NCBI GenBank assembly: GCA_016192455.1
Contig: JACPUC010000010.1
Location: 1-64,000 of the forward strand
DNA length: 64,000 nucleotides
Reading direction: 5' to 3'
From: Candidatus Tectimicrobiota bacterium
GTDB lineage: Bacteria > JACPUC01
Shown: positions 1 through 64,000 of the stretch, one piece after another
Position numbering within the stretch: the first letter of the stretch is position 1
How the letters are laid out: each line of letters begins with the position of its first letter
Made by a program: the position numbers and the translations under genes
The notes under the pieces: model-generated
Seen by the model: only the letters and a program-made list of their open reading frames with translations
Databases searched by the model: none
Told to the model about the DNA's origin: nothing

Positions 1-1
1 G

Positions 2-133
2 GTGGCTGAGCTGCGCGCCGCCATCGAAGCGTTCATCGCCGCCTATAATCCTGAGGCCGCCCCCTTCGAGTGGCGCAAAACGGTCGTCCACCCAGTCACC
101 CTTACGAGGCGTATAACTGAATTACGCAACTAA
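2..133 (+). pseudogene. C-terminal end of an IS630-family transposase (cut by window edge)
   Basis: Only the last 43 codons are visible, ending in TAA at 131-133. The peptide has the usual IS630 tail: an AAIEAFIAAYN stretch followed by FEWRKT and a short basic end. IS630 transposases are DDE enzymes, and this tail lies after the catalytic core, which would be to the left of the window. No inverted repeat could be recognised just downstream, so I cannot say whether the element is intact. It is the only insertion-sequence trace I see in the window. Confidence 0.7.
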
Positions 134-227
134 GTACTAGCTCCGCGTCCTCCGCGTCTCCGCGGTGCAATTCATGGAGCCGCGGAGGCGCTGAAATCGC
201 AGAGATTAGACGACCGTGACGGCTGCC

Positions 228-1028
228 TCACACCAGCCGCGCGTCGCGCATCTTCAGGGCCAGCTTCTCGCCGGCGTCGGCTTCGTTCTCGCCGCTGACG
301 ATCTCGCACTTCGCCTCGATCTCAGGGATGAAGAGGTCGACGAGATCGAGGCGCCCGCGCAGCTCGTCGAGGTGCGCCGCGTCGATGGGGAGCTCCGCCG
401 GCCCCCAGACGGGCACGGTCTTGCGCTTCGCCTGGATGACCTTCTGGATGGGGGCGTAGCGCGGCTTGTTCATCTCGCTGGATACCGTCACCACCGCCGG
501 CAGCGCCAGCTCCATCACCTCGTGGCCGTCGTCGAGGAGGCGCTCGACGCGCAGGCCGCCATCGTGGCCGCTCAGCCCCTTGATGACTGCCACGGCGCCC
601 CAGCCGAGCTCCTCGGCGATCGTCGGCCCGACGATGCCGAAGTCCCAGTCGGAGGCCTGCCGGCCGCAGATGACGAGATCGACGTCGCCGATCTTCCTGA
701 TGGCGTTGGCCAGGATGTGCGCGGTGACAAAGGGGTTGAGGGCGCCCCAGGCCGCCTCGTCGATGAGGATCGCCTCATCGCCGCCCATTGCCAGGGTCTT
801 GCGCAGCACCAGGGTGGCGTCCTGGGGGCCGAGGCAGACGCTGGTCACCTTCCCCCCCAGCGCCTCCCTAAGCTGCAGCGCCCCCTCGATGGCATGCTCG
901 TCGAAGAGGCTGAGCATCTTCGCCACGCTGTCATTGGGGATGAACCGCTTGGCCGCCCGGTCGAGCCGGTACGCCGAGGCGGGCGCTTCGTAGTCAGGCA
1001 CCTGCTTCACGCAGACGACGATATTCAT
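228..1028 (-). CDS. etfB: Electron transfer flavoprotein, beta subunit
   Basis: ETF beta pairs with ETF alpha to carry electrons from acyl-CoA dehydrogenases to the quinone pool or to other flavoproteins in the cytoplasm. The N-terminus MNIVVCVKQVPD is the family signature, and the nucleotide-binding region shows ICGRQASDWDFGIVGP followed by AEELGWG. Length (266 aa) is normal. I chose the ATG at 1028 because it matches the family N-terminus and has GAGGGG about 6 nt upstream; an ATG two codons earlier (1034) is possible. It is the last gene of the minus-strand unit hydrolase, acyl-CoA dehydrogenase, etfA, etfB, which implies that the ETF serves the dehydrogenase beside it. Confidence 0.93.
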   Translation of the reverse strand: MNIVVCVKQVPDYEAPASAYRLDRAAKRFIPNDSVAKMLSLFDEHAIEGALQLREALGGKVTSVCLGPQDATLVLRKTLAMGGDEAILIDEAAWGALNPFVTAHILANAIRKIGDVDLVICGRQASDWDFGIVGPTIAEELGWGAVAVIKGLSGHDGGLRVERLLDDGHEVMELALPAVVTVSSEMNKPRYAPIQKVIQAKRKTVPVWGPAELPIDAAHLDELRGRLDLVDLFIPEIEAKCEIVSGENEADAGEKLALKMRDARLV

Positions 1029-1092
1029 GGTCATCCCCTCGTCCTCCGCGCCCTTCCCCCAGAACTTGCCGCGCCGGCCCGGCCGGCGTCGG

Positions 1093-2103
1093 CTACTGCG
1101 ACTTCAGTTCGCGCAGCTTCTTGATGAGCGGCGGCAGCACCTTCTTGTAGTCGCCCACGACGCCGTAGTGCGCGTGCTTGAAGATCGGCGCCTCGGCGTC
1201 GGTGTTGACGGCGATGAGGCACTTCGCGCCCGAGCAGCCGGCCATGTGCTGCGAGGCGCCGGAGATGCCGACGGCGACGTAGAGGGAGGCGCCGACGACC
1301 TTCCCCGTCAGCCCCACCTGCCGGTCGGGCGAAATCCAGCCTTCGTCGCAGGCCGCCTTCGAGGCCCCCACGACGCCGCCGAGCACTTCGGCCAGCTCCT
1401 CCACGTAAGAGAAGCTCTCGGCGCTGCCCAGGCCGCGCCCGCCGGAGACGACCACGTCGGCGTCCTCCAGCCGCACGCCCTCGGCCGCCGCCTTCACACG
1501 CTCCACGAAGCGCGCCCGCAGGCTGCCCCCATCAAGCGCCACGGCCACGTCGGTAACTTCCCCCCGGCGGCTCGGGTCGGGTTCCCGGGCGCTCATCGCC
1601 ATGGGGCGCACCGTGGCGATCTGCGGGCGACCGGAGAGAACGTAGGCGGCGCTGCACATGCCGCCGAAGACCGGGCGCACGAAGCGGCACGCGCCCTGCT
1701 GCCCCGGCTCGATGGCCACGCAGTCGGGGGCCAGGCCCACCTCCAGGCGAAAGGCGAGGCGAGGCGCCAGGTCGCGCCCGACCGGCGTGTGGCCGAAGAG
1801 CAGGAGCTGCGGGCGGTGCGCCCCCACGACCGCCTGCAAGGCGGCAAGGCAAGCGTCGTTCTGGTAGTCGCCGAGGAGCGGATCATCGACGCTGAGCACC
1901 CGGTCGGCGCCCGCGGCGATGAGCGCCTGCGCCTGCTCGCGCACCCCGCTGCCGAGGAGGACGGCGCCGAGCGGCTCGCCGAAGGCATCCGCAAGCTGCC
2001 GCGCGCCGCCCAGCAGGTCGAGGGTGTGGCGGTCGGGCTTGCCGCTCTTGATCTCGGCCAGGATCATGACGCCTACTGCTTGAGCTGTCGGTGCCTCTGC
2101 CAT
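1093..2103 (-). CDS. etfA: Electron transfer flavoprotein, alpha subunit
   Basis: Alpha subunit of ETF (336 aa), which holds the redox-active FAD. The C-terminal FAD domain shows the family pattern: SGGRGLGS, then GASKAACDEGW, then QVGLTGKVV, then the GISGASQHMAGC segment and a VVGDYKKVLP end. The N-terminal half is the weaker Rossmann-like domain that contacts EtfB. The start at 2103 (MAEAP) has GAGGG 7 nt upstream; a longer form to 2151 lacks a better site. It sits 64 nt before etfB and follows the acyl-CoA dehydrogenase on the same strand, so co-transcription is likely. Confidence 0.93.
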   Translation of the reverse strand: MAEAPTAQAVGVMILAEIKSGKPDRHTLDLLGGARQLADAFGEPLGAVLLGSGVREQAQALIAAGADRVLSVDDPLLGDYQNDACLAALQAVVGAHRPQLLLFGHTPVGRDLAPRLAFRLEVGLAPDCVAIEPGQQGACRFVRPVFGGMCSAAYVLSGRPQIATVRPMAMSAREPDPSRRGEVTDVAVALDGGSLRARFVERVKAAAEGVRLEDADVVVSGGRGLGSAESFSYVEELAEVLGGVVGASKAACDEGWISPDRQVGLTGKVVGASLYVAVGISGASQHMAGCSGAKCLIAVNTDAEAPIFKHAHYGVVGDYKKVLPPLIKKLRELKSQ

Positions 2104-2236
2104 CGTGCAACCCTCGCCATCGTGCAACGTCTGAAAGGAGGCGCGAACCACCGCCGCCAGAAGGCTCCCTCTACGGCGTCGCGCCTCCCGCGTCTCTCAC
2201 TTGAGGTAGTAACGCGGCGGCTTCCCCGCCAGGGGC

Positions 2237-3385
2237 TCAGGCCCCGGCGAGGATGCTCTCGGAGATGTCGGAGCGCAGCGACTCCGAGCCGCCCCACAGC
2301 ACCCGCAGCATGCGCGCGTCACGGTAGTAGCGCTCGTAGTGCAGGTCCTTGGTGTAGCCGAGGCCGCCGTGGATCTGCAAGGCGCGATCGGTGAGGCGGT
2401 GGAACATCTCGGTGGCGAAGACCTTCACCATGGCGACTTCCTTGTGGGCCTCCTCGCCAAGGCTCTTCTTCCAGGCGGCATGGTAGGCCATCATGCGCGT
2501 GGCCCGCAGGTCCGTCGCCGACTCGGCCAGCATCCACTGGATGGCCTGGCGCTCGGCGATCGGCTTGCCGAAGGTGTAGCGCTGCTTGGCGTACTCCTTG
2601 GCGCCATCGAGGAGCCGCTCGCCCATCCCCACGCACCAGGCGCTCAGCTTCAGGCGCGCCTCGTCGCGCCAGCTCCGCATCAGCGCGAAGCCTGCGCCCA
2701 CCTCGCCGATGACGTGCTCAGCCGAGACGCGACAGGCGTCAAAGGTGAGCTCGACGAAGTTGACGCCGTGCAGCCCCAGGGTGCGGCGCCGCTCGCCCAC
2801 GAGGCATCCGGGGCTGCCGCGGTCCACGACGAAACACGACAGCCCGTGGCGCGGCCCAGCCGCCTCGTCGCTGCGCGCCAGCACGACGGCGAAGTCCGCC
2901 ACATCGCCGTTGGCAACGAAGATCTTCTTGCCGTCGAGGATGAAGTGGTCGCCGTCGCGGCGGGCCGTCAGCGCCACCTCGTCCTCCTCCGCGCCGGCGG
3001 TGGTCTCCGTGACGGCAACGCAGCTTGTCGCGTCGCCGCTCAGGCAGGGGGCAAGGTAGGCATCCTGTTGGGCTTTCGTGCCGTGGGCCAGGAGCTCGTA
3101 CCCTTCGGGGAGGATGCCGAGGACGAGGGGCAGGCTCACCTTGCCGAAGGTCTCCCAGAGGATCGCCTGGGCGAGGATATCCAGCCCCGCGCCGCCGCAC
3201 TCCTCCGGCACGCCCAGGGAGAGCAGCCCCAGCTCCGCGGCCTTCTTGCGCAGGCTGGCGCGCAGCTCGGCGGGAATCTCCTCGCGCTCCTCCACCTCCT
3301 TCTCGTGCGGCGCCAGCTCCTCATCAACGAAGCGGCTGACCTCCTGCCGCATGATCTCAACTTCTTCGGGGATCGAAAGGTCCAT
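2237..3385 (-). CDS. Acyl-CoA dehydrogenase homologue lacking the canonical catalytic Glu
   Basis: FAD-dependent acyl-CoA dehydrogenase fold, 382 aa, full length: N-terminal helical domain, middle beta domain (AVTETTAGAEEDEV, then FILDGKKIFVANGD) and C-terminal four-helix domain with ALQIHGGLGYTKD. In most family members the catalytic base is the Glu of a YEGT motif near the C-terminus. Here that stretch reads LWGGS, so Glu is replaced by Gly365. Some family members carry the base elsewhere, and some act as non-dehydrogenating flavoenzymes, so the reaction is open. It lies directly upstream of etfA/etfB. I chose the ATG at 3385 because MDLSIPEEVEIMRQEV matches the usual N-terminus; a start at 3415 is also open. 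Confidence 0.88.
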   Translation of the reverse strand: MDLSIPEEVEIMRQEVSRFVDEELAPHEKEVEEREEIPAELRASLRKKAAELGLLSLGVPEECGGAGLDILAQAILWETFGKVSLPLVLGILPEGYELLAHGTKAQQDAYLAPCLSGDATSCVAVTETTAGAEEDEVALTARRDGDHFILDGKKIFVANGDVADFAVVLARSDEAAGPRHGLSCFVVDRGSPGCLVGERRRTLGLHGVNFVELTFDACRVSAEHVIGEVGAGFALMRSWRDEARLKLSAWCVGMGERLLDGAKEYAKQRYTFGKPIAERQAIQWMLAESATDLRATRMMAYHAAWKKSLGEEAHKEVAMVKVFATEMFHRLTDRALQIHGGLGYTKDLHYERYYRDARMLRVLWGGSESLRSDISESILAGA

Positions 3386-3481
3386 GGCGAGGCATCCTTC
3401 GCAGAGATGGCGCAAGACCGAGCACGGCCCGCGGCAGGCCGCGGCGGTGGCGCGACGCGGCGGCGCCTCCCTCGGCGCCCC

Positions 3482-4216
3482 CTAGGAGCGGCTCAAGTTT
3501 TCGGCGAAGAAGGCGCGCAGGCGCTTCCAGGCATCCTTCGCCGACTCAGCGTGGTAGGTCGGGCGCGTGTCGTTGAAGAAGGCGTGCCCGGCCCCGGGGT
3601 AAACGATGACCTCATGCCGCTTGCCGAGCTTCGTCAGGAGGTCCTGAAGCTCGCGCACCTGCGTGAGGGGGATGGTAGGGTCCTTGTCGCCGAAGATGCT
3701 CAGGATTGGGCAACCCAGGTCTCCCGTCATGTCCATCGCATCCCGCGGCTTGTTCTGCGTGTGGTGGGGCCAGCGCAACCCGCCGTAAAAGCTGGCGGCG
3801 CAGACGAGGTGCTTCGTCGAACAGGCGAGCATGTGGGTGTAGGTGCCGCCCATGCAGAAGCCGACGACGCCGATGCTCTCCCGGCGCGCGTCCTGGCGGC
3901 CGCGAAGGTACTCCACCCCGGCCACGAGGTCGCTGACGGCCTGCGCGTCCGAGATGGTCGCCATGAACTCCAGGATCGCCTTGGTGTCCGTGAGGCCGTT
4001 CGGCATGCCCTGGCGGCTGTAGAGATCGACGGCCAGGGCGAGATAGCCCTCCGCGGCGATACGGTTGCACACCTCCTTGATGTGGTCGGTGACGCCAAAG
4101 ACCTCGTGGATGACGATGACCGCGGGGTGCGGCCCGGGGCCGCCAGGGAGCGCGCAGTACCCATTGATGGAGATCGGGCCGTTCTTGAACGTAAGCATGG
4201 ATGAGGAGGTGGCCAT
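3482..4216 (-). CDS. Dienelactone hydrolase family alpha/beta hydrolase
   Basis: Cytoplasmic alpha/beta hydrolase of the DLH family (244 aa). The nucleophile elbow is GFCMGG with Cys121, the hallmark of DLH rather than of Ser hydrolases. The rest of the triad is visible as the FGDKDP aspartate (about residue 177-179) and His211 in YPGAGHAFF. The oxyanion-linked Glu of HEVFG is at residue 38. Family members cleave dienelactones in chlorocatechol breakdown, but many act on other esters or thioesters, so the substrate is unknown. First gene of the minus-strand unit with the acyl-CoA dehydrogenase and ETF. GAGAGGG lies just before the ATG at 4216. Confidence 0.9.
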   Translation of the reverse strand: MATSSSMLTFKNGPISINGYCALPGGPGPHPAVIVIHEVFGVTDHIKEVCNRIAAEGYLALAVDLYSRQGMPNGLTDTKAILEFMATISDAQAVSDLVAGVEYLRGRQDARRESIGVVGFCMGGTYTHMLACSTKHLVCAASFYGGLRWPHHTQNKPRDAMDMTGDLGCPILSIFGDKDPTIPLTQVRELQDLLTKLGKRHEVIVYPGAGHAFFNDTRPTYHAESAKDAWKRLRAFFAENLSRS

Positions 4217-4635
4217 GGGTTCCCTCTCGGAGGTGGCCAGGAAGCCGCGCAGGGAGACTGCGTTGCAGCCAATCTGGAGGGCGAGCAGGTTGGGGGTGGT
4301 GGACTAAATGCGCCAAATCGAAAAATCCTACCGCAATGCTCCTCTTCTGTCAACGCGCCGCGCCCCGGCAGCAGTGGGCGCAGCTCCGGCTCTTGCTGCG
4401 GAACGCGCCGCTCCCCCTCGCGCCCGGAGCTGGAGACCCTGGCTGTTGCCATGGTAGAATGTGGGTCTTGCCGTCACGTGGAGCAAGTTTTTCTCCACGC
4501 CCGCGTAGAGTCGCGCGTGGGGCAGGGGGGAAGCATCCGGGTGGGACCGCGGCGCGGCGTCGCAGGGGGGCGCCGCGATCGCCGCCCAGACCGCAGGCTG
4601 GGGTCGGGCTTGTCACCGGGGCGCCGGGAGCCGCA
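4217..4635. other. Divergent intergenic region
   Basis: About 420 bases between the minus-strand hydrolase operon and the plus-strand ABC transporter, so both promoters should lie here. I see no convincing -35/-10 pair, no strong palindrome and no supported gene. The reading frame upstream of the substrate-binding protein stays open through most of it but has no family-like sequence and is rich in Arg, Gly and Pro, as expected of non-coding GC-rich DNA. Confidence 0.5.
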
Positions 4636-5721
4636 ATGCGCTGGAGACCTTGCCAAGGCAGGTGGCTAAGGAGGGACTGGCCGGGCCTGATCGGCGCCTT
4701 TGCGCTTGCGGCTGCGTTTACGGGGATGCCGGCGGTGACGTCTGCCCAGGGGCAGATCCCAGGCCAGGATTCGGCCCGGACGGAAGGGCGCAAGCTCGCC
4801 AGCGTGCGGCTGAGCCTTCCCTCTGGAGCGATGAGCTTCGCCGCGGTCTTCCTGGCGCAGGAGAAGAAACTCTTCGAGGGCGAAGGCCTGGACGTCTCCG
4901 TGCGCATCCTTCCCGGCGAGGGCGGCCTGAACGCGCTCCTCGCCGGCGGCGTCGACTTCGCCCAAGTGAGCAGCTCCCTGCTGCTGCAAGAGAGCCGGCC
5001 CGGCCAGGATCTCATCGCGGTGGCCGCGCCGATGAACCGCCTTGACGTGGAGATCGTGGCAGCCAGGGAGAAGCTGGAAGCCGCCGATCTGTCGCCATCG
5101 TCATCCCTCCGCAAGCGCATCGCCTTCCTGCGCGGCAAGACCATCGGCTTCCAGCGTTTGGGGGGACTGGCGCACCTCTACACCCTGTACGTCCTGGCGA
5201 AGGGAGGGCTGGCGCCGCAAAAGGACGTGAATCTGGTGGCCCTGGGCGATGATATGGCGTTGGTGACGGCCCTCGAGCAGAAGCAGATCGACGCCTTCGT
5301 CATGGCGCCGCCCATCTCCGTCATGCCGCTGGCGCAAGGGTTTGGAGAACGCCTCATCAGCGGTCCGGAGAACGATGTCGAGGAGCTCGCGCCGTTCGTC
5401 TCGACGCCCCTCGTCACCCTCAAGGAGTACTGCCGAACCCACCCCGACCTCTGCCGCAGGATGGTCCGGGCCTACGCGCGCGGCAACGCCTTCATCGCCG
5501 ATTTCCCCGCCCAGGCGCTGGCCTCCCTGACGAAGCGCTACGCCACGGTGAAGCCGGCGATCCTGGAGCGCTCCTTGGCGGCGTACAGCAAGACGTTCGA
5601 CCGTGACCTGCGCATCGATCCACGTGGCCTGGACGTGGTGCAAGACCTGGAACTGCTGACGGGAGTCCGCCGCCAGCGGCTCGACGTGTCAGCCCTCTTC
5701 AGCAATGCGTACTTCGAGTGA
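4636..5721 (+). CDS. ABC transporter substrate-binding protein, NMT1/TauA-SsuA type
   Basis: Periplasmic solute-binding protein of the nitrate/sulfonate/thiamine-precursor group (361 aa from the ATG at 4636, GGGAG 6 nt upstream). A basic N-terminus and a hydrophobic stretch (LIGAFALAAAF) ending near VTSAQG form a Sec signal peptide. The mature part begins VRLSLPSGAMSFAAVFLAQEK, then GEGLDVSV and LLAGGVDFAQVSSSLLL, which is the usual lobe I order for this family. It is followed by two permease genes and one ATPase gene, giving an importer for a small organic anion. The ligand cannot be read from the sequence. Confidence 0.85.
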   Translation: MRWRPCQGRWLRRDWPGLIGAFALAAAFTGMPAVTSAQGQIPGQDSARTEGRKLASVRLSLPSGAMSFAAVFLAQEKKLFEGEGLDVSVRILPGEGGLNALLAGGVDFAQVSSSLLLQESRPGQDLIAVAAPMNRLDVEIVAAREKLEAADLSPSSSLRKRIAFLRGKTIGFQRLGGLAHLYTLYVLAKGGLAPQKDVNLVALGDDMALVTALEQKQIDAFVMAPPISVMPLAQGFGERLISGPENDVEELAPFVSTPLVTLKEYCRTHPDLCRRMVRAYARGNAFIADFPAQALASLTKRYATVKPAILERSLAAYSKTFDRDLRIDPRGLDVVQDLELLTGVRRQRLDVSALFSNAYFE

Positions 5722-6268
5722 TCCCCGGCCAGGGCGACGAGCCTTGAGGGGTCCCGGAGCAACGTCGGCCGGGACACGACCCGAGGGAGCATCGGCGGGC
5801 TGGGGGTGAGGCTTGCTCAAGGCGCGGGTGTTTGGCTCGTCGTGGCAGGCTCCGCCAGAACAGTTCCCCCTGGACGGCAGGCTTCCCTGGACGCTCTTCC
5901 GCCGTGGGGTCTTCAACAAGACGGCGCTTCCTCCGCCCGGCCCGCGGCGTTCCCCTGCCTGGCTTGACTTCTTGGGTGCTCTCAGGCACGGTCAGAACGA
6001 TCAGCCGCTCGCCGCCGTGAAGGGATGAGGGGGGCAGGTTCGGCCCCGGCGCGTCGGCGCCGTGACCATCTCGGAGGAGGGTTCGCGCGGCCCGCTGGGG
6101 CCTGAGTCTCCCGGCGCGGCACCGCCGGCGGATCACCAGGGCGCCGGCCCCGGAGCTCCGCTGTTCCCCGGGGAGATCTGGGGCGGGGCCGCGGGTTGCG
6201 GCAGCGCCTGATGCATCGCTTCCGCGGCATGCTGCCGCAAGGCGCCGCAGCGTGCCTGGACGAGGGTC
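5722..6268. other. Intergenic gap inside the ABC transporter locus
   Basis: About 550 bases of GC-rich DNA between the binding protein and the first permease. No open frame here has family-like sequence, codon bias or a good ribosome site. I see no clear hairpin or repeat. The gap is long for an operon, so the permease half may have its own promoter. Confidence 0.45.
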
Positions 6269-7039
6269 ATGAAGAGGAAAACCTACCTTGGTCAGGCAAT
6301 CTCCTTCGTGCTGCTCATCGTCCTCTGGGAGTTCGCCTCGCGCCTCTTCGGCACCTACTGGTTCAGCTCGCCGTGGCTCACCCTGAGCCGCCTGGGACGC
6401 ATGATCTGGACCTGGGAGGCGCTGTTCCACCTGCGCTACACCCTCCTCGAGGCAGCCCTTGGCTTCCTCATCGGCGGTGCGGCGGGCGTGCTCCTGCCCT
6501 TTCCCCTGCGCCGCTACCCCACCTGGACGTCGATCCTCGATCCCTTCCTGGTAGGCGGCTACGGCATGCCGAAGTTGGCCATCGCCCCCCTCTTCATCCT
6601 CTGGTTCGGCATCGGCATCCTCTCGAAGGTGGCCATCGTCGTCAGCATTGTCTTCTTCCTGGTCTTCTTCACTACCTTTGCCGGTATCCGCTCGGTGAAT
6701 CCCGAGCTCCTCAAAGTGGCGCGCGTCATGGGGGCCAAGGAGCGCCATTTGAGCCGCGACATCGTCTGGCCCTCGGCGGCGCCCTACATCTTCACCGCCT
6801 TCAAGATCGCCCTCCCTTACTCGGTTGCGGCGGCCATCATCGGCGAGCTCATCTCCTCGAACAAGGGGCTGGGCTACTTCATCGAGCACGCCGCCGCTGA
6901 CTTCGATACCACCGGCGTATTCGTCGGGCTGATCATCATTACCGCGGTGATCATGGGCATCAACGATGTCGTGAACCGCCTGCAGCGGCGCGCTCTCTCC
7001 TGGCGACGGGAAGAGTTTGAAGAGCTGCGCAACCTCTGA
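6269..7039 (+). CDS. ABC transporter permease, TauC/SsuC type (permease 1)
   Basis: Integral membrane permease of the BPD_transp_1 group, 256 aa with about six hydrophobic segments. After the first helix (ISFVLLIVLWEFASRLFG) comes the periplasmic stretch. The coupling (EAA) loop includes the segment KVARVMGAKERHLSRDIVWP, followed by the C-terminal helices and GELISSNKGLGYFIEHAA. It is a paralogue of the permease at 8230-9036, sharing the PKLAIAPLFILWFGIGILSK / PKLALAPLLILWFGIDMLSK region, so the transporter may use a permease heterodimer. The ATPase gene follows 52 nt later. Confidence 0.9.
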   Translation: MKRKTYLGQAISFVLLIVLWEFASRLFGTYWFSSPWLTLSRLGRMIWTWEALFHLRYTLLEAALGFLIGGAAGVLLPFPLRRYPTWTSILDPFLVGGYGMPKLAIAPLFILWFGIGILSKVAIVVSIVFFLVFFTTFAGIRSVNPELLKVARVMGAKERHLSRDIVWPSAAPYIFTAFKIALPYSVAAAIIGELISSNKGLGYFIEHAAADFDTTGVFVGLIIITAVIMGINDVVNRLQRRALSWRREEFEELRNL

Positions 7040-7091
7040 CGCCTCCTTCGCGCCCCCTGCCTCGCAGCGCACCGTGAGGACCTGAGGACTC

Positions 7092-7898
7092 ATGAGCACG
7101 AGCGACAGCCAGTACGAGTTGGAGGTTCGAAATCTGAGCAAGGTTTTTGGTTCGCGCCGGGATCGCACCCTCGAGGTCCACGCCCTCAAGGAGATCAACT
7201 TGAGGGTGAAAGCGGGGGAGTTCCTGACCATCCTCGGCCCCTCGGGAGGTGGGAAGTCCACGATCCTCAACATCATCGCCCAGATCGAGACGCCGACCAC
7301 CGGCACCATCTACTTCCGCGGCCGGGAGGTCCTGCGGGCCGGCGATGTGCAGATGAACCCGGGGGTGAATTGCGAGATCGGCTACGTGACGCAGGAAGAC
7401 AACCTCCTGCCCTGGCGCACCGTGATCGAGAACATCATGTTCCCCATCAAGGTGCAGAACAAGCCCTACGACGAGTACCTGGAACGCGCCCACGAGCTGA
7501 TGGGCATGGTGAACCTCACCGGCTTCGGCAACCATTACCCCTACGAGCTCTCCGGCGGCATGCGCAAGCGGGCCGTGCTCATCCGCACCCTCCTCTATGA
7601 TCCGCCGGTCATCCTGATGGATGAGCCCTTCGGCCCCCTCGATGCGCAGACGCGCACGCAGCTCCAGGAAGACCTCCTGCGCATCTGGCAAGCGAAGCGC
7701 AAGACGATCCTCTTCGTCACCCACGATGTGGCCGAGGCGATCGTGCTGGCGGATCGCACCGTGGTGTTGACCTCCCAGCCGGGCACCGTGAGGGCTGAGT
7801 ACGAGATCGCCATCCCGCGCCCCCGCGATGTGCACGACGTCTACGCCCTGCCGGGGTTCCCGGAGTACTACGAGAAGATACGCAAGGAGCTGCGCTGA
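7092..7898 (+). CDS. ABC transporter ATP-binding protein, TauB/SsuB type
   Basis: Cytoplasmic ATPase that powers the neighbouring permeases (268 aa, normal length). All motifs are intact: Walker A GPSGGGKST at about residues 49-57, Q-loop at YVTQEDNLLPWRTV, signature LSGGMRKRA at about 152, Walker B VILMDEPFGPLD at about 171-182 and the switch His in FVTHD. The LPWRTV after the Q-loop is typical of the nitrate/taurine group. It lies between two permease genes; the second starts 331 nt after its stop. Confidence 0.92.
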   Translation: MSTSDSQYELEVRNLSKVFGSRRDRTLEVHALKEINLRVKAGEFLTILGPSGGGKSTILNIIAQIETPTTGTIYFRGREVLRAGDVQMNPGVNCEIGYVTQEDNLLPWRTVIENIMFPIKVQNKPYDEYLERAHELMGMVNLTGFGNHYPYELSGGMRKRAVLIRTLLYDPPVILMDEPFGPLDAQTRTQLQEDLLRIWQAKRKTILFVTHDVAEAIVLADRTVVLTSQPGTVRAEYEIAIPRPRDVHDVYALPGFPEYYEKIRKELR

Positions 7899-8229
7899 GC
7901 GGCCGGCGGAGCCACGCCGCGCCGGCCGGCGCCGGGGAGGCTCCACGCCAGGGGAAGGGGACGCCGGGACGCGAGGCGGGCCCGGTCGCGGCAACGGCGC
8001 GCACGAAGCGCTGGTGCGCCGCAGGGGGCGGGGAAGGCGGCGTGCGGGTGATGGCTGCGGGTTCTCCGCTACCCCGAGGCGGGACTCGGATGGCCCGCCG
8101 GACTCGGCAAGCCGCTGGCGCGGCGTCGAGCGCGCCGGCGCGTGCTCTCCCGCCGCGGGCCGGAAGACGAGGCGCCGCTCAACCTCGCCAGCGGAATGTC
8201 GTGGAGGCGTTCCTCTCGCCGGACGGTTT
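7899..8229. other. Intergenic gap before the second permease
   Basis: About 330 bases of very GC-rich DNA. The frame of the downstream permease stays open across it, but the conserved protein begins only at MEASERIYPP (8230). I see no gene, promoter or convincing hairpin. Confidence 0.4.
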
Positions 8230-9036
8230 ATGGAAGCCAGCGAAAGAATCTACCCCCCGCGGCTGCCATTTCGGACCGCGGTTTTTGCCGGCCGTTTCGG
8301 GTTCAGCCTGCTCATCCTGCTCCTCTGGCAGCTCTTCAGCGTGGTCTTCGGCGCGTTCTGGGTCAGCAGCCCGCTCTTCATCGCCGAGCGCCTGCTCGCC
8401 CTGGCCGCGAGCGGCAACCTCTTCCTGCACGCCTACGCGACGTTGCAAGAGTCGTTCTTCGGGTTCGTGGTCGGCGCCGCGCTGGGCATCGGCTTGCCGT
8501 TCCTCCTGCGCCTCCTCCCCACCCTGGCGGGCATCCTCGATCCCTACCTCAGCGCCGCCATGGGCGTGCCGAAGCTGGCGCTGGCGCCGCTCCTTATCCT
8601 CTGGTTCGGCATCGACATGCTGTCAAAAGTGGTCTTCGTGGCGGTGATCGTCTTCTTCCTCTTTTTCTTCAACACCTGGTCGGGCATCCGCTCGGTGGAC
8701 CCCGGCCTCGTGAAGGTGGCCCAGGTGCTCGGCGCCAAGCAGCGGCACCTCAGCCGCGAGATCGTCTGGAACACCGCGCTGCCGTTCATCTTCGCCGGCG
8801 CCAAGATCGCCATGCCGAGGGCGATCAGCGCCGCGGTGGTTGGCGAGTTCATCGCCGCGGATCGAGGCCTGGGCTTCTACATTAACGATGCCCGCGGTTT
8901 GTTCGACTCCACCGGCATCTTTGCCGGCGTCATCGTCGTCACCATCATCATCGTGCTGGTCAACGCCGGGCAGAACCGTCTGCACCGACGCCTCCTGAGC
9001 TGGCGCCCGCGGGAGTTCGATGTGGATGCCTTCTAG
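8230..9036 (+). CDS. ABC transporter permease, TauC/SsuC type (permease 2)
   Basis: Second permease of the importer, 268 aa. The ATG at 8230 is chosen because the protein then aligns end to end with permease 1: hydrophobic LLILLLWQLFSVVFG, the PKLALAPLLILWFGI segment, the coupling loop KVAQVLGAKQRHLSREIVW and GEFIAADRGLGFYI. The frame is open further upstream, but that part does not look like protein. The order binding protein, permease, ATPase, permease suggests that two different permease chains share one ATPase homodimer. Confidence 0.88.
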   Translation: MEASERIYPPRLPFRTAVFAGRFGFSLLILLLWQLFSVVFGAFWVSSPLFIAERLLALAASGNLFLHAYATLQESFFGFVVGAALGIGLPFLLRLLPTLAGILDPYLSAAMGVPKLALAPLLILWFGIDMLSKVVFVAVIVFFLFFFNTWSGIRSVDPGLVKVAQVLGAKQRHLSREIVWNTALPFIFAGAKIAMPRAISAAVVGEFIAADRGLGFYINDARGLFDSTGIFAGVIVVTIIIVLVNAGQNRLHRRLLSWRPREFDVDAF

Positions 9037-9259
9037 CCTGGAGCCCTCCCCCGGTCATCCACCCGGCACGGTCCCAGCAGCGCACCCCCAGCCACCGCGC
9101 AGGGCACGGGCGGCCGCCGGAGGCGGTGCGCGCCATGTCGCGGCGCGGGAATTGACGCCGCACCGGGCGCGTCGTGGGGGCGGGGCGAGGGGCGGCGTGT
9201 CAGAGTCCGCGGCGCCGCGGGCTCCCGCCACGGAGTGAGATTTTCATGAGGAGAGCAGG

Positions 9260-9532
9260 ATGGACCTGGCGCTGGCACTCAAGACGTTCTCGGTAATCTT
9301 CCTGGCCGAGCTTGGCGACAAGACGCAGCTCGCCATCCTCAGCATCGCCACCTCGGCCCACTCGCGCGCGCCGGTCTTCATCGGCGCGGCCCTGGCGCTC
9401 GTCGTCACCAGCCTCCTGGCGGTGCTCGCCGGGCAGGGGCTGAGCAGGATCATCCCGAGCGCGCTTCTGGAACGGCTCGTGGGGCTGCTGTTCATCGCGG
9501 TCGGCGTCTGGTACCTCGTGGGGAGCAAATAG
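9260..9532 (+). CDS. Half-length TMEM165/GDT1-family (UPF0016) membrane protein
   Basis: A 90-residue membrane protein with the family motif ELGDKT (Glu17, Gly19, Asp20, Lys21, Thr22) in the first helix, then two more hydrophobic segments (FIGAALALVVTSLLAVLAG and LVGLLFIAVGVWYLVG). Members of this family move Ca2+, Mn2+ or other cations. Typical proteins carry two copies of the motif in one chain; this one has a single copy and would need to dimerise, or pair with a second half-protein not seen here. GAGGAGAG precedes the ATG. It is followed 116 nt later by the flavoprotein. Confidence 0.85.
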   Translation: MDLALALKTFSVIFLAELGDKTQLAILSIATSAHSRAPVFIGAALALVVTSLLAVLAGQGLSRIIPSALLERLVGLLFIAVGVWYLVGSK

Positions 9533-9648
9533 CGGGCGCATGGCCGGGTCAGGCTTGGCTCCGCTTCCCCGCGGCGCCACGGCGGCGCCGGGCGGGCCGC
9601 CCGCGCCGGCCTGCTGCGGTAACCTCTTCCGTTACGGGTGCGGGGGGA

Positions 9649-11331
9649 ATGATGCTCGTCAAAGACAAGGAAACGGAACGGCTGCGGACCGAGGTGCTCG
9701 TCATCGGCGGCGGCATCGCCGGCTGCCTGGCGGCCATCCGCGCCAGGGAGCTGGGGTGCGACGTGACCCTGGTGGAGAAGGCCAACATCGGGCGCGGGGG
9801 CTACAGCCATCAGATGTCCGGGGTGCTCACCTACTTCGAGCCCAGCCGGGACGACCTGGACGGCTGGTACGCGGAGTGCGTGCGCGCCGGCCAGGGCATG
9901 GTGGATCAGGAGCGATTGGCGGGCATGGTGGAGGAGACGACGGCGCGGGCGCGCGACATGGTCGCTTGGGGCGTCCTCTTCCAGCGCCAGCACGAGGAGT
10001 TCATCCGCAACCCCGGCGTGGGGCACAAGCTGGGCCGCAACCTGTTGCTGGAAAACGGCGGCTTCCAGATGATGAGCGCCATCCGCGGCGAGGTGCTGCG
10101 GCGCGAGGTGCGCTGCATCGAGCGCGTCCACATCTCCGACCTCTTCAGCTCCGACGGCTGCTACCCCACCAAGGGGCGCGTCACCGGAGCGCTCGGCTTC
10201 CAGGTGCGCCGCGGGCGGGTCTACGTCCTCCAGGCGAAGGCGGTCGTCCTGGCCACCGGCGCCACCGACCTCTGGTACCTCCATGCCCCTTCCCTCAGCG
10301 GCGACGGACGGGTGATGGCGTATCGCCTCGGCGCCGCCATGCGCAACGTCGAGCTCGCCTACAACACGCCGAAACCGCTGCACTTCGACACGGCGCCGGG
10401 GGCCAACGAGCTCTTCGGGGAAGGCGCCTACATGGTGAACCGCCAGGGCGAGCGCTTCCTGGCGGCCTGGGATGCGGAGCGCATCGAGCGGGCGCCGCGC
10501 GTCGTCGTTGGCCGGGCCATCAACGACGAGTACTTCCACGGGCGCGGGCCGGTCTACCTCGATGCCCGTCACCTCTCCGAGGAAGCCCACGGGCGCCTGG
10601 AGAAGACCTTGCCGATCCTCATCAACAGCTTTGCCAAGGCGGGGCTGTCGCTGCGCCGGGATTTGATCGAGTACACGGCCGTCATCTCCGACCTCGGCGC
10701 CGGCGGCCTGCGGGTCGATCCGGTCGGCGCCACCACCGTCGAGGGACTCTACGCCGCCGGCGCGGTGAGCGACCATGGCGAGGACGGCGTGACGAACATC
10801 ATCACCCACGGCATGGAGGCGGCCATCGGCGGCTGGCGGGCGGGCGAGGCGGCGGCGCGCGACGCCGGGGCAAGCGACTTCACCGAGCTGCGCACCTCGG
10901 ACGAGGAGGAGTTCCGCGCCCGTCTCCGGGCCCCCTTCGAGCGCCCGGACAAGCTGACGGACCGCGACCTCCTGAAAGTATTCCGTGATGTGGAGGATCT
11001 CGCGGGGGTGCGGCGCAGTCAGGCGAAACTGGAGGAGGCGCTGGAGATGGTCGAGATGGCGCGCGGCGAGCTGCTCCCCGCGCTGCGCCCGCGCGACTAC
11101 CACCACCTCTCCGTGGTCCTGGGCTACGAGCACACCCTCTTCTTCGTCGAGATGCTGGCGCGCACCGCCCTCGTGCGCACGGAGAGCCGCGGCGGCCACT
11201 TCCGCTCGGATTACCCCCAGCGCGACGACGCCAACTGGCTGAAATGGCTGATCGTGAAGCCGGGGAAGAAAGGCATGGAGATCAACGCGGAGCCGGTGCC
11301 GGCGGGACGCTACGACCGGGCGGTCGCCTGA
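9649..11331 (+). CDS. FAD-dependent oxidoreductase of the fumarate reductase / adenylylsulfate reductase alpha type
   Basis: Cytoplasmic flavoprotein of 560 aa with an N-terminal Rossmann FAD site (VLVIGGGIAGCLAAIRA, then a VEKANIGRGG pyrophosphate loop), a capping domain and a second FAD-contact region VEGLYAAGAVSDHGEDGVTN. These are the order and spacing of the FrdA/SdhA/AprA/NadB superfamily. The C-terminal helical region includes a conserved-looking segment RTESRGGHFRSDYPQRDD, as in SdhA/NadB. The gene is followed 39 nt later by a small 2x[4Fe-4S] ferredoxin, the AprA-AprB arrangement, although the ferredoxin is shorter than a true AprB. Probably an electron-transferring dehydrogenase or reductase; the substrate is unknown. 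Start is ATG 9649 or the adjacent 9652. Confidence 0.85.
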   Translation: MMLVKDKETERLRTEVLVIGGGIAGCLAAIRARELGCDVTLVEKANIGRGGYSHQMSGVLTYFEPSRDDLDGWYAECVRAGQGMVDQERLAGMVEETTARARDMVAWGVLFQRQHEEFIRNPGVGHKLGRNLLLENGGFQMMSAIRGEVLRREVRCIERVHISDLFSSDGCYPTKGRVTGALGFQVRRGRVYVLQAKAVVLATGATDLWYLHAPSLSGDGRVMAYRLGAAMRNVELAYNTPKPLHFDTAPGANELFGEGAYMVNRQGERFLAAWDAERIERAPRVVVGRAINDEYFHGRGPVYLDARHLSEEAHGRLEKTLPILINSFAKAGLSLRRDLIEYTAVISDLGAGGLRVDPVGATTVEGLYAAGAVSDHGEDGVTNIITHGMEAAIGGWRAGEAAARDAGASDFTELRTSDEEEFRARLRAPFERPDKLTDRDLLKVFRDVEDLAGVRRSQAKLEEALEMVEMARGELLPALRPRDYHHLSVVLGYEHTLFFVEMLARTALVRTESRGGHFRSDYPQRDDANWLKWLIVKPGKKGMEINAEPVPAGRYDRAVA

Positions 11332-11370
11332 CGCACCACCATCGGCCTCAAGCAGAGGAACCGTATCGCT

Positions 11371-11604
11371 ATGGCGTTAAAGATTCAGCACATCGATCCC
11401 TACCGCTGCATCGGCTGCAACGCCTGCGTGCACGCCTGCCTGAACGACGTCATCCGCATGCACCGCGGCATCGCCGTCATCCAGCACCAGGAGGACTGCT
11501 CGCAGTGCTTCGCCTGCGAGCTCGACTGCCCCGCCGACGCCATCCGCCTCGGCGTCCATGCCCTGCCCGAGGAGCTGCTGCCGCCGTTCGCCAGGGCGGC
11601 GTGA
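11371..11604 (+). CDS. 2x[4Fe-4S] ferredoxin, AprB-like partner of the flavoprotein
   Basis: 77-residue ferredoxin with two complete CxxCxxCxxxC motifs: Cys13, 16, 19, 23 and Cys43, 46, 49, 53 (the second ends CELDCPADAI). It lacks the long tail that wraps AprA in dissimilatory APS reductase, so APS reductase itself is unlikely. It most probably passes electrons to or from the flavoprotein encoded just upstream. It is the last plus-strand gene before a convergent junction with the cupin gene. Confidence 0.88.
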   Translation: MALKIQHIDPYRCIGCNACVHACLNDVIRMHRGIAVIQHQEDCSQCFACELDCPADAIRLGVHALPEELLPPFARAA

Positions 11605-11682
11605 GCGGGGGCCGGCGCAGGCACCCGCACCTGGCGCGGGACACGCCTCTCGTGCGCTGTTTCTCAAATTAGTTGCAGAGAG

Positions 11683-11781
11683 TTGCGAGGGAGCCTCGCC
11701 CCCTCGCGCACGCCGCCTTGTGGGGGAGGTTCGCGAACCGCCCCTACGGCATGGGGGTGTGGGGAGCAAGGGTCCCCCACA
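11683..11781 (+). repeat. Dispersed hairpin-rich repeat, copy 1
   Basis: About 100 bases that recur inverted at 17026-17122 with roughly 90 percent identity by eye. It contains three potential hairpins: GCGAGGG...CCCTCGC, a central perfect palindrome GGTTCGCGAACC (11728-11739) set in GGGG/CCCC arms, and TGTGGGGA...TCCCCCACA. It lies in the convergent gap between the ferredoxin and the cupin gene, where it could also end transcription from both sides. Confidence 0.8.
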
Positions 11782-11804
11782 GAATATATCCCCTTCACAA
11801 AGCC

Positions 11805-12419
11805 TCAGGAGGCAGCCTGGCGCGGAGCCGCGTCGGGCGTCGCACTCCCGTTCCCGCCGTCTTCCCATGATCTCTCCCGCGGCCGGGTGATGATCACCCG
11901 ATGCGAGTCGGGCTGAAAGGTGCGGCGCTCGACCAGCTCGAGGTCGCGCCCGGTCACCCGCACCACCACCGCGCCCGGCTGGTGCTGCTGGATGTGGTGA
12001 ATGTCATAGGGCAGGAAGGCGCGCGCCTGCCCTTCCAGCAGGGTGAAGTGCTCGCTCTCCTCGAGGTCGCAGTATTCCGGGCGGCTGCCGTCGTCGCGCC
12101 GCCGATAGACGCCCATGTCGGTGCTCTGGCGGTAGACGCCGTAGCAGACCCAGCAGGGACCATGGTCGTGCGGCGGGCTCTTCATGGGCTTTGGGAAGAA
12201 GTGCACCAGCACCATGAAGCCGAAGTCGGGGTCCTTGTAGATGACGTTGCCGGTAGGGATGTGCTCCCCCTTCACGTAGGTCTCGACCAGGGAGGGATGG
12301 CGCAGGAAGGACTCCAGGTGCTCCTTGATCCGCCGCGCCGCGTCCTCCTGCCGCTGCCTGGCAAGGGCATGGCGCGCATCGCGCGCGAAGGCGTGCAGAT
12401 CATACGTCTGCTCAGTCAT
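11805..12419 (-). CDS. Cupin protein related to cysteine dioxygenase
   Basis: Small cytoplasmic cupin (204 aa from the ATG at 12419). The metal site is visible as PHDHGPCWVCYG (His84, His86), with a candidate third ligand in the DIHHIQQH stretch near residue 146. This PHDHG pattern is that of the cysteine-dioxygenase-like branch of the double-stranded beta-helix superfamily, which also includes 3-mercaptopropionate dioxygenases and uncharacterised proteins. It is the last gene of the long minus-strand run and is separated from the RdhA-like gene by 319 bases. Substrate not assigned. A longer start (12515) is possible but adds no family-like sequence. Confidence 0.75.
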   Translation of the reverse strand: MTEQTYDLHAFARDARHALARQRQEDAARRIKEHLESFLRHPSLVETYVKGEHIPTGNVIYKDPDFGFMVLVHFFPKPMKSPPHDHGPCWVCYGVYRQSTDMGVYRRRDDGSRPEYCDLEESEHFTLLEGQARAFLPYDIHHIQQHQPGAVVVRVTGRDLELVERRTFQPDSHRVIITRPRERSWEDGGNGSATPDAAPRQAAS

Positions 12420-12738
12420 CAACCATCTCCTCATCAGGAAGGCTGCATCGTTACGAATGGATAGAACGATAGCCGGCCGTCCCGACTGCGGAGCATCGGG
12501 CGCAGCTTCGGACATCAGGGGAAAGGGTAGTCAATCTTCCCCGCCGCGGCAATGCTCGATTGTGGGGCTGGGCAGGGTGCTTGCGCCGTCTTCCACCTGG
12601 CATGAACGAAGGAGGGCGACCAAACGAACGTGGGGCGCAGACACGATCGCCTGCGCCCCACGCACGTGCACAGCCCGCCACAGCGGCTGGCGCCGACCCC
12701 GGCAGGGCTCGGCCCTCGCCGCTATGCCCATCGCTCTC
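12420..12738. other. Intergenic region between cupin and RdhA-like genes
   Basis: About 320 bases without a supported gene. It holds one strong hairpin (see 12629-12662), so the cupin gene probably has its own promoter between the hairpin and 12420, but I could not identify one with confidence. Confidence 0.5.
12629..12662 (-). terminator. Putative intrinsic terminator after the RdhA-like gene
   Basis: Perfect 12-bp stem CGTGGGGCGCAG / CTGCGCCCCACG with a 10-nt loop, about 77 nt downstream of the RdhA-like stop codon. On the minus strand the stem is followed by a T-rich stretch (TTCGTTTGG). No coding sequence overlaps it. Confidence 0.6.
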
Positions 12739-13890
12739 TTACTCCTCCCAGAACTTCGCGGCGCTCTCCTTCTTGCCATAGTCGAAGAGATCATCCACCC
12801 AGACGAAGAACTTGTTGAAGGCCGTCGTCTTCTTGATGGTCCAGCGGGTCATGTCGTGGATTTTGCCGGGCACCTTGTTGAACGGGCAGGCGCGGATGCA
12901 GGTCATGCAGGAGGAGCCGTTCTGCGACCAGAAGCTGAAGCACTTCTCCGCGTCCACCGGCCACTTGGCCATGCCGGGGTTGTTCGAGATGCTGCGCCGG
13001 TCGGTGATGCGGTCGCCGTCCAGGATCGCCTGCGCCGAGCAGGTGCTGGCGCACTTCTTACAGGTCTCGCAGAACGCCTGCACGCCGAGGTTCACCGGCT
13101 TGTCATGGGCCAGGGGCAGGTCGGTGAAGACCTTCGAGAGGCGCACGCGCGGACCGTACTTCTCGGTGATGAGGAGGCCGTTGCGGCCCAGCTCGCCGAG
13201 GCCCGCGTCCACGGCCAGGGGGATGCTGAGGGCGGTGTCGTTGCCGCAGGGGATGGCCTTGTAGCCAAGGCCGCGGAGGAAGTGCCCCATGAGGCCGGCG
13301 CCGTAAGCCATCATCGAGTAGCCGAAGCCGGTGGTGCTGGAGGCAACGAGGGTGGGGGAGGACTTCGTCATCTCGTAGTCCATGGCGTGCGCCATGACGA
13401 TGGCGGAGGTGCACTCCGTCGGCGGCTCGAACGGGGTGTGCTCGCGCGTCCGCAGGTTGAAGATGTGGGAGTAGAACCAGCGCGGATCAACGGCGCAGAT
13501 GCCCACCAGATCGGCGCCGCAGAGTTTCGCCACCTTCTTCACCTGGCGCGCCATGAGGAGCGGGTCCTGCACCTCGATGCGGCCTTCGGGAAGCGAGCTG
13601 GTGAGCTTCGGGTCAACGCTCTGCCACGAAAAGAGGCCGTAGTTCGGTCCCAGGGTGCCGCGCGCGAAGCCGCGTTCGAGGTACCAGCTCGCCTCGTGCA
13701 GGGCGTAGTCCAGGCGCGTGAAGCCGGGGCGCGTCTGCGGCTCATGGATGCCGTAGAACTTCTTGCCGGCGGGAACCAGGGCGTCATCCCAGCGCGCCCG
13801 CTTGAAGGCTTCGTTCTTCTGGTCGAAGCGCTCCAGCGGTTTCTCGATATACTCCTCGTAGGTAGGCTTGTTCGAGTTCGTGCTCACCAT
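12739..13890 (-). CDS. Reductive dehalogenase (RdhA)-like corrinoid/iron-sulfur protein without a Tat signal
   Basis: 383 aa, related to the catalytic RdhA subunit. The core segment IPLAVDAGLGELGRNGLLIT followed by EKYGPRVRLSKVFTDLPL is characteristic, as is YGAGLMGHFLRGLGYKAIP before it. Two [4Fe-4S] sites follow: Cys274, 277, 280, 284 and Cys317, 328, 331, 335 (the second has the long first gap seen in RdhA). In the family these clusters feed electrons to a cobalamin cofactor. There is no twin-arginine leader and no rdhB-like anchor nearby, so the enzyme should be cytoplasmic. Epoxyqueuosine reductase (QueG) shares the fold but not this N-terminal part. The substrate may be halogenated or not; the context (Mo enzymes, LivK, flavoproteins) suggests catabolism. 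Confidence 0.82.
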   Translation of the reverse strand: MVSTNSNKPTYEEYIEKPLERFDQKNEAFKRARWDDALVPAGKKFYGIHEPQTRPGFTRLDYALHEASWYLERGFARGTLGPNYGLFSWQSVDPKLTSSLPEGRIEVQDPLLMARQVKKVAKLCGADLVGICAVDPRWFYSHIFNLRTREHTPFEPPTECTSAIVMAHAMDYEMTKSSPTLVASSTTGFGYSMMAYGAGLMGHFLRGLGYKAIPCGNDTALSIPLAVDAGLGELGRNGLLITEKYGPRVRLSKVFTDLPLAHDKPVNLGVQAFCETCKKCASTCSAQAILDGDRITDRRSISNNPGMAKWPVDAEKCFSFWSQNGSSCMTCIRACPFNKVPGKIHDMTRWTIKKTTAFNKFFVWVDDLFDYGKKESAAKFWEE

Positions 13891-13981
13891 CCCGCAACCT
13901 CCTCAACAAGCTCCTGATGCACCCCTGCGCGAGGCCCGCGGGCCTGGGGCACAGATGACCCACCGCGGCGTCGTTGCCGCT

Positions 13982-14007
13982 GCGCCGCCGCAGCACCGCG
14001 GCGGCGC
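13982..14007 (-). terminator. Hairpin downstream of the LivK-like gene
   Basis: Perfect 10-bp stem GCGCCGCCGC / GCGGCGGCGC with a 6-nt loop, about 70 nt past the stop of the binding-protein gene. A second palindrome AGGCCCGCGGGCCT follows at 13932-13945. There is no T-run, so a factor-independent role is uncertain. Confidence 0.4.
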
Positions 14008-14078
14008 GCACCACCTCTTGCCGCCGTCCACGCCCGCGAAGCGATGCCGACAGCTCGCCCGGCGCGGTGTCGCCCGGC

Positions 14079-15257
14079 CTACTCGAGGGAGCGGAACTTC
14101 CCCCCTTGGGCCTCCAGAAGAATCGTCGCTTTCTCCCCATCGCCATCCGCATTGATGGAGATCGAGGGCGAGGAGATGCCCTTGTACCCCTTCAGGTTCT
14201 GCCAGCCGTCGCGGAGCTTGGCGCGATCGGCCTGCAGGTCCTCCGGCTTATTGGAGATTTTCGAGGTTTCCATGATCATCTTGGTGATCATCACCGTGTC
14301 GTACATCGAGCCGGCTTCGAAGGTGGGGTTGATATCCTTCCCCTGGCGTTTGAGGAACTCCTGCACCCAGTCGCGCATGATCGGGTCGGGGCTCTGCACC
14401 CACATCGTCTGCGTGGTCATGAGGCCGTCCGCGGCGCTGCCGGCGATCTCGATGGAGCGCTGCGTCACCCCGATCGAACCCAGCATCGGCAGCTTCACGT
14501 TCTGCTTGCCGAGCTCGCGCATGATGAGGCCGCCGGCCTCCGGCAGCGACGAGAGCACCACGCCGTCGGGCTTGATCTCCTTCACGCGCGTCACCTGGGC
14601 GCTGAAGTCGACGTCCTGCGACAAGTAGGCGAGGCTGTCGAGCACCTTCACGCCGTGCTTGGCCAGGAGGGCAGGGAGAACCTGCGTCCCGTCGATCTTC
14701 ATGAGCGCCTCTTTCTGGTCGTAGAGGATGACGACGGTCTTGATCTTCTTGTCTTCCACCCACTTCTTCAACAGGCGTGTGTAAAGCTTGTCGGTGGTCA
14801 GGCTGTTGCGGAAGGTCCAGGGGCGGTTGGCGGCGGAGATGCCGGGCTTGGCGGACGCCGGCGAGACGATCGGCACCTGGGCCCGGTTGGCTACGGGGAA
14901 GGCCACCTCGCACTCACCGGAGGCGAAGGGGCCGAGGATGATCTGCACCTTGTCGCGCTCGATGAGCCGCTTGACGGCGTTGATGGCCTCGTTGGGCTTC
15001 GACTCGCTGTCGTACATGATGAACTTCGCCGGCACGCCGCCGATGCCCCCCTCCTTGGCGATCCGGTCCTTCACCATCTCCAGGGCGATGACAAGCTGCG
15101 TTCCGTAGAAGGACAAGGGGCCGCGCATCGGCAGAATGACGCCGATCTTCACCTCCGGACCGCTGATCGCCTGCGCCGGCGGAGCCCAGACCAGGAGCGC
15201 CAGGGCCAGCGCCCCCAGCATGCCGCTCAGAACCCTGTGGAGTCTCTTCCCTCGCAT
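14079..15257 (-). CDS. LivK-type ABC substrate-binding protein
   Basis: Periplasmic binding protein of the branched-chain amino acid/amide/aromatic acid group (392 aa). The signal peptide is clear: MRGKRLHRVL, a hydrophobic stretch and a PPAQA cleavage region. The mature protein begins VKIGVILPMRGPLSFYG, continues with AIVEARs-like YDSESKPNEAINAVKRLI and ILGPFASGECEVAFPVAN, the type I periplasmic fold. No livHMGF partners are in the window, so it is either an orphan or serves a transporter encoded elsewhere. The start at 15257 is chosen because it begins the signal peptide. It probably marks the kind of substrate (organic acid) handled by the surrounding redox genes. Confidence 0.88.
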   Translation of the reverse strand: MRGKRLHRVLSGMLGALALALLVWAPPAQAISGPEVKIGVILPMRGPLSFYGTQLVIALEMVKDRIAKEGGIGGVPAKFIMYDSESKPNEAINAVKRLIERDKVQIILGPFASGECEVAFPVANRAQVPIVSPASAKPGISAANRPWTFRNSLTTDKLYTRLLKKWVEDKKIKTVVILYDQKEALMKIDGTQVLPALLAKHGVKVLDSLAYLSQDVDFSAQVTRVKEIKPDGVVLSSLPEAGGLIMRELGKQNVKLPMLGSIGVTQRSIEIAGSAADGLMTTQTMWVQSPDPIMRDWVQEFLKRQGKDINPTFEAGSMYDTVMITKMIMETSKISNKPEDLQADRAKLRDGWQNLKGYKGISSPSISINADGDGEKATILLEAQGGKFRSLE

Positions 15258-15334
15258 TGTCGTTCCTCCTCCCCTGAGTCCGCGAACCGCCTTGCCGAGC
15301 TGTACCTGCCCCCGCTCTACAACCAACGTCACCG

Positions 15335-16927
15335 TTAGTCAAGGCAGACGTCGCGCCGCGGCCACCAGCGCGGAATGCCGTAGTCCTCGCAGATGACCCC
15401 TGCCGTGATGTACCCGGGGTAGCCCCGCAGGTTGCCGCCGGGATGCACGTGCGAGCCGCAGAGGTAAAGGTTGGGGATGGCGGTGCGGTAGGGGGGACGG
15501 TTCTCCATGAGCTGGCTGGCCTTGTAGCTGATGCCGCTGAAGGCGCCGCGGCGCATGTTGACGAGGGTGCGCTCGATGTCCAGCGGGGAGTAGGCGATCT
15601 TGCCCAGGATGTTGGCCTCGTCGAGGTTGTCGGCATGGTCGCGCCAGGTCTTCAGGCAGCGCTCCATCTGCACCATCTTCAGGTCGTCCCAGCGCGCCGC
15701 GCCGCCGTCCTTCAGCTCGTAAGGGGCGGGCTGCCAGAGGTAGGAGACATGGCCGCCGTTGCGCGGCCCCTGGGTGCGGTCGAAGATCGTCATGCAGCCG
15801 GCGCCGAAGCTCGCCTCGCTGGCCACCTCGCCGCTGCGCAGCATGCGCCGCGCCTCGGGGATGCGGTCGAAGGTGGGGTGGCCGACGTTCCACTTGATGG
15901 CGCGGTCCACGTCGGGGTTCTTCTTTGCCGCATGGTGACGCGGCGGCTCCTTCATGGCGAGGTAGACGCCGAAGATGCTCAGCTCGCTCATCTCGTAGCC
16001 GCGCATGCGGGCGGCGAAGGCGGCCTGCTCGGAGGAGAGGGCGGCGCCATCGAGGAGGGTGCCGAAGGTCTGCTCGAGGTCGATGTTGCTGACGACGCAC
16101 TTCTTGGCGCGGAAGGTGCGGCCGTCGCTGGTGCGCACGCCGACGGCGCGGCCGTCCTCGAGGAGAATCTCCCGCACCGGCGCGTGTTCGAGGAGCAGGC
16201 CGTTGTTCTGCGCTATGATGTGCTCGAGGGCGTGGGAGAGGTCGTGGCTTCCCCCCTTGCAGACGGTGAGGTGCGTCCAGCCGCGGAAGTTCTTGATCAG
16301 CGTGCCGTCGATGCCCGGCTCATCGGGAAGCGAGCTGGGGGCGTCGATCATGTAGATGAGGAGACACTTCAGGATGTCCGTCTCGAAAATCTCGTCCGCC
16401 ACCTCCAGGGGGGTGCGCTTGATGATCGACAGGTAGCGGCGGCCATCGGCGCTCTTCGAGTAGAGGGCCTGCCGCTCCGCCATGGGGCGCGGCGGGTTGA
16501 GCCACTCGGGGATGGCGAACTTCTCCGCCAGGCGGACCCACTCGTGCCCCACCTCGCGGTAGACCTTGGCGTCGCGCTGCGAGAACTGGGCGATCGACTT
16601 GCAGGTCAGCTCGATGTCGTCGTAAACCACCAGGGCGCGCCCGTCGGGCAGAATCTGGGCGATCTTCGCGGGGGGCGTGAGGAGGGTGCAGTACTTCGGC
16701 AGCTCGAGGTCGGTGACCACGGGGGAGTAAGCGAAGTCGCTGAAGTTCGTGGCGTGGTGGTTGACGTAGAAGCCCGGCACGCCCGGGAACTCGATGCTGC
16801 ACAAGCCGCCGCCGAACTCCATGCGCCGCTCCAGCAGCAGCACCCGCTCGCCGGCCTTGCCGAGGTAGCCGGCCAGGATCATGGCGTTGTGCCCCGATCC
16901 GATGATGATGACGTCGAAGTCGCTCAT
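15335..16927 (-). CDS. PYROXD2/CrtI-like NAD(P)/FAD-dependent oxidoreductase (copy A)
   Basis: 530-aa flavoprotein of the amine oxidase/phytoene desaturase superfamily. The N-terminal FAD site is DVIIIGSGHNAMILAGYL followed by LLLERRMEFGGGLCS. The C-terminal contact reads LYLCGSHVHPGGNLRGYPG. Despite likeness to carotenoid desaturases, there are no other carotenoid genes here, and this branch resembles human PYROXD2, whose reaction is poorly known. Two paralogues are at 17670-19238 and 49505-51100. Start 16927 begins the Rossmann motif; the frame is open further upstream only through the dispersed repeat. LivK-like gene follows after 77 nt. Confidence 0.85.
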   Translation of the reverse strand: MSDFDVIIIGSGHNAMILAGYLGKAGERVLLLERRMEFGGGLCSIEFPGVPGFYVNHHATNFSDFAYSPVVTDLELPKYCTLLTPPAKIAQILPDGRALVVYDDIELTCKSIAQFSQRDAKVYREVGHEWVRLAEKFAIPEWLNPPRPMAERQALYSKSADGRRYLSIIKRTPLEVADEIFETDILKCLLIYMIDAPSSLPDEPGIDGTLIKNFRGWTHLTVCKGGSHDLSHALEHIIAQNNGLLLEHAPVREILLEDGRAVGVRTSDGRTFRAKKCVVSNIDLEQTFGTLLDGAALSSEQAAFAARMRGYEMSELSIFGVYLAMKEPPRHHAAKKNPDVDRAIKWNVGHPTFDRIPEARRMLRSGEVASEASFGAGCMTIFDRTQGPRNGGHVSYLWQPAPYELKDGGAARWDDLKMVQMERCLKTWRDHADNLDEANILGKIAYSPLDIERTLVNMRRGAFSGISYKASQLMENRPPYRTAIPNLYLCGSHVHPGGNLRGYPGYITAGVICEDYGIPRWWPRRDVCLD

Positions 16928-17025
16928 GCCGTTTCCTCCTCGGCAGGCGCCGCTCCTGTTACGCCGCACACGTTCGATGCTGAATTCGACGCCTTGCTCG
17001 CGCCATGTGGGGGGGGGAATTTTTG

Positions 17026-17122
17026 TGGGGACCCTTGCTCCCCCACACCTCCATGCCGTAGGGACGGTTCGCGAACCGCCCCTACAAGGCGGGGTGCGCG
17101 AGGGGGCGCGGCTCCCTCGCAA
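17026..17122 (-). repeat. Dispersed hairpin-rich repeat, copy 2
   Basis: Inverted copy of the element at 11683-11781. The central palindrome GGTTCGCGAACC is at 17066-17077 inside GTAGGG...CCCTAC arms. It occupies most of the 226-base gap between the CoxG-like gene and flavoprotein A. Confidence 0.8.
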
Positions 17123-17153
17123 ATCTCCGCGATCTCATTTGAGCAACCGCACC

Positions 17154-17660
17154 CTAGGTTTCGTCAAGGACCTTGATGTTGCTGTTCAGAATCCGCGCCA
17201 CGTTGCTGATGAACTGCCCCTCGAGTTGGTTGCGCTTGCTCTTCAGGACCGCCTCGAAGATGCGCCGCAGCCGCCCCACCGCCTCGACGTCGATGGTGTA
17301 GACGATGCACGTCTGCTCCTCGCCCTGGGGGCTGAGGTCGAGCTGAATCTCCACCTGGGCGGTGGCGCCCTTATCGACGTCGCGCACGCGCTGGGCGAAG
17401 GCTTCGCCGGAATACGACACGCCGTGGGCGCGCAGGCGCGCCGGCGGCCGGCGCTCGGTGACCGTCATGTGGGCGCGGTTCTCGACCGGAATGAGGCCGA
17501 TCTTCAGCCGCATGAGGAGCTCGACGTTGTCCTCGTCGATCTGCTGGTGCCCCTCGCAGGTGGGCACGCAGGACGCCAGCGTCGAGACGTCGTTGAAGAA
17601 GGTCCACACTTTCGCGATCGGCACGTCAGCGAGCAGGCGGTTATGGAGCGTCAGTTTCAT
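17154..17660 (-). CDS. CoxG-like SRPBCC-domain protein
   Basis: 168 aa, START/Bet v1-like fold as in CO dehydrogenase subunit G. The N-terminus VPIAKVWTFFNDVSTLASCVPTC matches the CoxG motif (VWxxLxDxxxLxxCxPGC), followed by the acidic DNVELLMRLKIGLI strand and the amphipathic C-terminal helix with RRIFEAVLKSKRNQLEGQFI. CoxG proteins sit with Mo hydroxylases and are linked to their maturation or membrane recruitment. Here it sits between two PYROXD2-like flavoproteins, starting 9 nt after copy B stops, so the two are almost surely translated from one mRNA. Confidence 0.85.
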   Translation of the reverse strand: MKLTLHNRLLADVPIAKVWTFFNDVSTLASCVPTCEGHQQIDEDNVELLMRLKIGLIPVENRAHMTVTERRPPARLRAHGVSYSGEAFAQRVRDVDKGATAQVEIQLDLSPQGEEQTCIVYTIDVEAVGRLRRIFEAVLKSKRNQLEGQFISNVARILNSNIKVLDET

Positions 17661-17669
17661 GCCACGGCC

Positions 17670-19238
17670 TCATTGAGCCAGCCCGAGGTCCTCGAGGATG
17701 ATGGTTGCGGCGTTCCCTCCGGGCGAGCCGATGATGCCGCCGCCGGGATGGCAGCAGGCGCCGCAGAGGTAGAGGTTCTTGATCGGCGTGCGGTGCTGGG
17801 AGAGCTCGGGGGAGGGGCGGAAGTAATCGAGCTGGTCAAAGGACATGCGCCCCATGAACACCCCGCCGTGACGCATGTTGATGAGCTTGCGCTCGATGTC
17901 GAGGGGCGAGTAAGCGACCCGCGCCAGAATGACGCGGTCCGTGAGGTTGGGGGCATACTCCCGCCAGGCTTCCAGGCACCAGTCGGTGAACTCCTCCTTG
18001 ATGGCGTCCCAGCGCTCGGCGCCGCCGTCGCGCAGGTGGTACGGCGCGAGCTGCCAGATGAGGGCGGTGTGCTTGCCGGGGGGCGCCTGAGAGCGGTCGA
18101 AGAGGGTGGGAACGCTGCAGAAGAGGGCCGGCTTCGTCGGCACCTCGCCGGCGCGCACCTGGGCCAGGATGGTATCGAAGTCGGCGGGCGTCTCCAGGCC
18201 GATGTTGAGCCTGAAGGCGCGGTCCACGTTGGAGTCGAAGGCGGCGGCGCGGTGCCGCGGCGGCTCCGCCAGCGCCAGGTGCACGCTGAAGAGGGAGAAC
18301 TCGTCGAGCTTGTAGCGCCCGACCCAGCGGCGCGTCGCCTCGTCGAGGTGCTCCGGCTGGAGGAAGACGTTGAAGGTCTGGTGGATGTCCACCGCGCTGA
18401 TGACGGCTTTGTCGGCGCGCACCTCGGCGCCGTCCTCCAGGACGATGCCGCGGGCGGCGCCGTTTTCGACGATGATGCGCTGCACGTGGCTGCGGTCGTG
18501 CAGGGTGCCGCCGAAGGTCACGAACGCCTTGCCGAGGGCATGCCCCAGCACGTGCGAGCCGCCCAGACAGAGTTGCGAGTGCTCCACCATGCTGATGACC
18601 AGGGGGATGACGGCGCCCACGCCATGGTAGTCCGGCAGGATGCCGCGCGGCACCGGCAACTGGTGGAGAATCAGCGCCTTCACCTCTTCGCACTCGAAGA
18701 GCTCGTCGACCACGTCGCGCGGGCTCATGCGGCCGAGGCGTAGGAACTCCCGCCCCTCGGGGCTCTTCTCGAGCATCTCCATCTGCTGGGTGGGAGGCAC
18801 GGCCGGCGTGAACAGGGCGGGAATGATGACGAGCTCGATGAACTCGCGGTAGGCGTCGTAGACCTCGCGGTACGTCGCGGCGTCGCGCTGCGAGAAGCGG
18901 CCGATGGAGGCGCAGGTATCGTCGATGGTGCGCGCGAAGGTGAGGGCCCGGCCGTTGCGCAGGGGCAGCCCGGCGGTCACCTCGGGGCGCGCGTAGCGGG
19001 CGTTGAAGCGCACCAGCTCCAGGTCCTCGTAGGGGGGCATGATGTTGATCGTATCGTGGAAGTAGGAGTGCAGGTTGTGGTAGAAGCCGGGGAGGGTGCA
19101 TTCCTCGGTGGAGAGGCCGCCGCCGTACTCGAGGCGGCGCTCGAAAATCACCACCCGCAGCCCCGCCTTGGCCAGGTAGCTGCCGGCGATGAGGCCGTTG
19201 TGGCCACCCCCGATGATGACGATATCGAACTCCGCCAT
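17670..19238 (-). CDS. PYROXD2/CrtI-like NAD(P)/FAD-dependent oxidoreductase (copy B)
   Basis: 522-aa paralogue of copy A. FAD site: [18 protein letters not shown] then [16 protein letters not shown]-terminal contact [20 protein letters not shown]. It shares with copy A the long central region with a [20 protein letters not shown] stretch and [16 protein letters not shown]. The start at 19238 (MAEFD) is preferred; a Met two codons earlier exists. It lies upstream of the CoxG-like gene with a 9-nt gap and downstream of nrfD-like gene by 217 bases that contain a hairpin and three 11-bp repeats. Confidence 0.85.
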
Positions 19239-19296
19239 GCCCAATCCTTACGCGAGACGAGTCCTTGAAGGCAGATGGTAGCCTCTCAATGTCCAA

Positions 19297-19352
19297 CCCC
19301 CAGAGGACGGCCCTCTGGGGGAAAACCTGCGGGAAACCTGCGGGAAACCTGC
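19297..19352 (-). promoter_or_regulatory. Hairpin plus three 11-bp tandem repeats upstream of flavoprotein B
   Basis: A perfect 10-bp stem CCCCCAGAGG / CCTCTGGGGG (19297-19306 and 19312-19321, 5-nt loop) sits about 60 nt before the flavoprotein start. It abuts three direct copies of an 11-bp unit GGGAAACCTGC (first copy slightly changed, ending about 19352). One helical turn per unit would suit binding of a regulator on one face; alternatively the hairpin is a terminator or attenuator after the nrfD-like gene. Confidence 0.45.
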
Positions 19353-19455
19353 CGCGACGCGACGCTCGCAGCCGCGAAGAGGGGGACGTTGCGCCGGCGT
19401 CACGATGGCTGAGCGGCGGGCGGCGCCTCTGCGCGGCGCCACCCGCGGCCGGTTG

Positions 19456-20379
19456 CTAGACGGTGCGAAGCCGCGGCGCCTGGGTGAGAGGAAGGTAGAT
19501 GCCCGCCTTGGCAATGCTGTACTTCACGAAGAAATCACCGATCACCGAGGTGAGGCCGAGGATGGCCAGCCCTCCCATCGACAGCGGCGACATCATCCCC
19601 AGGATGCCCATGGCGATCGGCGCCAGCAGGCCGACAACCAAGGTGCCCACGTAGAAGCTGATCGACACCCGCCCATTCAACAGCTCGTGCACCGACTGCC
19701 GGGCCACCGGGTTGGCGCCGGAGATGACGCCGAGATAGAAGAGGATCATCACCAGCGCCGAGGCGCCGATCCAGAGCTCGATGAGCTCCAGGTTGGCGGG
19801 GTGGAAGGTCGGCTGGAAGAGGGCGATGACCACCAGGAGCATGGCGACCCCCCCGCGCAACCCATAGGCGACGTAGAGCGCCGGCAGGATGGGAGAGTTC
19901 CAGAAGGGGATGCCTATCGAGGAGGAGTAGACGAACCCCTTGTAGAGGAGCATCATCACCGCCCCCGCCATGGCCACGACGTTGCCGGCCCAGCTCAACC
20001 AGGAGTTGGCGCCCCACGGCGCGCCCGCCACGACGTGCGGCAGGAGCGCGAAGAAGCCGCCGACGATGAAGAGGTTCAGGCCGATGAAGCCGCGGGCGAT
20101 CCAGGCGGTGCGCGCGTGCCACATGCGCCAGAAACGGCTCGGCCGGCCGAGGAAAAGGAGGTGGGCAAGGCCGCTGAGCAGGGCAAGGACGTAGGCCGCC
20201 AGGGCGCCGCCCACGAACTGGAAGGCCAGCGCAAAGACCCAGGTGCCCGCCGCCACGCCGGAGAGGAAATGGCCGATGATGAGCAGCAGCCCCTGCCGCT
20301 CGATCCATTCCCGCTGCGGGCGATACTGGGCCCGCAGGTCCTGCAAGAGTTGCTCGTAGCGCCCTCTCGTGCTGTCCAC
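19456..20379 (-). CDS. NrfD/PsrC-family membrane subunit of a molybdoenzyme complex
   Basis: 307-aa polytopic membrane protein with about eight hydrophobic segments, beginning EWIERQGLLLIIGHFLSGVA, then LALLSGLAHLLFLGRPSRFWRM, a hallmark segment of NrfD-like quinone-interacting subunits. The start is a GTG at 20379 with GGGGGAG upstream; the longer open frame above it lacks family-like sequence. In PsrABC/DmsABC-type complexes this subunit exchanges electrons with quinone. It follows the ferredoxin subunit by 282 bases and is the only such subunit for two catalytic paralogues. Confidence 0.88.
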   Translation of the reverse strand: MDSTRGRYEQLLQDLRAQYRPQREWIERQGLLLIIGHFLSGVAAGTWVFALAFQFVGGALAAYVLALLSGLAHLLFLGRPSRFWRMWHARTAWIARGFIGLNLFIVGGFFALLPHVVAGAPWGANSWLSWAGNVVAMAGAVMMLLYKGFVYSSSIGIPFWNSPILPALYVAYGLRGGVAMLLVVIALFQPTFHPANLELIELWIGASALVMILFYLGVISGANPVARQSVHELLNGRVSISFYVGTLVVGLLAPIAMGILGMMSPLSMGGLAILGLTSVIGDFFVKYSIAKAGIYLPLTQAPRLRTV

Positions 20380-20661
20380 GATGATCTCCCCCTCTGCCGC
20401 TTGCCAGAAGCGGTTTGCTATCGATCTTTGCCCGCGGTGTGCCACCAACGCCGCCGCGCCTGTCGTGCTGGAGGAACGGCCCCCTTGGGGCGATGCCGCA
20501 TCCAAACCTGCGCGGGACCGGCATCCCACGTGGTCCACACTCCCAAGCTGGCGCGCAGGCGCGGGCGCCAGGGAAGAGTGGAGACCACGCCCGCGCGCCG
20601 CCCTGCCGCGGCGGAGAGAACTCTCCGGCTTGCCTGGCGCAGTTTGGCGCATTGCCGCCGA

Positions 20662-21270
20662 CTACGGTGGCAGGTAGTAAACGCTGGGTCCGGTGCCGAG
20701 TTCCGGGTGCAGCGTGTAGCCGCCGCGCTCCTTGATGAGGTGCGACACCTGGCTGCGCGGATCGTCGAGGTCGCCGAAGTAGCGCGCCACCGTCGGGCAG
20801 TTGGCCACGCAGGCCGGCTCCTTGCCCTGGGCCGTGCGCTCCCGACAGAAGTCGCACTTCATCACCACGCCTTCCTGGTGACGCTGCACGCGCATCTGCT
20901 CGTAGGGCGTGGCGCCGTTGTTCGGGAAGTAGTGGCGGTTCTCGTCGTTGAAGTAGCGCGCCCCGTACGGGCAGGCCATCATGCAGGCGCGGCAGCCGAC
21001 GCAGATGTCGGCGTCCACCGCGACCACCCCGTCGGCCTCCGACTTGGCGGTCGCGCCCGTCGGGCAGACCTCCTCGCAGGGCGGCTCCTCGCAATGGAAG
21101 CAGAGGACCGGCAGGAAGATCATGCTGACGGTCGGGTAGGTGCCCTCCTCGTGCTTCAGGACCCGCGCGAAGAAGACTCCGGGCGGCGTTCCATGTTCAG
21201 CCTTGCAGGAGAGCTGGCAGCCGTAGCAGCCGATACACCGTTTCAGGTCTATGACCATTCCCCATCGCAT
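20662..21270 (-). CDS. Four-cluster ferredoxin subunit (DmsB/PsrB/NrfC type)
   Basis: About 202 aa with four Cys groups for [4Fe-4S] clusters: CIGCYGCQLSC, CFHCEEPPCEEVCP, CVGCRACMMACPYGARYF and CDFCRER...CVANCP. This is the electron-wire subunit between a Mo catalytic subunit and an NrfD subunit. The gene start overlaps the end of the upstream Mo subunit (stop at 21249), a sign of translational coupling. Starts at 21294, 21270 and 21258 are all possible; 21258 (MVIDLKRC) matches the family N-terminus most closely, 21270 is used here as a compromise. Confidence 0.9.
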   Translation of the reverse strand: MRWGMVIDLKRCIGCYGCQLSCKAEHGTPPGVFFARVLKHEEGTYPTVSMIFLPVLCFHCEEPPCEEVCPTGATAKSEADGVVAVDADICVGCRACMMACPYGARYFNDENRHYFPNNGATPYEQMRVQRHQEGVVMKCDFCRERTAQGKEPACVANCPTVARYFGDLDDPRSQVSHLIKERGGYTLHPELGTGPSVYYLPP

Positions 21271-23846
21271 CGCGTCACCCCCACTTTGACGCACAGGTCC
21301 AAATTCAGGTTGGCTGGGCTGCTATGCTCCATGTCAACCTCAAGGAGATCATTGATGAAGACCCCTTTGCCCTTGGCAATCGGCTGGGCCTCGGTCCAGT
21401 GGCCGGCGCAGGCGGCGATGCCCAACCCCTCCGGATGGATCGCCTCGGTCAGGTGGACCCGGCCGCGGATGCGCCGACCCTTCACCGATTCAATCCACAC
21501 CCAATCCCCATCCTTCAGGCCCTTGCGGCGGCCGGCTTCGCTGTGCATGGCAGCGGTGTAGGAGAAGGGATCGAGCTGGGCCGTCTCGTCCAACCATGGG
21601 TTCTCCATGGTGAAGCTGTTGGTATGGATGGCGTCGCGATAGTAGAAGGCGTAGAGGTCATGCTGCTCCGACGTCTCCTCATGGGAGACGCAGGGGAGGA
21701 AGCTCGGCAGCGGTGAGTAGTACTCGCGCGGGATGTGCCAGCCGCGCGGCTCCGCCAGGGCGTTCGCCTGCTCCCATGTGTCGATGAGAAACTCCCAGTA
21801 GATGGGCACGCGCACGTTCTCGAAGTGGCGCCAGTACACCTCCTCCGGTTTCTTCGGCCACTTTATGACGCCGTGCTGCTTGAACCACTCGAGGCCGTGT
21901 TCGGGGCCGAAGTTCGACTTCAACTCCATGTCGCAGATTTCCCGGTACGTGTAGCGCTTGTCGCGCTCCAGGCGAAACGGCGCCGCAAGCCGCATGGAGA
22001 CGTTGTACCCCTCGTTGAGGTCTTCACGGATGCCGATGCGGTCGGCCAGCTCAACGAGCAGCTCGGAGGACTCGCGGCGCTCCCCCGCGGCTTCCACCAC
22101 CGGCTGCTTCACCGGCCAGCACCACTCTCCCATGCCGCCCGGCAGATTGAAGATGAACGGGAAGTTCGGCCGCGAATCGTGCGCCTCCATGTAGCTGCAG
22201 TCGGGCAGCACGATGTCGGCGAACTCGGAGAACTCGGTGATGAAGAGATCGATGGAGATGATGAAGGGGATGCGCTTCAGGGTCTTCGCCACCGTCTCCG
22301 CGTTGCCGACGCTGAGAAGCGAGTTGCAGCCGAAGTTCAGGAGCACCTCCGGCCGGTAGGGGAGGTCGAAGCGCTGCCACATCTCTTCCTGATCGGAGGA
22401 GGCCATGAGGGGCGACATCATGGTCATCGGGTAGAGGTCGATGAGACTCATCGTTTCCGGCATGCGCGGCTCGTGCATGGGGTACGGCAGGTGCGGCGCC
22501 ATCCAGATGCCGGTGATCATCAGCCCGTCTTCGTCGGCGTAGGGGATGTAGTGCGGCCGGCCGGTCTCGGGGTGGCCGTGGCAGGAGGGGTTGAAGCCGA
22601 GGCACCCCCCCACCATGTCCGCCGAGCCGACGAGTTCGTTCAGGAGGTCCACGGCGAGGAAGTTGTAGACCGAGTTCTTGTGTCCCTGGGCGCCGCGGAA
22701 GGCGATGGCCGCCACCGGCCGGTACGGCAGGGTGCGCCCCTGCACCTCGATGGTGCTGCCGATGCGCGCCTCGCGCCCGAACTCCTGCCCGAGGCGGCGG
22801 ATGGTGGCGGCGGGCACGGTGCTGATCGACTCGCCCCACTCCGGCGTCAGCGGCTTGAGGTGGGCCTTGAGCCGCTCGAAGGCCGTCGGGCACTCGAGGC
22901 CGCTGACCGTGTGCACCCCTTCCAGGGCCATCTGCTCCGGCTCGACGGCGTCAAACGGCTTGGCGCTCTTCGTCTGGGTGTCCCAGACGAGCGGCTTGTT
23001 CGTCGCCGCGTCGCGCAGGTAGCGGCCGTCGGGGCCGGTCAGGTACGGGCCGTTCGTCTTCGCTTTCAGGTAGGGGGAGTCCCACAGGCGCAGCTCGTGC
23101 ACCAGGGTGTGGCACATGCCGAGGGCGATCGCCGCGTCGGTCCCGACGCGCAGCGGCACCCACTCGGTGGCCTTGGCGCCGGCGAAGTTGCAGATGGGGT
23201 CAACCACCACCATGTGCATGCCGCGCGCCCGGGCGTCGGCCGCCATGCCCATGTTGGAGCAGGAGGCATGGCCGGCGCTGTGGCCCTTCGAGGCGCCAAA
23301 GTAGACGGCGTAATTGCAATACTGGAAATCCGGCACCACCGACCAGGAAGCGTGCATGATGCCGCTGATGAGGTGGGCGCCGTTGCCGCAGTGCAGGCCG
23401 CCGCCGGCCACCCACGAGTTCGGCGTGCCGAAGGCCCAGCCGAAGACCTGCCAGGGGGTCCGGCTGGAGGTGTTCGTGGTGGTGCGCTGGATGAAGAGCT
23501 TGCGGGGATCATCCTGGCGCACGTGGCGCAGCTTCTCGCCGACGATGTCCAGCGCTTCGTCCCAGGAGATCTCCTCCCACTTCGGGTCGACCCCGATCCC
23601 CTTCTCCGGGTTCGTGCGGCGCAGCGGCTTGTTGAGGCGATGCGGGTCGTAGAGCGTCATGATGCCGCTGATGCCCTTGCCGCACAGCCGCCCCTTGCCC
23701 AAGACGCTCTCCGGGTTCCCTTCGATCTTCGTCAGAACACCGTCCACGCGGTGCCCCAGGATCGAGCAGGTGCCGTAGCACATGCTACAGGCCGAGGGAA
23801 TCCACACGTCCTCGGCCGCAACCGGCGCCTGAGCTGCTACCACCAT
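21249..23846 (-). CDS. Molybdopterin oxidoreductase catalytic subunit, paralogue 2 (no Tat signal)
   Basis: 865-aa Mo/W-bisPGD enzyme of the DMSO reductase family. The N-terminal [4Fe-4S] site is Cys20, 23, 27 and 55 (CSMCYGTC, then GRLCGKG). The likely metal ligand is Cys153 in GGGLHCGNGAHL, by position relative to other family members. Later MGD-binding stretches (GASKGHSAGH, NFGCNSLLSVGNAETV, ADIVLPDCSYMEA) and the C-terminal barrel (DGDWVWIESVKGRRIRGRVHLTE) are present. There is no twin-arginine leader, so the protein should face the cytoplasm, unlike most NrfD partners. It overlaps the ferredoxin gene and is preceded by a MoaD-like gene. I cannot name the substrate. Confidence 0.88.
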   Translation of the reverse strand: MVVAAQAPVAAEDVWIPSACSMCYGTCSILGHRVDGVLTKIEGNPESVLGKGRLCGKGISGIMTLYDPHRLNKPLRRTNPEKGIGVDPKWEEISWDEALDIVGEKLRHVRQDDPRKLFIQRTTTNTSSRTPWQVFGWAFGTPNSWVAGGGLHCGNGAHLISGIMHASWSVVPDFQYCNYAVYFGASKGHSAGHASCSNMGMAADARARGMHMVVVDPICNFAGAKATEWVPLRVGTDAAIALGMCHTLVHELRLWDSPYLKAKTNGPYLTGPDGRYLRDAATNKPLVWDTQTKSAKPFDAVEPEQMALEGVHTVSGLECPTAFERLKAHLKPLTPEWGESISTVPAATIRRLGQEFGREARIGSTIEVQGRTLPYRPVAAIAFRGAQGHKNSVYNFLAVDLLNELVGSADMVGGCLGFNPSCHGHPETGRPHYIPYADEDGLMITGIWMAPHLPYPMHEPRMPETMSLIDLYPMTMMSPLMASSDQEEMWQRFDLPYRPEVLLNFGCNSLLSVGNAETVAKTLKRIPFIISIDLFITEFSEFADIVLPDCSYMEAHDSRPNFPFIFNLPGGMGEWCWPVKQPVVEAAGERRESSELLVELADRIGIREDLNEGYNVSMRLAAPFRLERDKRYTYREICDMELKSNFGPEHGLEWFKQHGVIKWPKKPEEVYWRHFENVRVPIYWEFLIDTWEQANALAEPRGWHIPREYYSPLPSFLPCVSHEETSEQHDLYAFYYRDAIHTNSFTMENPWLDETAQLDPFSYTAAMHSEAGRRKGLKDGDWVWIESVKGRRIRGRVHLTEAIHPEGLGIAACAGHWTEAQPIAKGKGVFINDLLEVDMEHSSPANLNLDLCVKVGVTRCDGEWS

Positions 23847-23931
23847 GCCTTGTTTCCTCCTCCCTTGGGTGAGGCTTCGTTCCGCACCACCTGGACGTCT
23901 TCGGAGCGTGCCTCTCGGTGGTGTTGGAGAG

Positions 23932-24225
23932 CTAGCCCCCTTCCGCCGCCGGTAGGAGCATGAGACTCACTTCCGTCGGCAACCCATTGATTTGCAGCAC
24001 GGTATCGAGATCGGTCACCTCGGTCTCGTTCACGAAGATGCGCAGGTAGGTCTGCAAGGCCCTGGGGTTGCGCATGATGCGCTGCCGGAACTCCGGTCCG
24101 AAGCGCGCCTCCAGGGCGTCGAGGGCATCACGGAGATGCGCGGGCTCGGCCAGCTCGAGCTGCAGGTCGCGCGTGCCGGCCATGGCCCCCAGCATGCCGA
24201 AAAGCTTGATCGTCACGAGCGCCAC
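23932..24225 (-). CDS. MoaD/ThiS-like sulfur carrier protein 2
   Basis: 97-aa ubiquitin-fold protein that ends in the Gly-Gly tail (AAEGG) needed for adenylation and thiocarboxylation. The first strand VTIKLFGMLGAMAG is typical of MoaD. GTG start at 24225 with a long GGAGAGGAGAGG purine tract just upstream. MoaD carries sulfur for molybdopterin. Its place 85 nt before a Mo enzyme gene, and duplication with it, suggest a dedicated supply of pterin for that enzyme. The paralogue at 27028-27408 has an extra insertion. Confidence 0.88.
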   Translation of the reverse strand: MALVTIKLFGMLGAMAGTRDLQLELAEPAHLRDALDALEARFGPEFRQRIMRNPRALQTYLRIFVNETEVTDLDTVLQINGLPTEVSLMLLPAAEGG

Positions 24226-24249
24226 CGGCCTCTCCTCTCCTCTGGTGTG

Positions 24250-24286
24250 CTGTAATAGTTACTGATACTACTGTTTCAGCACGACG
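24250..24286 (-). promoter_or_regulatory. Promoter segment with imperfect inverted repeat before MoaD-like gene 2
   Basis: An AT-rich spot in GC-rich DNA. On the minus strand GTGCTGAAACAG and CTATTACAGCAC form an imperfect inverted repeat around TAGTATCAGTAA. A -10-like TATCAG (24267 down to 24262) lies at the spacing expected for a class II activator site centred at -41.5 (see 24290-24303). An A-rich run lies further upstream near 24310-24330. Confidence 0.4.
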
Positions 24287-24289
24287 AAA

Positions 24290-24303
24290 TTGACGCCGGT
24301 CAA
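24290..24303 (-). promoter_or_regulatory. CRP/FNR-like box TTGAC-N4-GTCAA
   Basis: Perfect palindrome TTGAC GCCG GTCAA centred 71 nt upstream of the MoaD-like gene 2 start. The same half-sites with the same spacer length occur before MoaD-like gene 1 (27496-27509). The layout matches boxes of the CRP/FNR superfamily (FNR itself prefers TTGAT-N4-ATCAA). It suggests activation under low oxygen or by nitrogen oxides, but the regulator is not in this window. Confidence 0.6.
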
Positions 24304-24375
24304 ACTCCACATAATTTTTTCTTTTTTCCGTTGGTTTATGTCTACGCCCCCTTCAGCCGCCGGCGTGCGCGCCGC

Positions 24376-27009
24376 TCACGCCTCCTCGCAGCGCCGCAGC
24401 CGCACCTTCACGCAGAGATCAAGGTTGAGGTTCACCGGGCTGGCGTGGTCCATGTCGATTTCCAGCAGTTGATTGAAAAAGACCCCCTTGCCCCGCGCCA
24501 CCGGCATGCCATCGGTCCAGTGGCCGGCGCAGCCGCCGATCCCCAGCCCTTCAGGATGCATCCCCTGCGTGAGGTGGACGCGCCCACGCACCCGCCGCCC
24601 TTTCACGGTCTCCATCCACACCCAGTCGCCGTCGTGCAGGCCTTTTTTCTTGCCGGTCTCGGCGTTCATGGCGATGTAGTACGAGTTCGGGTCGAGCTGC
24701 GCCGTCTCGTCCAGCCAGGCGTTCTCCTGCGTCAGGCTGTTGGTGTGGATGGTGTCGCGGTAGTAGAAGCCGTAGAGGTCGAACTGCTCATCGCTGCACT
24801 CGTGGCCGGGGCAGGGGAGCCAGGTGGGGAGGGGATCGTAGAACTCCTCCGGCAGGTGCAGGCCGCGCGGCTCGGCCAGCGCTCGCGCCTGATCGCCGAC
24901 GCGCTTCAGGTACTCCCAGTAGATCGGCACCCGCACCTCAACGAAGGGGCGCCAATAGACCTCCTGCGGCTTCTTCGGCCAGGAGAGAACGCCGTGCTCC
25001 TTGAACCACGCGAGATCGTGCCGCGGGCCGAAATTCGACTTCAGGTGCTGGTCGCAGACCTCGGCGAAGCTGTACTGCTGACTGCCCTTCAGGGTGAACG
25101 GCGGCTGCAGCTTCAGCAGGGCGTTCAAGGCCATGTTGATGTCTTCGCTGATGCCGACGCGCTCCGCCAGCTCGAGGAGCACCTGGTTCATCTGCCGGCG
25201 CTCGGCGACCGGCTCGATGAGCGGCTGCCGAACCGCCCAGCACCAGTCGCCCATGCCCCCCGGCAGGTTGAAGATGAAGGGGTAGTTGGGCTTCGAGTCC
25301 AACTGCTCGAGGTAGCTCATGTCGGGCAGGACGATGTCGGCCAGGTCGGAGAGCTCCGTCCTGAAGAGGTCGAAGGAGACGATGAACGGGATGCGCAGCA
25401 GGGTATTGATGACCGTTTCGCTGTTGCCGACGCTCATCACCGAGTTGCAGCCGATATTGATCATCACCTCCGGGCGGTAGGGGAGATCGAAGCGCTGCCA
25501 GCGCTCCTCCTGGTCCGCGGAGGCCATGAGGGGCGAGCTCATCCCCAGCGGGAAGAGCTCGTTGAAGCCCATCGACTTCGGCATGCGGGGGTACTCGAAG
25601 GGGTAGGGCAGGTGGGGGACCATCCAGCTCCCCGTCACCATGAGGCCGTCGGGGCCGGCGTAGGGGACGTAGGCGGGACGCTTTGTCTCCGGGTGGCCGT
25701 GGCAGACCGGGTTGAACCCGAGGCAGCCGCCGACCACGTCCGCCGCCCCGACGAGGTGGTTCAGGAGGTCGATCGCCAGGAAGTTGTAGACGGCGTTGCG
25801 GTGCCCCTCGGAGCCGCGGAAGGCGATCGCCGCCACCGGCCGGTACGGCAGCCGCACCCCGTCGATGACGATGGTGCTCCCCACCCGCGCCTCGCGCCCG
25901 AACTCCTGCCCCAGGCGGCGGATCGTCGCCGCCGGGATGGTGGTGATTGGTTCCGCCCACTCCGGCGTGTGCCGTGCCAGGTGTTCCTTCAGGCAGGCGA
26001 AGGCCGGCCGGCAGCGCACCCCCTGCGCCTCGTACTCCCCTTCCAGCGCCAGCTCGCCCAACGGCTCCTGCCCAAGCTTCTCGGCGTTGTACGGGCGCGC
26101 CCGCCCGGCCGTGGCATCCCACACCAGCGGCTCCTGGGTCTCGGCGTCGCGCACGTAGAGCTTGTCGGGGCCGATCAGGTAGGGCGCGTTCGTCTTGGAG
26201 GCCAGGTAGGGCGCGTCCCAGATGCCGAGCTCGTTGACGAGGACGTGCGCCATCGCCAGGGCCAGCGCCGCATCCGTGCCGACGCGGATCGGCACCCACT
26301 CGTTCGCCTTGGCGGCGGCGAAGTTGCACATCGGGTCCACCACCACCATCTTCATGCCGCGCACCCGCGCGTCCGCCGCCAGCCCCATGTTCGAGCAGGA
26401 GGCGTGCCCGGCGGCGTGCCCCTTCGAGGCGCCGAAGTAGACGGCGTACTGGCAGTGCTCGAAATCCGGCACGATGGACCACGAGGCGTGCATGATGCCG
26501 CTGATGAGATGGGCGCCGTTGCCGCAGTGCAGCCCGCCGCCGGCCACCCACTGGTTCATGGTGCCGAAGGCGTGGCAGAAGGCGTGGCAAATCGGCCCGA
26601 TGGTGGTGTTCGTGGTGGTGCGCTGCAGGAAAAGCTTGCGGGGGTCCTCGGCGCGCACCTTGCGCAGGCGCGCGGCGATCTCGTCGAGGGCCTCGTCCCA
26701 GGTGATCTCTTTCCAGCCGGGGTCGACGCCCACCCCCTTCTTCGGATTGGTGCGCCGCAGGGGGACGTTCACCCGGTTCGGGTCGTAAAGCGTCATGATG
26801 CCGCTGATGCCCTTGGCGCAGAGGCGTCCCTTGCCGATCTCGCTCGCCGGGTTGCCCTCAATCTTCGTCACCACGCCATTGACGCGATGGGCAAGGATCG
26901 AGCAGGTGCCGTAGCACATGCTGCAGGCGGAGGGGATCCAGCGATCCTCGCCGTTGGCCTCGTGGGCGCGCTCCGTCTCCGGAGTTTTCTGTTCAAACGC
27001 CTGGACCAT
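24376..27009 (-). CDS. Molybdopterin oxidoreductase catalytic subunit, paralogue 1 (no Tat signal)
   Basis: 877-aa paralogue of the enzyme at 21249-23846, similar along its whole length. [4Fe-4S] ligands Cys29, 32, 36 and 64; candidate metal ligand Cys162 in GGGLHCGNGAHL. The MGD-binding stretches (GASKGHAAGH, NIGCNSVMSVGNSETV, ADIVLPDMSYLEQ) and the C-terminal barrel are intact. No Tat leader. It has no ferredoxin or NrfD gene of its own: the next gene is MoaD-like 2, 150 bases away. It therefore either shares the downstream ferredoxin/NrfD pair or works with a soluble donor. The MoaD-like gene 1 ends 18 nt before its start. Confidence 0.88.
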   Translation of the reverse strand: MVQAFEQKTPETERAHEANGEDRWIPSACSMCYGTCSILAHRVNGVVTKIEGNPASEIGKGRLCAKGISGIMTLYDPNRVNVPLRRTNPKKGVGVDPGWKEITWDEALDEIAARLRKVRAEDPRKLFLQRTTTNTTIGPICHAFCHAFGTMNQWVAGGGLHCGNGAHLISGIMHASWSIVPDFEHCQYAVYFGASKGHAAGHASCSNMGLAADARVRGMKMVVVDPMCNFAAAKANEWVPIRVGTDAALALAMAHVLVNELGIWDAPYLASKTNAPYLIGPDKLYVRDAETQEPLVWDATAGRARPYNAEKLGQEPLGELALEGEYEAQGVRCRPAFACLKEHLARHTPEWAEPITTIPAATIRRLGQEFGREARVGSTIVIDGVRLPYRPVAAIAFRGSEGHRNAVYNFLAIDLLNHLVGAADVVGGCLGFNPVCHGHPETKRPAYVPYAGPDGLMVTGSWMVPHLPYPFEYPRMPKSMGFNELFPLGMSSPLMASADQEERWQRFDLPYRPEVMINIGCNSVMSVGNSETVINTLLRIPFIVSFDLFRTELSDLADIVLPDMSYLEQLDSKPNYPFIFNLPGGMGDWCWAVRQPLIEPVAERRQMNQVLLELAERVGISEDINMALNALLKLQPPFTLKGSQQYSFAEVCDQHLKSNFGPRHDLAWFKEHGVLSWPKKPQEVYWRPFVEVRVPIYWEYLKRVGDQARALAEPRGLHLPEEFYDPLPTWLPCPGHECSDEQFDLYGFYYRDTIHTNSLTQENAWLDETAQLDPNSYYIAMNAETGKKKGLHDGDWVWMETVKGRRVRGRVHLTQGMHPEGLGIGGCAGHWTDGMPVARGKGVFFNQLLEIDMDHASPVNLNLDLCVKVRLRRCEEA

Positions 27010-27027
27010 GAAGAGACCCTCCTGCGA

Positions 27028-27408
27028 CTAGCCCCCTTCAACCGCCGACATCACCATGAGACCAACGCGGGCCTGCTCCTCCCCACGAGGTTTCGCGCTC
27101 GCCCTGTCGGCTGCGTGAGTACCCTCGCCATCATGGGAAATCGTGCCAACGTCGAGATGAGGCGGCAGCGAGGCGGTAAGCGGGGTATCAAGGTCGTCGA
27201 CGGGAACATCGTCAAGGAAAATGCGCACGTACGTCTGCAGCACGCCGGGCTGCCGGAAGATCGCTTCGCCGAACTTGGCGCCGAAGTGTTCTCCCAGAAC
27301 CTCGAAGAGGTCCCTCAGCCGCGCCCCCTCGGCAAGCTGCAGAGCAACGCTGCGCTCCCCCATCTGCAGACCAAGGATGCCGAACAGCTTCACCGTAACG
27401 TGAATCAA
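27028..27408 (-). CDS. MoaD/ThiS-like sulfur carrier protein 1 with an internal insertion
   Basis: 126 aa with the MoaD first strand (VTVKLFGILGLQMG), a conserved LQTYVRIFLDDVPVDDLDT stretch shared with paralogue 2, and a C-terminal VEGG tail. Compared with paralogue 2 it has about 28-32 extra residues (roughly 80-112, charged and Gly/Ala-rich) between the last loop and the final strand ARVGLMVMS. The reading frame and the functional Gly-Gly are kept, so it is not a simple decay product. First gene of the long minus-strand run. Confidence 0.82.
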   Translation of the reverse strand: MIHVTVKLFGILGLQMGERSVALQLAEGARLRDLFEVLGEHFGAKFGEAIFRQPGVLQTYVRIFLDDVPVDDLDTPLTASLPPHLDVGTISHDGEGTHAADRASAKPRGEEQARVGLMVMSAVEGG

Positions 27409-27495
27409 AAGGCCCCCCGAGGCTGGCGGCTATGGAGATGAAGGCAGGCAGACCACGTTTCTTACACATGTTGCTAGATTTTCCACCGACTGTCC

Positions 27496-27509
27496 TTGAC
27501 GGTTGTCAA
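27496..27509 (-). promoter_or_regulatory. CRP/FNR-like box TTGAC-N4-GTCAA in the divergent por/moaD region
   Basis: Palindrome TTGAC GGTT GTCAA, extended by one further base pair on each side (27495-27510) and nested within outer CTGTC...GACAG arms (27490-27520). It is centred about 95 nt upstream of MoaD-like gene 1 and 146 nt upstream of porGD. It matches the box at 24290-24303 in half-sites and spacing. Confidence 0.6.
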
Positions 27510-27648
27510 GTTCTCGACAGGTTCTGTTGTTGCTGGAACTTCCGGGCAGAGCCGGCCCCCGGCGCGGCTCGGGGGCGCGGCGTCGGACGCCGCGGTTTTG
27601 GCACGCTTCTCGCACGCTCACTCCCCAGGGTGCATATTAAGGAGTGCC

Positions 27649-28599
27649 ATGATGCGCGTGCGCTTCCACGGTCGCGGCGGCCAGGGGATGAAGACGGCGA
27701 GTCGCATCCTCGGGTCGGCCGCTTTCCACGCCGGGCTGGTTGTGCAGGACTCGCCGGTGTACGGGGCGGAGCGTCGCGGCGCGCCGGTGGCGGCGTTCAC
27801 CCGCATCGCCAAGGCGGCGATCCGCGAGCGTGGCCTCATCGCCGCGCCCGATCTGATCGTGGTGGCCGACGAGACACTCCTCTTCGAGCCCACCGCCATG
27901 CCCCTCGCCGGCTGCTCCGCGCGCACGGTCGTCCTCATCAACACCGCCACCGATGCCGCCGCGCTGCAGGAGCGGCTCGCCCATCTCGGCCGTATCGAGA
28001 GCGCCGATTTCACCTCCCTCGTCTTCTCGATCACGCACACCCTGGTGGGGCTGAGCACCGCCCTCGGCGTGGCCGCGGCCGCCCTCGTCGGCTTGAGCCT
28101 CGAGGAGAGCCTCGCCGGCGTGGCGGAGGAGCTGGCGCACGCCACCCTCAGCCGCGCCGCCTACGAGGCGAACGAGCGCCTGGCGCAGGAGGCCTACGCC
28201 CTCGCCGACGCCTGGCGGGCGGTCCCCGAGCCGCTCGACGCCTCCCTCGCCCTGGCTGCCGAGGCGGCTCCTACGGCCCTCCTCGCGGCAGCGCCCGCCG
28301 GAGCTCCTGGAACGCAGCTCGTCGAGCTGCGCTTCGAGCCGCCGGCGCGCGCCACCCCAACCATCTGCGTCGCCAACACCCCGGAACGCAGTACCGGGAG
28401 CTGGCGTCAGTTCCGGCCGCTCCTGCAGCGCGACCTCTGCAACGCCTGCTGGACCTGCTTCGTCCTCTGCCCGGAAGGCGCCATCGCCCTCGACGAGCAC
28501 GAATTTCCGCTGATCGACTACGAGGTCTGCAAGGGCTGCCTGGTGTGCGTCCACGAGTGCCCGACGCACGCCTTCGCCACCGAGAAGGAGGTGCGATGA
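27649..28599 (+). CDS. porG: 2-oxoacid:ferredoxin oxidoreductase, fused gamma and delta (ferredoxin) subunits
   Basis: 316 aa. The N-terminal two thirds is the gamma domain (VRFHGRGGQGMKTASRIL, then PVYGAERRGAPVAAF). The C-terminal third is a 2x[4Fe-4S] ferredoxin domain (CNACWTCFVLCPEGAI and CKGCLVCVHECPTHAF), separate as PorD in many archaea and bacteria. AAGGAG lies 4 nt before the ATG at 27649; the Met next to it (27652) is equally possible. The stop overlaps the porA start (ATGA). The complex oxidises a 2-oxoacid to acyl-CoA with ferredoxin reduction, or runs in reverse. Reduced ferredoxin could feed the redox enzymes encoded across the divergent promoter. Confidence 0.9.
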   Translation: MMRVRFHGRGGQGMKTASRILGSAAFHAGLVVQDSPVYGAERRGAPVAAFTRIAKAAIRERGLIAAPDLIVVADETLLFEPTAMPLAGCSARTVVLINTATDAAALQERLAHLGRIESADFTSLVFSITHTLVGLSTALGVAAAALVGLSLEESLAGVAEELAHATLSRAAYEANERLAQEAYALADAWRAVPEPLDASLALAAEAAPTALLAAAPAGAPGTQLVELRFEPPARATPTICVANTPERSTGSWRQFRPLLQRDLCNACWTCFVLCPEGAIALDEHEFPLIDYEVCKGCLVCVHECPTHAFATEKEVR

Positions 28600-29867
28600 G
28601 CCGCGCCGCCGACCTCGAGCGCGCCGCCGGCCGCCATGAGCGCGGCAGGCTCCTCACCGGCAACGCTGCCGCCGCCTGGGGGGCGAGCCTGGCGGACGTC
28701 GACTACATCCCCGCCTTCCCCATCACGCCGCAGACGGAGATCATCGAGACCCTGGCGGAATGGGTGGCCGACGGCGACATTGCGGCCCGCTTCGTCACCC
28801 TCGATTCCGAGCACTCGATGCTGAGCGCCGCCGGCGCCGCCGCCGCGGCCGGCGCGCGCGTCTTCACCGCCACCTCGAGCCAGGGGCTCCTCTACGGCTT
28901 CGAAATGCTCTACGCCATCGCCGGCTGGCGCGTGCCGCTGGTGCTGGTGAACGTGTCGCGGGCACTCGCCTCGCCCATCACCCTGGAGGCCGACCACAAC
29001 GACATCCTGGCGGCGCGCGACAGCGGCTTCCTGCAGCTCCACGCGGAGACCTGCCAGGAGGTCCTCGACTCGGTCCTCATGGCCTATCGCCTGGCCGAGG
29101 ACGCGCGCGTCATGCTGCCGGCGCTCGTCAACCTCGACGGCTTCACCCTCTCCTTCACCCGCGAGCCGGTGGTGGTGCCGGAAGCAGCGGCGGCGGCCGA
29201 GTTCCTGCCGCCGTACGAGCCGAACCACGCCGCCATCCGCGGCGACCGCCCCATGGCGCAGGGGCCGGCGGTGCTCAGCGGCTTGGCCTACAGCTACTTC
29301 CGCTACCAGCAGCAGTTGGCGCAACTCAATGCCCTGGAGGTGCACGAGGAGATCGCCGCCGAGTTCGCGGCGCGCTTCGGGCGGCGCTACGGGCTGGTCG
29401 AGCCGTTCGAGCTCGACGACGCGGAGTACGTCCTGGTGATGTCGAACGCCTTCGCCACCAAGGGCAAGGAGGCGGTGGAGCGCCTGCGCAGCCGCGGCCT
29501 GCGCGCCGGGCTGTTGCGCTTGCGGGTGCTGCGGCCGTTCCCCGCCGCGGCCATCGCCGACGCCCTCGAGGGACGCATGGCCGTCGCCGTCATTGACCAG
29601 AACCTGGCGCCGGGGCTGGGCGGCATCACTTACCAGGAGGTCGCCGCCGCCCTCTACGACCGGCCGAGGCGCCCGCCGCTGCTGAGCGTCATCGGCGGCC
29701 TCGGCGGCAAGGACATTTCCGACGTCGAGTTCGATGCGGTCTTCCACGACCTGCGGCGTGCCGCCGCGGGTGAATCCGTACGCAGTCCCCGCCTCCTGTT
29801 CACGCAGGCGGAGCAGGAGCGCATGCAGACCCTGCTGCGCATCGCCGGCAAGGGGGCCAAGCCATGA
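28596..29867 (+). CDS. porA: 2-oxoacid:ferredoxin oxidoreductase, alpha subunit
   Basis: 423 aa, pyruvate-type alpha subunit: YIPAFPITPQTEIIETLAEW, then SEHSMLSAAGAAAAAGARVF and ATSSQGLLYGFEMLYAIAG, the usual domain I features, with domain II at the C-terminus (VAVIDQNLAPGLGG). The start at 28596 is fixed by the ATGA overlap with porGD, and the stop overlaps porB in the same way, so all three are translationally coupled. The alpha chain helps to form the thiamine-diphosphate site with beta. The exact 2-oxoacid is not readable from the sequence. Confidence 0.9.
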   Translation: MSRAADLERAAGRHERGRLLTGNAAAAWGASLADVDYIPAFPITPQTEIIETLAEWVADGDIAARFVTLDSEHSMLSAAGAAAAAGARVFTATSSQGLLYGFEMLYAIAGWRVPLVLVNVSRALASPITLEADHNDILAARDSGFLQLHAETCQEVLDSVLMAYRLAEDARVMLPALVNLDGFTLSFTREPVVVPEAAAAAEFLPPYEPNHAAIRGDRPMAQGPAVLSGLAYSYFRYQQQLAQLNALEVHEEIAAEFAARFGRRYGLVEPFELDDAEYVLVMSNAFATKGKEAVERLRSRGLRAGLLRLRVLRPFPAAAIADALEGRMAVAVIDQNLAPGLGGITYQEVAAALYDRPRRPPLLSVIGGLGGKDISDVEFDAVFHDLRRAAAGESVRSPRLLFTQAEQERMQTLLRIAGKGAKP

Positions 29868-30829
29868 GCGCGCCGGTGACCGCGGAAGTCGCCGCCATCA
29901 AGAACCTGAAGCAGATCGCCCGCGAGGAGTTCATCCTGCCCGGCACGGCGGTGTGCGGCGGCTGCGGCGGGCTGGAGGGGCTGCGCCTGGCGGCCAAGGT
30001 CCTCGGCTCCAAGACGGTCTACATCAACGCCGCCGGCTGCTTCACGCTGCTGGCCGTCTACCCCTACTCGCCGTTCAAGGGCTCCTGGCTCTACACCACC
30101 ATGGGCGGCGCGGCGGCGGCGGCCCAGGGGGTGCGCGACGCCCTCGACGTGCTGATGGCGCGCGGCAAACTGCCGGTCGAGGACGACGTGCAGGTCGTCG
30201 TCGTCGCCGGCGACGGCAGCACCTACGACATGGCCATGGCCGCCAACTCCGGCGCCATCTTCCGCGGCCTCGATTTCTGGTACTTCTGCTACGACAACGA
30301 GTCGTACGGCAACACCGGCGTGCAGATGTCCAGCGCCACGCCGTACGGCGCCCGCACCACCACGACGCCGGTGGGGAGCGCCGCGCGCGCCGGCACCGAG
30401 CACGGCAAGAAGGACCTGTTCGAAATCTGGCGCGCCCACCAGCCGGCCTACCTGGCCACCGTGTCGCCGCGCTACCCCGTGGACCTGACGAACAAGTTCC
30501 TGAAAGCGAAAGGCCTGCGCGGGCCGAAGCTGTTCATCGCCCACGCCTCCTGTCCCACCGGCTGGCTCTTCGAGCCGAAGCGCAGCGCCGAGGTGGCGAA
30601 GCTGGCGGTGCAGACGGGCATCTTCGCGCTCAAGGAGTGCGTCGGCGGCGCTGTCACCCACACCCATATCCCCCGCCGCCGCAAGCCGGTCGAGGAGTAC
30701 CTGCGCGGCCAGGGACGCTACGCGCACCTCTTCGAGCCGACCCGCAACGACGCCGCCCTCCGCCTCATCCAGGAGCAGGTGGACCGCTACTGGGAGGCGG
30801 CGGCGAAGGCGGGCGCCGCGTCCTCCTGA
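29864..30829 (+). CDS. porB: 2-oxoacid:ferredoxin oxidoreductase, beta subunit
   Basis: 321 aa, thiamine-diphosphate-binding beta subunit. The N-terminal AVCGGCGGLEGLRLAAK contains the CxxC that with later Cys residues holds the proximal [4Fe-4S] cluster. The TPP motif is VVVAGDGSTYDMAMAANSG, followed by NESYGNTGVQMSSATPYGA. The NAAGCFTL and YPYSPFK stretch resembles the pyruvate-type beta chain more than the indolepyruvate type. Last gene of the por operon; a 288-base gap follows. Confidence 0.9.
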   Translation: MSAPVTAEVAAIKNLKQIAREEFILPGTAVCGGCGGLEGLRLAAKVLGSKTVYINAAGCFTLLAVYPYSPFKGSWLYTTMGGAAAAAQGVRDALDVLMARGKLPVEDDVQVVVVAGDGSTYDMAMAANSGAIFRGLDFWYFCYDNESYGNTGVQMSSATPYGARTTTTPVGSAARAGTEHGKKDLFEIWRAHQPAYLATVSPRYPVDLTNKFLKAKGLRGPKLFIAHASCPTGWLFEPKRSAEVAKLAVQTGIFALKECVGGAVTHTHIPRRRKPVEEYLRGQGRYAHLFEPTRNDAALRLIQEQVDRYWEAAAKAGAASS

Positions 30830-31117
30830 TCGTCCCCCTCCGCCGATCCCCGCCGAACCGTCCCGCCACGGTGCGACGTGCCTGCTTCCCCGCCGATGCT
30901 CCCTTCGTGCAAGGTGCCCCTTACCTTCCACCCCCTTTCTTCCACCAAGGAAAAGGAGTAAGAACCTCGGCTGAGGCTGCGTGTCGGTGACCGGCGGAGC
31001 TGCGCGGCGGCGGATCGGCGCCGCGGAGGGTTGCTGATCGCCGCCGGTCGCTGCGCCGCCACGGTGCCGCGTGCCGCCTGCGCCGCTTGATCCGCAGCGC
31101 TTCCGAGGAGGGGTCGC

Positions 31118-31762
31118 ATGGCACACCAACCAACGCGCTTCCGCTTTCGGAGCTACCCGAAAGCAATCTTCTTCTACCCGCTGATGCTGGCCGCCTTTGT
31201 CTGCGGCGGCCTGAGCTGGATGAGGCCGAACCTCGAATTCACCGGCGTGCTCTTCCTCTTCGTCCTCAGCATCAACTTCATGATCGTGTCGTTCGAGTTC
31301 TCGCGCTTCGTGAGCCTGGCGGTGGTCTTCCTCATCACCACCCTGATCTTCGCCGGCCTGTGGCTCGACGTGATCCCCAGCCTCAAGCTCCTTATCGCCA
31401 CCCTCGACTTCGCCGCCATTCGCGCCAGCGCCGCCTTCTACCTGGCGGTGGGCGTCATCCTCTTTCTGCTGCTCTTCGGCATGTTCCTGGCGACGCGCTT
31501 CGACTACTGGGAGCTGCGACCCAACGAACTGCTGCACCACGAGGGCTTCCTCGGCGACCTGCGGCGCTTCCCGGCCCCCAACCTGTCGGCGGAGAAGGAG
31601 CGGCGCGACGTCCTCGAGTGGCTGCTGCTGCGCTCGGGCCGTCTCATCCTGCACCCGCCGGGGCACGTGCCGATCATTTTGGAGAACGTGCCGCGCATCG
31701 AGCGCGTCGAGGCGCGCCTGCAGGAGGTGCTCAGCTCGATCAGCGTCAGCACCACGGGGTGA
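31118..31762 (+). CDS. Conserved membrane protein, four helices plus cytoplasmic domain
   Basis: 214 aa, function not recognised. Four hydrophobic segments at about residues 17-32, 41-57, 67-87 and 103-127 are followed by a soluble part with ATRFDYWELRPNELLHHEG and GRLILHPPGHVPIILENV, which reads like a beta-rich PH-like domain. GAGGAGG lies just before the ATG. It stands alone, converging with the cyclase gene 42 nt away. No motif points to a reaction. Confidence 0.75.
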   Translation: MAHQPTRFRFRSYPKAIFFYPLMLAAFVCGGLSWMRPNLEFTGVLFLFVLSINFMIVSFEFSRFVSLAVVFLITTLIFAGLWLDVIPSLKLLIATLDFAAIRASAAFYLAVGVILFLLLFGMFLATRFDYWELRPNELLHHEGFLGDLRRFPAPNLSAEKERRDVLEWLLLRSGRLILHPPGHVPIILENVPRIERVEARLQEVLSSISVSTTG

Positions 31763-31804
31763 CCTGGCAGGGGTGAAGCGGCAGAGGGGACGGAGCGTGA
31801 CGGG

Positions 31805-33682
31805 TCACTCGCCGCGCCCCGCCGCCGCGCTGCCGGCGGCGAGCCTTAGCTCCTCGAGGGATGCCCGCGCCGCCTCGGAGACGGAGGTGAAGGCCACCCG
31901 CACCGTGGCGCAGGGCGCCGTGGGGTCCTCGTCCTGCCGCGCCAGCACCTTGGCGTAAAGGTCGCCGCGCGGGGCGCCGGGCCGCGGCTGCAGCGTGACT
32001 TTGAGGTTCGCATGCATGCTCAGCGCCGTCTCCAGGCAGAGCTCCGCCATGGTGGTGGTGAGATGGGTCATGCTCCCGGCGATGCGCGCTTCGGAAACGA
32101 TCTTGCCGTCGAGGGGAGCGCAGACGACCGGCAGCGGCGGGTCGAGGGGGAGGAAAGCCTCCGCCTCGCTGGCAGGCAGGGTAAGCTGGTAGGAGCCGCC
32201 GACCCCCTGCACCTCGTAGAGCGTCAACGGGCGGTCGATCCCCTTCACGTTCACCTCCCGGACGCTGCGCACCTGCACGAGGGAGCAGACCCGCTCGTAG
32301 GTGCTGGAGCCGATGAAAACCTGCCCGCCGAGCGTCGAGGACTCGATCCGAAAGGCGAGGTTGATCGCCGTTCCCACGGCGCTGTACTTCATGCGCTCCG
32401 GCGAGCCGATGTTGCCGACGATCACCTCCCCGGAGTTGAGACCGATCCCCATCTGCAGCTCCAGCATGCCGCGCCGGCGCTGCTCCTCGTTGAAGCGCCC
32501 CAGCTCGATCTGCATCTCGATGGCGCAGGCCACGGCGCGCGGGGGGTCGTCCTCGGCGGCGAGCGGCGTGCCGAAGTAGGCCAGGATGCCATCCCCCTGG
32601 AAATCGTCCACCGTGCCGCGATAGCGCATGATGACGGCCACCATGCGCTCGAGGTAGCGGTTCAGGATGTCGAGCACCTCGTGCGGGGTCAGACGCTGGG
32701 CAAGCGAGGTGAAGCCGCGCAGGTCGGAGACGAGCATGGTGATCTGCCGCGCCTCGCCCCCCACCTTCAGTCCCTCGGGTGAGTGCAAGGCCTCCTCCAC
32801 CACCTCCTGCGCCACGTAGCGCCCGAAGGCATAGCGGCAGACATCCCGCTCCCGCAACCCTTCCAGCATGTGGCTGAACGTCTGGGTGAGGCTTCCCACC
32901 TCGTCGCGGCTGCGCGGCGGGGGGAGCGTCACCTGCAGATTGCCTTCGGCCACCGCGGTGGCGGCCTTGGTCAGCTCCTTCAGCGGACGGAACATGCGCA
33001 CGGCGAACACCCCGAAGAGCGCCAGCCCCGCCAGCAGGATGCCGACGCTCAAGCCGACCAGGCGCGCCGTCTTCATCCGCACGGCGCGCGCCACCGGGTT
33101 GGCGAACTGGTTCAGCATGAGGACCGCGGCCACCTCGCCGTCGAGCTTCAGGGGCGTATTCACCTGCACGAACTGATCGAAGACCTGCTCGCCCACGCGG
33201 CCGCCGAAGAGCCGCGAGTGCATCATCTCGCCCTTCAGCCAGGCGCTGTTCGTGGCGGCGTACGTGGCGGGGAAGAGGTCGTGGATGTGCGCCGGCTGGC
33301 CGATGGCGAAGCCGTCGTGCTCCGCCGCCACGTAATGGAACCGGCCGTCGGGCTGGCGCCGCAGGATGATGGCGTTATCGACGCCGAACTCCTGCTTGAT
33401 GCGGTTCAGCGTCGCCAGGAGGCGGCGGTAGGCGGGCGCCTGCTTGTCCTCCGGGCGGCGCAGCGTCGTGATGGCGGCGACGTCAAGCCAGGCGGCGCCG
33501 CGCTCGGCGAAGAACTCCAGCTTCGAGGCGAGCACCTTCATCTCGTACGCCCGGCTGTCCTGGTAGTAGCGCAGCGCCAGCGGCGCCACCGTCACCAGCA
33601 GGATGAGCAGGAAACAGAGGATGAACTTGAAGATGATCGACCGGTAGAAGCGCAGCTTGCCGGTCTGAGGCCGCGGCGGCAT
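31805..33682 (-). CDS. Membrane-bound class III adenylate/guanylate cyclase with HAMP and extra C-terminal domain
   Basis: 625 aa. Order: TM1 (about 16-37), an extracytoplasmic sensor region (about 40-200), TM2 (about 205-228), HAMP (PLKELTKAATAVAEGNLQVTLP), then a class III cyclase domain from about 312 to 480. The metal aspartates are present in VSDLRGFTS and DFQGDGILAYFG, and YSAVGTAINLAFRIES is the substrate-side segment. After the cyclase comes about 120 residues that I cannot assign firmly, with a PilZ-like feel (LPVVCAPLDGKIVSEARI). Likely makes cAMP in response to an envelope signal; this could link to the CRP/FNR-type boxes, but that is speculation. Confidence 0.87.
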   Translation of the reverse strand: MPPRPQTGKLRFYRSIIFKFILCFLLILLVTVAPLALRYYQDSRAYEMKVLASKLEFFAERGAAWLDVAAITTLRRPEDKQAPAYRRLLATLNRIKQEFGVDNAIILRRQPDGRFHYVAAEHDGFAIGQPAHIHDLFPATYAATNSAWLKGEMMHSRLFGGRVGEQVFDQFVQVNTPLKLDGEVAAVLMLNQFANPVARAVRMKTARLVGLSVGILLAGLALFGVFAVRMFRPLKELTKAATAVAEGNLQVTLPPPRSRDEVGSLTQTFSHMLEGLRERDVCRYAFGRYVAQEVVEEALHSPEGLKVGGEARQITMLVSDLRGFTSLAQRLTPHEVLDILNRYLERMVAVIMRYRGTVDDFQGDGILAYFGTPLAAEDDPPRAVACAIEMQIELGRFNEEQRRRGMLELQMGIGLNSGEVIVGNIGSPERMKYSAVGTAINLAFRIESSTLGGQVFIGSSTYERVCSLVQVRSVREVNVKGIDRPLTLYEVQGVGGSYQLTLPASEAEAFLPLDPPLPVVCAPLDGKIVSEARIAGSMTHLTTTMAELCLETALSMHANLKVTLQPRPGAPRGDLYAKVLARQDEDPTAPCATVRVAFTSVSEAARASLEELRLAAGSAAAGRGE

Positions 33683-33820
33683 GGGGTGCTCCTTGTGGCG
33701 GCGCCGTGCGGTGACACGTCATCCTGGGCAGTCCCGGCGCCCTCATAGAACCTGAACGGTCGTCCCTTGCCAGGCATTCCCCGGCGTGGGGCCTCCCCCT
33801 CGGCCTTATCAGGATGTTCC

Positions 33821-33848
33821 TTGACAGCAATCGTGAAGGGGGTATGAT
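33821..33848 (+). promoter_or_regulatory. Near-consensus sigma70 promoter for the HicBA locus
   Basis: TTGACA at 33821-33826, a 16-bp spacer and TATGAT at 33843-33848. This is the closest match to the housekeeping consensus that I found in the window. It lies 26 nt before the small AbrB-like frame and about 210 nt before hicB. Confidence 0.7.
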
Positions 33849-33873
33849 AGATTTGTAACTTTCGAGACCTACA

Positions 33874-33996
33874 ATGTGCAAGTTTTTTATGCGCCACACA
33901 GGAGGAGGCTTCATCTCTCTTGTAGGAGTGAAGGGGAACTATCAGGTCACCATTCCTGCGGAGATTAAGCAAAGGGCTTTCACGATGGATCGGTGA
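33874..33996 (+). pseudogene. Truncated AbrB/SpoVT-like peptide, possible antitoxin remnant
   Basis: A 40-codon frame ending in TGA at 33994-33996. Its middle, VGVKGNYQVTIPAEIKQRA, resembles the first strands of AbrB/MazE-type swapped-hairpin DNA-binding proteins (KGQVTIPxxIRK), but the second half of the domain is absent. It starts right after a strong promoter and ends 60 nt before hicB. It may be a decayed antitoxin from an earlier toxin-antitoxin pair, or a short leader peptide. Confidence 0.45.
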
Positions 33997-34056
33997 AATG
34001 ATGCAGGCAGACCTCCGCGGCAATACCAATATCCCCATGGAGAGAAAAAAGTAGGC

Positions 34057-34302
34057 ATGAAAACCTACGTCTTCAGGGTTGTCATCGAACCAGACGGCGA
34101 TAGATGGATTGCTTACTGTCCAGCACTCCTCAAGCAAGGCGGAGCCACCTGGGGGAAGACGCGGGAAGAAGCAATGAAGCACATTGATGAGGTGGTTCGT
34201 TTGGTTGTGGAGAGCCTCATCAAGCACGGAGAGTCGATTCCCGAAGGGCCACCCGAGGAGGTGCTGGTATCCACAGAATCGCGGGTCGCCGTCACGGTTT
34301 AG
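34057..34302 (+). CDS. hicB: HicB-family antitoxin
   Basis: 81 aa, partial RNase H-like fold of HicB: YVFRVVIEPDGDRWIAYCPALLKQGG, then a helix GKTREEAMKHIDEVVRLVVESL. HicB neutralises the mRNA interferase HicA and often represses its own promoter. Here antitoxin precedes toxin, which is the less common order. No separate DNA-binding domain is seen at the C-terminus. The hicA gene starts 3 nt after its stop. The area is visibly less GC-rich than its surroundings, suggesting acquisition. Confidence 0.87.
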   Translation: MKTYVFRVVIEPDGDRWIAYCPALLKQGGATWGKTREEAMKHIDEVVRLVVESLIKHGESIPEGPPEEVLVSTESRVAVTV

Positions 34303-34305
34303 CCG

Positions 34306-34563
34306 ATGGGGATCAAGTACCGCCGACTTCGCAGCCTGCCTGCCCGCGACCTTGTCTCTGCCCTGATGCGCGATGGATTCGCGCTCGATCGTCAAGCTGG
34401 TTCGCACCAGCACTATCGCCATGCGGATGGCCGTCGAGTGACGGTCACGTTCCATGCGCCTTCAGATACGTTTGGCGTAAAGCTCCTCAAGTACATGCTG
34501 GAGGACCAGGCTCGTTGGACCGAGGATGATCTCCGGCGCCTTGGTCTTATCAAGGGGAGGTGA
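34306..34563 (+). CDS. hicA: HicA-family mRNA interferase toxin
   Basis: 85 aa with the double-stranded-RNA-binding-like fold of HicA. The catalytic region is QAGSHQHYRHADGRRVTVTFH, with the conserved His34 in GSH. The N-terminal LPARDLVSALMRDGFAL is the usual helix. This protein is longer than many HicA toxins (about 60 aa) because of a C-terminal EDQARWTEDDLRRLGLIK helix. Directly coupled to hicB. Appears intact. Confidence 0.88.
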   Translation: MGIKYRRLRSLPARDLVSALMRDGFALDRQAGSHQHYRHADGRRVTVTFHAPSDTFGVKLLKYMLEDQARWTEDDLRRLGLIKGR

Positions 34564-34659
34564 AATCCCATAATCGAAGCAAAACATTACAGGGTTCTCC
34601 ATAGATTTTCTCAACTACCGTAGCGTGGAAAAAGGTTAAGAACCGCCACCTGCTTGTAA

Positions 34660-34690
34660 TTGAAGAAGAATCTCCTTTACATCCTATACT
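34660..34690 (+). promoter_or_regulatory. Possible promoter for pyrF
   Basis: TTGAAG (34660-34665) and TATACT (34685-34690) with a 19-bp spacer in an AT-rich pocket, about 170 nt before the pyrF start. The -10 is good, the -35 and spacing are weak. Confidence 0.3.
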
Positions 34691-34858
34691 TATGGCGCGG
34701 GTAAGGAAACCGCCGCGGGCGGGCCACGTGGACCGGCCGCCCTCCGTTGACGCTACTCATCAAGGGGACTATGCTGCCCCCGTAGCAGCCCAGCGGCTGC
34801 AAGCTCTTACCAAGATGCCCTGCGAAGGGGGCGGAAGGAAGAAACGGCAGGACCAGGG

Positions 34859-35605
34859 ATGACGGCGGGAGAAGAGACGGAACGTGCTTCGCGGCTCCTT
34901 GCAGCCGGCGAGCGGCTCATCGTAGCCCTCGATGTGCCGGGCGAGGCGGAGGCTTACCGGCTGGTGGATCAGCTCGGCGAGGCGGTGTCGTTCTACAAGG
35001 TCGGCTTCGAGCTCTTCGTGGCGGCGGGGCCGGCGATGGTGCGCGGCCTCATCAAGCGCGGTAAGCGGGTGTTCCTGGACCTGAAGTTCTTCGACGTGGG
35101 CGAGACGGTGCAGCGGGCGGCACGCGCCGCGGCCCGGCTCGGGGCGACCTTCCTCACGGTGCACGGCCACGCCAGCGCGCAGCAGGCGGCCGTGCGCGGC
35201 GCCGCCGGATCAGGCTTGCAAATCCTCATCGTCACCCTGCTCACCAGCCTCGACCACGACGACGTGAAGGAACTCTTCGGCCCGGCGGCAACGCCAGCGG
35301 CGATCATCCGGCAGCGCGTCGAGAAGGCCATGGCGAACGGCATCCACGGCGTCATCGCCAGCGGCCAGGAGGTGGCGGAAATCCGCGCCCTCGCCGGGGA
35401 CCGCCTCCTCATCGTCACGCCGGGGATCAGGCCGTCCGGCGCCGGCGCCGATGACCACAAGCGCGCCAGCACGCCGTTCGAGTCGATCCGCGGCGGCGCC
35501 GACTACCTCGTCGTCGGCCGCCCCATCCGCGATGCGGCGGACCCCCGCGCCGCCGCCCAGGCGATTGTCGCGGAGATTGAAGAGGGGCTGAAGGCGCGCG
35601 CGTAG
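34859..35605 (+). CDS. pyrF: Orotidine 5'-phosphate decarboxylase
   Basis: Last step of UMP synthesis, cytoplasmic, 248 aa. The catalytic DxKxxD is visible as Asp74, Lys76, Asp79 in FLDLKFFDVGETV. The phosphate-binding C-terminal part is VTPGIRPSGAGADDHKR and YLVVGRPI. N-terminal RLIVALDVPGEAEAYRLVDQL is typical of the bacterial group I enzyme. Stands alone; it converges with the acyl-CoA dehydrogenase gene across a repeat and a terminator hairpin. Confidence 0.95.
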   Translation: MTAGEETERASRLLAAGERLIVALDVPGEAEAYRLVDQLGEAVSFYKVGFELFVAAGPAMVRGLIKRGKRVFLDLKFFDVGETVQRAARAAARLGATFLTVHGHASAQQAAVRGAAGSGLQILIVTLLTSLDHDDVKELFGPAATPAAIIRQRVEKAMANGIHGVIASGQEVAEIRALAGDRLLIVTPGIRPSGAGADDHKRASTPFESIRGGADYLVVGRPIRDAADPRAAAQAIVAEIEEGLKARA

Positions 35606-35625
35606 GGGTGTCCCCTTGTAGATTT

Positions 35626-35690
35626 TTGCGAGGGGACATTGTCCCCTCGCGCACCCCGTTTGCGCGAGCCGCTGCGCGGCTCGCGGGGAG
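35626..35690 (+). repeat. Dispersed hairpin-rich repeat, diverged copy 3
   Basis: The first half matches the repeats at 11683 and 17026 (TTGCGAGGG...CCCTCGCGCACCCCG); the second half differs. Two hairpins are perfect: GCGAGGGGACA / TGTCCCCTCGC (35628-35650) and CGCGAGCCGC / GCGGCTCGCG (35663-35685). It sits in a convergent gap, like copy 1. Confidence 0.55.
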
Positions 35691-35734
35691 GACAGAGGAT
35701 CATCCACCTCCGCCACCTTCCACGCATAGACAGA

Positions 35735-35766
35735 CACGCGGGTGTGAGCCTGCTCACACCCGCGTG
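35735..35766. terminator. Bidirectional terminator hairpin between pyrF and acyl-CoA dehydrogenase
   Basis: Perfect 14-bp stem CACGCGGGTGTGAG / CTCACACCCGCGTG with a CCTG loop, midway between two convergent genes. No long T-run on either side, so termination would rely mainly on the stem. Confidence 0.65.
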
Positions 35767-35792
35767 CGCATTCTTCGCGGTAGTTTCCCGCC

Positions 35793-36950
35793 TTACTGAT
35801 TCAGCTTCCTGATCCCCAAAGCGTCGCGGGCGATGATGATGCGCTGGATGTACGAGGTGCCCTCGTAGATTTCCGAGCCCTTGATGTCGCGATAGTAGCG
35901 CTCCACCGGGTTCTCATTCGAGTAGCCGTAGCTGCCGTGCAGGGTGACGGCGTTGGAGGCGGCGCGCGAGGCGGCCTCGCTGGCGTAGAGCTTCGCCATC
36001 GAGGTCTCGCGGGTGTTCTTCTTCCCCGCGTCCTTCTGCGCCGCGGCGCGGTAGGTGAGCAGCCGCGCCGCCTCGGTCTCCACCGCAATATCGGCGATGG
36101 TCTTCTGAATCATCTGGAACTCGGCGATCGGCTGGCCGAACTGCACCCGCGCGTTGGCGAACTTCACGCAGGCGTCGAGGCAGGCCTGGGCCACGCCGAG
36201 GCAGCCCGCCGCCACGCCGAGCCGCCCGTGGTCGAGGGCGCCCATCGCCACCCGGAAGCCGCCGCCGACCTCGCCGAGCACCTGGCTCTTGTGGACGCGG
36301 CAGTTCTGCAGGTTGATCGTGCCGTGGTCCATGGCACGGTGCCCCAGGCTCTTGTACTTCTGGTGCGCGGGGTTGAAGCCGGGGGTGCCCTTCTCGATGA
36401 GGAAGGCGGTGATGCCTCGGTGCCGCTTGCTGCGGTCCACCGAAGCAAAGAGGATGGCCACGTCCGCGAAGTTGGCGTTGGTGATCCAGACCTTCTGGCC
36501 GTTGATGACGAAGTGGTCGCCGTCAGGCGTGGCCACCGTCTCCATGTTGGCCACGTCGGAGCCGGCGTTCTTCTCCGTCAGGCTGTAACAGCCGATGATC
36601 TTGCCCGCCGTCAGCCGGGGGAGGTAGCGCTGCTTCTGCTCCTCCGTCCCCCAGTCGTGGATGCACATGGAGACGAGCCCGAGCTGCACGGCGATGAAAC
36701 CCCGGATCGAGGAGCAAACGCGGCCGATCTCTTCGTAGGTGACGGCGGCCGCCAGGTAGCCCTTGCCGGTGCCGCCGTACTTCTTCGGCAGCGGGTGGCC
36801 GAGGTAGCCCTCCGCCCCGAGCTTCGCCACGATGTCGCTCGGGAAGCGCCCCGTCTCGTCGATCTCCTTCACGATCGGCTCGATTTCGCGTTGCGCAAAG
36901 GCCCGCACCTGCTCCTGGACAGCAAGGTGTTCAGCGCTTAGCTCGAACAT
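35793..36950 (-). CDS. Acyl-CoA dehydrogenase, possibly glutaryl/dicarboxyl-CoA type
   Basis: 385 aa, full-length acyl-CoA dehydrogenase. Canonical segments: CYSLTEKNAGSDVANMET, FVINGQKVWITNANFADVAI, ALHGSYGYS-like stretch and the catalytic Glu363 in IYEGTSYIQR. Arg83 in SSIRGFIAVQLGLV aligns by eye with the Arg that binds the distal carboxylate in glutaryl-CoA dehydrogenase. This favours a dicarboxyl-CoA substrate such as glutaryl- or pimeloyl-CoA, which would suit the BamA-like and 4-HBCR-like neighbours. GAGGGG precedes the ATG. Last gene of the minus-strand aromatic cluster. Confidence 0.88.
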   Translation of the reverse strand: MFELSAEHLAVQEQVRAFAQREIEPIVKEIDETGRFPSDIVAKLGAEGYLGHPLPKKYGGTGKGYLAAAVTYEEIGRVCSSIRGFIAVQLGLVSMCIHDWGTEEQKQRYLPRLTAGKIIGCYSLTEKNAGSDVANMETVATPDGDHFVINGQKVWITNANFADVAILFASVDRSKRHRGITAFLIEKGTPGFNPAHQKYKSLGHRAMDHGTINLQNCRVHKSQVLGEVGGGFRVAMGALDHGRLGVAAGCLGVAQACLDACVKFANARVQFGQPIAEFQMIQKTIADIAVETEAARLLTYRAAAQKDAGKKNTRETSMAKLYASEAASRAASNAVTLHGSYGYSNENPVERYYRDIKGSEIYEGTSYIQRIIIARDALGIRKLNQ

Positions 36951-37024
36951 GGCATCCCCTCACCCCCCGGTGGCGTTGCGGCCCAGCCCTTGCGCCCCGC
37001 CCGGCGGCGCCACGGGCCGGCCTC

Positions 37025-37528
37025 CTAAGAGACTGCGGCCTGGGCGCCCGCAGCCTGAACCTCCTTGGCGGCCGAGAGGACCGCATCGAGGATTTTCACG
37101 TAGCCGGTGCAGCGGCAGAGGTTGCCCGCCAGGGCGTGGCGGATTTCCTCCTCGCTGGCCTCGGGGTTGCGGTCCAGGAGCGCCTTGGCGGTCATGATGA
37201 AGCCCGGCGTGCAAAAACCGCACTGGATGCCGCCGAGGCTCACGAACGCCTGCTGCACGGGGTGCAGCGTCCCCTCCCAGGCCAGCCCCTCGATGGTGGT
37301 GATCTCCTTGCCGCGCACGCTGCGGGCGATGGTGATGCAGGAGAGGTGCGGCACGCCGTCGACGAGCATCGTGCAGGCGCCGCACTCACCGAAGTCGCAG
37401 CTTCGCTTCGACCCCGTCAGCCCGAAATGCTCCCGCACTACCTCCAGGAGCGTCAGATGCGGATAGGCGAACGTCTGCATGAGCTCGCCGTTGATGCGCA
37501 ACTCCAACGGAAGCTTCTTCAACTCCAT
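37025..37528 (-). CDS. [2Fe-2S] small subunit of a xanthine oxidase-family molybdoenzyme
   Basis: 167 aa. The plant-type [2Fe-2S] cluster uses Cys44, 49, 52 and 64 (CDFGECGACTMLVDG); the second uses Cys103, 106, 138 and 140 (CGFCTPGF, CRCTGY). This is the CoxS/HcrC subunit that links the Mo site to the FAD or [4Fe-4S] subunit. It follows the FAD subunit on the same strand with about 127 nt between. No large Mo subunit gene is found beside it: the next gene is an acyl-CoA dehydrogenase. GGAGATAGAG precedes the ATG. Confidence 0.92.
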   Translation of the reverse strand: MELKKLPLELRINGELMQTFAYPHLTLLEVVREHFGLTGSKRSCDFGECGACTMLVDGVPHLSCITIARSVRGKEITTIEGLAWEGTLHPVQQAFVSLGGIQCGFCTPGFIMTAKALLDRNPEASEEEIRHALAGNLCRCTGYVKILDAVLSAAKEVQAAGAQAAVS

Positions 37529-37655
37529 GCTCTATCTCCACACGCGGGGGGCACGGGGCCGCCATCCCCGCGCGGGGTGGGGCGGCGGACCGTCCGCTCT
37601 CGCGTGATTTTTTCAGCACCAACGCGGTCGCCCGGCTCCCCGCCGGGCTAAGCCG

Positions 37656-38654
37656 CTATGCGGCCTCGCGGCGAATCGCCTCGAGCGCCTCGCGGACGAA
37701 CACCTCGATCATATGCTTCTTGTACTTCGTGGAGACAAACCCCGTCTGGATGAAGCGATCGGCGCTGGCGGCCCGGCGGCTTGCCTCCGCAATGGCGTCA
37801 TCGTCGAGCGCCGTGCCGCGCAGCGCCTCCTCGGCCTTCGGCACCCGCAGCGGGTAACTCGTCACCGCGGAGAGGGCGATGCGCGCCTCGGCGCACTTCC
37901 CGCCGCCGTCGCGACGCGCCGCCACCGCCACGCTGAGGAGCGGAAAGTCGATGGAGCCGCGCTGCCGCAGCTTCTTGTAGTCCCCGCGCCAGCCGTTCGC
38001 CGGGGCGGCGGCGTGGGGCAGGAGCACCTCGGTGATGAGCTCGCCGCGCCGCAGCGTGAAGGGCGCCTTGCCGTCGCGCGCGAAGAGCTCGCCGACGCCG
38101 ATGCTACGCACCCCTTGCGGCCCCCTGAGCGTGAGGAGAGCTTCACAGCACATCAGGGCCGGGGCGGTGTCGCCGTGGTAGGTGGCGTAGCACACCTGCG
38201 GCTTGTTGGCGATGTAGCACTGCTCGCCGCAGGCTTTATAGCAGAGCGGTCGAGCTTTGCGCCAGAAGTGCGTCTGGTTGTAGTAGCGGCAGCGGGTGTT
38301 CTGGCAGAGGTTGCCGGCAACCGTCCCCATCATCTGGTGGTGCTCGGCGCCCACCGAGCGCGCCGCCTCGGCGACGAGCGGGTAACGCTCGCGCACCAGC
38401 GGCGAGCCGAGCATCTCGAAGAGCGTCGTGGCGGCGCCGATGGCCACGCCCTCGTCGGTCTCGCGGATGTACTGCAGCTCCCTCAGGTTCTTGACGTCGA
38501 TGACGAGCTTCGGCTGCACGACGCGGTGCTTGATGTTGATGGTGATGTCGGTGCCGCCGCCGAGCATCACCGCTTCCTCGGCGCGCGCCGCGAGCACGGC
38601 GCAGGCATCCTCCAGCGTCTCTGGCTCGGCAAACTCGAACTTCGCCAGCCGCAT
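37656..38654 (-). CDS. FAD subunit with [4Fe-4S] insertion, 4-hydroxybenzoyl-CoA reductase beta type
   Basis: 332 aa from the ATG at 38654 (GGAGAGGAG upstream). CoxM-like FAD fold: EEAVMLGGGTDITINIK, then IGAATTLFEML and TVAGNLCQN. An insertion carries Cys122, 138, 146 and 155 (TRC, RPLC, EQC, QVC). As I recall, 4-hydroxybenzoyl-CoA reductase beta binds its extra [4Fe-4S] cluster with cysteines at these same numbers. That cluster lets the enzyme run as a low-potential reductase. The protein therefore belongs to the HcrB branch, not to ordinary CO or xanthine dehydrogenases. The alpha (Mo) subunit is missing from this locus. Confidence 0.85.
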   Translation of the reverse strand: MRLAKFEFAEPETLEDACAVLAARAEEAVMLGGGTDITINIKHRVVQPKLVIDVKNLRELQYIRETDEGVAIGAATTLFEMLGSPLVRERYPLVAEAARSVGAEHHQMMGTVAGNLCQNTRCRYYNQTHFWRKARPLCYKACGEQCYIANKPQVCYATYHGDTAPALMCCEALLTLRGPQGVRSIGVGELFARDGKAPFTLRRGELITEVLLPHAAAPANGWRGDYKKLRQRGSIDFPLLSVAVAARRDGGGKCAEARIALSAVTSYPLRVPKAEEALRGTALDDDAIAEASRRAASADRFIQTGFVSTKYKKHMIEVFVREALEAIRREAA

Positions 38655-38945
38655 GGAATCTCCTCTCCGCAACGCCGACACGCCGGCGCCCACCCCCGCC
38701 CCCCGGCGCAGCGGGCCCGGCGCTCGGGAGGGGCGGCGGTGATGCCGCCCCGTGCCTCTCTCATGCTCTGCGCTCCGCCTCAGCCATGGCAGGATAACGC
38801 CGAGGTGAAGCTGGATCGATTCACATCTCTTCAAGCATAGATAGGCGGAAGAGAAAAAGCTCCACCTCTTTACGACAGCGCGGCGAGCCCTCGCGCCGCC
38901 GCAGCCTCGGTCCCCCAGCCGACCGCCGCGCGTGCTTGGCGCGCC

Positions 38946-39905
38946 TCAGCCCCCCAGCTTGACGCCGCAGACGCCGCAGAAGGCGAAGTCCGCCGGCAGG
39001 CCCTTGGCGCCGCACTGCGGGCAGAGGTGCTTGTAATGCCCCCAGAGGAACTCCGAGGACTTGCCGTCGCGCGCCCGCTCGCGCACCATGCGGTATTGCG
39101 TGGGGCGCTTCTCGACGAAGGAGGTCATGCCTTCGTACGGCTCGATCGAGGCGTAGTGCAGCGTCAGCCAGTCGCGCGCGTGGCCCACCGTCAGGTTCCA
39201 GCCCAGGTCGCGCCAGAAGTTGGTCTGCTGGCGGGTGTAGCGGGTGCATTCGGGAAACTTGTCGATGAGCTTTTCGCACATCGTGGCGACGGCCTTGTCC
39301 AGCTCCGCCATCGGCACGACCTCGTTCACCAGGCCCCAGGCGAGGGCCGTCTTGGCGTCCACCCACTCGTTCAGCCAGAGAATCTGCCGCGCCCGCCGGT
39401 CGCCGACGATGATCGGCAAGAGCTGCGTGGCGCCCGCCGCGGCGACGCTGCCGACGCTCGTCCCCACCTGGCGGATTTTCGCGTGCTCGGCGGCGATCGC
39501 CAGGTCGCAGCTCAGGTTGATCTCATTGCCGCCGCCCACCACCATGCCGTTGAGGCGCGCGATGGAGGGCTTGCCGAGGTTGCGCAGCAGATCATGCACC
39601 TGGTTGAAGGCGTAGAACCACTTGTAGTACTCGCGCGGCTTCGAGAGGAGGTCGGTGGTATACTCCTTCACGTCGCCGCCGGTGCAGAAGGCTTTCTCGC
39701 CGGCTCCCGTCATGACGACCACGGCCACCCCGTCATCCCAGGAAGCATCCTGCAGCGCCTGCACCATCTCCAGGATGCACTGCCCGTTGAGGGCGTTGTA
39801 GACCTTCTCCCGGTTGATCGTGATGGTGGCCACCCAGTCCTTCTTGGTGTAGAGAATCTCGTCGAAGTTGAAGTCTTCTGCGGGTCGCGGATCAAACTTG
39901 CCCAT
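38946..39905 (-). CDS. Crotonase-family hydrolase/hydratase related to BamA, with C-terminal zinc ribbon
   Basis: 319 aa. Crotonase fold with the oxyanion-hole segments AFCTGGDVKEY and LNGMVVGGGNEINLSCDLAI. These, and the REYYKWFYAFNQVHDLLRNLGKP stretch, resemble 6-oxocyclohex-1-ene-1-carbonyl-CoA hydrolase (BamA/Oah) and, less closely, MenB. It lacks the QYNSYTT motif used to detect BamA and the about 50-residue insertion of true BamA. The C-terminus adds a zinc ribbon with Cys295, 298, 310 and 313. First gene of the minus-strand aromatic cluster; GAGGGAG precedes the ATG. Ring hydrolase or hydratase on an aromatic-derived CoA ester is likely, but the reaction is not proved. Confidence 0.8.
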   Translation of the reverse strand: MGKFDPRPAEDFNFDEILYTKKDWVATITINREKVYNALNGQCILEMVQALQDASWDDGVAVVVMTGAGEKAFCTGGDVKEYTTDLLSKPREYYKWFYAFNQVHDLLRNLGKPSIARLNGMVVGGGNEINLSCDLAIAAEHAKIRQVGTSVGSVAAAGATQLLPIIVGDRRARQILWLNEWVDAKTALAWGLVNEVVPMAELDKAVATMCEKLIDKFPECTRYTRQQTNFWRDLGWNLTVGHARDWLTLHYASIEPYEGMTSFVEKRPTQYRMVRERARDGKSSEFLWGHYKHLCPQCGAKGLPADFAFCGVCGVKLGG

Positions 39906-40380
39906 CGTCTCCCTCTCGTCTTCCCAAAACTCGCCCCGTCACCTGATGGTGCCGTCCACAACCGCGGCGACGCACCGTCAACCTGCCCGCCTCCTCCCCC
40001 CCATTCCTGATGCTCGGAGACCAGACTCTCGTGGCCTTGCCGTAGTACCCCCTCCGCCGCTGCCTGGCACGCCCTGATCCGCAGTGCGGAGAGGAGCTCC
40101 CCGCGCGTGTTTCGCGCCGCACCTTCCGGCGACAGCCACAAGGCCACCCAAGCGCGGCGCCGATCGACGCAGCGTTGGCACGGGGAATGGAGCCACCCTA
40201 CCATGTCCGGCCGGGCAGCGTCAATCACCTGGCCGGGTAGCGTCAAGAGAGGCTCGCGGGAAAGGCTAAAAGAGGGAAGGAGGGCGCGGAGGGGCATCCC
40301 AGGAGGGAGGATTCGTCACCCCCGATTTCCGCACCGGCTGGTCTCGCCTCAAGCACAGGAGGGGAGAGGCGCCGGGGGGA
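39906..40380. other. Intergenic region upstream of the aromatic cluster
   Basis: About 475 bases between the formyltransferase stop and the BamA-like start. It should hold the promoter of the aromatic cluster. I see one pair of direct repeats (40209-40246) and no supported gene. Confidence 0.5.
40209..40246 (-). repeat. Direct repeats upstream of the aromatic cluster
   Basis: Two copies of a 16-bp unit, GGCCGGGCAGCGTCAA and GGCCGGGTAGCGTCAA, with a 22-bp period (two helical turns). They lie about 300 bases before the BamA-like start. A regulator binding as a tandem dimer would fit; the distance is long for a simple operator. Confidence 0.5.
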
Positions 40381-41373
40381 TTAGAGCTCGCTGCTCACGA
40401 GGCGCAGCTCTTCCATGACCTCGCCAGCTTGAACCCGTTCGATGCACGCGAAATCCCTGCCGCCGAGCAAGTAGTCGGCGTCGCGCTGCACGATCTCCAG
40501 CCGCACCGCGTGGTCGCCCGCCTGCACCACGAGACCGGCCGAGTCCGTGGCGAGGACCTTTCCCGGCAGCGCCTTCCGCCCTTCCTTGCGCCATTCCTCC
40601 AGCAGCCGGGAGGGAACAGGGCTGAGACAGGCCTTGAAGACGAACAGGACACCGTCGCGAAAACGCGTCCGCGCGCCGACATTCGGATTACAGGCGCGCA
40701 CCAAGTTGACGATGGCTTGGGCGCGGCCATGCCAGTTGATGTTGAAGTCGTTCTGACTCGGCCGGCGCTGGTAGGCCATGGCGGTGACGCCTTGGGGCCG
40801 ACGCGGCAACTGCGTGGGGTGCGCCTCGAGGAGGTCCATGACCTCGCGGACCATTTCGACGGCAACCACGTCGAGACGGCGCGCCAGGGTTCCCCAGGTG
40901 TCGTGCACCAAGATCGGCAGGCGGTGTTGGAGCACGATGTCGCCGCTGTCGAAGGTCTCCTCCATGAGGTGGATGGTGAGCCCGGTTTCGAGGTCCCCGT
41001 CGTGCAGCGCCCAGAAGTACGGATCAGGCCCACGGTGCAGCGGCAGTAACGAGGGGTGCCAGTTCAATGCCCCCAGGCGGGGGAGGCGCAGGACCTCCGG
41101 AGGCAGGCGGTGCTGGTAGGCGATGGAGAAAATGATGTCAGCCCGGCATTCATGGCGCAGCCAGGCGAGGAATTGCCGGCTGCGCAGATCAGCCGGGGCC
41201 TGGGTCGGGATACCCATTGCCTCGGCGAGTGTCAACAGATCGGCATCCACGTCTCCTTCCTGGGCGGAGACCACGAGGCCGGTGACGGCGGCCCCGCGCT
41301 CCAGGAGTTGATCCAAACAAAGGGCTGTCACCTCGCCGCTGCCGAACAGGACAATGCGAAACTCCTGGGCCAT
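40381..41373 (-). CDS. Formyltransferase-family protein (Fmt/ArnA-like)
   Basis: 330 aa. N-terminal formyl_transf domain with the catalytic triad Asn104, His106 (LNWHPSLLPLHRGPDPYFWAL) and Asp142 (EETFDSGDIVLQ), followed by a C-terminal Fmt_C-like domain with the ACNPNVGARTRF stretch. True methionyl-tRNA formyltransferase usually stands beside def, which is not here. The substrate could be a sugar-nucleotide amine, an amino acid or tRNA. Transcribed alone; GGAGGGG precedes the ATG. A long non-coding region separates it from ftsE, which runs the other way. Confidence 0.85.
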   Translation of the reverse strand: MAQEFRIVLFGSGEVTALCLDQLLERGAAVTGLVVSAQEGDVDADLLTLAEAMGIPTQAPADLRSRQFLAWLRHECRADIIFSIAYQHRLPPEVLRLPRLGALNWHPSLLPLHRGPDPYFWALHDGDLETGLTIHLMEETFDSGDIVLQHRLPILVHDTWGTLARRLDVVAVEMVREVMDLLEAHPTQLPRRPQGVTAMAYQRRPSQNDFNINWHGRAQAIVNLVRACNPNVGARTRFRDGVLFVFKACLSPVPSRLLEEWRKEGRKALPGKVLATDSAGLVVQAGDHAVRLEIVQRDADYLLGGRDFACIERVQAGEVMEELRLVSSEL

Positions 41374-41984
41374 ACCACCCCTCCAGAGGCCCGCCGCCGG
41401 GGACGGCCTCTCGCCTTGCGCAGGCTCACGACAAGCCTTACCTCGCTAGACCACGAGCTGTGGGAATCACGCTACGGCGCAACGGCGGACTCAGCGGGGA
41501 GAGGTCCAAGATAGACCTCCCGACCCTCTCCGCGTCGAGAGCCGACGCCGATCCCTATCTGCGCCGCGGCGGCCTCCTCTGCTCTCCTCCCGGCACAAGC
41601 TGCAAGGCCCGGCCGGGGGGAAGCTCTCCTTGCGGAGACGGTCGCCGCGCGCGGATCAATCCGTGGCGAGGAAGATCACCGTTATCGCTCTGGAGGATGC
41701 GTCAAGGTGAAGATGCCCCCCTTCCTCCGTGGGCTGGGTGGGATCTTTCACGGTTTTGTGACATCTTTGTAAAGGCAAGAACCGTACCACCCGTGGAGCC
41801 GCGAAGGCATTGTTCGACTGGCTTGATTTTCCTTGCTGTTGGCGCCGCTACGGCGATAGAATTTTGACGCACTGCGGCGGCGGAACCCCCGCCACGCCAG
41901 GTTGCCGAATCCTGGAACAGGATGCCTCGAGCCGCAGGTCGCAACTGCTTCGTCCTCGGTTGTCGCAATAGGTGGCGCACCTTG
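41374..41984. other. Divergent intergenic region before ftsE
   Basis: About 610 bases. It holds the promoters of the formyltransferase gene (minus) and of the ftsE operon (plus). Apart from the candidate promoter at 41833-41862, I see no gene and no strong repeat. Confidence 0.5.
41833..41862 (+). promoter_or_regulatory. Candidate sigma70 promoter of the ftsEX operon
   Basis: TTGCTG (41833-41838), an 18-bp spacer and TAGAAT (41857-41862), about 120 nt upstream of the ftsE ATG. Both hexamers are good for GC-rich DNA. Confidence 0.45.
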
Positions 41985-42689
41985 ATGTCCGAGCCAAGCC
42001 CCGCTTTCCAGTACTGTGACGTCTACCTCGCCGGCGTGCGGAAGGCGTTCGGCCCACGCCAGCCGGTGCTCGTCGAGGTGACGCTGGACGTCCTGCACGG
42101 GGAGTTCGTGCTCCTGACCGGCCCCAGCGGCGCCGGAAAATCGACGCTCCTGCGCCTCCTCCATGGCGAGCTCCGTCCCGATGCCGGCGAGGCCGTGGTC
42201 CTGGGGACCGACCTCGCGACGCTGCGCGCCTCGCAGGTGCACCTGCTGCGCCGCCAGGTGGGCATGATCTTCCAGGACTTCAAGCTCTTGCCCCGGCGCA
42301 CCCTCTTCGACAACGTCGCCCTTGGCCTGCGGGTCCTCGGGCAGCCGCGCCGCGCCATCGAGCGGCGCGTGCGCCACCTCCTCCATTGGGTGGGCCTGGG
42401 GCGCAGGGTTGCTGACTACCCCGGCTCGCTCTCCGGCGGCGAGCAGCAACGCGCCGCCGTGGCGCGCGCCGTCGCGGCGGAGCCGCGCCTCCTGCTGGCT
42501 GATGAACCGACGGGCAACCTCGACGCGGCGAACGCCCTCGACATCCTGCAGCTCCTCAGCGAGCTGAATCTGCGCGGCACCACGGTGCTCCTCGCCAGCC
42601 ACGATGCGTCGCTGCAGCAGCACCTCGAGGCCCGCGTCATGACCCTTGAGCACGGCAAGGTGTTGGGGAGCCATGGGGCGAACCGCTAG
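41985..42689 (+). CDS. ftsE: Cell division ATP-binding protein FtsE
   Basis: 234 aa from MSEPSPAF. Walker A GPSGAGKST (about 46-54), Q-loop IFQDFKLLPRRT, signature LSGGEQQR (about 149) and Walker B LLLADEPTGNLD (about 169), with the H-loop ASHD. The FQDFKLL stretch is characteristic of FtsE. With FtsX it forms an ABC-type complex at the septum that switches on peptidoglycan hydrolases through EnvC-like partners. The ftsX gene overlaps its end by 17 nt, and envC and ctpA follow. Confidence 0.93.
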   Translation: MSEPSPAFQYCDVYLAGVRKAFGPRQPVLVEVTLDVLHGEFVLLTGPSGAGKSTLLRLLHGELRPDAGEAVVLGTDLATLRASQVHLLRRQVGMIFQDFKLLPRRTLFDNVALGLRVLGQPRRAIERRVRHLLHWVGLGRRVADYPGSLSGGEQQRAAVARAVAAEPRLLLADEPTGNLDAANALDILQLLSELNLRGTTVLLASHDASLQQHLEARVMTLEHGKVLGSHGANR

Positions 42690-43590
42690 CCGCACCTCCT
42701 CCTACCTCTCCGAGATCGTCGCGAACCTGCGGGCCGCCTCGGGCTCAAGTCTGGCCGCGGTGCTCACCATCGCCGCGGTCGTCGCCATCTTCGGGGCGCT
42801 GGTGATGCTGCGGGCGACCCTCGATGAGACCGCCCGCGTTTGGGAGCGGCTGACGCCGGTCGTCCTCTTCCTCGAGGAGAACCTGCCGCTGCCGGAGGTG
42901 CGAGCGCTGCGGACGCGCCTGCGACGCCAGCCGGGCGTGCTGGAGATCGAGTTCATCAGCAAGGAGGAGGCGCTCCAGGAGTTCCAGGACGCCTCCCTGC
43001 CGGGTCGTGCCGCGGCGCGCGAGGCGCTGGCATGGCTTGAGGGCAACCCGCTGCCGGCTTCCCTGGTGCTGCGCTACGACCAGGGGGCGCCCAACGCGCC
43101 GGCGGCGCGGGACCTCGTTGCCGAGCTCGCCACCTGGCCCGGCATCGAAGAAGTCGCAACGGGCGCCGACGCCGGCGCTCCGGCAAGGCGCCTGCGCTAC
43201 GCCTTCGGTCCCCTCGCCAGAACCATGGGCGGTCTGCTGGCCCTTGGCCTGCTCGTCGTGGTTGTGAACACGGTGCGGCTGACGATCGCGGCGCGCGGCG
43301 AAGAGGTCGCCATCATGCGCCTTGTCGGCGCCTCGCCGATGTTCATCCGCCTGCCGCTGCTCTGCGAGGGGATGCTCCAGGCGCTGGCGGGGGCGCTCCT
43401 GGCCATCGTTTTCCTTGCAGGGCTGGCGGCCGCCTGGCCGGCCCAACTTCTGCCGCTCCTCCCGGCCGGGGCCGCGCCGCCGCACCTCCAGGTCTTGCCA
43501 CTCTGGCATGCCGTGGGCCTGGTCGCCGCCGCCGCCGCGCTCGGCGTGGTCGGCGGCTTCGTCGCCGTGCGCTGCTACCTGAAGGTGTGA
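42673..43590 (+). CDS. ftsX: Cell division protein FtsX
   Basis: 305-aa membrane partner of FtsE. One N-terminal helix (SLAAVLTIAAVVAIFGALVML) is followed by the extracellular domain that contacts EnvC (RLRRQPGVLEIEFISKEEAL), then three C-terminal helices with the conserved EEVAIMRLVGASPMFIRLP loop. ATG at 42673 overlaps ftsE. The stop TGA overlaps the envC start by one base, so the three proteins are made together. Confidence 0.93.
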   Translation: MGRTASRTSSYLSEIVANLRAASGSSLAAVLTIAAVVAIFGALVMLRATLDETARVWERLTPVVLFLEENLPLPEVRALRTRLRRQPGVLEIEFISKEEALQEFQDASLPGRAAAREALAWLEGNPLPASLVLRYDQGAPNAPAARDLVAELATWPGIEEVATGADAGAPARRLRYAFGPLARTMGGLLALGLLVVVVNTVRLTIAARGEEVAIMRLVGASPMFIRLPLLCEGMLQALAGALLAIVFLAGLAAAWPAQLLPLLPAGAAPPHLQVLPLWHAVGLVAAAAALGVVGGFVAVRCYLKV

Positions 43591-45161
43591 TGATGCGCTC
43601 GCTGCCCATCCAGCCCGGCCCGCCGATCTCCCGCGACCCTGCCGCGGGGCGCGTGGCGAGGAGGGGGCGCTGGGGCCCGGCGCTCCTCGTCATGCTGCTC
43701 GTCACGGCTGGGGCGTGGTCCGGGGGCGATTTCCACGGTCTTGCCGAGACCCGGACGCTTCCGTCACCCGGCGGCGCGCTTGCGGGCGGCGAGGGTCAGG
43801 GAGAGGCCGCCGCGGCGCGAGTCGCGGCAACGCCGCCCGCCGGCGAGCTCAGCCGGGAGGCGCAGGCCGAGCAGCGCCTCCGCCTGCGCCAGCGCCGCGC
43901 CGCGCGGCGCGAACGGCTGGAGCGCGTCCTCGCGGAGCGCGGCGCGCTCGAGCAGGACCTGGCGACCCTCCAGCGGCGCATCCTCGAGACGGAGCGCGAG
44001 CTGGCAGTCTTCGCCGGCGATCTCGCGGAGCACCAGCGCGCCCTGCGCGGGCTGGAGGAGCACGCCGCGCGGCTGCGCCGCGGCGGGGGTCTCCTGCGGG
44101 AGCGGCTGGGCCAGGGCCTGCGGCGTCTCTACAAGGAGTACAAGCTCGACGCCCTCCACCCCGGGGGAGAATTGCGCGCCGCCCGCCTGCTTCGCCAGGC
44201 GCGCTACGCGGCAGAGGTCGCCGGAGCCGATCTTCAGCTTCTCTACACCTACCAGGCGGCGCGCGACGCGCTGCGCGCAGCCCAGGAGCGCTTCGCCGAG
44301 CGCACCGCGGCGATTGAGACGCTGCGACAGACTTCAGCGGAGAGGCTCCGCGAGCTTGTCGATCTCAGACGCCGCAAGGAGCAGCTCCTCGTCGCCCTCG
44401 TCGATGAGCGCAGCGAGATCGTGGCCAGCATCCAGGACTTCGACACGGCCCTCGCCCGGCTGGGGGAGCCCGCAGAAGCGCCTTCTCCCCCACCCGACGC
44501 CGCGCCGCAGCCCCCTCTGGCGCACCCCGACGGCGAGGCGACGCCGGGCGCGGCGCGCAGGGAGACGCCGGCCGCCGCGGCCGAGGACTTCGCCGCCCTG
44601 AAGGGCACGCTTCCCTGGCCGGCCACCGGCCGCCTTCTGCCCCGACCGCCGATCGCCGGCCTGCCGGCGCTCCCCGATTCTCCGACCGCCCAAGAGGCGC
44701 CCCGAGCTGCAGAAGGCGCGCCGCCCCAGGCGCCGGGAACGACGCCGGCGCCCAACCTGAACGGCGGCGCCAACGGCGCTCCGCAGGCGCGGCAGGAAAC
44801 CGGCGCCGCGGCCGGGTCCCTCGCCCTCCACAAGCGCGAGGCGCGCCTGCAGAGCATCCAGATCAGCGTCGAGCCTGGAGCGCCGGTCCGCAGTGTCGCG
44901 CCCGGCGTGGTCCAATTCGCGGACCTCTTGCCCGGCTACGGTAAGCTCTTGATCATTCACCATGGGAAGGGTTATCATTCATTATATGCAAACCTTGGAA
45001 CGATCCTGGTGCGAGTAGGTGATCAGGTTGAGACACTGCAGCTCGTAGGTGAAGCGGTACGACAACCTGCCACGCCGCCACCTGCCCTCTATTTTGAGTT
45101 ACGGTTCCATGGTATTCCGGAGAACCCGCTTCATTGGCTTGCGGACAAACCAGCCTCATGA
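43590..45161 (+). CDS. envC: EnvC-like murein hydrolase activator with coiled coil and degenerate LytM domain
   Basis: About 523 aa. N-terminal signal/anchor (PALLVMLLVTAGAWSGG), then a long coiled coil (about 85-290, rich in REQ and L heptads), a Pro/Ala-rich linker (about 290-420) and a C-terminal M23/LytM domain (GYGKLLIIHHGKGYHSLYANL, then LYFELRFHG). The zinc-binding His and Asp residues of active LytM enzymes are not all in place, as in E. coli EnvC, which activates amidases instead of cutting peptidoglycan. The coiled coil would bind FtsX. The start is the first or second ATG at 43590/43593. Confidence 0.87.
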   Translation: MMRSLPIQPGPPISRDPAAGRVARRGRWGPALLVMLLVTAGAWSGGDFHGLAETRTLPSPGGALAGGEGQGEAAAARVAATPPAGELSREAQAEQRLRLRQRRAARRERLERVLAERGALEQDLATLQRRILETERELAVFAGDLAEHQRALRGLEEHAARLRRGGGLLRERLGQGLRRLYKEYKLDALHPGGELRAARLLRQARYAAEVAGADLQLLYTYQAARDALRAAQERFAERTAAIETLRQTSAERLRELVDLRRRKEQLLVALVDERSEIVASIQDFDTALARLGEPAEAPSPPPDAAPQPPLAHPDGEATPGAARRETPAAAAEDFAALKGTLPWPATGRLLPRPPIAGLPALPDSPTAQEAPRAAEGAPPQAPGTTPAPNLNGGANGAPQARQETGAAAGSLALHKREARLQSIQISVEPGAPVRSVAPGVVQFADLLPGYGKLLIIHHGKGYHSLYANLGTILVRVGDQVETLQLVGEAVRQPATPPPALYFELRFHGIPENPLHWLADKPAS

Positions 45162-45186
45162 ATCGGGGACGGTGGAGGGTCCGACA

Positions 45187-46623
45187 ATGAGTCCCAGACA
45201 AGGCGTCAAGCGCGTCTTACGATCCGGCTTGGTGGTGGTGGTGCTCGCCACCCTCCTGGCGGGGATCACGGCAGGGGTGGTGCTGGCCAAGAGCAGCACG
45301 TATGAGAGCCTGCGGATTTTCTCTGAAGTCCTCCAGCTCGTGCAGTCGAACTACGTGGAGGAGGTGAACAGCGAAGAGCTTCTGCAAGGCTCCATCCGTG
45401 GCATGCTGCGCACCCTCGATCCGCACACGAGCTTCATGCCGCCGGAGATGTTCAAAGAGATGCAGGTGGAGACGGAAGGGAGCTTTGGCGGCCTGGGCAT
45501 CGAGATCACCGTGCGTGATGATCAGCTCACCGTGGTGGCGCCGATCTCCGGCACGCCGGCGGACCGCGCCGGCATCATGCCGGACGACCGCATCATCAAG
45601 GTGGACGGCCAACTCACCAAGAACCTCACGCTCCTCGATGCAGTGCGGCGCATGCGCGGCCCCAAGGGGACCAGCGTCACCATCACGGTGAGGCGCCCCA
45701 ATGAGTTCGAGGCGAAGGACTTCACCCTCACCCGCGATGTCATTCCCATTCGCAGCGTGCGCGCCGAGCTCCTTGAGAAAACCATCGGCTACGTGCGCCT
45801 CACCAACTTCCAGAAGACCAGCACTGATGAGCTGGACAAAGCCCTCCAATCGATGCGGGTGGAGGGGATGACCTCGATCATCCTTGACCTGCGCAACAAC
45901 CCCGGCGGGCTGCTGAACCAGGCGGTCGCCGTCGCCGAGCGCTTCCTCCCGAAGGGGACCTTGATCGTCACCACGAAGGGGCGGAAAGCGAACCAGGACC
46001 TGGTGTACCGGGCTAACTACGACGGCATCGTCTATGACGAGCCGATGATCGCCCTGGTCAACGCCGGCAGCGCCAGCGCGGCGGAGATCGTGGGAGGAGC
46101 GCTCCAGGACCACAATCGGGCGGTGCTCATCGGCGAGCGCAGCTTCGGCAAAGGCTCGGTGCAGACCATCCTGCCGCTGTCGAACGGCTCCGGCCTGCGC
46201 CTCACCACGGCCCGCTACTACACGCCGAGTGGGCGCGTCATCCACAACGAGGGGATCACGCCAAGTATCGTCGTCGCACTGAAGCCGGCCGCCAAGCCGG
46301 AAAAGGGAAGCCCGCAACCGCCCGTCATCCGCGAGCGAGATCTGGAGCGTCGCTTCAAGGGCCTGGAAGAGGAGCAGGTTGAGCCGGAAGAGCCACAGGG
46401 TGAACAACCAGCCGGCGAAGCGCCAGGCGCGCAGCGGGAGAAAAAAAAGGAGACCACCTCGGAGAGCGACGGCGACAAGGCCAAGCCCCGCTCCCGGCGC
46501 GATTTCAGCCTCGACCTTGAGAAGGATGTGCAGCTTCGCCGTGCCGTTGAGCTCCTGAAGAGCTGGCAGATCTTCATGCGCAAGCAGCCCGGGCAGATGA
46601 CCACGAAAGCAGAGGCGCAATGA
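45187..46623 (+). CDS. ctpA: C-terminal processing protease (S41 family)
   Basis: 478 aa periplasmic Ser/Lys protease. Signal/anchor at about 10-35 (LVVVVLATLLAGITAGVVLA), PDZ domain at about 90-170 (GSFGGLGIEITVRDDQLTVV), then the protease core with LDLRNNPGGLLNQAV, catalytic Ser in GSASAAE (Ser295/297) and Lys322 in RSFGKGSVQ. The C-terminal 100 residues are charged and low-complexity (EEEQVEPEEPQGEQP, a KKKE run). The gene order ftsE-ftsX-envC-ctpA-yibQ recurs in Proteobacteria and relatives. Family members trim hydrolases or their partners, consistent with septal peptidoglycan control. Confidence 0.93.
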   Translation: MSPRQGVKRVLRSGLVVVVLATLLAGITAGVVLAKSSTYESLRIFSEVLQLVQSNYVEEVNSEELLQGSIRGMLRTLDPHTSFMPPEMFKEMQVETEGSFGGLGIEITVRDDQLTVVAPISGTPADRAGIMPDDRIIKVDGQLTKNLTLLDAVRRMRGPKGTSVTITVRRPNEFEAKDFTLTRDVIPIRSVRAELLEKTIGYVRLTNFQKTSTDELDKALQSMRVEGMTSIILDLRNNPGGLLNQAVAVAERFLPKGTLIVTTKGRKANQDLVYRANYDGIVYDEPMIALVNAGSASAAEIVGGALQDHNRAVLIGERSFGKGSVQTILPLSNGSGLRLTTARYYTPSGRVIHNEGITPSIVVALKPAAKPEKGSPQPPVIRERDLERRFKGLEEEQVEPEEPQGEQPAGEAPGAQREKKKETTSESDGDKAKPRSRRDFSLDLEKDVQLRRAVELLKSWQIFMRKQPGQMTTKAEAQ

Positions 46624-46982
46624 GTTCCTTGCCGGACATCGCCGCGCGCTGCCAGTGAGGCGTGACAAGCGAGGCTGGGAACGTGGCAGGGGTGGAGACG
46701 CTTCGGCCGCGGGAGCAGACGATCCCCGACCCCTTCCCGGGTGTGCGAGGCGCGGCAACGCTTGACAAGGGCGCCAGGCGGCGCGGGGGGGGCCTCGCAG
46801 GCGAGCTCCCGCATCGAGGGGCGCAAAGAGCGCCGCAGGTGGAACGGCGCGCCCGACGCGCGCCCTCCCTGAGCCTCCTCACCTTCGGGGAGTCGAAACC
46901 CTGTCCATGACGCCGCAGCCGAGGGTTCGTCCCTCGCGCTGCCGCATCCTCCTCCCAGCACCTCTCGCTCCGTCGGTCGGCA
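46624..46982. other. Intergenic region between ctpA and yibQ
   Basis: About 360 bases of GC-rich DNA with no supported gene, clear hairpin or promoter that I can identify. Confidence 0.4.
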
Positions 46983-48320
46983 GTGGCGCTGCACCAGTTC
47001 CTCCGTCAAGCTGTCTCGCATACCGCGCCCGCCGTCAAGGTCCGCCTGGACCAGGTATGGTCACACTGGCAGGCCCTCAGCGCTCCTCGCCGGCGTTCCG
47101 CCTCGGCCCTCGCCCTGCTCCTCGCCCTGCTGCTGGTCAGCGCCGGCTTCGCCGCTCTGCGCTCCGGGTCAGTCACGGCTCCGGCGCAGCACGACGCCCC
47201 TGCGGAAGCGCCAACAGCCCGGTTCACGCCCCGGCTCGACATGGAGGCGGTGGCGTCGCCCGCCGAACAGCCTCCAGCCGCTCCCCCTGCCGGCGGGATT
47301 GCGCCATTGCCAGATGCTCAACCTAACGCCGCCCTCCGTGAGAAGGCCGTTGAGGAGGGCTTCACCCATGCGGCAGCCGGCGGAGCCGCCAGCGGTCCCC
47401 TTGCCCGGCCATCCCTCAGCCGTTCTCCGGCGCAACTCCTGCGGGCCGCACCGGCGCAGCCGCCCCCCCTGCCGGGTGCGGCCCCCGGCCTGCCAGCCGA
47501 CCTCTCTCGGAACGCCGCGGCGCCACTCCGCCCCGAGCCGCAGCGCTGGGCTTCGGCGGCAGGCGCGGGCGCGCCGCTGAACCTGTACCAACCGCGCGCC
47601 GCCGCCTTGCCGGTGCTGCCGGGTGATGGCGGCGCATCTCCCGCGGCGCCGCCACCGCCTCCACGCGTCGCCATCCTCATCGACGACATCGGCTGGGACC
47701 TCGCCACCCTGCGGCGCTTCCTGGCGCTCGACGCCGATCTCTCCTACGCCGTCCTGCCGCAGCTCGAGAAGAGCCGGGAAGCGGCCCTGACCATTGCGGC
47801 CACGGGGCATGAGGTGCTCCTCCACCTGCCGATGGAGCCGCATGAGTACCCCGACCAGGACCCCGGCCGGGGCGCGCTGCTGCTGGCGATGGAACGCGAG
47901 GAGTTGCGGGCGAACTTCCTCAGCTCCCTGCAGAGCGTGCCGATGCGGGTGGGCGTGAACAACCACATGGGATCCCGGTTCACCGAGAACAAGGAGCGCA
48001 TGAGCTACGTCTTGTCGCTCGTGAAGGCGGAGGGATTGTTCTTCGTTGACAGCCTCACGACGCCGCGGTCGGTGGCGCTCCAAGAGGCGCGGCAGATCGG
48101 CCTGCGCGCCATGGCCCGGCACGTTTTCCTCGATCACGAAGTCGGCCTCGAGGGGACGCTGGCGCAAGTTGAGCGGCTCATCCGCCTCGCCGAGCGCCAC
48201 GGCAGCGCCCTCGGCATCGGCCACCCCCACCCGACGACGCTGCAGGCGCTTCAGGAGACCCTGCCGACGTTGCGGCGCCGCGGCGTGCGCATTGTTCCTG
48301 TCTCCTCCCTCCTTGACTGA
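46983..48320 (+). CDS. YibQ-type divergent polysaccharide deacetylase
   Basis: 445 aa, GTG start at 46983. A transmembrane segment at about 41-60 (ASALALLLALLLVSAGFAAL) is followed by a Pro/Ala-rich linker and, from about residue 225, the divergent polysaccharide deacetylase domain: VAILIDDIGWDLATLRRFL, GHEVLLHLPMEPHEYP, GVNNHMGSRFTE and a C-terminal GIGHPHPTTL. The conserved Asp and His residues of the NodB-like metal site are kept. Exact substrate is not known for this family; the location after envC and ctpA supports an envelope role. Confidence 0.87.
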   Translation: MALHQFLRQAVSHTAPAVKVRLDQVWSHWQALSAPRRRSASALALLLALLLVSAGFAALRSGSVTAPAQHDAPAEAPTARFTPRLDMEAVASPAEQPPAAPPAGGIAPLPDAQPNAALREKAVEEGFTHAAAGGAASGPLARPSLSRSPAQLLRAAPAQPPPLPGAAPGLPADLSRNAAAPLRPEPQRWASAAGAGAPLNLYQPRAAALPVLPGDGGASPAAPPPPPRVAILIDDIGWDLATLRRFLALDADLSYAVLPQLEKSREAALTIAATGHEVLLHLPMEPHEYPDQDPGRGALLLAMEREELRANFLSSLQSVPMRVGVNNHMGSRFTENKERMSYVLSLVKAEGLFFVDSLTTPRSVALQEARQIGLRAMARHVFLDHEVGLEGTLAQVERLIRLAERHGSALGIGHPHPTTLQALQETLPTLRRRGVRIVPVSSLLD

Positions 48321-48403
48321 GCTGGGCGAACCTGCGAGGCTGAGCGCGACTGGCGCGGCGGCGCCGGTGCGCCACCTTGACGATGGCTGAAGAGGCTCAC
48401 GGC

Positions 48404-49471
48404 ATGTTGGTGCTGGCGCTGGAGACCTCCTGCGACGAGACGGCGGCCGGCATCGTCGAGGATGGCTGCCGCATCCGCGCCAATGTCGTCGCCTCGCAGA
48501 TTGAGCTGCACCGGTCTTACGGCGGCGTGGTGCCGGAATTGGCCTGCCGCAGCCACCTGACGAACCTGCCGACGGTCATCGACGCCGCCCTCGAGGAGGC
48601 CGGGGTGCGCCTGGCGGAGATCGACGTGCTGGCGGCGACCCTCGGCCCCGGGCTGATCGGCGCGCTCCTCGTCGGCCTGTCGATGGCGAAGGCGATGGCC
48701 TTCGCCCTGCGCAAACCCCTCGTCGGCGTCAACCACCTGGCGGGCCACATCTACGCCGCCTTCCTCACCCAGCCGCCGCCCACCTTCCCGTTCGTCGCCC
48801 TGGTCGTCTCCGGCGGCCACACCGACCTCTACCTCGTTGCCGAGCATGGATGCTTCCAGACCCTGGGTCGGACACGCGACGACGCCGCCGGCGAGGCCTT
48901 CGACAAGGTGGCCAAGCTCCTCGCCTTGGGCTACCCCGGCGGGCCGATCATCGACCGCCTGGCGACGCGGGGCCGCCCCGACGCCGTCGCCTTCCCGCGC
49001 GCCATGCTGGCCCCGGGCAACTACGAGTTCAGTTTCAGCGGTCTGAAGACGGCGGTGCGGCAGCACCTCCTGCGCGCGGAGGAGGCCGCTGGTCTGCCGG
49101 TGGAGGACATCGCCGCCAGCTTCCAGGAGGCGGTGATCGACGTTCTCGTGACCAAGACGATGGACGCCGTGCAGCACACCGGCGTGCGCTCCCTGGCGGT
49201 GGTCGGCGGCGTCGCCGCCAACTCCGGGTTGCGGGGTCGCTTGGCGGAAGTCGCGGCGCGGCAGGGAGTGCAGCTCACCATCCCGCCCCCCGAGCTCTGC
49301 ACCGACAACGCCGCCATGTGCGCCAGCGCCGCCTACTACTGCTACCGCGCCGCGCCGGAGCGCGTTGCCGCCGGCGAAGGCGATGCCTGGCTGCGGCTGG
49401 ACGCCAAGGCCACCCTGCCGCTGCGGAGCTGGAGCACGGCGCGCAGCGGGGATGGCGCGGCGACGCGGTGA
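48404..49471 (+). CDS. tsaD: tRNA N6-adenosine threonylcarbamoyltransferase
   Basis: 355 aa, essential cytoplasmic enzyme of the t6A modification of ANN-decoding tRNAs, working with TsaB, TsaE and TsaC. Kae1/Qri7 motifs are intact: LALETSCDETAAGIV, VPELACRSHLTNL, metal-binding His pair in NHLAGHIYA (about 112 and 116), SGGHTDLY, and VVGGVAANSGLR near the C-terminus with CTDNAAMC. ATG at 48404 starts the family sequence; 48383 is a longer alternative. Not obviously co-regulated with the envelope genes before it. Confidence 0.94.
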   Translation: MLVLALETSCDETAAGIVEDGCRIRANVVASQIELHRSYGGVVPELACRSHLTNLPTVIDAALEEAGVRLAEIDVLAATLGPGLIGALLVGLSMAKAMAFALRKPLVGVNHLAGHIYAAFLTQPPPTFPFVALVVSGGHTDLYLVAEHGCFQTLGRTRDDAAGEAFDKVAKLLALGYPGGPIIDRLATRGRPDAVAFPRAMLAPGNYEFSFSGLKTAVRQHLLRAEEAAGLPVEDIAASFQEAVIDVLVTKTMDAVQHTGVRSLAVVGGVAANSGLRGRLAEVAARQGVQLTIPPPELCTDNAAMCASAAYYCYRAAPERVAAGEGDAWLRLDAKATLPLRSWSTARSGDGAATR

Positions 49472-49504
49472 TGCTGCCACGTTCCGTCACCCGCGGGAGA
49501 GACC

Positions 49505-51100
49505 ATGGCTGAGACGTACGACCTCATCGTCATCGGCGGCGGCCACAACGGCCTGGCGGTCGCCGCCTACCTGGCCCGCGCCGGGCAGCGCGTCATCGTC
49601 CTCGAGCACGGGGAACGCGTCGGCGGCGGCTTGAGCACGGAGGAGGTGACCCTGCCCGGCTTCAAGCACAACCTGCACTCGCAGGGGCACCGCGAAGGGC
49701 CGGTGAACCGCACCCTGGAGCTGGAGAAGCACGGCCTGCGCTACGTGCGTCCCGACCCGAACTACAGCATGGTCTTCGAGGACGGCAGCAGCCTCTGCCT
49801 CTATAAAGACCTGGAGCGCACCGTCGAGAACATCGCGCAGTTCTCGAAGCACGACGCCGTGGCCTACCGCAAGCTCTTCGACAAGTTCAAGCATCTGCGG
49901 CAGATCGTCCTCTCCTCCTGGTACATGCCGCCGCTGCCGCTGTCGAAGACCTACCAGGTGTTCGAGGGGACGGAGGACGGCCGCCTCTTCCTCTACATCC
50001 TCAACTCCTCGCCGATGAGCGTCATGGACGCCTTCTTCGAGCACCCGCGCGTGAAGGCGTGGGCGCTGCTCATGTCGATGCAGGGATCCATCGCGCCGGA
50101 CGCCTTCGGCATGGGGGCGCTCATCCCGCTCCTCTTCGTCGGCATGCACGACCACCCGTACGGCGTCTGCGTCGGCGGCTCCTGGGAGATGGCGCGCGCC
50201 ATGCAAGCCTGCCTCGAGGAGGCCGGCGGCACGGTGCGCACGGGGGCGCGCGTGCGGAAAATCCTCCTCGAGCAGGGGGAGGCGCGGGCGGTGCTGCTGG
50301 AGGACGGCACGGAGATTCGCGCCAAGAAGGCCATCGCCAGCAACACGAACGTGCGCATGACGATGCTCGACCTGGTGGGCGAGGAGCACCTGGAGGCCGA
50401 CTTCGCGCGCGGCGTGCGCGCCTTCGAGGGGGATGAACTGGCGCTGCTCACGGTGCACTACGCCCTCGACGAGGCGCCGCGCTTCGTGGCCGCGCAGGGC
50501 AACCCCGACGTGGCGCGCTGCTGGCTCATCGCCTGGGGGGTGGAGAACCCACGGCACATCCAGGAGATCGTCAACGACATCCGCGCCCGCACCCTGCCGC
50601 GCCGCATCCTGGGGTTCGGCGGCTCGCCGACGGCGAATGATCCCTCCCAGGCGCCCCCGGGCAAGCACACGGCGTTCATCTGGACTTTCGTCCCCTACCA
50701 CCTGCCGCAAGGACCGGAGAGTTGGCCGCGGGTGCAGGAGGCGTATGCCGATGCGATCCAGGCCGCGTGGCGCGCCTACGCTCCGAACATGACCGGCGAC
50801 GCCATCCTCGGCCGCTACGTCTACACGCCGCGCGACATCGAGCTGAAGGTCCCCTCCATGTTCCATGGCTCCATTCAGCACGGTCACGCCGGCCCCAACC
50901 AGCTTGGGCCGTTCCGTCCCGTGCCCGGCTGGGCCAACTACCGCATGCCGATCAAGAAGCTCTACCTGTGCGGCTCCTCGGCCCACCCGATGGGGGGGAT
51001 CGCCGGCGCGCCCGGCTTCAACGCCGCCGGCGTCATCTGCGACGACCTCGGCCTGAAGAAGTGGTGGTGGCGCTCGCGCGAGGAGCGCCGGAAGGGCTGA
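49505..51100 (+). CDS. PYROXD2/CrtI-like NAD(P)/FAD-dependent oxidoreductase (copy C)
   Basis: 531-aa paralogue of the flavoproteins at 15335 and 17670. FAD site [18 protein letters not shown] then VIVLEHGERVGGGLS; C-terminal contact LYLCGSSAHPMGGIAGAPG. The central [21 protein letters not shown] and YTPRDIELKVPSMFHGS stretches align with copies A and B. Starts 33 nt after tsaD stops, but is unrelated in function. Three copies in 36 kb point to expansion of this family in the genome. Confidence 0.85.
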   Translation: MAETYDLIVIGGGHNGLAVAAYLARAGQRVIVLEHGERVGGGLSTEEVTLPGFKHNLHSQGHREGPVNRTLELEKHGLRYVRPDPNYSMVFEDGSSLCLYKDLERTVENIAQFSKHDAVAYRKLFDKFKHLRQIVLSSWYMPPLPLSKTYQVFEGTEDGRLFLYILNSSPMSVMDAFFEHPRVKAWALLMSMQGSIAPDAFGMGALIPLLFVGMHDHPYGVCVGGSWEMARAMQACLEEAGGTVRTGARVRKILLEQGEARAVLLEDGTEIRAKKAIASNTNVRMTMLDLVGEEHLEADFARGVRAFEGDELALLTVHYALDEAPRFVAAQGNPDVARCWLIAWGVENPRHIQEIVNDIRARTLPRRILGFGGSPTANDPSQAPPGKHTAFIWTFVPYHLPQGPESWPRVQEAYADAIQAAWRAYAPNMTGDAILGRYVYTPRDIELKVPSMFHGSIQHGHAGPNQLGPFRPVPGWANYRMPIKKLYLCGSSAHPMGGIAGAPGFNAAGVICDDLGLKKWWWRSREERRKG

Positions 51101-51304
51101 GAGCCGCGCCGCCCGACGCTTGTCGACCAGCCCGAAGGAAGCCATGGAGAGCCTTGAGGAGACGCCCCCAGGCGAGCCCGAAGGGGCCGGGGGTGCGAGC
51201 GCGGCGAGGGCGAACCTCCCGCGGCGCCCGGCTTGCGAAATCGCGCTGCCTGGGGCGGCGTCGGGGTGAGGGTCGGGTTTACCAGCAGTACAAGGAGGGG
51301 AGCC

Positions 51305-51550
51305 ATGAAGCTCAACGCGCTGAACCTCGGTCTTGCTGCAGGCATTCTGTGGGCCGCCGTGATGTTCGTCATGACGTTGATCTCCGCCGGCACCGGCTAC
51401 AGCGGAGAGTTTCTGAAGATGATGAGCGGCATCTACCCCGGCTACCGGGTGTCGGTGGCGGGGAGCATCATCGGCCTCATCTACGGCTTCGTGGACGGCT
51501 TCGTCGGCCTCTACCTCTTCGGCAAGCTCTACAACTGGCTGACGCGCTGA
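51305..51550 (+). CDS. Small membrane protein of the type annotated as bacteriophage holin
   Basis: 81 aa, two hydrophobic segments (LAAGILWAAVMFVMTLISAG and GSIIGLIYGFVDGFVGLYLFG) separated by a short GYxGYRVSVAG turn. Proteins of this pattern (YPGYRVSVAGSIIGLIYGF) are widespread in Desulfobacterota-like and related genomes as single chromosomal genes and are labelled holin by homology only. No phage genes are near. GAGGGG-like site before the ATG. Function unknown. Confidence 0.75.
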   Translation: MKLNALNLGLAAGILWAAVMFVMTLISAGTGYSGEFLKMMSGIYPGYRVSVAGSIIGLIYGFVDGFVGLYLFGKLYNWLTR

Positions 51551-51695
51551 GGCCCGCGGGGCCATCCGCCCGGCAGCCGAGACGAGGCGAAGAGAAGCCG
51601 GCGCTCGGCAGGCGAACGAAGCGGGCGAGCGAAGCAGCGAGCCATGGCCTGCCGTGGCGCTTCGCAGCCGCGGGAGGGGTGCGAGGAGACGCAGG

Positions 51696-52172
51696 ATGAT
51701 CGACCTGGAAGCGACAAAGACCGCGCAGAAGACCTCCTCGCTGCTCGTGGCCTTCGAGGAGCGCTGGCTCGAACCTCTCCTGCGCAACCGCGTCTCCGTG
51801 GTCTTTCGCAAGCGCCTCCCCGGCGTGCCGAGTCCCGACTGGCTCTACCTCTACGTCGCCGATCCCACCAGCGCCATCATCGGCCGGGCGCGCGTGCAGC
51901 GCTACGAGCGCATGTTCGTCAACGACGCCATCGCCATTGCCCAACGCGGCGGTCTGACGCGCGACGCCCTGCGCGACTACGCCACGGCCTTTGACCGCCT
52001 CTCCGTCTTCACCATCGGACCCATCGCGGAGAGCCAGAAGCCGATCTACCTCAAGTACCTCATCGATGTCTTCCACTTCGAGCCGCCGGAGGAGTTCTAC
52101 GTCCTCTCGAAGGAGGGCAAGGCCGCCATCGACAAGCTCGGCGGCTGGGTGGACGAGCAGGCTCAGCCCTAA
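51696..52172 (+). CDS. ASCH-like domain protein
   Basis: 158 aa from the ATG at 51696. A beta-rich segment VVFRKRLPGVPSPDWLYLYVADPTSAIIGRARV resembles ASCH/EVE (PUA-like) nucleic-acid-binding domains. The rest is helical, ending EEFYVLSKEGKAAIDKLGGW. Function not known; family members bind modified nucleotides or RNA. It stands alone before the Fic gene, 137 nt apart. The domain call is by eye and uncertain. Confidence 0.55.
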   Translation: MIDLEATKTAQKTSSLLVAFEERWLEPLLRNRVSVVFRKRLPGVPSPDWLYLYVADPTSAIIGRARVQRYERMFVNDAIAIAQRGGLTRDALRDYATAFDRLSVFTIGPIAESQKPIYLKYLIDVFHFEPPEEFYVLSKEGKAAIDKLGGWVDEQAQP

Positions 52173-52228
52173 CGCGAGGAGCGGCGCACTACGGAAGAAT
52201 CGCTTTCCACGCCACCGCCCGCCCTTGC

Positions 52229-52291
52229 TTAAGAAAAGTTTTGGCCCTATCTTTTCTTAACGTCTCCCGTTAGGAAAAAATCTTTCTTTAC
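52229..52291 (+). promoter_or_regulatory. Palindromic operator upstream of the Fic gene
   Basis: Perfect 10-bp inverted repeat TTAAGAAAAG (52229-52238) / CTTTTCTTAA (52251-52260), 12-bp spacer. A second, imperfect copy follows (TTAGGAAA ... TTTCTTTA, about 52271-52291). Both lie within 80 nt of the fic start. The encoded Fic protein carries a C-terminal winged helix that could bind here. Confidence 0.65.
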
Positions 52292-52309
52292 CCTCTGCCG
52301 GAGACCGCG

Positions 52310-53476
52310 GTGTACAGCGAACGTTCCGGCCGCGCCGAGAAACTGGGCCCACGCGCGGAGCCCTACTACGCCTTCATCCCCCAGCCGCTGCCGCCGAAGC
52401 CGCCCCTCGTGCTCGACGCCGAGCTGCTCGACCTGTCGGAGGAAGCGAATCGCTCTCTGGGACGCTTGGACGGCGTTACGGCGATCCTGCCCGACACCTT
52501 GTTGTTCCTTTACTTCTACGTTCGCAAGGAAGCGCTGCTCTCCTCGCAGATCGAAGGCACTCAGTCGTCCCTCGCTGACTTGCTTCTCTTTGAGTATGAC
52601 GAGGTTCCAGGGGTGCCGCTCGACGACGTGCGTGAGGTTTCGAACTACGTCGCCGCCATGAACCACGGGCTGGAAAGGATAAAGAGCGGCTTCCCCTTGT
52701 CGCTTCGACTCCTGCGCGAAGTCCATGGGGTGCTCTTGGCAAAAGGACGCGGCAGCGAGAAATCACCAGGTGAGTTCAGGACGAGCCAGAACTGGGTGGG
52801 GGGGAGTCGCCCGGGAACGGCGCTCTTCGTGCCGCCCCCGGCCGCGATGGTGATTCCTTGCATGGGGGCGCTCGAAAAGTTCCTCCATGACGATCCCGAG
52901 AAGACTTCCGTCCTCATCAAGGCAGCCCTGACGCACGTCCAGTTTGAGAGCATCCACCCATTCCTCGACGGCAATGGTCGTCTCGGCAGGCTGCTCATCA
53001 CCCTGCTGCTGTGCGCGGCCGAGGCGCTGCATGAACCGCTCCTCTACCTCAGCCTCTACTTCAAGCGCAACCGAGAGGCGTACTACGAGCACCTCCAGCG
53101 TGTCCGCACGCATGGCGAGTGGGAGGCTTGGGTGCGCTTCTTCCTGACCGGCGTCCGCGACACGGCCGATCAGGCGGCGCAGACCGCGCGGCGCATCCTG
53201 CAACTCTTCGAGGCGGACCAGCGCCGTATCGAGAGGATCGGCCGCGCCGCCGGGTCATGCCTGCGCGTGCACCAGTATCTTCAGAGAAGACCGCTCCTCT
53301 CCATCCCCAAGGCGGCGCGCGACCTCAAGCTCTCGCCGCCGACGCTAAGAACGTGTGTCAGACACCTCCAGACCCTCGGCATCCTTCGCGAAACCACCGG
53401 TCGAGCACGAAACCGGCTCTACGCCTACGACCGCTACCTGGCGATCCTCAGCGAAGGGACGGAGCCGCTGCCGTAG
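52310..53476 (+). CDS. Fic-domain AMP transferase with N-terminal inhibitory motif and C-terminal winged helix
   Basis: 388 aa, GTG start at 52310. The Fic motif HPFLDGNGRLGR lies at residues 216-227 with catalytic His216. The inhibitory helix (S/T)xxxE(G/N) is present as SSQIEGT with Ser78, Glu82, Gly83, placing it in class II (inhibitory motif N-terminal in the same chain). Before the Fic core is an N-terminal domain typical of DUF4172/Fic_N proteins. The last 80 residues (SIPKAARDLKLSPPTLRTCV, then LGILRETTGRARNR) form a winged helix. Fic enzymes add AMP to target proteins; the target is unknown. Autoregulation is suggested by the upstream palindromes. Confidence 0.9.
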   Translation: MYSERSGRAEKLGPRAEPYYAFIPQPLPPKPPLVLDAELLDLSEEANRSLGRLDGVTAILPDTLLFLYFYVRKEALLSSQIEGTQSSLADLLLFEYDEVPGVPLDDVREVSNYVAAMNHGLERIKSGFPLSLRLLREVHGVLLAKGRGSEKSPGEFRTSQNWVGGSRPGTALFVPPPAAMVIPCMGALEKFLHDDPEKTSVLIKAALTHVQFESIHPFLDGNGRLGRLLITLLLCAAEALHEPLLYLSLYFKRNREAYYEHLQRVRTHGEWEAWVRFFLTGVRDTADQAAQTARRILQLFEADQRRIERIGRAAGSCLRVHQYLQRRPLLSIPKAARDLKLSPPTLRTCVRHLQTLGILRETTGRARNRLYAYDRYLAILSEGTEPLP

Positions 53477-53549
53477 GCGGCTCAGGGAGTCTGCGCCGTC
53501 TCAGCGGCGGGAGCGTTCCGCCGCGCAGGTCCTTGACCCGGCATGCAAA

Positions 53550-53576
53550 CGGGCGGAAGCCTTGCGCTCCCGCCCG
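53550..53576. terminator. Bidirectional terminator hairpin between Fic and the secreted repeat protein
   Basis: Eleven-base arms CGGGCGGAAGC and GCTCCCGCCCG (one mismatch) with a 5-nt loop, between convergent genes. A second, smaller hairpin GCGGCGG / CCGCCGC lies at 53504-53524. Confidence 0.55.
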
Positions 53577-53637
53577 CAATGCACGCCTGCCTGCCTCGAC
53601 TCGCTTTCCCTCTCCTCCTCAGCCACTCCGGCGAGCG

Positions 53638-55383
53638 CTACTCCAACGGCGCCCCCGTAGCCACGCCTGGCGCTTCCACGACATCCGTCTCCGCCCCGCC
53701 GGAGGAGCCCAAAAGGAAGCGCGGCCCTGGGAACGGCTCGGGGAACGGGATGAAGCCGCCGTTCGGGGTCACCCGCAGGGCGTAGACGCCGGGCGGCACG
53801 GCGAGCAGGTAGAGGCCGTCGGTGTTCGTGAAGCCGCTGCTGGTGAACCTGCCGCCGCTGGCCGTGATCGTAACCTGGGCGCCGCTGACCGGGCGGTTCT
53901 CCTCATCGGTCACCCGCCCCGAGACGAAGAGGCCGTCGGGCAGCGCAATATCGAGGACGGTGTCTTGCCGCACGACGACCTCAGGCACCTCGGCGCCGGT
54001 GGGCGAGAGGACGGTCTCCGGCAGGCGGATGCCCACCTGGGGCGGCGTCAGCACACCGGTCGGCGGCGCCACGGCGACGCGGTACGTGCCGGCGGGAAGC
54101 GCCAGGGTGTAGTTGCCGCGCTCGTTGCTCGTGGCCTGGGTGCTGAAGTCGCGATCCTGGGCGCGGGCAGTGACGCGGGCACTCCGCACCAGCCCCTGCC
54201 GCTGGTCCAGGATGCGGCCGGAGAGGAGGAAGACATCGGGGACGGTGATGTCGAGGACCCGATCGCCGCGCACCTCGACCGCCTCGATAACGGTGGGGAA
54301 GCTGAGCGAGGGAGGCTGCGGCGGCGGCAGGAAGAAATCGGCGCTCTCCGGCGCGCCGGCGCGCAGGATTCCCGGCGGCGGCTCTTCCAACCCAATCGAA
54401 GTAGTGGCGGTGACGCGGTAGACGCCGCCGGGCAGGAACATCTGGTAGTGACCGTCGCGATCTAGCGAGCTAAAGCCGCTGCCGCCTTGGTTCTCCTCGG
54501 TGCGCGTGGCGAAGACCGAGCCGAAGGGCATCGGTTCGCCGCGCGCATCGCTGACGGCGCCGCTCAAGGAGAAGAGGTTTTCAAGCACCACGTCGCGCCG
54601 CAGCGGGCCGTTGATGTCCAGCGTCTCGACGAGACGGCGCTCGCCGAAGGGCGGAAACACGTAGAGCGAGTAGACCCCCGGGTCCTGCGCGAAGCGGTAG
54701 ATGCCGAGCGCGTTCGTGCTCACGGTCTGGCTCTCGGTCGGTGCGCCGTTCTCCCCCTCCTCCTGCCGCTCCAGGAGCAAGAGCACGTCGGGAACGGGGA
54801 GGCCGCTCGACGTCGTCACCAGGCCCACCAGCTCGATACCGCGGTGCAGCGTCACGTTCCGCACCGTGCTCGCTTGCACGTTCACCCCCTCCACCGTGGT
54901 CGCCACGAACGGCGGCGCGGGCGGCGCCAGCAAGGTCACCTCGGCGCTCCCCTCTTCGCCGCCTTGATCGCGGATGAGGATGGAGATGTTCGTCGTGCTC
55001 TCCGCCGAGAGGACCACGCTTGAGAAGGTGACGCGCACCGTCGAGGCGTCGAGGGCTTCGATGCGCAGCCCCGGCTCGCGCCCCCCGGTCTGCCTGAGGA
55101 TGTCGGCGACGATGAGCGAGCCGATATCCAGGCCATTGATGTTGTAGATCAAGGTGGTGGGGTCGAGGTCCCCGATGCCGTCGCCATCCATCAAGGTGAA
55201 GGAGAAGTCGAAGGGCTGGATCACCACGACGTTCGGGTTGATTTCCACGGACGGTGGCAACGCCGCGGCAGGCAGGGCCAGTCCAAGGACGAGCCCGGCA
55301 AGCAACACCGACAGGCAAAGCAGCGTTGCGCGGCGCGTCGTCTTGGCGCCGCCATGCGGTGTGGAACGAGCTGCGAGGTTCAT
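53638..55383 (-). CDS. Secreted protein with carboxypeptidase-regulatory-like repeats
   Basis: About 581 aa from MNLAARSTPH (55383). A signal peptide (LLCLSVLLAGLVLGLALPAAALP) leads to a beta-sandwich domain with a DGDGIGDLD acidic loop, perhaps calcium-binding. Then come at least four CarboxypepD_reg-like modules, each with a GxVxDxxGxPxPxAxVxxxxxG core: LVGLVTTSSGLPVPDVLLL, SLSGAVSDARGEPMPFGSVF, LSGRILDQRQGLVRSARVTA and VSGRVTDEENRPVSGAQVTI. These modules are structural, not catalytic. Divergent from the 2151-aa secreted protein; the two may act together at the cell surface. Confidence 0.85.
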   Translation of the reverse strand: MNLAARSTPHGGAKTTRRATLLCLSVLLAGLVLGLALPAAALPPSVEINPNVVVIQPFDFSFTLMDGDGIGDLDPTTLIYNINGLDIGSLIVADILRQTGGREPGLRIEALDASTVRVTFSSVVLSAESTTNISILIRDQGGEEGSAEVTLLAPPAPPFVATTVEGVNVQASTVRNVTLHRGIELVGLVTTSSGLPVPDVLLLLERQEEGENGAPTESQTVSTNALGIYRFAQDPGVYSLYVFPPFGERRLVETLDINGPLRRDVVLENLFSLSGAVSDARGEPMPFGSVFATRTEENQGGSGFSSLDRDGHYQMFLPGGVYRVTATTSIGLEEPPPGILRAGAPESADFFLPPPQPPSLSFPTVIEAVEVRGDRVLDITVPDVFLLSGRILDQRQGLVRSARVTARAQDRDFSTQATSNERGNYTLALPAGTYRVAVAPPTGVLTPPQVGIRLPETVLSPTGAEVPEVVVRQDTVLDIALPDGLFVSGRVTDEENRPVSGAQVTITASGGRFTSSGFTNTDGLYLLAVPPGVYALRVTPNGGFIPFPEPFPGPRFLLGSSGGAETDVVEAPGVATGAPLE

Positions 55384-56330
55384 AGCACCACCTCCTTGCG
55401 GGAATCGTCCTGAGAACAACGCGGCGCCACCTTCAGCATCGCCGCGCGAAGCTCATGGCGGGCCACCTCCAAAGCGCCGCCGCCGAGTCGCGGCGTGGCC
55501 GCCTCCATGACGCCCCAAGCGCGGCGGCCGCGAAGGTCCAGGAAGAGGCCGGGATGATCAGCGCCTTGCTGCCCGGCCAGGCAGTTCCGTCACCGGGCTG
55601 GTGGACCATCTCGGCCTTCGCACACCTCCCTGCGTTCGCCTCGGGAGAGTCTGTCCCGTCGCCGCCACCTCCGGCAAGAAAGCATACACTGTGCCAACCC
55701 CCGCGGGGCGGTGAGGGACGGCATCCCTCCGCCTACGAGGTAGCCCCCGCCTTCCGTCCCGTGCCGGCATCGTCCTCTCCCGGTGGGGCAACGCAGGCGC
55801 GGCGAATCGCGCTAGCCGGGACGACCGAGACGCGCGGCAAGGGGCAAGAGAAGGGGGCGTTTCGTCCGCCAGCGACAGCACCGGCTTGGCGCTCTTTCAT
55901 TCTTACCGAACCACCTGGCAAGAATGCCCGTCTTGAGCCGTCATTTGGTCTGGGGGGAGTGCGCGCCTTCGACCGGCTGTCGCGCAACCCTGGAGGCGGC
56001 GCCGCGAGCGCGAGCCGCGCCGCGAAAGCGTGTCGCCTGGCGAGCCGCGCCCGTGCTTGCCTGAATTCGCAAGTACCCGCATAATCATGCTACAGTGCGT
56101 AGAGCATGAGCTGGGCGGGGAGGTCTCCCCCTGCTTTGTTTCCTCCCCTCCGCGGCCTGCTGCACAACCGTCTCAATCATGGCTTAGAGAAGGGCGCGAG
56201 GGCAAAACAGAGACGGAGACGGCAGCTTTGCACGCTCCTCGCGCGTGGCGCCAAGCTGTCACATTGATCATCGTGTCCACGTGGCTGGCTGACGATCAGG
56301 CCTTACGGCGGCCGGGAGGATAGGCGCACC
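55384..56330. other. Long divergent intergenic region
   Basis: About 950 bases between two secreted repeat-protein genes. An open frame of about 200 codons crosses part of it on the plus strand but its peptide is rich in Pro, Ala and Gly with no recognisable family, so I do not call a gene. A promoter for the plus-strand gene is proposed at 56056-56084. I see no other structure. Confidence 0.5.
56056..56084 (+). promoter_or_regulatory. Candidate promoter of the 2151-aa protein gene
   Basis: TTGCCT (56056-56061), 17-bp spacer, CATAAT (56079-56084) in a local AT-rich spot, about 250 nt upstream of the ATG. A small inverted repeat CATGCT...AGCATG follows. Confidence 0.4.
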
Positions 56331-59300
56331 ATGGCAGCACGCAGGCTCATCCCAGGAGTGGCATGGCTATGGGGTTCAGAGCACCGTCGTGGCTCGTCCT
56401 TGCAGCGACGCCCTCCCCTCCCCGGCAGCCGCCGTGCCAGGCCACGCCGCGGGAGCCTTGCCGCGGCAGCGCCCGGAGCCTTTGCCGCGCTCCTCTGGCT
56501 TGGATTGCTCGCCACACTCCCCCTTGGCTTCGCACTCCCGGCGCAGGCGCAGGTGGTCTGCCAGACGGCGAACTTGACCCCTATCAGCCTGGGATCCCGC
56601 GTGCAGGGAAGCTTGACCAGTCGCGATTGCCTCTCCGTCGTCCGCACCACTTTCGCCGACCCGTACATTTTTTCAGGGAGAGCCGGACAGCGAATTACAC
56701 TTGAGCTGACCAGCGCCGACTTCGATGCCTACCTGATCCTGTTCGATTCCACCGGCTCCCCAATCGCGGAAGATGACGACAGCGGTGGGGAGAGGAACTC
56801 CCGCATCCTGGACTTCGTCCTTCCGGAGAGCGGCGACTATATTTTCGAAGCCACCTCCTTCGGCGCCGGCGGCAGCGGTGACTACGCGCTGAGCCTCCAG
56901 CTTACCGGCGAGACCGGCGGCGCGGGCGGCGCGTGCGCAACCGAGCCCCTCGACAGCAACGCCTCCGTTCAAGGCAGTCTCCTCGAGGGCGACTGCCAGT
57001 CGCGACGTCGCGCCGACGCTTTTGCTGATCTCTACACTTTCTTCGCTTCCGCCGGCCAGCGGGTCACCATCGACCTGCAGAGCAGCAGCTTCGACGCTTT
57101 CCTTCTCCTCGTCAACGAGGGGGGGGAGACCATCGCCTCGAACGACGACCGCGCCAGCGGCGACCGCAACGCGCTCATCACTGACTTCGAGATCCCCGCC
57201 GACGGCGCCTACACCATCGAGGTCACCTCCTTCGGCGCCGTCGGCGCCGGTGACTTCTTCGGCACCGGCGGCACCGGCGACTATCAGCTTGCGTTGCAGT
57301 CAGGCGAAGCACCGCCAGCCGCGACTGAGCCGCTTAGCATCTCGCCCGAGTCGACGACGGCGCGCCCCGGCGCCACCGTCACCTTCACCGCCAGCGGCAG
57401 CGACGTGGACCAGAACCCAGGCGGCATCATCTGGTCCGCTCCGGGCGCCAGCTTCGTGGGGTCGAGCGTGGGCGTGGCGCAGGTTACCTGGCTGGCCCCC
57501 AGCCGCGCCGGCAGCTTCGAGGTCGTCGTCACCAGCCAGGAGGGCGGGCGCGCCGTGGCGCAGGTGACCGTCGAGGGGACTGTGGTTCCGCCGACTACGA
57601 CGCTGAGTATCGCGCCGCAGACGGCAACGACCGCGCCCGGGCAGGTGCTCGCCTTCGTCGCCAGCGGCAGCGCCGTGACGCAGAACCTGCGCGGCATCAT
57701 CTGGTCCGCGCCGGGGGCCAGCTTCGAGGGCGCCAGCGTGGGGGTGTCCAGCGTGCGCTGGCGCGCCCCGAGCCAGGCAGGTCAGTACCAGGTCATCGTC
57801 ACCAGCGCGGACGGCCGGCGCGCCGCGGCGAGCGTCACCGTGGGGGCGGCGCCGACGCCCACGCCCACGCAACCCTCCGGACCGCCGGCGGACACCTCCA
57901 CCACCCGTATTGACCCCGCCGGCGATACCGACAACTTCAGCATGGACGTCGATCCGAATGAGGAGAGGGTGAGCGTCTTCATCGTCGGTGTCGACGACGC
58001 CCTCGACCCCAACCTCACCCTCCTTGGCCGCAGCGGCGAGACCGCGGTGTTCCGCGACGATCTGCGCCGGGGGACCGGCGAAGAGCGCCTCATCGGCACC
58101 CGCATCGGCGCCGTCAGCGCGGATGGCCTCGACTCCTTCATCGAAGGCCCCCCGACGACGAATACCTTCCGCATCGGCGGCTTCGGGTCAACGGTGGGCT
58201 CCTACCTCATCATGGTGGGGGGGCGGCGCATTGACCCGCAAGACGAAGCTGACCTCTTTGTCCTCGAAGGCGAGCTGCAGGGAACCTCGATCTGGGTTGC
58301 CGCCGTGGCGGTCGATACGGGCCTCGACCTGCTGATCGAAACCGTCGACGCGAACGGTCAGGTGGTGCGCTTCGCCGACGGCGACCCGGTCATGAACGAC
58401 GATAACGGCAGCGGGCCGGGCGGCACCACCGCCTCGCTGCAGAACTTCAGCGTCGTGGGCCGGCAGGCGCAGTCGCTCGATCCGCTCCTTACCCTGGTGG
58501 CCAGCGGCGGCGCCGAGCGGCGCTTCCGCGTGCGCAGCTTCAACGGCCAGAGCAGCGGTCGCTACCTCCTGGTCATCGGCAGCCCGCAGGTCTTTGGCGA
58601 GGGCGGCGGAGGGCCCACGCCGGGTGCCTCTTCTCTCGCCATCGATCCCAGCGAAGCGAGCATCCAACCTGGCGAGACGCTCGTCTTCACCGCCTTGGGC
58701 GGCGCCGCCGAGTTCAACGTCGGCGGCCTGGTCTGGTCCGCCTCGGCGGGAACCTTCACCACCTCGGTCTTCGGCACGGCCTCCGCCTCTTGGCAGGCGC
58801 CGCGGCTTCCCGGCGTCTACCGCGTGCAAGTGACGAGCAGCGACGGGGGCCAGGCGACCGCCGAGGTGCGCGTGGAAGGCGTGGCGCCGAGGCAGCAGTT
58901 CCAGTTTCTCTCCATCACCCCGAATGCCCCGGTGCTGCAAATGATCGGCGATACCGTGCAGCTTCGGGCGCTGGGATTCGGCCCCCTGGGAACGGAAGAC
59001 ATCACCGAGCAGGTGGAGTGGGCCGCGGCCAATGGGGCCGTGGCGAGCGTTTCGGACACCGGGCTGGTGACCGCCCAGGCCCGCGGTCTCACCCGGGTGA
59101 CGGCCTCGTTCGGCAGCCTCGTCGGCAGCGCCACAGTCAGCGTCCAGGGCACCGGGGCCGTCCAGATAGGCCGGCTCGTCGTCACCCCCTCGACCTTCAC
59201 CCTGCGCTCCGTCGGGGCGACGGTGCAGCTCAGCGCCGTGCTGGTGCAGGCGAGCGGCCGCGCGGACGTCAGCTCCTCGGCAACCTGGAACTCGAGCAAC

Positions 59301-62300
59301 CGCTCGGTGGCCGTGGTGAGCAGCAGCGGGCGGGTCTCCGCGGTCGGCTCGGGCGCGGCGGTGATCTCGGCGTCGGCGCAGGGGGTCTCGTCATCGGCGA
59401 CCATCACGGTGACCCTCGGTCCCCAGCCCCGCAGCCTGCAGGTGACGCCGCAGACCAGCACCATCTCAACCCTTGACGGCACGGTGCAGCTCAGCGCCCT
59501 GGGCACCTTCGCCGACGGCTCCACGCGCGACCTGACGCGCAGCGTCGCCTGGAGGTCCTCGAATGACAGCGTGGCCGTCGTCAGCGGCTCCGGAAGCGTG
59601 CGCGCGCGCGGCGATGGCACGGCTGCCGTCACCGCCACCTCGGAGGGAGTGAGCGCCGCGGCCGTGATCACCGTGGCGAGCGGGGCTGGGGTGCTCACCG
59701 TCTCGGTGGCGCCCGCCACCCCGACCCTGAGCCAGGTCGGCGCCACCACGCAGCTCACGGCGACGAGCGTCAGCGCGGCCGGCGCGACGCAGGATGTCAC
59801 GAGCACCGCCTCCTGGTCCTCCTCCGCGGAGAACGTGGCCACCGTGTCGCCGCGGGGGCTTGTCACCGCGGTTGCCGCCGGCAGCGCGGTGATCACCGCC
59901 TCCGTGAACGGCGCGCAAGGGTCCGCCTCGGTGACGGTGCGCAGCCTCGACCTCCTCGTCACGCCCTCCGAGGTGACCATCGGCACGAGCCGCTCGCGCA
60001 CGCTCACCGCCCTGGGCGGCGTCGCCCCCTTCCTCTGGGCGCCGCGCTCCGGCAGCATCAGCGGCGATGCGACGGGCGCCAGCGTCACCTATACCGCCGC
60101 CTCCCTCACCGGCACCGACGCGGTCATCGTCCGAGACAGCACGGGCTTGCAGGCGCAGGTGAGCGTGACGGTGGTGACCGCGCTGTCGGCCAATCCGACC
60201 CGCGGCTCGCTGCAGCCCCGCGGCACGCAGGTCTTCGATGCCGTGCAGGGGACGTCGCCCTACACCTGGCTCTCCGAAGCAGGCGAGCTGAGTACGAACA
60301 CCGGCAACCGCGTCATCTACACGGCGCCGAACACCACCGGGCGCCACACCCTGACCCTGCGCGACAGCGCCGGCCAGAGCGTCGACATCACGATCACCGT
60401 CGCCCAGCCCGTCACGGTGGAGCCGCCGACCTCGAACGTCAGCCGCGGGGGACGCGGTCAGTTCATCGCCAGCGGCGGCGTGCCGCCCTACTCGACGCGC
60501 GCCACCTGCGGCACCTCCTCGGAGCCCGACGTGCGCGGCAACTTCACCTTCAGCGCTCCGGGCACGCTGGGCCAGTGCATCCTGCAGGTGAGCGATGCCG
60601 AGAACAACCTCTCCCAGGCGGTGGCCTTCGTCACCGATGACCCGGTGATCAGCCCGGCCACGGCCAGCATCGCCCCGAGCGGCATTCTCGTCTTCAACGT
60701 CGCGGGGGGCAGCTCACCCTACCAGTGGAGCGCCAGCAGCGGCACCCTCACCTCCTTCGCCGGCACGGTGACGACCCTCATCGGGCCGCCGACCGCCGGC
60801 CAGTTCACGGTCACCGTGCGCGACCGCGATGGGAAGACCGCCACGGCGACCCTCAGCGTCACCATCCCGCCGGCGATTACCCCCGCCACGGCGACCATCG
60901 GCCCGCAGGAGACCGCCACCTTCACGGCCACCAACGGCAGCGGCGAGTTCACCTGGACGGCGACGGCGGGCACCCTCAGCAGCACCTCGGGCGCCACGAT
61001 TACCTACACCGCGCCGCGCACCGCCGGGCAGTTCACCATCGGCGCCACGGACACGAACCAGGACAGCACCTTCGCCATGGTCTTCGTCATCCAGGATACG
61101 ATCTCCGTCTCGCCGTCCACCGTCGTCATGGATCCGAACGCCACGCAGCTCTTCACCGTGACGGGCGGCACGGGGCGCTTCTCCTGGGCCTCCCAGGCGG
61201 GCAACCTCCTCTCCACCGCCGGCACCAGCGTCACCTATATCGCCCCCTCGATCACCGGCGACTTCCGCCTCACCGCCACGGATACGGCTGGCAACCAGGG
61301 GGTGGCGGCGGTCTCGGTGGCCGGCACGATTCGCATCACCCCGGCAACCGCGACAATGCGGTTCGGCGAGACGCGCACCTTCCGCGCCCTGCGCGGCACC
61401 GGCGACTTCACCTGGGAGTCCACCGCCGGGCAGCTCAGCGCCACCAGCGGCGACAGCGTGGACTTGACCGCCCCGCAGCAGGTGGGCACGGTCAACGTGA
61501 TCCTCAGGGACAATGCGGACAACCAGGTCGTCGCGAACATCGCCGTGGTCAACGACGCCATCCAGATCACCCCGCGCACCGCCCAGATGCAAGTGAATGA
61601 GAGCCGCCTCTTCCAGGCGGTGGGAGGGACGGGCAGCTTTAGCTGGGAGGCCGAGGCCGGCTCCATCAGCTCCACCGTCGGCACCAGCATCACCTACACG
61701 GCTCCCAGCCTGCCGGGCGAGTACACCATCTCGGTGCTCGACTCGAGCGGCAACGGCGGCACCGCGCGGGCCGTCGTGGCGGCTCCCGCCGGCGCCATCA
61801 CCGTGGCTCCGGAGACCCTGGACCTGGAGTTCGGCGAGGTCCGCAACCTCACGGCGGCGGGCGGCAGCGGCCAGTACCGCTGGGAGCTTGAGGGGGCTGC
61901 GGTGGGCACCGTCGCCCCGGAGACCGGCTCGAACGTGCGCTTCAGCGCCGCCTCCACGGCCGGCGCCGCCAGCCTGCGGGTGCGGGATGTCAACGCCCCC
62001 AGCGTCTCCGCCGTGGTGTCGGTAACGGTGCGCTCCGGCGTCGAGAACGGCACCCGTCCCGTCATCACCATGGCTGGATTCGGCACCACCGCTGATGCCT
62101 TCTCCTCGACGCAGGGCGGCACCATCAAGATGATGGCCCAGGTGGTCGACAACGGCGGTCCCGGCAATCTCACCGTGGAGGTCTTCCTTGGGACGGCGAG
62201 CGAGATCGGCACGCGCGTGCAGACGAAATTCTTCGACATGACGGATGCCGACGGCGACGGCATCTTCGAGTTCAGCCAGGCCTTTCCCGGTCTCGGCATC

Positions 62301-62786
62301 AGCGGCGACATTCCGTTGCCGGGCCTGACGATCCGCGCCACCGATGCCGACGGCAACGTCACCTCCTGGCCGAACCTCGACGTGCGCGGGGTTGCCGCCC
62401 CGACCTTCCCCCAGGCCCCCGTTCCCAGCCTGCCCAGCGTCTCGGTCGATACGCCGGTGATCCTCATGGCCGGCTTCGGCACCACGCCCTACACCTACGG
62501 CGGCACCAACGGCGGCAGCGGGCGCATCCAGGCGCTGGTGACGGGCGGCGCCGCCCCGGTGCGCGTGGAGGTCTTCATCGAGGTGCGGGACCCGATTAAC
62601 ATGACGACGACGCGCGCCCCCATCGTGCCGCTTGCCGACCCGGACGGCGACGGCCTCTACAGCGCGGAGTTCCCGCTCGGCGCCGGCGCATTCTCGCTCG
62701 GCGAGCAGGATTTCGGGCTCATCATCGTGGCGACGGGGGCGAATGGACGCTCGGTCACCTGGCCGCACCTCAACATCGTCCGCTGA
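56331..62786 (+). CDS. Giant secreted protein with PPC, Ig-like and BIG2 repeats
   Basis: 2151 aa. A basic N-terminus and hydrophobic segment ending ALPAQAQ (about 41-74) form a long signal peptide. Then, by approximate residue: two PPC-type beta-sandwiches (75-323, each with SGDY-type ends), two Ig-like modules (333-505), two PPC-like modules (520-756), an Ig-like module (766-850), four BIG2-like modules (858-1205) and nine tandem repeats of about 76 aa (1205-1905) with a core such as ITPATATIGPQETATFTATN. Two related C-terminal modules share ITMAGFGTT / ILMAGFGTT starts (about 1910 and 2040). No catalytic domain or sorting signal is evident. A surface adhesin or matrix protein is plausible. 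Confidence 0.85.
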   Translation: MAARRLIPGVAWLWGSEHRRGSSLQRRPPLPGSRRARPRRGSLAAAAPGAFAALLWLGLLATLPLGFALPAQAQVVCQTANLTPISLGSRVQGSLTSRDCLSVVRTTFADPYIFSGRAGQRITLELTSADFDAYLILFDSTGSPIAEDDDSGGERNSRILDFVLPESGDYIFEATSFGAGGSGDYALSLQLTGETGGAGGACATEPLDSNASVQGSLLEGDCQSRRRADAFADLYTFFASAGQRVTIDLQSSSFDAFLLLVNEGGETIASNDDRASGDRNALITDFEIPADGAYTIEVTSFGAVGAGDFFGTGGTGDYQLALQSGEAPPAATEPLSISPESTTARPGATVTFTASGSDVDQNPGGIIWSAPGASFVGSSVGVAQVTWLAPSRAGSFEVVVTSQEGGRAVAQVTVEGTVVPPTTTLSIAPQTATTAPGQVLAFVASGSAVTQNLRGIIWSAPGASFEGASVGVSSVRWRAPSQAGQYQVIVTSADGRRAAASVTVGAAPTPTPTQPSGPPADTSTTRIDPAGDTDNFSMDVDPNEERVSVFIVGVDDALDPNLTLLGRSGETAVFRDDLRRGTGEERLIGTRIGAVSADGLDSFIEGPPTTNTFRIGGFGSTVGSYLIMVGGRRIDPQDEADLFVLEGELQGTSIWVAAVAVDTGLDLLIETVDANGQVVRFADGDPVMNDDNGSGPGGTTASLQNFSVVGRQAQSLDPLLTLVASGGAERRFRVRSFNGQSSGRYLLVIGSPQVFGEGGGGPTPGASSLAIDPSEASIQPGETLVFTALGGAAEFNVGGLVWSASAGTFTTSVFGTASASWQAPRLPGVYRVQVTSSDGGQATAEVRVEGVAPRQQFQFLSITPNAPVLQMIGDTVQLRALGFGPLGTEDITEQVEWAAANGAVASVSDTGLVTAQARGLTRVTASFGSLVGSATVSVQGTGAVQIGRLVVTPSTFTLRSVGATVQLSAVLVQASGRADVSSSATWNSSNRSVAVVSSSGRVSAVGSGAAVISASAQGVSSSATITVTLGPQPRSLQVTPQTSTISTLDGTVQLSALGTFADGSTRDLTRSVAWRSSNDSVAVVSGSGSVRARGDGTAAVTATSEGVSAAAVITVASGAGVLTVSVAPATPTLSQVGATTQLTATSVSAAGATQDVTSTASWSSSAENVATVSPRGLVTAVAAGSAVITASVNGAQGSASVTVRSLDLLVTPSEVTIGTSRSRTLTALGGVAPFLWAPRSGSISGDATGASVTYTAASLTGTDAVIVRDSTGLQAQVSVTVVTALSANPTRGSLQPRGTQVFDAVQGTSPYTWLSEAGELSTNTGNRVIYTAPNTTGRHTLTLRDSAGQSVDITITVAQPVTVEPPTSNVSRGGRGQFIASGGVPPYSTRATCGTSSEPDVRGNFTFSAPGTLGQCILQVSDAENNLSQAVAFVTDDPVISPATASIAPSGILVFNVAGGSSPYQWSASSGTLTSFAGTVTTLIGPPTAGQFTVTVRDRDGKTATATLSVTIPPAITPATATIGPQETATFTATNGSGEFTWTATAGTLSSTSGATITYTAPRTAGQFTIGATDTNQDSTFAMVFVIQDTISVSPSTVVMDPNATQLFTVTGGTGRFSWASQAGNLLSTAGTSVTYIAPSITGDFRLTATDTAGNQGVAAVSVAGTIRITPATATMRFGETRTFRALRGTGDFTWESTAGQLSATSGDSVDLTAPQQVGTVNVILRDNADNQVVANIAVVNDAIQITPRTAQMQVNESRLFQAVGGTGSFSWEAEAGSISSTVGTSITYTAPSLPGEYTISVLDSSGNGGTARAVVAAPAGAITVAPETLDLEFGEVRNLTAAGGSGQYRWELEGAAVGTVAPETGSNVRFSAASTAGAASLRVRDVNAPSVSAVVSVTVRSGVENGTRPVITMAGFGTTADAFSSTQGGTIKMMAQVVDNGGPGNLTVEVFLGTASEIGTRVQTKFFDMTDADGDGIFEFSQAFPGLGISGDIPLPGLTIRATDADGNVTSWPNLDVRGVAAPTFPQAPVPSLPSVSVDTPVILMAGFGTTPYTYGGTNGGSGRIQALVTGGAAPVRVEVFIEVRDPINMTTTRAPIVPLADPDGDGLYSAEFPLGAGAFSLGEQDFGLIIVATGANGRSVTWPHLNIVR

Positions 62787-62806
62787 GGCGGAGCAGCGCC
62801 GATGAA

Positions 62807-62838
62807 CAGGGCCGGACCTCCCGGGAGGTCCGGCCCTG
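62807..62838. terminator. Bidirectional terminator hairpin after the giant protein gene
   Basis: Perfect 16-bp inverted repeat CAGGGCCGGACCTCCC / GGGAGGTCCGGCCCTG with no spacer, 21 nt past the stop of the giant gene and before the convergent SirB1-like gene. It is followed by a short T-stretch on the plus strand. Confidence 0.75.
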
Positions 62839-62953
62839 CCGTTTCTGGACACGCTGCCGCCCCAACCCCTCCGTCTGGCCGGAAGCGAGCGTTCCGCACC
62901 CCTTTCGGTGCGTCGACGATCAACACGGCGCACCGACCGTCCGCGGAGCAGCC

Positions 62954-63817
62954 CTAGCGGCGCCGTTTCTCGAGGATTTCCACGAAGCGATGCAGTCGGC
63001 TGGCGCGCTGCTCCTCGCCGCCGTTGGCATAGATTTGCGCCAAGTTGCGCAGCATGCGGATGAGGATCTCGGCGTCACTTGAAGCCTGCAGGTACTCCTC
63101 GCGGAAGGAGAACCCGAAGCTGGCGAGGAGTTGGGCGCAATCGTGCCGAGCGAGGAGGCGGCCGCCGTTGAAGGCGTCGATGTAGACCTGGTAGTCCTCT
63201 GAGTCGTAGCGCAGGAGGAAGTGCGCCGGCATGCCGATGCCCACCACCGGCAAGCCGAGACGGCGGCAGATGAAGAGGTAGAGGGCGGAGAGGCTGATGG
63301 GGATGCCCAGCTTGCGTTCCAGGACGCGGTTCATGAAGCTGTTGTCGGGGTCGTAGTAGTTCTCGCGGTTGCCCCGGAAGCCGAGAACCTCGAAGAGCTG
63401 GAAGTTCACCGCCTCGATCTGCTCGTCCGGCTCGCGCGCCCGGCGCAGACGCTTGCGGATATCCTCGGCCATCTCGTCGAGGCCGCGGCGATGGGGCTGG
63501 CTGTCATAGTCGGGATAGGCGAAACGAGGCAGCAGAAAGACCCCCTCCTCGAGACTCGAGGCGCCGCCGGGGGTTTCGGCCAGCGCCTGAAACTGCCGCT
63601 CGAGCACCTTGGAGTTGATCTCTTCGAGGACGGCGCGGGCGCGCGCGCTGATGAGGGGGTTGGTGTCGTCCGCGGCCCGCAGGAGCGCGGCGGCGGCCCC
63701 CTCGCCGAGCTCCACCAGCTTGCGGCGCACCGACTTCCAGATGCCCGCGTCTTCCTCTTCCATGAGCTGCAGGAGCGCCTGCAGCTCCGCACCGTGACCA
63801 TGGGCGGGCTTACTCAT
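62954..63817 (-). CDS. SirB1-like transglutaminase-core protein
   Basis: 287 aa. The central part YYDPDNSFMNRVLERKLGIP, then ISLSALYLFICRRLGLPVVGIGMPAHFLLRY, is the SirB1/Transglut_core2 signature. The helical N-terminal part (about 1-110) reads like a short HEAT/TPR-type repeat (LLRAADDTNPLISARARAVL). The papain-like Cys expected in active transglutaminases is not seen at the usual place, as in most SirB1 proteins. The ATG overlaps the stop of the next upstream gene (ATGA), so the two are coupled. Function is not firmly known. Confidence 0.85.
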   Translation of the reverse strand: MSKPAHGHGAELQALLQLMEEEDAGIWKSVRRKLVELGEGAAAALLRAADDTNPLISARARAVLEEINSKVLERQFQALAETPGGASSLEEGVFLLPRFAYPDYDSQPHRRGLDEMAEDIRKRLRRAREPDEQIEAVNFQLFEVLGFRGNRENYYDPDNSFMNRVLERKLGIPISLSALYLFICRRLGLPVVGIGMPAHFLLRYDSEDYQVYIDAFNGGRLLARHDCAQLLASFGFSFREEYLQASSDAEILIRMLRNLAQIYANGGEEQRASRLHRFVEILEKRRR

Positions 63818-64000
63818 CTATACAGCTCCAAACGCTCCTCCTTGGGGCGATGGTCGAAGATGCGTTTGCTCTTCAGCTCGTAGCGCGGCAGGGTCTGCGG
63901 CGGCACCACCTCGGTCTCCAGGCGCACGCCGATGGCGTCGCGGTAGACCGCTTCGGCCTGCGCGGCCACGGTGGCATAGTCTGTCGCCGGCACGCTGGGG
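63814..64000 (-). CDS. C-terminal end of a phenylacetate-CoA ligase-like AMP-forming enzyme (cut by window edge)
   Basis: About 61 codons of the C-terminus, ending in TGA at 63816-63814. The peptide AIGVRLETEVVPPQTLPRYE followed by LKSKRIFDHR matches the C-terminal mini-domain of PaaK-type phenylacetate-CoA ligases (VELVPPGTLPR..GKAKRVIDLR), whose Lys takes part in adenylation. Such ligases activate aromatic acids to CoA thioesters, which would suit the aromatic cluster 24 kb away. The rest of the gene lies beyond the right edge. Confidence 0.7.
   Translation of the reverse strand, partial: PSVPATDYATVAAQAEAVYRDAIGVRLETEVVPPQTLPRYELKSKRIFDHRPKEERLELYR

Follow-up and report, generated by a model that had tools for sequence, protein, structure and literature searches.

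A conserved unit of MoaD-like, Mo/W-bisPGD, four-cluster ferredoxin and NrfD genes with two catalytic subunits beside one probably cytoplasm-facing anchor, and a possible role in acyl-CoA alpha-oxidation

The window analysed here is a stretch of 64,000 nucleotides at the start of contig JACPUC010000010.1 from a Candidatus Tectimicrobiota bacterium. Reading along its minus strand from 27408 to 19456, open reading frames together with Pfam and NCBIfam profiles give six genes in the order MoaD1-Mo1-MoaD2-Mo2-FeS-NrfD, the FeS gene encoding a ferredoxin with four [4Fe-4S] clusters. All six lie where a first-pass annotation of this DNA had placed them:

27028 to 27408, minus strand: MoaD1, small sulfur-carrier-like protein that pairs with Mo1 (TTG start, C-terminal EGG, SAMP1 match at 5e-4)
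24376 to 27009, minus strand: Mo1, Mo/W-bisPGD catalytic subunit, 877 amino acids (Pfam Molybdopterin, Molybdop_Fe4S4 and Molydop_binding)
23932 to 24225, minus strand: MoaD2, sulfur-carrier-like protein of 97 amino acids that pairs with Mo2 (C-terminal EGG, SAMP1/MoaD match at 1.6e-9)
21249 to 23846, minus strand: Mo2, second catalytic subunit, 865 amino acids (Pfam Molybdopterin, Molybdop_Fe4S4 and Molydop_binding)
20662 to 21270, minus strand: FeS, four-cluster ferredoxin without a leader (Fer4_11; 16 cysteines in four [4Fe-4S] motifs)
19456 to about 20376, minus strand: NrfD-type quinone-interacting anchor with 8 transmembrane helices (PF03916, 44.7 bits)

The ATG of the FeS gene at 21270 overlaps the 3' end of Mo2. 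The start of NrfD was placed about 90 codons inside the longest open reading frame (19456 to 20652) on the basis of the orthologue alignment. No sigma-70 promoter pattern was found, a result that is weakly informative in a genome of 68% GC. A complete 2-oxoacid:acceptor oxidoreductase, absent from the first-pass list of neighbours, lies divergent from this operon, and four candidate members lie downstream:

27646 to 28602, plus strand: 2-oxoacid:acceptor oxidoreductase gamma subunit fused to a two-cluster ferredoxin (gamma-delta; TIGR02175, 118.8 bits against a cut-off of 81.1)
28599 to 29867, plus strand: 2-oxoacid:acceptor oxidoreductase alpha subunit (PorA 388 bits and PadG 300 bits, both under the equivalog cut-offs)
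29864 to 30829, plus strand: 2-oxoacid:acceptor oxidoreductase beta subunit, TPP (the genome's best match to the PadI model, far under cut-off)
17670 to 19244, minus strand: CrtO/phytoene-desaturase-like flavoprotein 1, candidate member (Pfam/NCBIfam)
17154 to 17660, minus strand: CoxG-like (SRPBCC) protein, candidate member (Pfam)
15335 to 17122, minus strand: CrtO-like flavoprotein 2, candidate member (Pfam/NCBIfam)
14079 to 15332, minus strand: LivK-type periplasmic solute-binding protein, candidate member (Pfam/NCBIfam)

The Molybdopterin, Fe4S4 and dinucleotide-binding domains of Mo1 and Mo2, taken with their fold, place both proteins in the DMSO reductase superfamily of Mo/W-bisPGD enzymes. 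The two heads are 68% identical, and both keep the FeS motif and the cysteine ligand: Mo1 has an N-terminal [4Fe-4S] motif and a candidate metal ligand at Cys162 (HCGNGAH), and the candidate in Mo2 is Cys153. This cysteine, which is conserved across the family and its paralogues, aligns with the region that binds the metal in ArrA and PsrA. The metal would probably be held by two pyranopterins and a cysteine. The predicted model of Mo2 is nearest to ArrA (Z 31.6), PsrA (Z 31.2) and acetylene hydratase (Z 29.4), and the Mo2 sequence falls below the curated cut-offs for PhsA (235 of 694 bits), ArrA (147 of 1600) and DmsA/YnfE (129 of 778).

MoaD1 carries an extra stretch of about 33 residues ahead of its C-terminal tail and is 44% identical to MoaD2 over the C-terminal 95 residues. 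The SAMP1 match is clear for MoaD2 and weak for MoaD1, both under the NCBIfam equivalog cut-off, and the Pfam ThiS match to MoaD2 (17.9 bits) is also under cut-off. A GG tail is present in 22 of the 22 MoaD-like genes listed, in a search that itself demanded GG. Over 27 pairs, distances between MoaD proteins correlate with distances between their heads (r = 0.72, p = 0.0005), a correlation due in part to shared ancestry; it indicates that MoaD travels with its head and not with the FeS-NrfD base. This supports the earlier proposal of a dedicated carrier for each head, in which each MoaD would supply pterin sulfur to its own partner. A similar pairing is known from operons for aldehyde ferredoxin oxidoreductase (AOR), where a dedicated MoaD-type gene lies directly beside the gene for the Mo/W-pterin enzyme. 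The window shares this adjacency, but its enzyme belongs to the DMSO reductase family, and a separate AOR occurs near some family members.

Searches within the class and phylum to which the window genome belongs returned that genome alone. GTDB contigs were therefore scanned with an alignment of Mo1 and Mo2 to establish orthology, which yielded 42 loci. These belong mainly to Betaproteobacteria and Rhodospirillaceae, with further members in Acidobacteriota, Myxococcota, Tectomicrobia and the isolate Aromatoleum toluclasticum. A maximum-likelihood tree groups the 47 family sequences in a single clade (99/99) that leaves out long-branched paralogues. At many family Mo genes a neighbouring MoaD, FeS or NrfD gene is lacking. 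Automatic flags for these partners missed true cases (for example at L013, L050 and L031), so their totals are lower bounds. The order MoaD-Mo-FeS-NrfD is nevertheless found again in numerous genomes from several phyla, which excludes a chance arrangement: a conserved system with this unit is real. Plasmids held only distant relatives, below 60% identity. In the open-access literature we found no published description of the 47-sequence clade, and a search on MoaD with NrfD or phenylacetyl-CoA found no account of the present system.

The absence of Tat signals noted in the first-pass annotation holds for both heads. In a search extended upstream to the stop codon preceding each reading frame, neither Mo1 and Mo2 nor any orthologue with a complete N-terminus shows an RRxFL-type leader, which answers the concern that wrongly placed starts had hidden such leaders. 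Among the sequences tabulated, the only one with a Tat leader is L059, an outgroup unrelated to the family. The orientation of the anchor was assessed by counting lysine and arginine in the nine loops of eight-helix NrfD models. The window NrfD has 17 such residues on the side of its N- and C-termini versus 0 on the other side. Two NrfDs from A. toluclasticum loci that carry phenylacetate (pad) genes give 15:0 and 24:1 for the same sides, and a further paralogue 17:0, against 4:14 and 2:10 for two A. toluclasticum NrfDs beside exported-type partners; these controls number two (L086 and L089), and a clear Tat leader on the Mo subunit was seen for L086. Across 14 aligned NrfDs the charge bias is present wherever eight helices are recognised. 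By the positive-inside rule, which is predictive, the termini of the NrfDs of this family, and so the docking face, are probably cytoplasmic, whereas both termini of PsrC lie on the P-side (PMC8076601). The missing Tat leader and a charge pattern reversed relative to exported-type pairs together suggest that the complex probably faces the cytoplasm, as had been proposed. A search of PDB sequences with NrfD gave no match, but a fold search did: the best Foldseek matches of the predicted structure are ActC/ActF of alternative complex III (ACIII) and PsrC, a homology that supports the proposed link to quinone.

PsrABC-PhsABC and ArrAB offer one point of comparison, since among solved structures ArrA and PsrA come closest to the Mo subunit and ArrB and PsrB to the FeS subunit, and the anchor has a PsrC fold. 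Unlike PsrABC, PhsABC, DmsABC and ArrAB, which are Tat-exported, the window heads and their orthologues are leaderless and the NrfD charge is inverted; the heads also score far under the PhsA and ArrA cut-offs. Acetylene hydratase and pyrogallol transhydroxylase have the same fold as the predicted models, and the ligand region of the former resembles the family motif CGNxAH. Both catalyse net non-redox reactions and have no NrfD anchor, unlike the window enzymes with their linked FeS and NrfD genes.

The statement that no described system has this layout was too strong, because PadBCD is a leaderless Mo/FeS/NrfD complex; this alpha-oxidising enzyme is traced to Rhee and Fuchs 1999. PadBCD forms phenylglyoxylate (PMC5109826), and PMC9765128 and PMC2755013 cite Rhee and Fuchs 1999 on the phenylacetyl-CoA:acceptor oxidoreductase PadBCD of Thauera aromatica and Aromatoleum. 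Our comparison uses the pad loci of A. toluclasticum as stand-ins for the biochemically studied PadB sequences. Two loci of this isolate have PadI above the NCBIfam cut-off (PadE and PadG also exceed it at C7), and each also encodes a Mo subunit that lacks a leader, together with FeS and NrfD genes. The resemblance extends to the four-cluster ferredoxin, the cytoplasmic-side charge bias of NrfD, the candidate cysteine ligand, which is conserved in the pad-locus Mo subunits too, and 2-oxoacid oxidoreductase genes nearby. The window catalytic subunits are nevertheless not orthologous to the pad-locus Mo subunits (L056/L057), to which they are 31-35% identical over the full length and which fall apart from the 47-sequence clade (99/99). 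This rules out an identification of the window enzyme as PadB, and at such a distance a changed reaction is easily possible. A MoaD gene precedes each window head, whereas both pad loci carry FdhD and no MoaD was seen at either; two heads accompany a single FeS/NrfD pair in the window; and the adjacent 2-oxoacid oxidoreductase misses the cut-offs for phenylglyoxylate dehydrogenase, PadEFGHI (PadI 136 of 700 bits, PadG 300 of 700), which is thus not adjacent. A Mo-FeS-NrfD complex without a Tat leader is therefore already known, while the MoaD pairing, the head duplication and the sequence clade lie outside PadBCD.

The genes around the family bear on its reaction. The first-pass annotation had read the flavoproteins, CoxG-like protein, LivK and an RdhA-like protein as hints of organic-acid catabolism, and some of these are weak: the window genome has a family of 12 CrtO-like flavoproteins, and RdhA-like and LivK genes were not recurrent beside the family loci examined. 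For the two CrtO-like flavoproteins a limonene-dehydrogenase-like role was set aside in view of the 12 matches in the genome, and a function as carotenoid ketolase was likewise set aside, the scores of 268 and 206 bits lying under the cut-off of 1000. The best-supported clue is instead the recurrence of enzymes acting on 2-oxoacids, found by clustering neighbour genes and scanning representative members with profiles. Relatives of TPP-dependent decarboxylases occur at 8 of the 42 loci versus 1.4-2.0 expected from the frequency of TPP_enzyme_N (188 in 62.9 Mb from 14 of the family genomes), an excess with P of about 0.0001-0.001; treating near-duplicate loci as one raises this to 0.004-0.017. 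We know of no assigned function for the decarboxylase subfamily concerned, PRK08327. The decarboxylase is accompanied by an aldehyde dehydrogenase (ALDH) at L014, L052 and L031/L044 and by an AOR at L013 and L050, where a PanE-like (ketopantoate-type) reductase is also present. D-2-hydroxyacid dehydrogenases lie near heads at L034, L047 and L049, and a 2-oxoacid oxidoreductase is found in the window and at L040. CoA ligases are present at 8 family loci; none was recognised in the window. At L052, genes for CoA ligase, MoaD, Mo, FeS, NrfD, TPP decarboxylase, ALDH and TctC run in one direction. Within the DNA examined, most family loci lack a 2-oxoacid enzyme. The neighbours named above fit a 2-oxoacid product, by analogy with PadBCD.

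We therefore favour, with a probability of about one half, a cytoplasm-facing, membrane-anchored Mo/W oxidoreductase that resembles PadBCD and carries out alpha-oxidation of acyl-CoA, with Mo1 and Mo2 as alternative heads on one FeS/NrfD pair. The architecture is well supported; the reaction and substrate are inferred. In the gene context, the 2-oxoacid enzymes speak for this chemistry and the UbiD relatives described below compete with them, leaving the odds for the reaction about even. Mo1 or Mo2 would oxidise an acyl-CoA at its alpha carbon, adjacent to the thioester carbonyl, and yield a 2-oxoacid or the corresponding CoA ester. From the [4Fe-4S] cluster of the head, electrons would move along the four clusters of the ferredoxin that both heads share and reach quinone, the putative acceptor, at the common NrfD. 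The 2-oxoacid would then be decarboxylated, in the window genome probably by the divergent 2-oxoacid:ferredoxin oxidoreductase and in other genomes by a TPP decarboxylase followed by aldehyde oxidation.

The main competing signal comes from relatives of UbiD decarboxylases, which lie at nine loci (L023 and L065 being the same place), are as common as the 2-oxoacid enzymes and are compatible with other chemistry. They would suit a complex of the same architecture acting as a cytoplasmic anaerobic hydroxylase that draws oxygen from water and inserts it at a C-H position of aromatic or unsaturated acids, upstream of UbiD-type decarboxylases, on the model of ethylbenzene dehydrogenase or the resorcinol and 3,5-dihydroxybenzoate hydroxylases. 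Amidohydrolase_2 and gentisate-type genes near several members point the same way, as does a fold match to ethylbenzene dehydrogenase, though this ranks below Arr and Psr. Type II DMSO reductases such as ethylbenzene dehydrogenase and perchlorate reductase are, however, exported and use an aspartate as metal ligand, whereas here a cysteine aligns with the ArrA/PsrA ligand region and no leader is present. Among the operon genes, Pfam profiles showed no haem b subunit of the kind that these enzymes have. Since the recurrent pairs of decarboxylase and aldehyde-oxidising enzyme also point to a 2-oxoacid, we regard hydroxylation as rather unlikely.

Operation in the opposite direction is less probable still. 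The enzyme would then be a quinol-dependent reductase of cytoplasmic organic acids, for example a dehydroxylase, or would act in the manner of acetylene hydratase or a transhydroxylase. Its nearest solved relatives by sequence and fold are indeed the Arr and Psr reductases and acetylene hydratase, and the resemblance of CGNxAH to the ligand region of the latter is in keeping with such a role. Against it, the closest relatives whose physiological role has been described, those of the pad loci, oxidise their substrate, and the CoA ligases and 2-oxoacid enzymes give the loci a catabolic context. Alpha-oxidation of acyl-CoA remains our preferred reading of the reaction.

The second part of that reading, two alternative heads on one base, was assessed by counting heads (family members at about 55% identity or more) and family NrfDs over 29 genomes. 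Among the 23 genomes with a family NrfD, heads outnumber anchors in 9, equal them in 14 and are never fewer, which upholds the earlier suggestion of catalytic subunits in excess over the anchor; the only isolate backing this excess is A. toluclasticum. The other 6 of the 29 genomes have heads and no family NrfD, and in 3 of these the contigs break within the FeS gene, 74-138 bp past the end of the head gene. In these three metagenome-assembled genomes (G108, G116 and G119), the 5' DNA of the FeS gene is 96-100% identical under paralogous heads that are 66-79% identical as proteins; the stretch compared is only 75-139 bp, the contig breaks are an assembly effect, and binning errors are possible in such genomes. 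The breaks are most simply read as a collapse of near-identical FeS-NrfD copies during assembly. At L015 the gene order is MoaD-Mo-FeS-NrfD-MoaD-Mo, and its heads pair off as sisters (orthologues) with the two of A. toluclasticum, which shows that the arrangement of two heads and one anchor is conserved between genera. Near-identical FeS genes under divergent heads, heads outnumbering anchors and the private MoaD are the strongest new points of the analysis.

Mo1 and Mo2 might instead be parts of a single heteromeric complex, one catalytic and the other structural or relaying electrons. Their place in one operon, the overlap of Mo2 with FeS and the FeS motif and cysteine ligand kept in both would suit this arrangement. 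We consider it improbable, as 14 of the 23 genomes have one head per FeS/NrfD, both window heads retain all recognised catalytic motifs and have their own MoaD, and the orthologous head pair of A. toluclasticum is separated by about 22 kb. A tandem duplication without functional meaning, one copy heading for loss, is very improbable even though paralogues are common in the family and a third head of the window genome, at C27, is 88% identical to Mo1 with no MoaD, FeS or NrfD adjoining, because the two window heads share only 68% identity and group with different nearest relatives in the tree, both reading frames are intact with their active-site motifs, and head pairs are conserved at L015 and in A. 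toluclasticum.

With Mo1 and Mo2 as alternative heads, each would dock on the one FeS/NrfD base and act on a different substrate. More tentatively, this may reflect a modular form of respiration, in which divergent heads with private MoaD proteins plug into a cytoplasmic FeS-NrfD base homogenised at the DNA level, several acyl-CoA alpha-oxidation substrates are served by each quinone-reducing anchor, and uncultured Pseudomonadota and other phyla carry several heads per genome. If so, anaerobic acyl-CoA alpha-oxidation, known from phenylacetate, would extend to a widespread family with several members per genome, and a respiratory chain would gain new electron donors by exchange of the catalytic head alone. 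The contrast with FdhD at the PadBCD loci would also be a natural experiment on the reason for a private MoaD in some Mo enzymes. A. toluclasticum is a cultured isolate with two family heads.

In the MAGs G108, G116 and G119, the assembly stops shortly 3′ of each head gene, which encodes the Mo/W-bisPGD catalytic subunit, and the resulting contig ends (L093-L101 and L106-L113) expose near-identical copies of the four-cluster ferredoxin gene (FeS) 3′ of the head genes. Contig breaks just past head genes offer a general route to detecting homogenised modules in MAGs.

At locus L052, on a contig from a near-complete MAG, the reading of the head (9986-12594) is split over two overlapping frames, which is a frameshift or a sequencing error. 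At locus L045 (1012-5055), a Mo paralogue (42% identical) with its own NrfD and FeS genes lies immediately 5′ of UbiD, followed by MoaD and a family head.

CrtO-like flavoprotein matches occur in 12 places in the single genome from which the window derives (G000), two of them in the Mo operon. Three of these, in the window, are listed with other genes.

9649-11331 (+), fumarate-reductase/aspartate-oxidase-like flavoprotein
11371-11604 (+), small ferredoxin, weak HgcB match
12739-13890 (-), reductive-dehalogenase family gene
15335-17122, 17670-19244 and 49505-51100, CrtO-like flavoprotein matches
35793-39905 (-), acyl-CoA dehydrogenase, [2Fe-2S] and FAD subunits, and BadI/enoyl-CoA-hydratase-like gene

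The [2Fe-2S] and FAD subunits are akin to those of 4-hydroxybenzoyl-CoA reductase, with beta below cut-off, and no large Mo subunit of such a set was recognised in this interval. The reductive-dehalogenase family gene scored 220.6 bits against TIGR02486 (cut-off 160.35), and no leader was seen at its translated start. On the plus strand, the fumarate-reductase/aspartate-oxidase-like flavoprotein gene is followed by that of the small ferredoxin.

What the first reader, a model, noticed from the sequence alone, without database searches (positions are those of the whole stretch)
35793..39905. 4-Hydroxybenzoyl-CoA reductase-type beta and gamma subunits without an alpha subunit
The FAD subunit has the four insertion cysteines at 122, 138, 146 and 155, the signature of the HcrB branch, and the [2Fe-2S] subunit is complete. 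The Mo large subunit is missing where it would be expected, and an acyl-CoA dehydrogenase with a glutaryl-type Arg and a BamA-like protein flank the pair. Inferred: part of an anaerobic benzoyl-CoA-like pathway, with the alpha subunit elsewhere, or a pair reused to pass electrons to another enzyme.
Basis: partly seen in the sequence, partly recalled or inferred. Interest (0 to 1): 0.7.

Follow-up and report, generated by a model that had tools for sequence, protein, structure and literature searches.

The report
Dehydroxylase electron subunits without catalytic partner
A bacterium keeps two electron-carrying subunits of a 4-hydroxybenzoyl-CoA-reductase-like enzyme beside benzoate-breakdown-type genes, while the only matching unattached molybdenum (catalytic) subunit lies on another contig, so this looks like a known enzyme with its genes split apart rather than a broken one.

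Summary
In a gap-free contig interior, four same-strand genes run crotonase, HcrB-type FAD subunit (Cys122/138/146/155), HcrC-type [2Fe-2S] subunit, acyl-CoA dehydrogenase. No molybdenum subunit or remnant lies among them. The pair is not decaying: 31/32 and 34/38 family-invariant residues are kept.

The genome has 32 molybdenum subunits, 11 FAD subunits and 13 [2Fe-2S] domains. The other ten FAD subunits each sit in a complete set; only this pair lacks a molybdenum subunit. Twenty molybdenum subunits have no FAD or [2Fe-2S] gene beside them. Exactly one of these, on contig C23, falls in the clade of molybdenum subunits that accompany cluster-bearing FAD subunits (support 100/99) and keeps the GPFGAKE motif of solved Thauera HCR; no other lone one has it.

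A distant genome (G031) carries 66%-identical copies of the crotonase and dehydrogenase inside a bzd-type benzoyl-CoA reductase island, and this genome has its own bcr-like operon.

Best reading: beta and gamma subunits of an HCR-like reductive dehydroxylase, alpha encoded elsewhere (probably C23), in a benzoyl-CoA-like pathway. Partnership, substrate and electron flow are inferred. Alpha-free electron transfer, or one pair shared by several lone alphas, is not excluded; a mirror-tree test was uninformative.

The parts
38946..39905 (-). Crotonase-superfamily protein, 319 aa, near BadI/MenB/Oah, with a C-terminal CxxC...CxxC zinc-ribbon-like tail; probable ring-cleaving hydrolase or hydratase of a (dearomatised) cyclic acyl-CoA
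   Evidence: badI 182, menB 180, oah 159 bits, all below cut-off; 66% identical orthologue in G031 bzd benzoyl-CoA reductase island
37656..38654 (-). HcrB-type FAD subunit, 332 aa, with [4Fe-4S] insertion cysteines 122, 138, 146, 155
   Evidence: 1rm6_B E 8e-61; TIGR03195 284 bits, cut-off 405; cysteine alignment and tree; 31/32 invariant columns kept
37025..37528 (-). HcrC-type [2Fe-2S] subunit, 167 aa, both clusters' ligands present
   Evidence: TIGR03193 188 bits, cut-off 258; motifs; 34/38 invariant columns kept
35793..36950 (-). Acyl-CoA dehydrogenase, 385 aa, glutaryl-CoA dehydrogenase-like Arg83 and catalytic Glu
   Evidence: NF045552 384 bits, cut-off 470; 3mpi alignment; 66% identical orthologue near the crotonase orthologue in G031
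38655..38945 (.). 291-bp interval between crotonase and FAD subunit, where alpha would stand in the alpha-FAD-FeS gene order of the C22 set; no alpha remnant
   Evidence: tblastn of 32 alphas, no credible hit; gap sizes

Best explanation
The pair is the electron-input half (beta: FAD plus [4Fe-4S]; gamma: two [2Fe-2S]) of a 4-hydroxybenzoyl-CoA-reductase-like reductive dehydroxylase whose molybdenum (alpha) subunit is encoded elsewhere, most likely the lone HCR-type alpha at G000:C23:106925-109360. A low-potential donor such as ferredoxin would give electrons to the [4Fe-4S] cluster, then FAD, then the two [2Fe-2S] clusters, then molybdenum, which removes a ring hydroxyl from an aromatic acyl-CoA. 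The flanking crotonase and glutaryl-type dehydrogenase would act downstream on ring opening and the resulting dicarboxylyl-CoA. Shown: gene content, cofactor ligands, absence of alpha and of an assembly gap, conservation of the pair, existence and class of the lone alpha, linkage of the crotonase and dehydrogenase orthologues to a benzoyl-CoA reductase in another genome. Inferred: assembly with the C23 alpha, direction of electron flow, substrate.
For: Ligands and fold family. Retained constraint on both subunits. Own-genome census: 32 alphas, 11 FAD, 13 Fer2_2; the 10 other FADs are all in complete sets. Leaving out the divergent Tat-type C2 set, there are 4 HcrB-type FADs (C9, C30, C31, C22) and 4 alphas with the GPxGAKE motif (C30, C31, C22, C23), so one orphan pair and one orphan alpha remain. 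Alpha tree: of 9 lone alphas included, only C23 is in the 27-row clade holding 25 alphas of [4Fe-4S]-bearing sets (100/99); in the all-32 tree C23 groups 100/99 with C22, C30, C31. C23 aligns to 1rm6_A (E 7e-124) with an identical GPFGAKE stretch and the catalytic-loop Glu, while the other lone alphas have another residue at the HCR-specific Glu. Island in G031: crotonase 66%, dehydrogenase 66%, Mo reductase 49-50%, EtfA/B 38-39% shared with this window, beside BzdN, BzdO, BzdQ above cut-offs. Own BcrB/BcrC-like genes on C31 near a complete HCR-type set.
Against: Every family score (alpha, beta, gamma, crotonase, dehydrogenase) is below its equivalog cut-off, so substrates are unproven. C23 sits on a long branch, unresolved with x_L132, whose alpha has the same motif but whose FAD subunit lacks the [4Fe-4S] insert. 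Mirror-tree gave no signal (r 0.05, rank 2 of 20; calibration poor). In G031 the crotonase and dehydrogenase have no HcrBC pair beside them. The C23 alpha has its own neighbouring 2[4Fe-4S] protein as a possible other partner. The genome is 88% complete, so another unlinked alpha could be missing.
Confidence: 0.6

Rival explanations
1. The pair has been recruited as an alpha-free electron-transfer module (ferredoxin to [4Fe-4S]/FAD/[2Fe-2S]) for the neighbouring acyl-CoA dehydrogenase, an Etf or another reductase.
For: No linked alpha; the pair is sandwiched between crotonase and dehydrogenase. Stand-alone HcrB-type FAD genes without alpha or gamma occur in L043, L135 and L142, so such subunits can lie apart from alpha.
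Against: Gamma keeps both cluster motifs including the QCGFCTPG and CRCTGY stretches typical of alpha-docked subunits, and 34/38 invariant columns. A lone alpha of matching class exists. The dehydrogenase orthologue in G031 sits next to EtfAB without the pair.
Confidence: 0.15
2. The pair is a shared electron module that serves several of the 20 lone molybdenum subunits of this genome in trans.
For: 20 of 32 alphas lack neighbouring FAD or [2Fe-2S] genes and this is the only unattached FAD + [2Fe-2S] pair.
Against: Lone alphas span very different clades, and the FAD subunit is of the reductive HCR type; the lone alphas other than C23 lack the HCR-type Glu. No interface data.
Confidence: 0.12
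3. Remnant of an HCR operon that lost alpha by deletion; the pair is on its way out.
For: All other HcrB-type FAD subunits in this genome have alpha beside them; so do 18 of 22 related loci elsewhere.
Against: Intact reading frames, all cofactor ligands, ribosome-binding-like sequences before starts, near-complete conservation, no alpha remnant.
Confidence: 0.08

Closest known systems
4-hydroxybenzoyl-CoA reductase HcrABC of Thauera aromatica (PDB 1rm6/1sb3)
   Same: FAD subunit with the four [4Fe-4S] cysteines at the same places, complete [2Fe-2S] subunit; the lone alpha shares GPFGAKE and the catalytic-loop Glu
   Different: Alpha is not in the operon; all subunit scores are below equivalog cut-offs; substrate unknown
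Urolithin C dehydroxylase Ucdh of Enterocloster bolteae (PMC12771579)
   Same: Xanthine-oxidase-family reductive dehydroxylase, 4-HBCR being its closest characterised relative according to the paper
   Different: Its three subunits are encoded in one gene cluster; not compared by sequence here
bzd-type benzoyl-CoA reductase island (BzdNOQ), here in G031:C149
   Same: Carries 66% identical crotonase and acyl-CoA dehydrogenase
   Different: No HcrBC pair inside the fetched island; the window has no benzoyl-CoA reductase genes found, the own bcr-like operon lies on C31
PaoABC periplasmic aldehyde oxidoreductase of E. coli
   Same: Heterotrimer with HCR-like architecture; its FAD subunit is among the PDB matches
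   Different: Weaker match than HCR (E 1.5e-23 against 8e-61); periplasmic and oxidative, from literature

Membership tests
4-hydroxybenzoyl-CoA reductase (HcrABC) | FAD subunit with four-cysteine [4Fe-4S] insert | tested here: met
   Cys122/138/146/155 aligned with 1rm6_B and with the insert-bearing homologues
4-hydroxybenzoyl-CoA reductase (HcrABC) | [2Fe-2S] subunit with two clusters | tested here: met
   Motifs intact
4-hydroxybenzoyl-CoA reductase (HcrABC) | Molybdenum alpha subunit in the same operon | tested here: not met
   None on contig C9; no remnant
4-hydroxybenzoyl-CoA reductase (HcrABC) | An HCR-type alpha subunit available in the genome beyond those in complete sets | tested here: met
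   Lone alpha C23:106925-109360 with GPFGAKE, best solved match 1rm6_A
4-hydroxybenzoyl-CoA reductase (HcrABC) | Scores above the NCBIfam equivalog cut-offs TIGR03193/03194/03195 | tested here: not met
   188/258, 641/995, 284/405 bits: related, not shown to be the same enzyme
4-hydroxybenzoyl-CoA reductase (HcrABC) | Ferredoxin-driven dehydroxylation of 4-hydroxybenzoyl-CoA | not testable with these tools
   Needs enzyme assay
BamA/Oah 6-oxocyclohex-1-ene-1-carbonyl-CoA hydrolase | Score above TIGR03200 cut-off | tested here: not met
   159 of 464 bits; badI and menB score slightly higher
Benzoyl-CoA-type pathway gene | Linkage of orthologues to benzoyl-CoA reductase genes | tested here: met
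   G031:C149 crotonase and dehydrogenase orthologues beside BzdN, BzdO, BzdQ; crotonase orthologue also near benzoyl-CoA-reductase-like genes in G374:C57 (judged by eye)
Glutaryl-CoA dehydrogenase (non-decarboxylating, Desulfococcus type) | Substrate-carboxylate Arg and catalytic Glu | tested here: met
   Arg83 and Glu aligned with 3mpi
Glutaryl-CoA dehydrogenase (non-decarboxylating, Desulfococcus type) | Score above NF045552 equivalog cut-off | tested here: not met
   384 of 470 bits

The most novel reading that the evidence does not exclude
This genome runs a modular molybdenum-hydroxylase system in which one unattached FAD/[4Fe-4S] + [2Fe-2S] pair feeds electrons in trans to several of its 20 lone molybdenum subunits, swapping catalytic heads on one electron module.
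Probability: 0.12. Interest if true: 0.7.

Novelty: new variant of a known kind. Interest (0 to 1): 0.4.

Why it matters
HCR-type enzymes are known as three-gene operons; a split arrangement would show that their electron-input module can be encoded, and perhaps shared, away from the catalytic subunit. It would also give a concrete, testable partner assignment in a lineage without held relatives whose genome has 32 molybdenum subunits but only 11 FAD subunits, so the question of how the 20 lone ones exchange electrons becomes directly testable.

Tried and rejected
Assembly gap or alpha remnant at the locus: rejected. Orthologous orphan pair in other genomes: none found; the one named-genome scan and 386 diverse genomes gave only 31-41% identical HcrB-type relatives, 18 of 22 with alpha adjacent, two with a stand-alone FAD gene, two uncertain because the contig ends. 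Mirror-tree correlation of C9 FAD with the 20 lone alphas: not informative, since true partners of most linked sets also failed to rank first. [2Fe-2S] subunit tree: unresolved. Plasmid collection: no match at the thresholds set. Class-level relatives: none held, and the nearest genomes offered share only the domain, so close synteny could not be compared. Papers on unlinked molybdenum-hydroxylase subunits: three full-text searches found none on point. Structure prediction was not run: monomers cannot decide partnership.

Full report
WHAT IS THERE. The four genes 39905 to 35793 on the minus strand are real coding genes with ribosome-binding-like sequences and gaps of 291, 127 and 74 bases: crotonase, FAD subunit, [2Fe-2S] subunit, acyl-CoA dehydrogenase. 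The FAD subunit starts at ATG 38654 (332 aa). Its best solved relative is HCR beta 1rm6_B (E 8e-61), and all four insertion cysteines (122, 138, 146, 155) are in register. The insert is absent from six of the genome's other FAD subunits and present in four. The [2Fe-2S] subunit has all eight cluster cysteines. The dehydrogenase carries Arg83 at the place of the glutaryl-CoA dehydrogenase Arg of 3mpi, and the catalytic Glu. The crotonase lies near BadI, MenB and Oah/BamA but is none of these by score, and has an extra CxxC...CxxC tail. The window has no N and lies in a 159-kb contig; tblastn with all 32 alphas finds no remnant.

GENOME CENSUS. The genome (4.46 Mb, 31 contigs, 88% complete) has 32 molybdenum large subunits, 11 FAD subunits and 13 [2Fe-2S] domains. 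By position, ten FAD subunits are each within a few kilobases of an alpha and a [2Fe-2S] gene; two alphas are fused to [2Fe-2S] domains; twenty alphas have neither partner nearby. The C9 pair is the only FAD + [2Fe-2S] pair without alpha. Splitting is thus not peculiar to this locus, although here it is the electron-transfer half that stands alone.

WHICH ALPHA. A tree of all 32 alphas puts one lone alpha, C23:106925-109360 (L077:6925-9360), with the alphas of three HcrB-type sets (100/99). In a tree of 42 alphas that adds external ones whose FAD subunits were typed, the clade that holds 25 of 26 alphas from [4Fe-4S]-bearing sets also holds C23 and one alpha from a set without the insert, and none of the eight other lone alphas included (100/99). 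The same split is visible in sequence: nearly all HCR-type alphas have GPxGAKE in the catalytic loop, most others have GxKGxGE or similar; C23 has GPFGAKEVGEG, and solved HCR alpha 1rm6_A has GPFGAKEASEG. All nineteen other lone alphas have a different residue at the HCR-specific Glu. Counting HCR-type parts, leaving out the divergent Tat-leader C2 set, gives four FAD subunits and four alphas, with exactly one of each unattached. This is circumstantial: C23 is on a long branch, its unresolved neighbours include an alpha whose FAD subunit lacks the insert (L132), and a mirror-tree test had no power.

IS THE PAIR FUNCTIONAL. Of the columns invariant among HcrB-type FAD subunits the orphan keeps 31/32; of those invariant in the [2Fe-2S] subunit it keeps 34/38 (0.89), the lowest of 25 but next to linked members at 0.90. 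Relaxed decay is unlikely.

PATHWAY. Orthologues of the crotonase at 50-66% identity occur in 7 of 386 diverse genomes. In G031 the 66% orthologue is present twice and stands with a 66% identical acyl-CoA dehydrogenase, EtfAB, a FixC-like protein, a molybdenum reductase with FeS and membrane subunits (reductase and FeS protein 49-51% identical to window genes between 20662 and 27009), and BzdN, BzdO and BzdQ well above cut-offs. In G374 the crotonase orthologue is near benzoyl-CoA-reductase-like genes (by eye) and a Had-like dehydrogenase. In other genomes (L099, L100, L101) it sits with further crotonases, so the family is not exclusive to anaerobic pathways. The own genome has BcrC-like (362 of 421 bits) and BcrB-like (402 of 487 bits) proteins with two activases on C31, about 6 kb from a complete HCR-type set, and a second BcrB-like gene on C22 near another HCR-type set.

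MECHANISM. By analogy with HCR (Unciuleac et al. 2004, cited in PMC12771579 and PMC3958847; details from general knowledge) ferredoxin electrons would enter at the [4Fe-4S] cluster and run through FAD and two [2Fe-2S] clusters to molybdenum. A second reductive dehydroxylase of the xanthine oxidase family, Ucdh, has 4-HBCR as its closest characterised relative (PMC12771579), so HCR-like enzymes need not act on 4-hydroxybenzoyl-CoA itself.

VERDICT. A split, HCR-like reductive dehydroxylase is the best reading (0.6); an alpha-free electron module (0.15), a shared module for several lone alphas (0.12) and a decaying remnant (0.08) remain. It is a new variant in gene arrangement of a known enzyme kind.

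Noticed in passing
whole genome G000: Twenty molybdenum large subunits of the xanthine oxidase family stand without neighbouring FAD or [2Fe-2S] genes; their electron partners are unknown.
   Followed up: partly
L067:4320-5735, L065:7058-8479, L049:2412-3809, L049:9108-10550, L052:4130-5713, L068:11474-12838: UbiD-type decarboxylases lie directly beside several lone alphas (C1:233934, C18:4501, C30:3991) and beside or near two HcrB-type sets (C30, C2) and another lone alpha (C1:194124).
   Followed up: partly
L052:8469-12403 (C2 set): A divergent HcrB-type set whose [2Fe-2S] subunit has a twin-arginine-like leader (MSRRSFLKGMG), next to a ferredoxin-like protein that also seems to have such a leader: possibly a periplasmic version.
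   Followed up: no
L043, L135 (G086), L142 (G328): Stand-alone HcrB-type FAD genes with neither alpha nor [2Fe-2S] gene detectable in the stretches held.
   Followed up: no
L077:10057-10938 and window 12739-13890: The 2[4Fe-4S] protein (weakly reductive-dehalogenase-like) beside the lone C23 alpha has a 32% identical homologue in this window.
   Followed up: partly
window 19456-27393: Two PhsA-like molybdopterin oxidoreductases in tandem, each with a small protein upstream that looks ubiquitin-fold-like by eye, plus FeS and NrfD-like subunits; 49-51% identical relatives of the oxidoreductases and FeS protein sit in the G031 benzoyl-CoA reductase island.
   Followed up: partly
window 56331-62786: A very long open reading frame of 2151 aa, not examined.
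   Followed up: no
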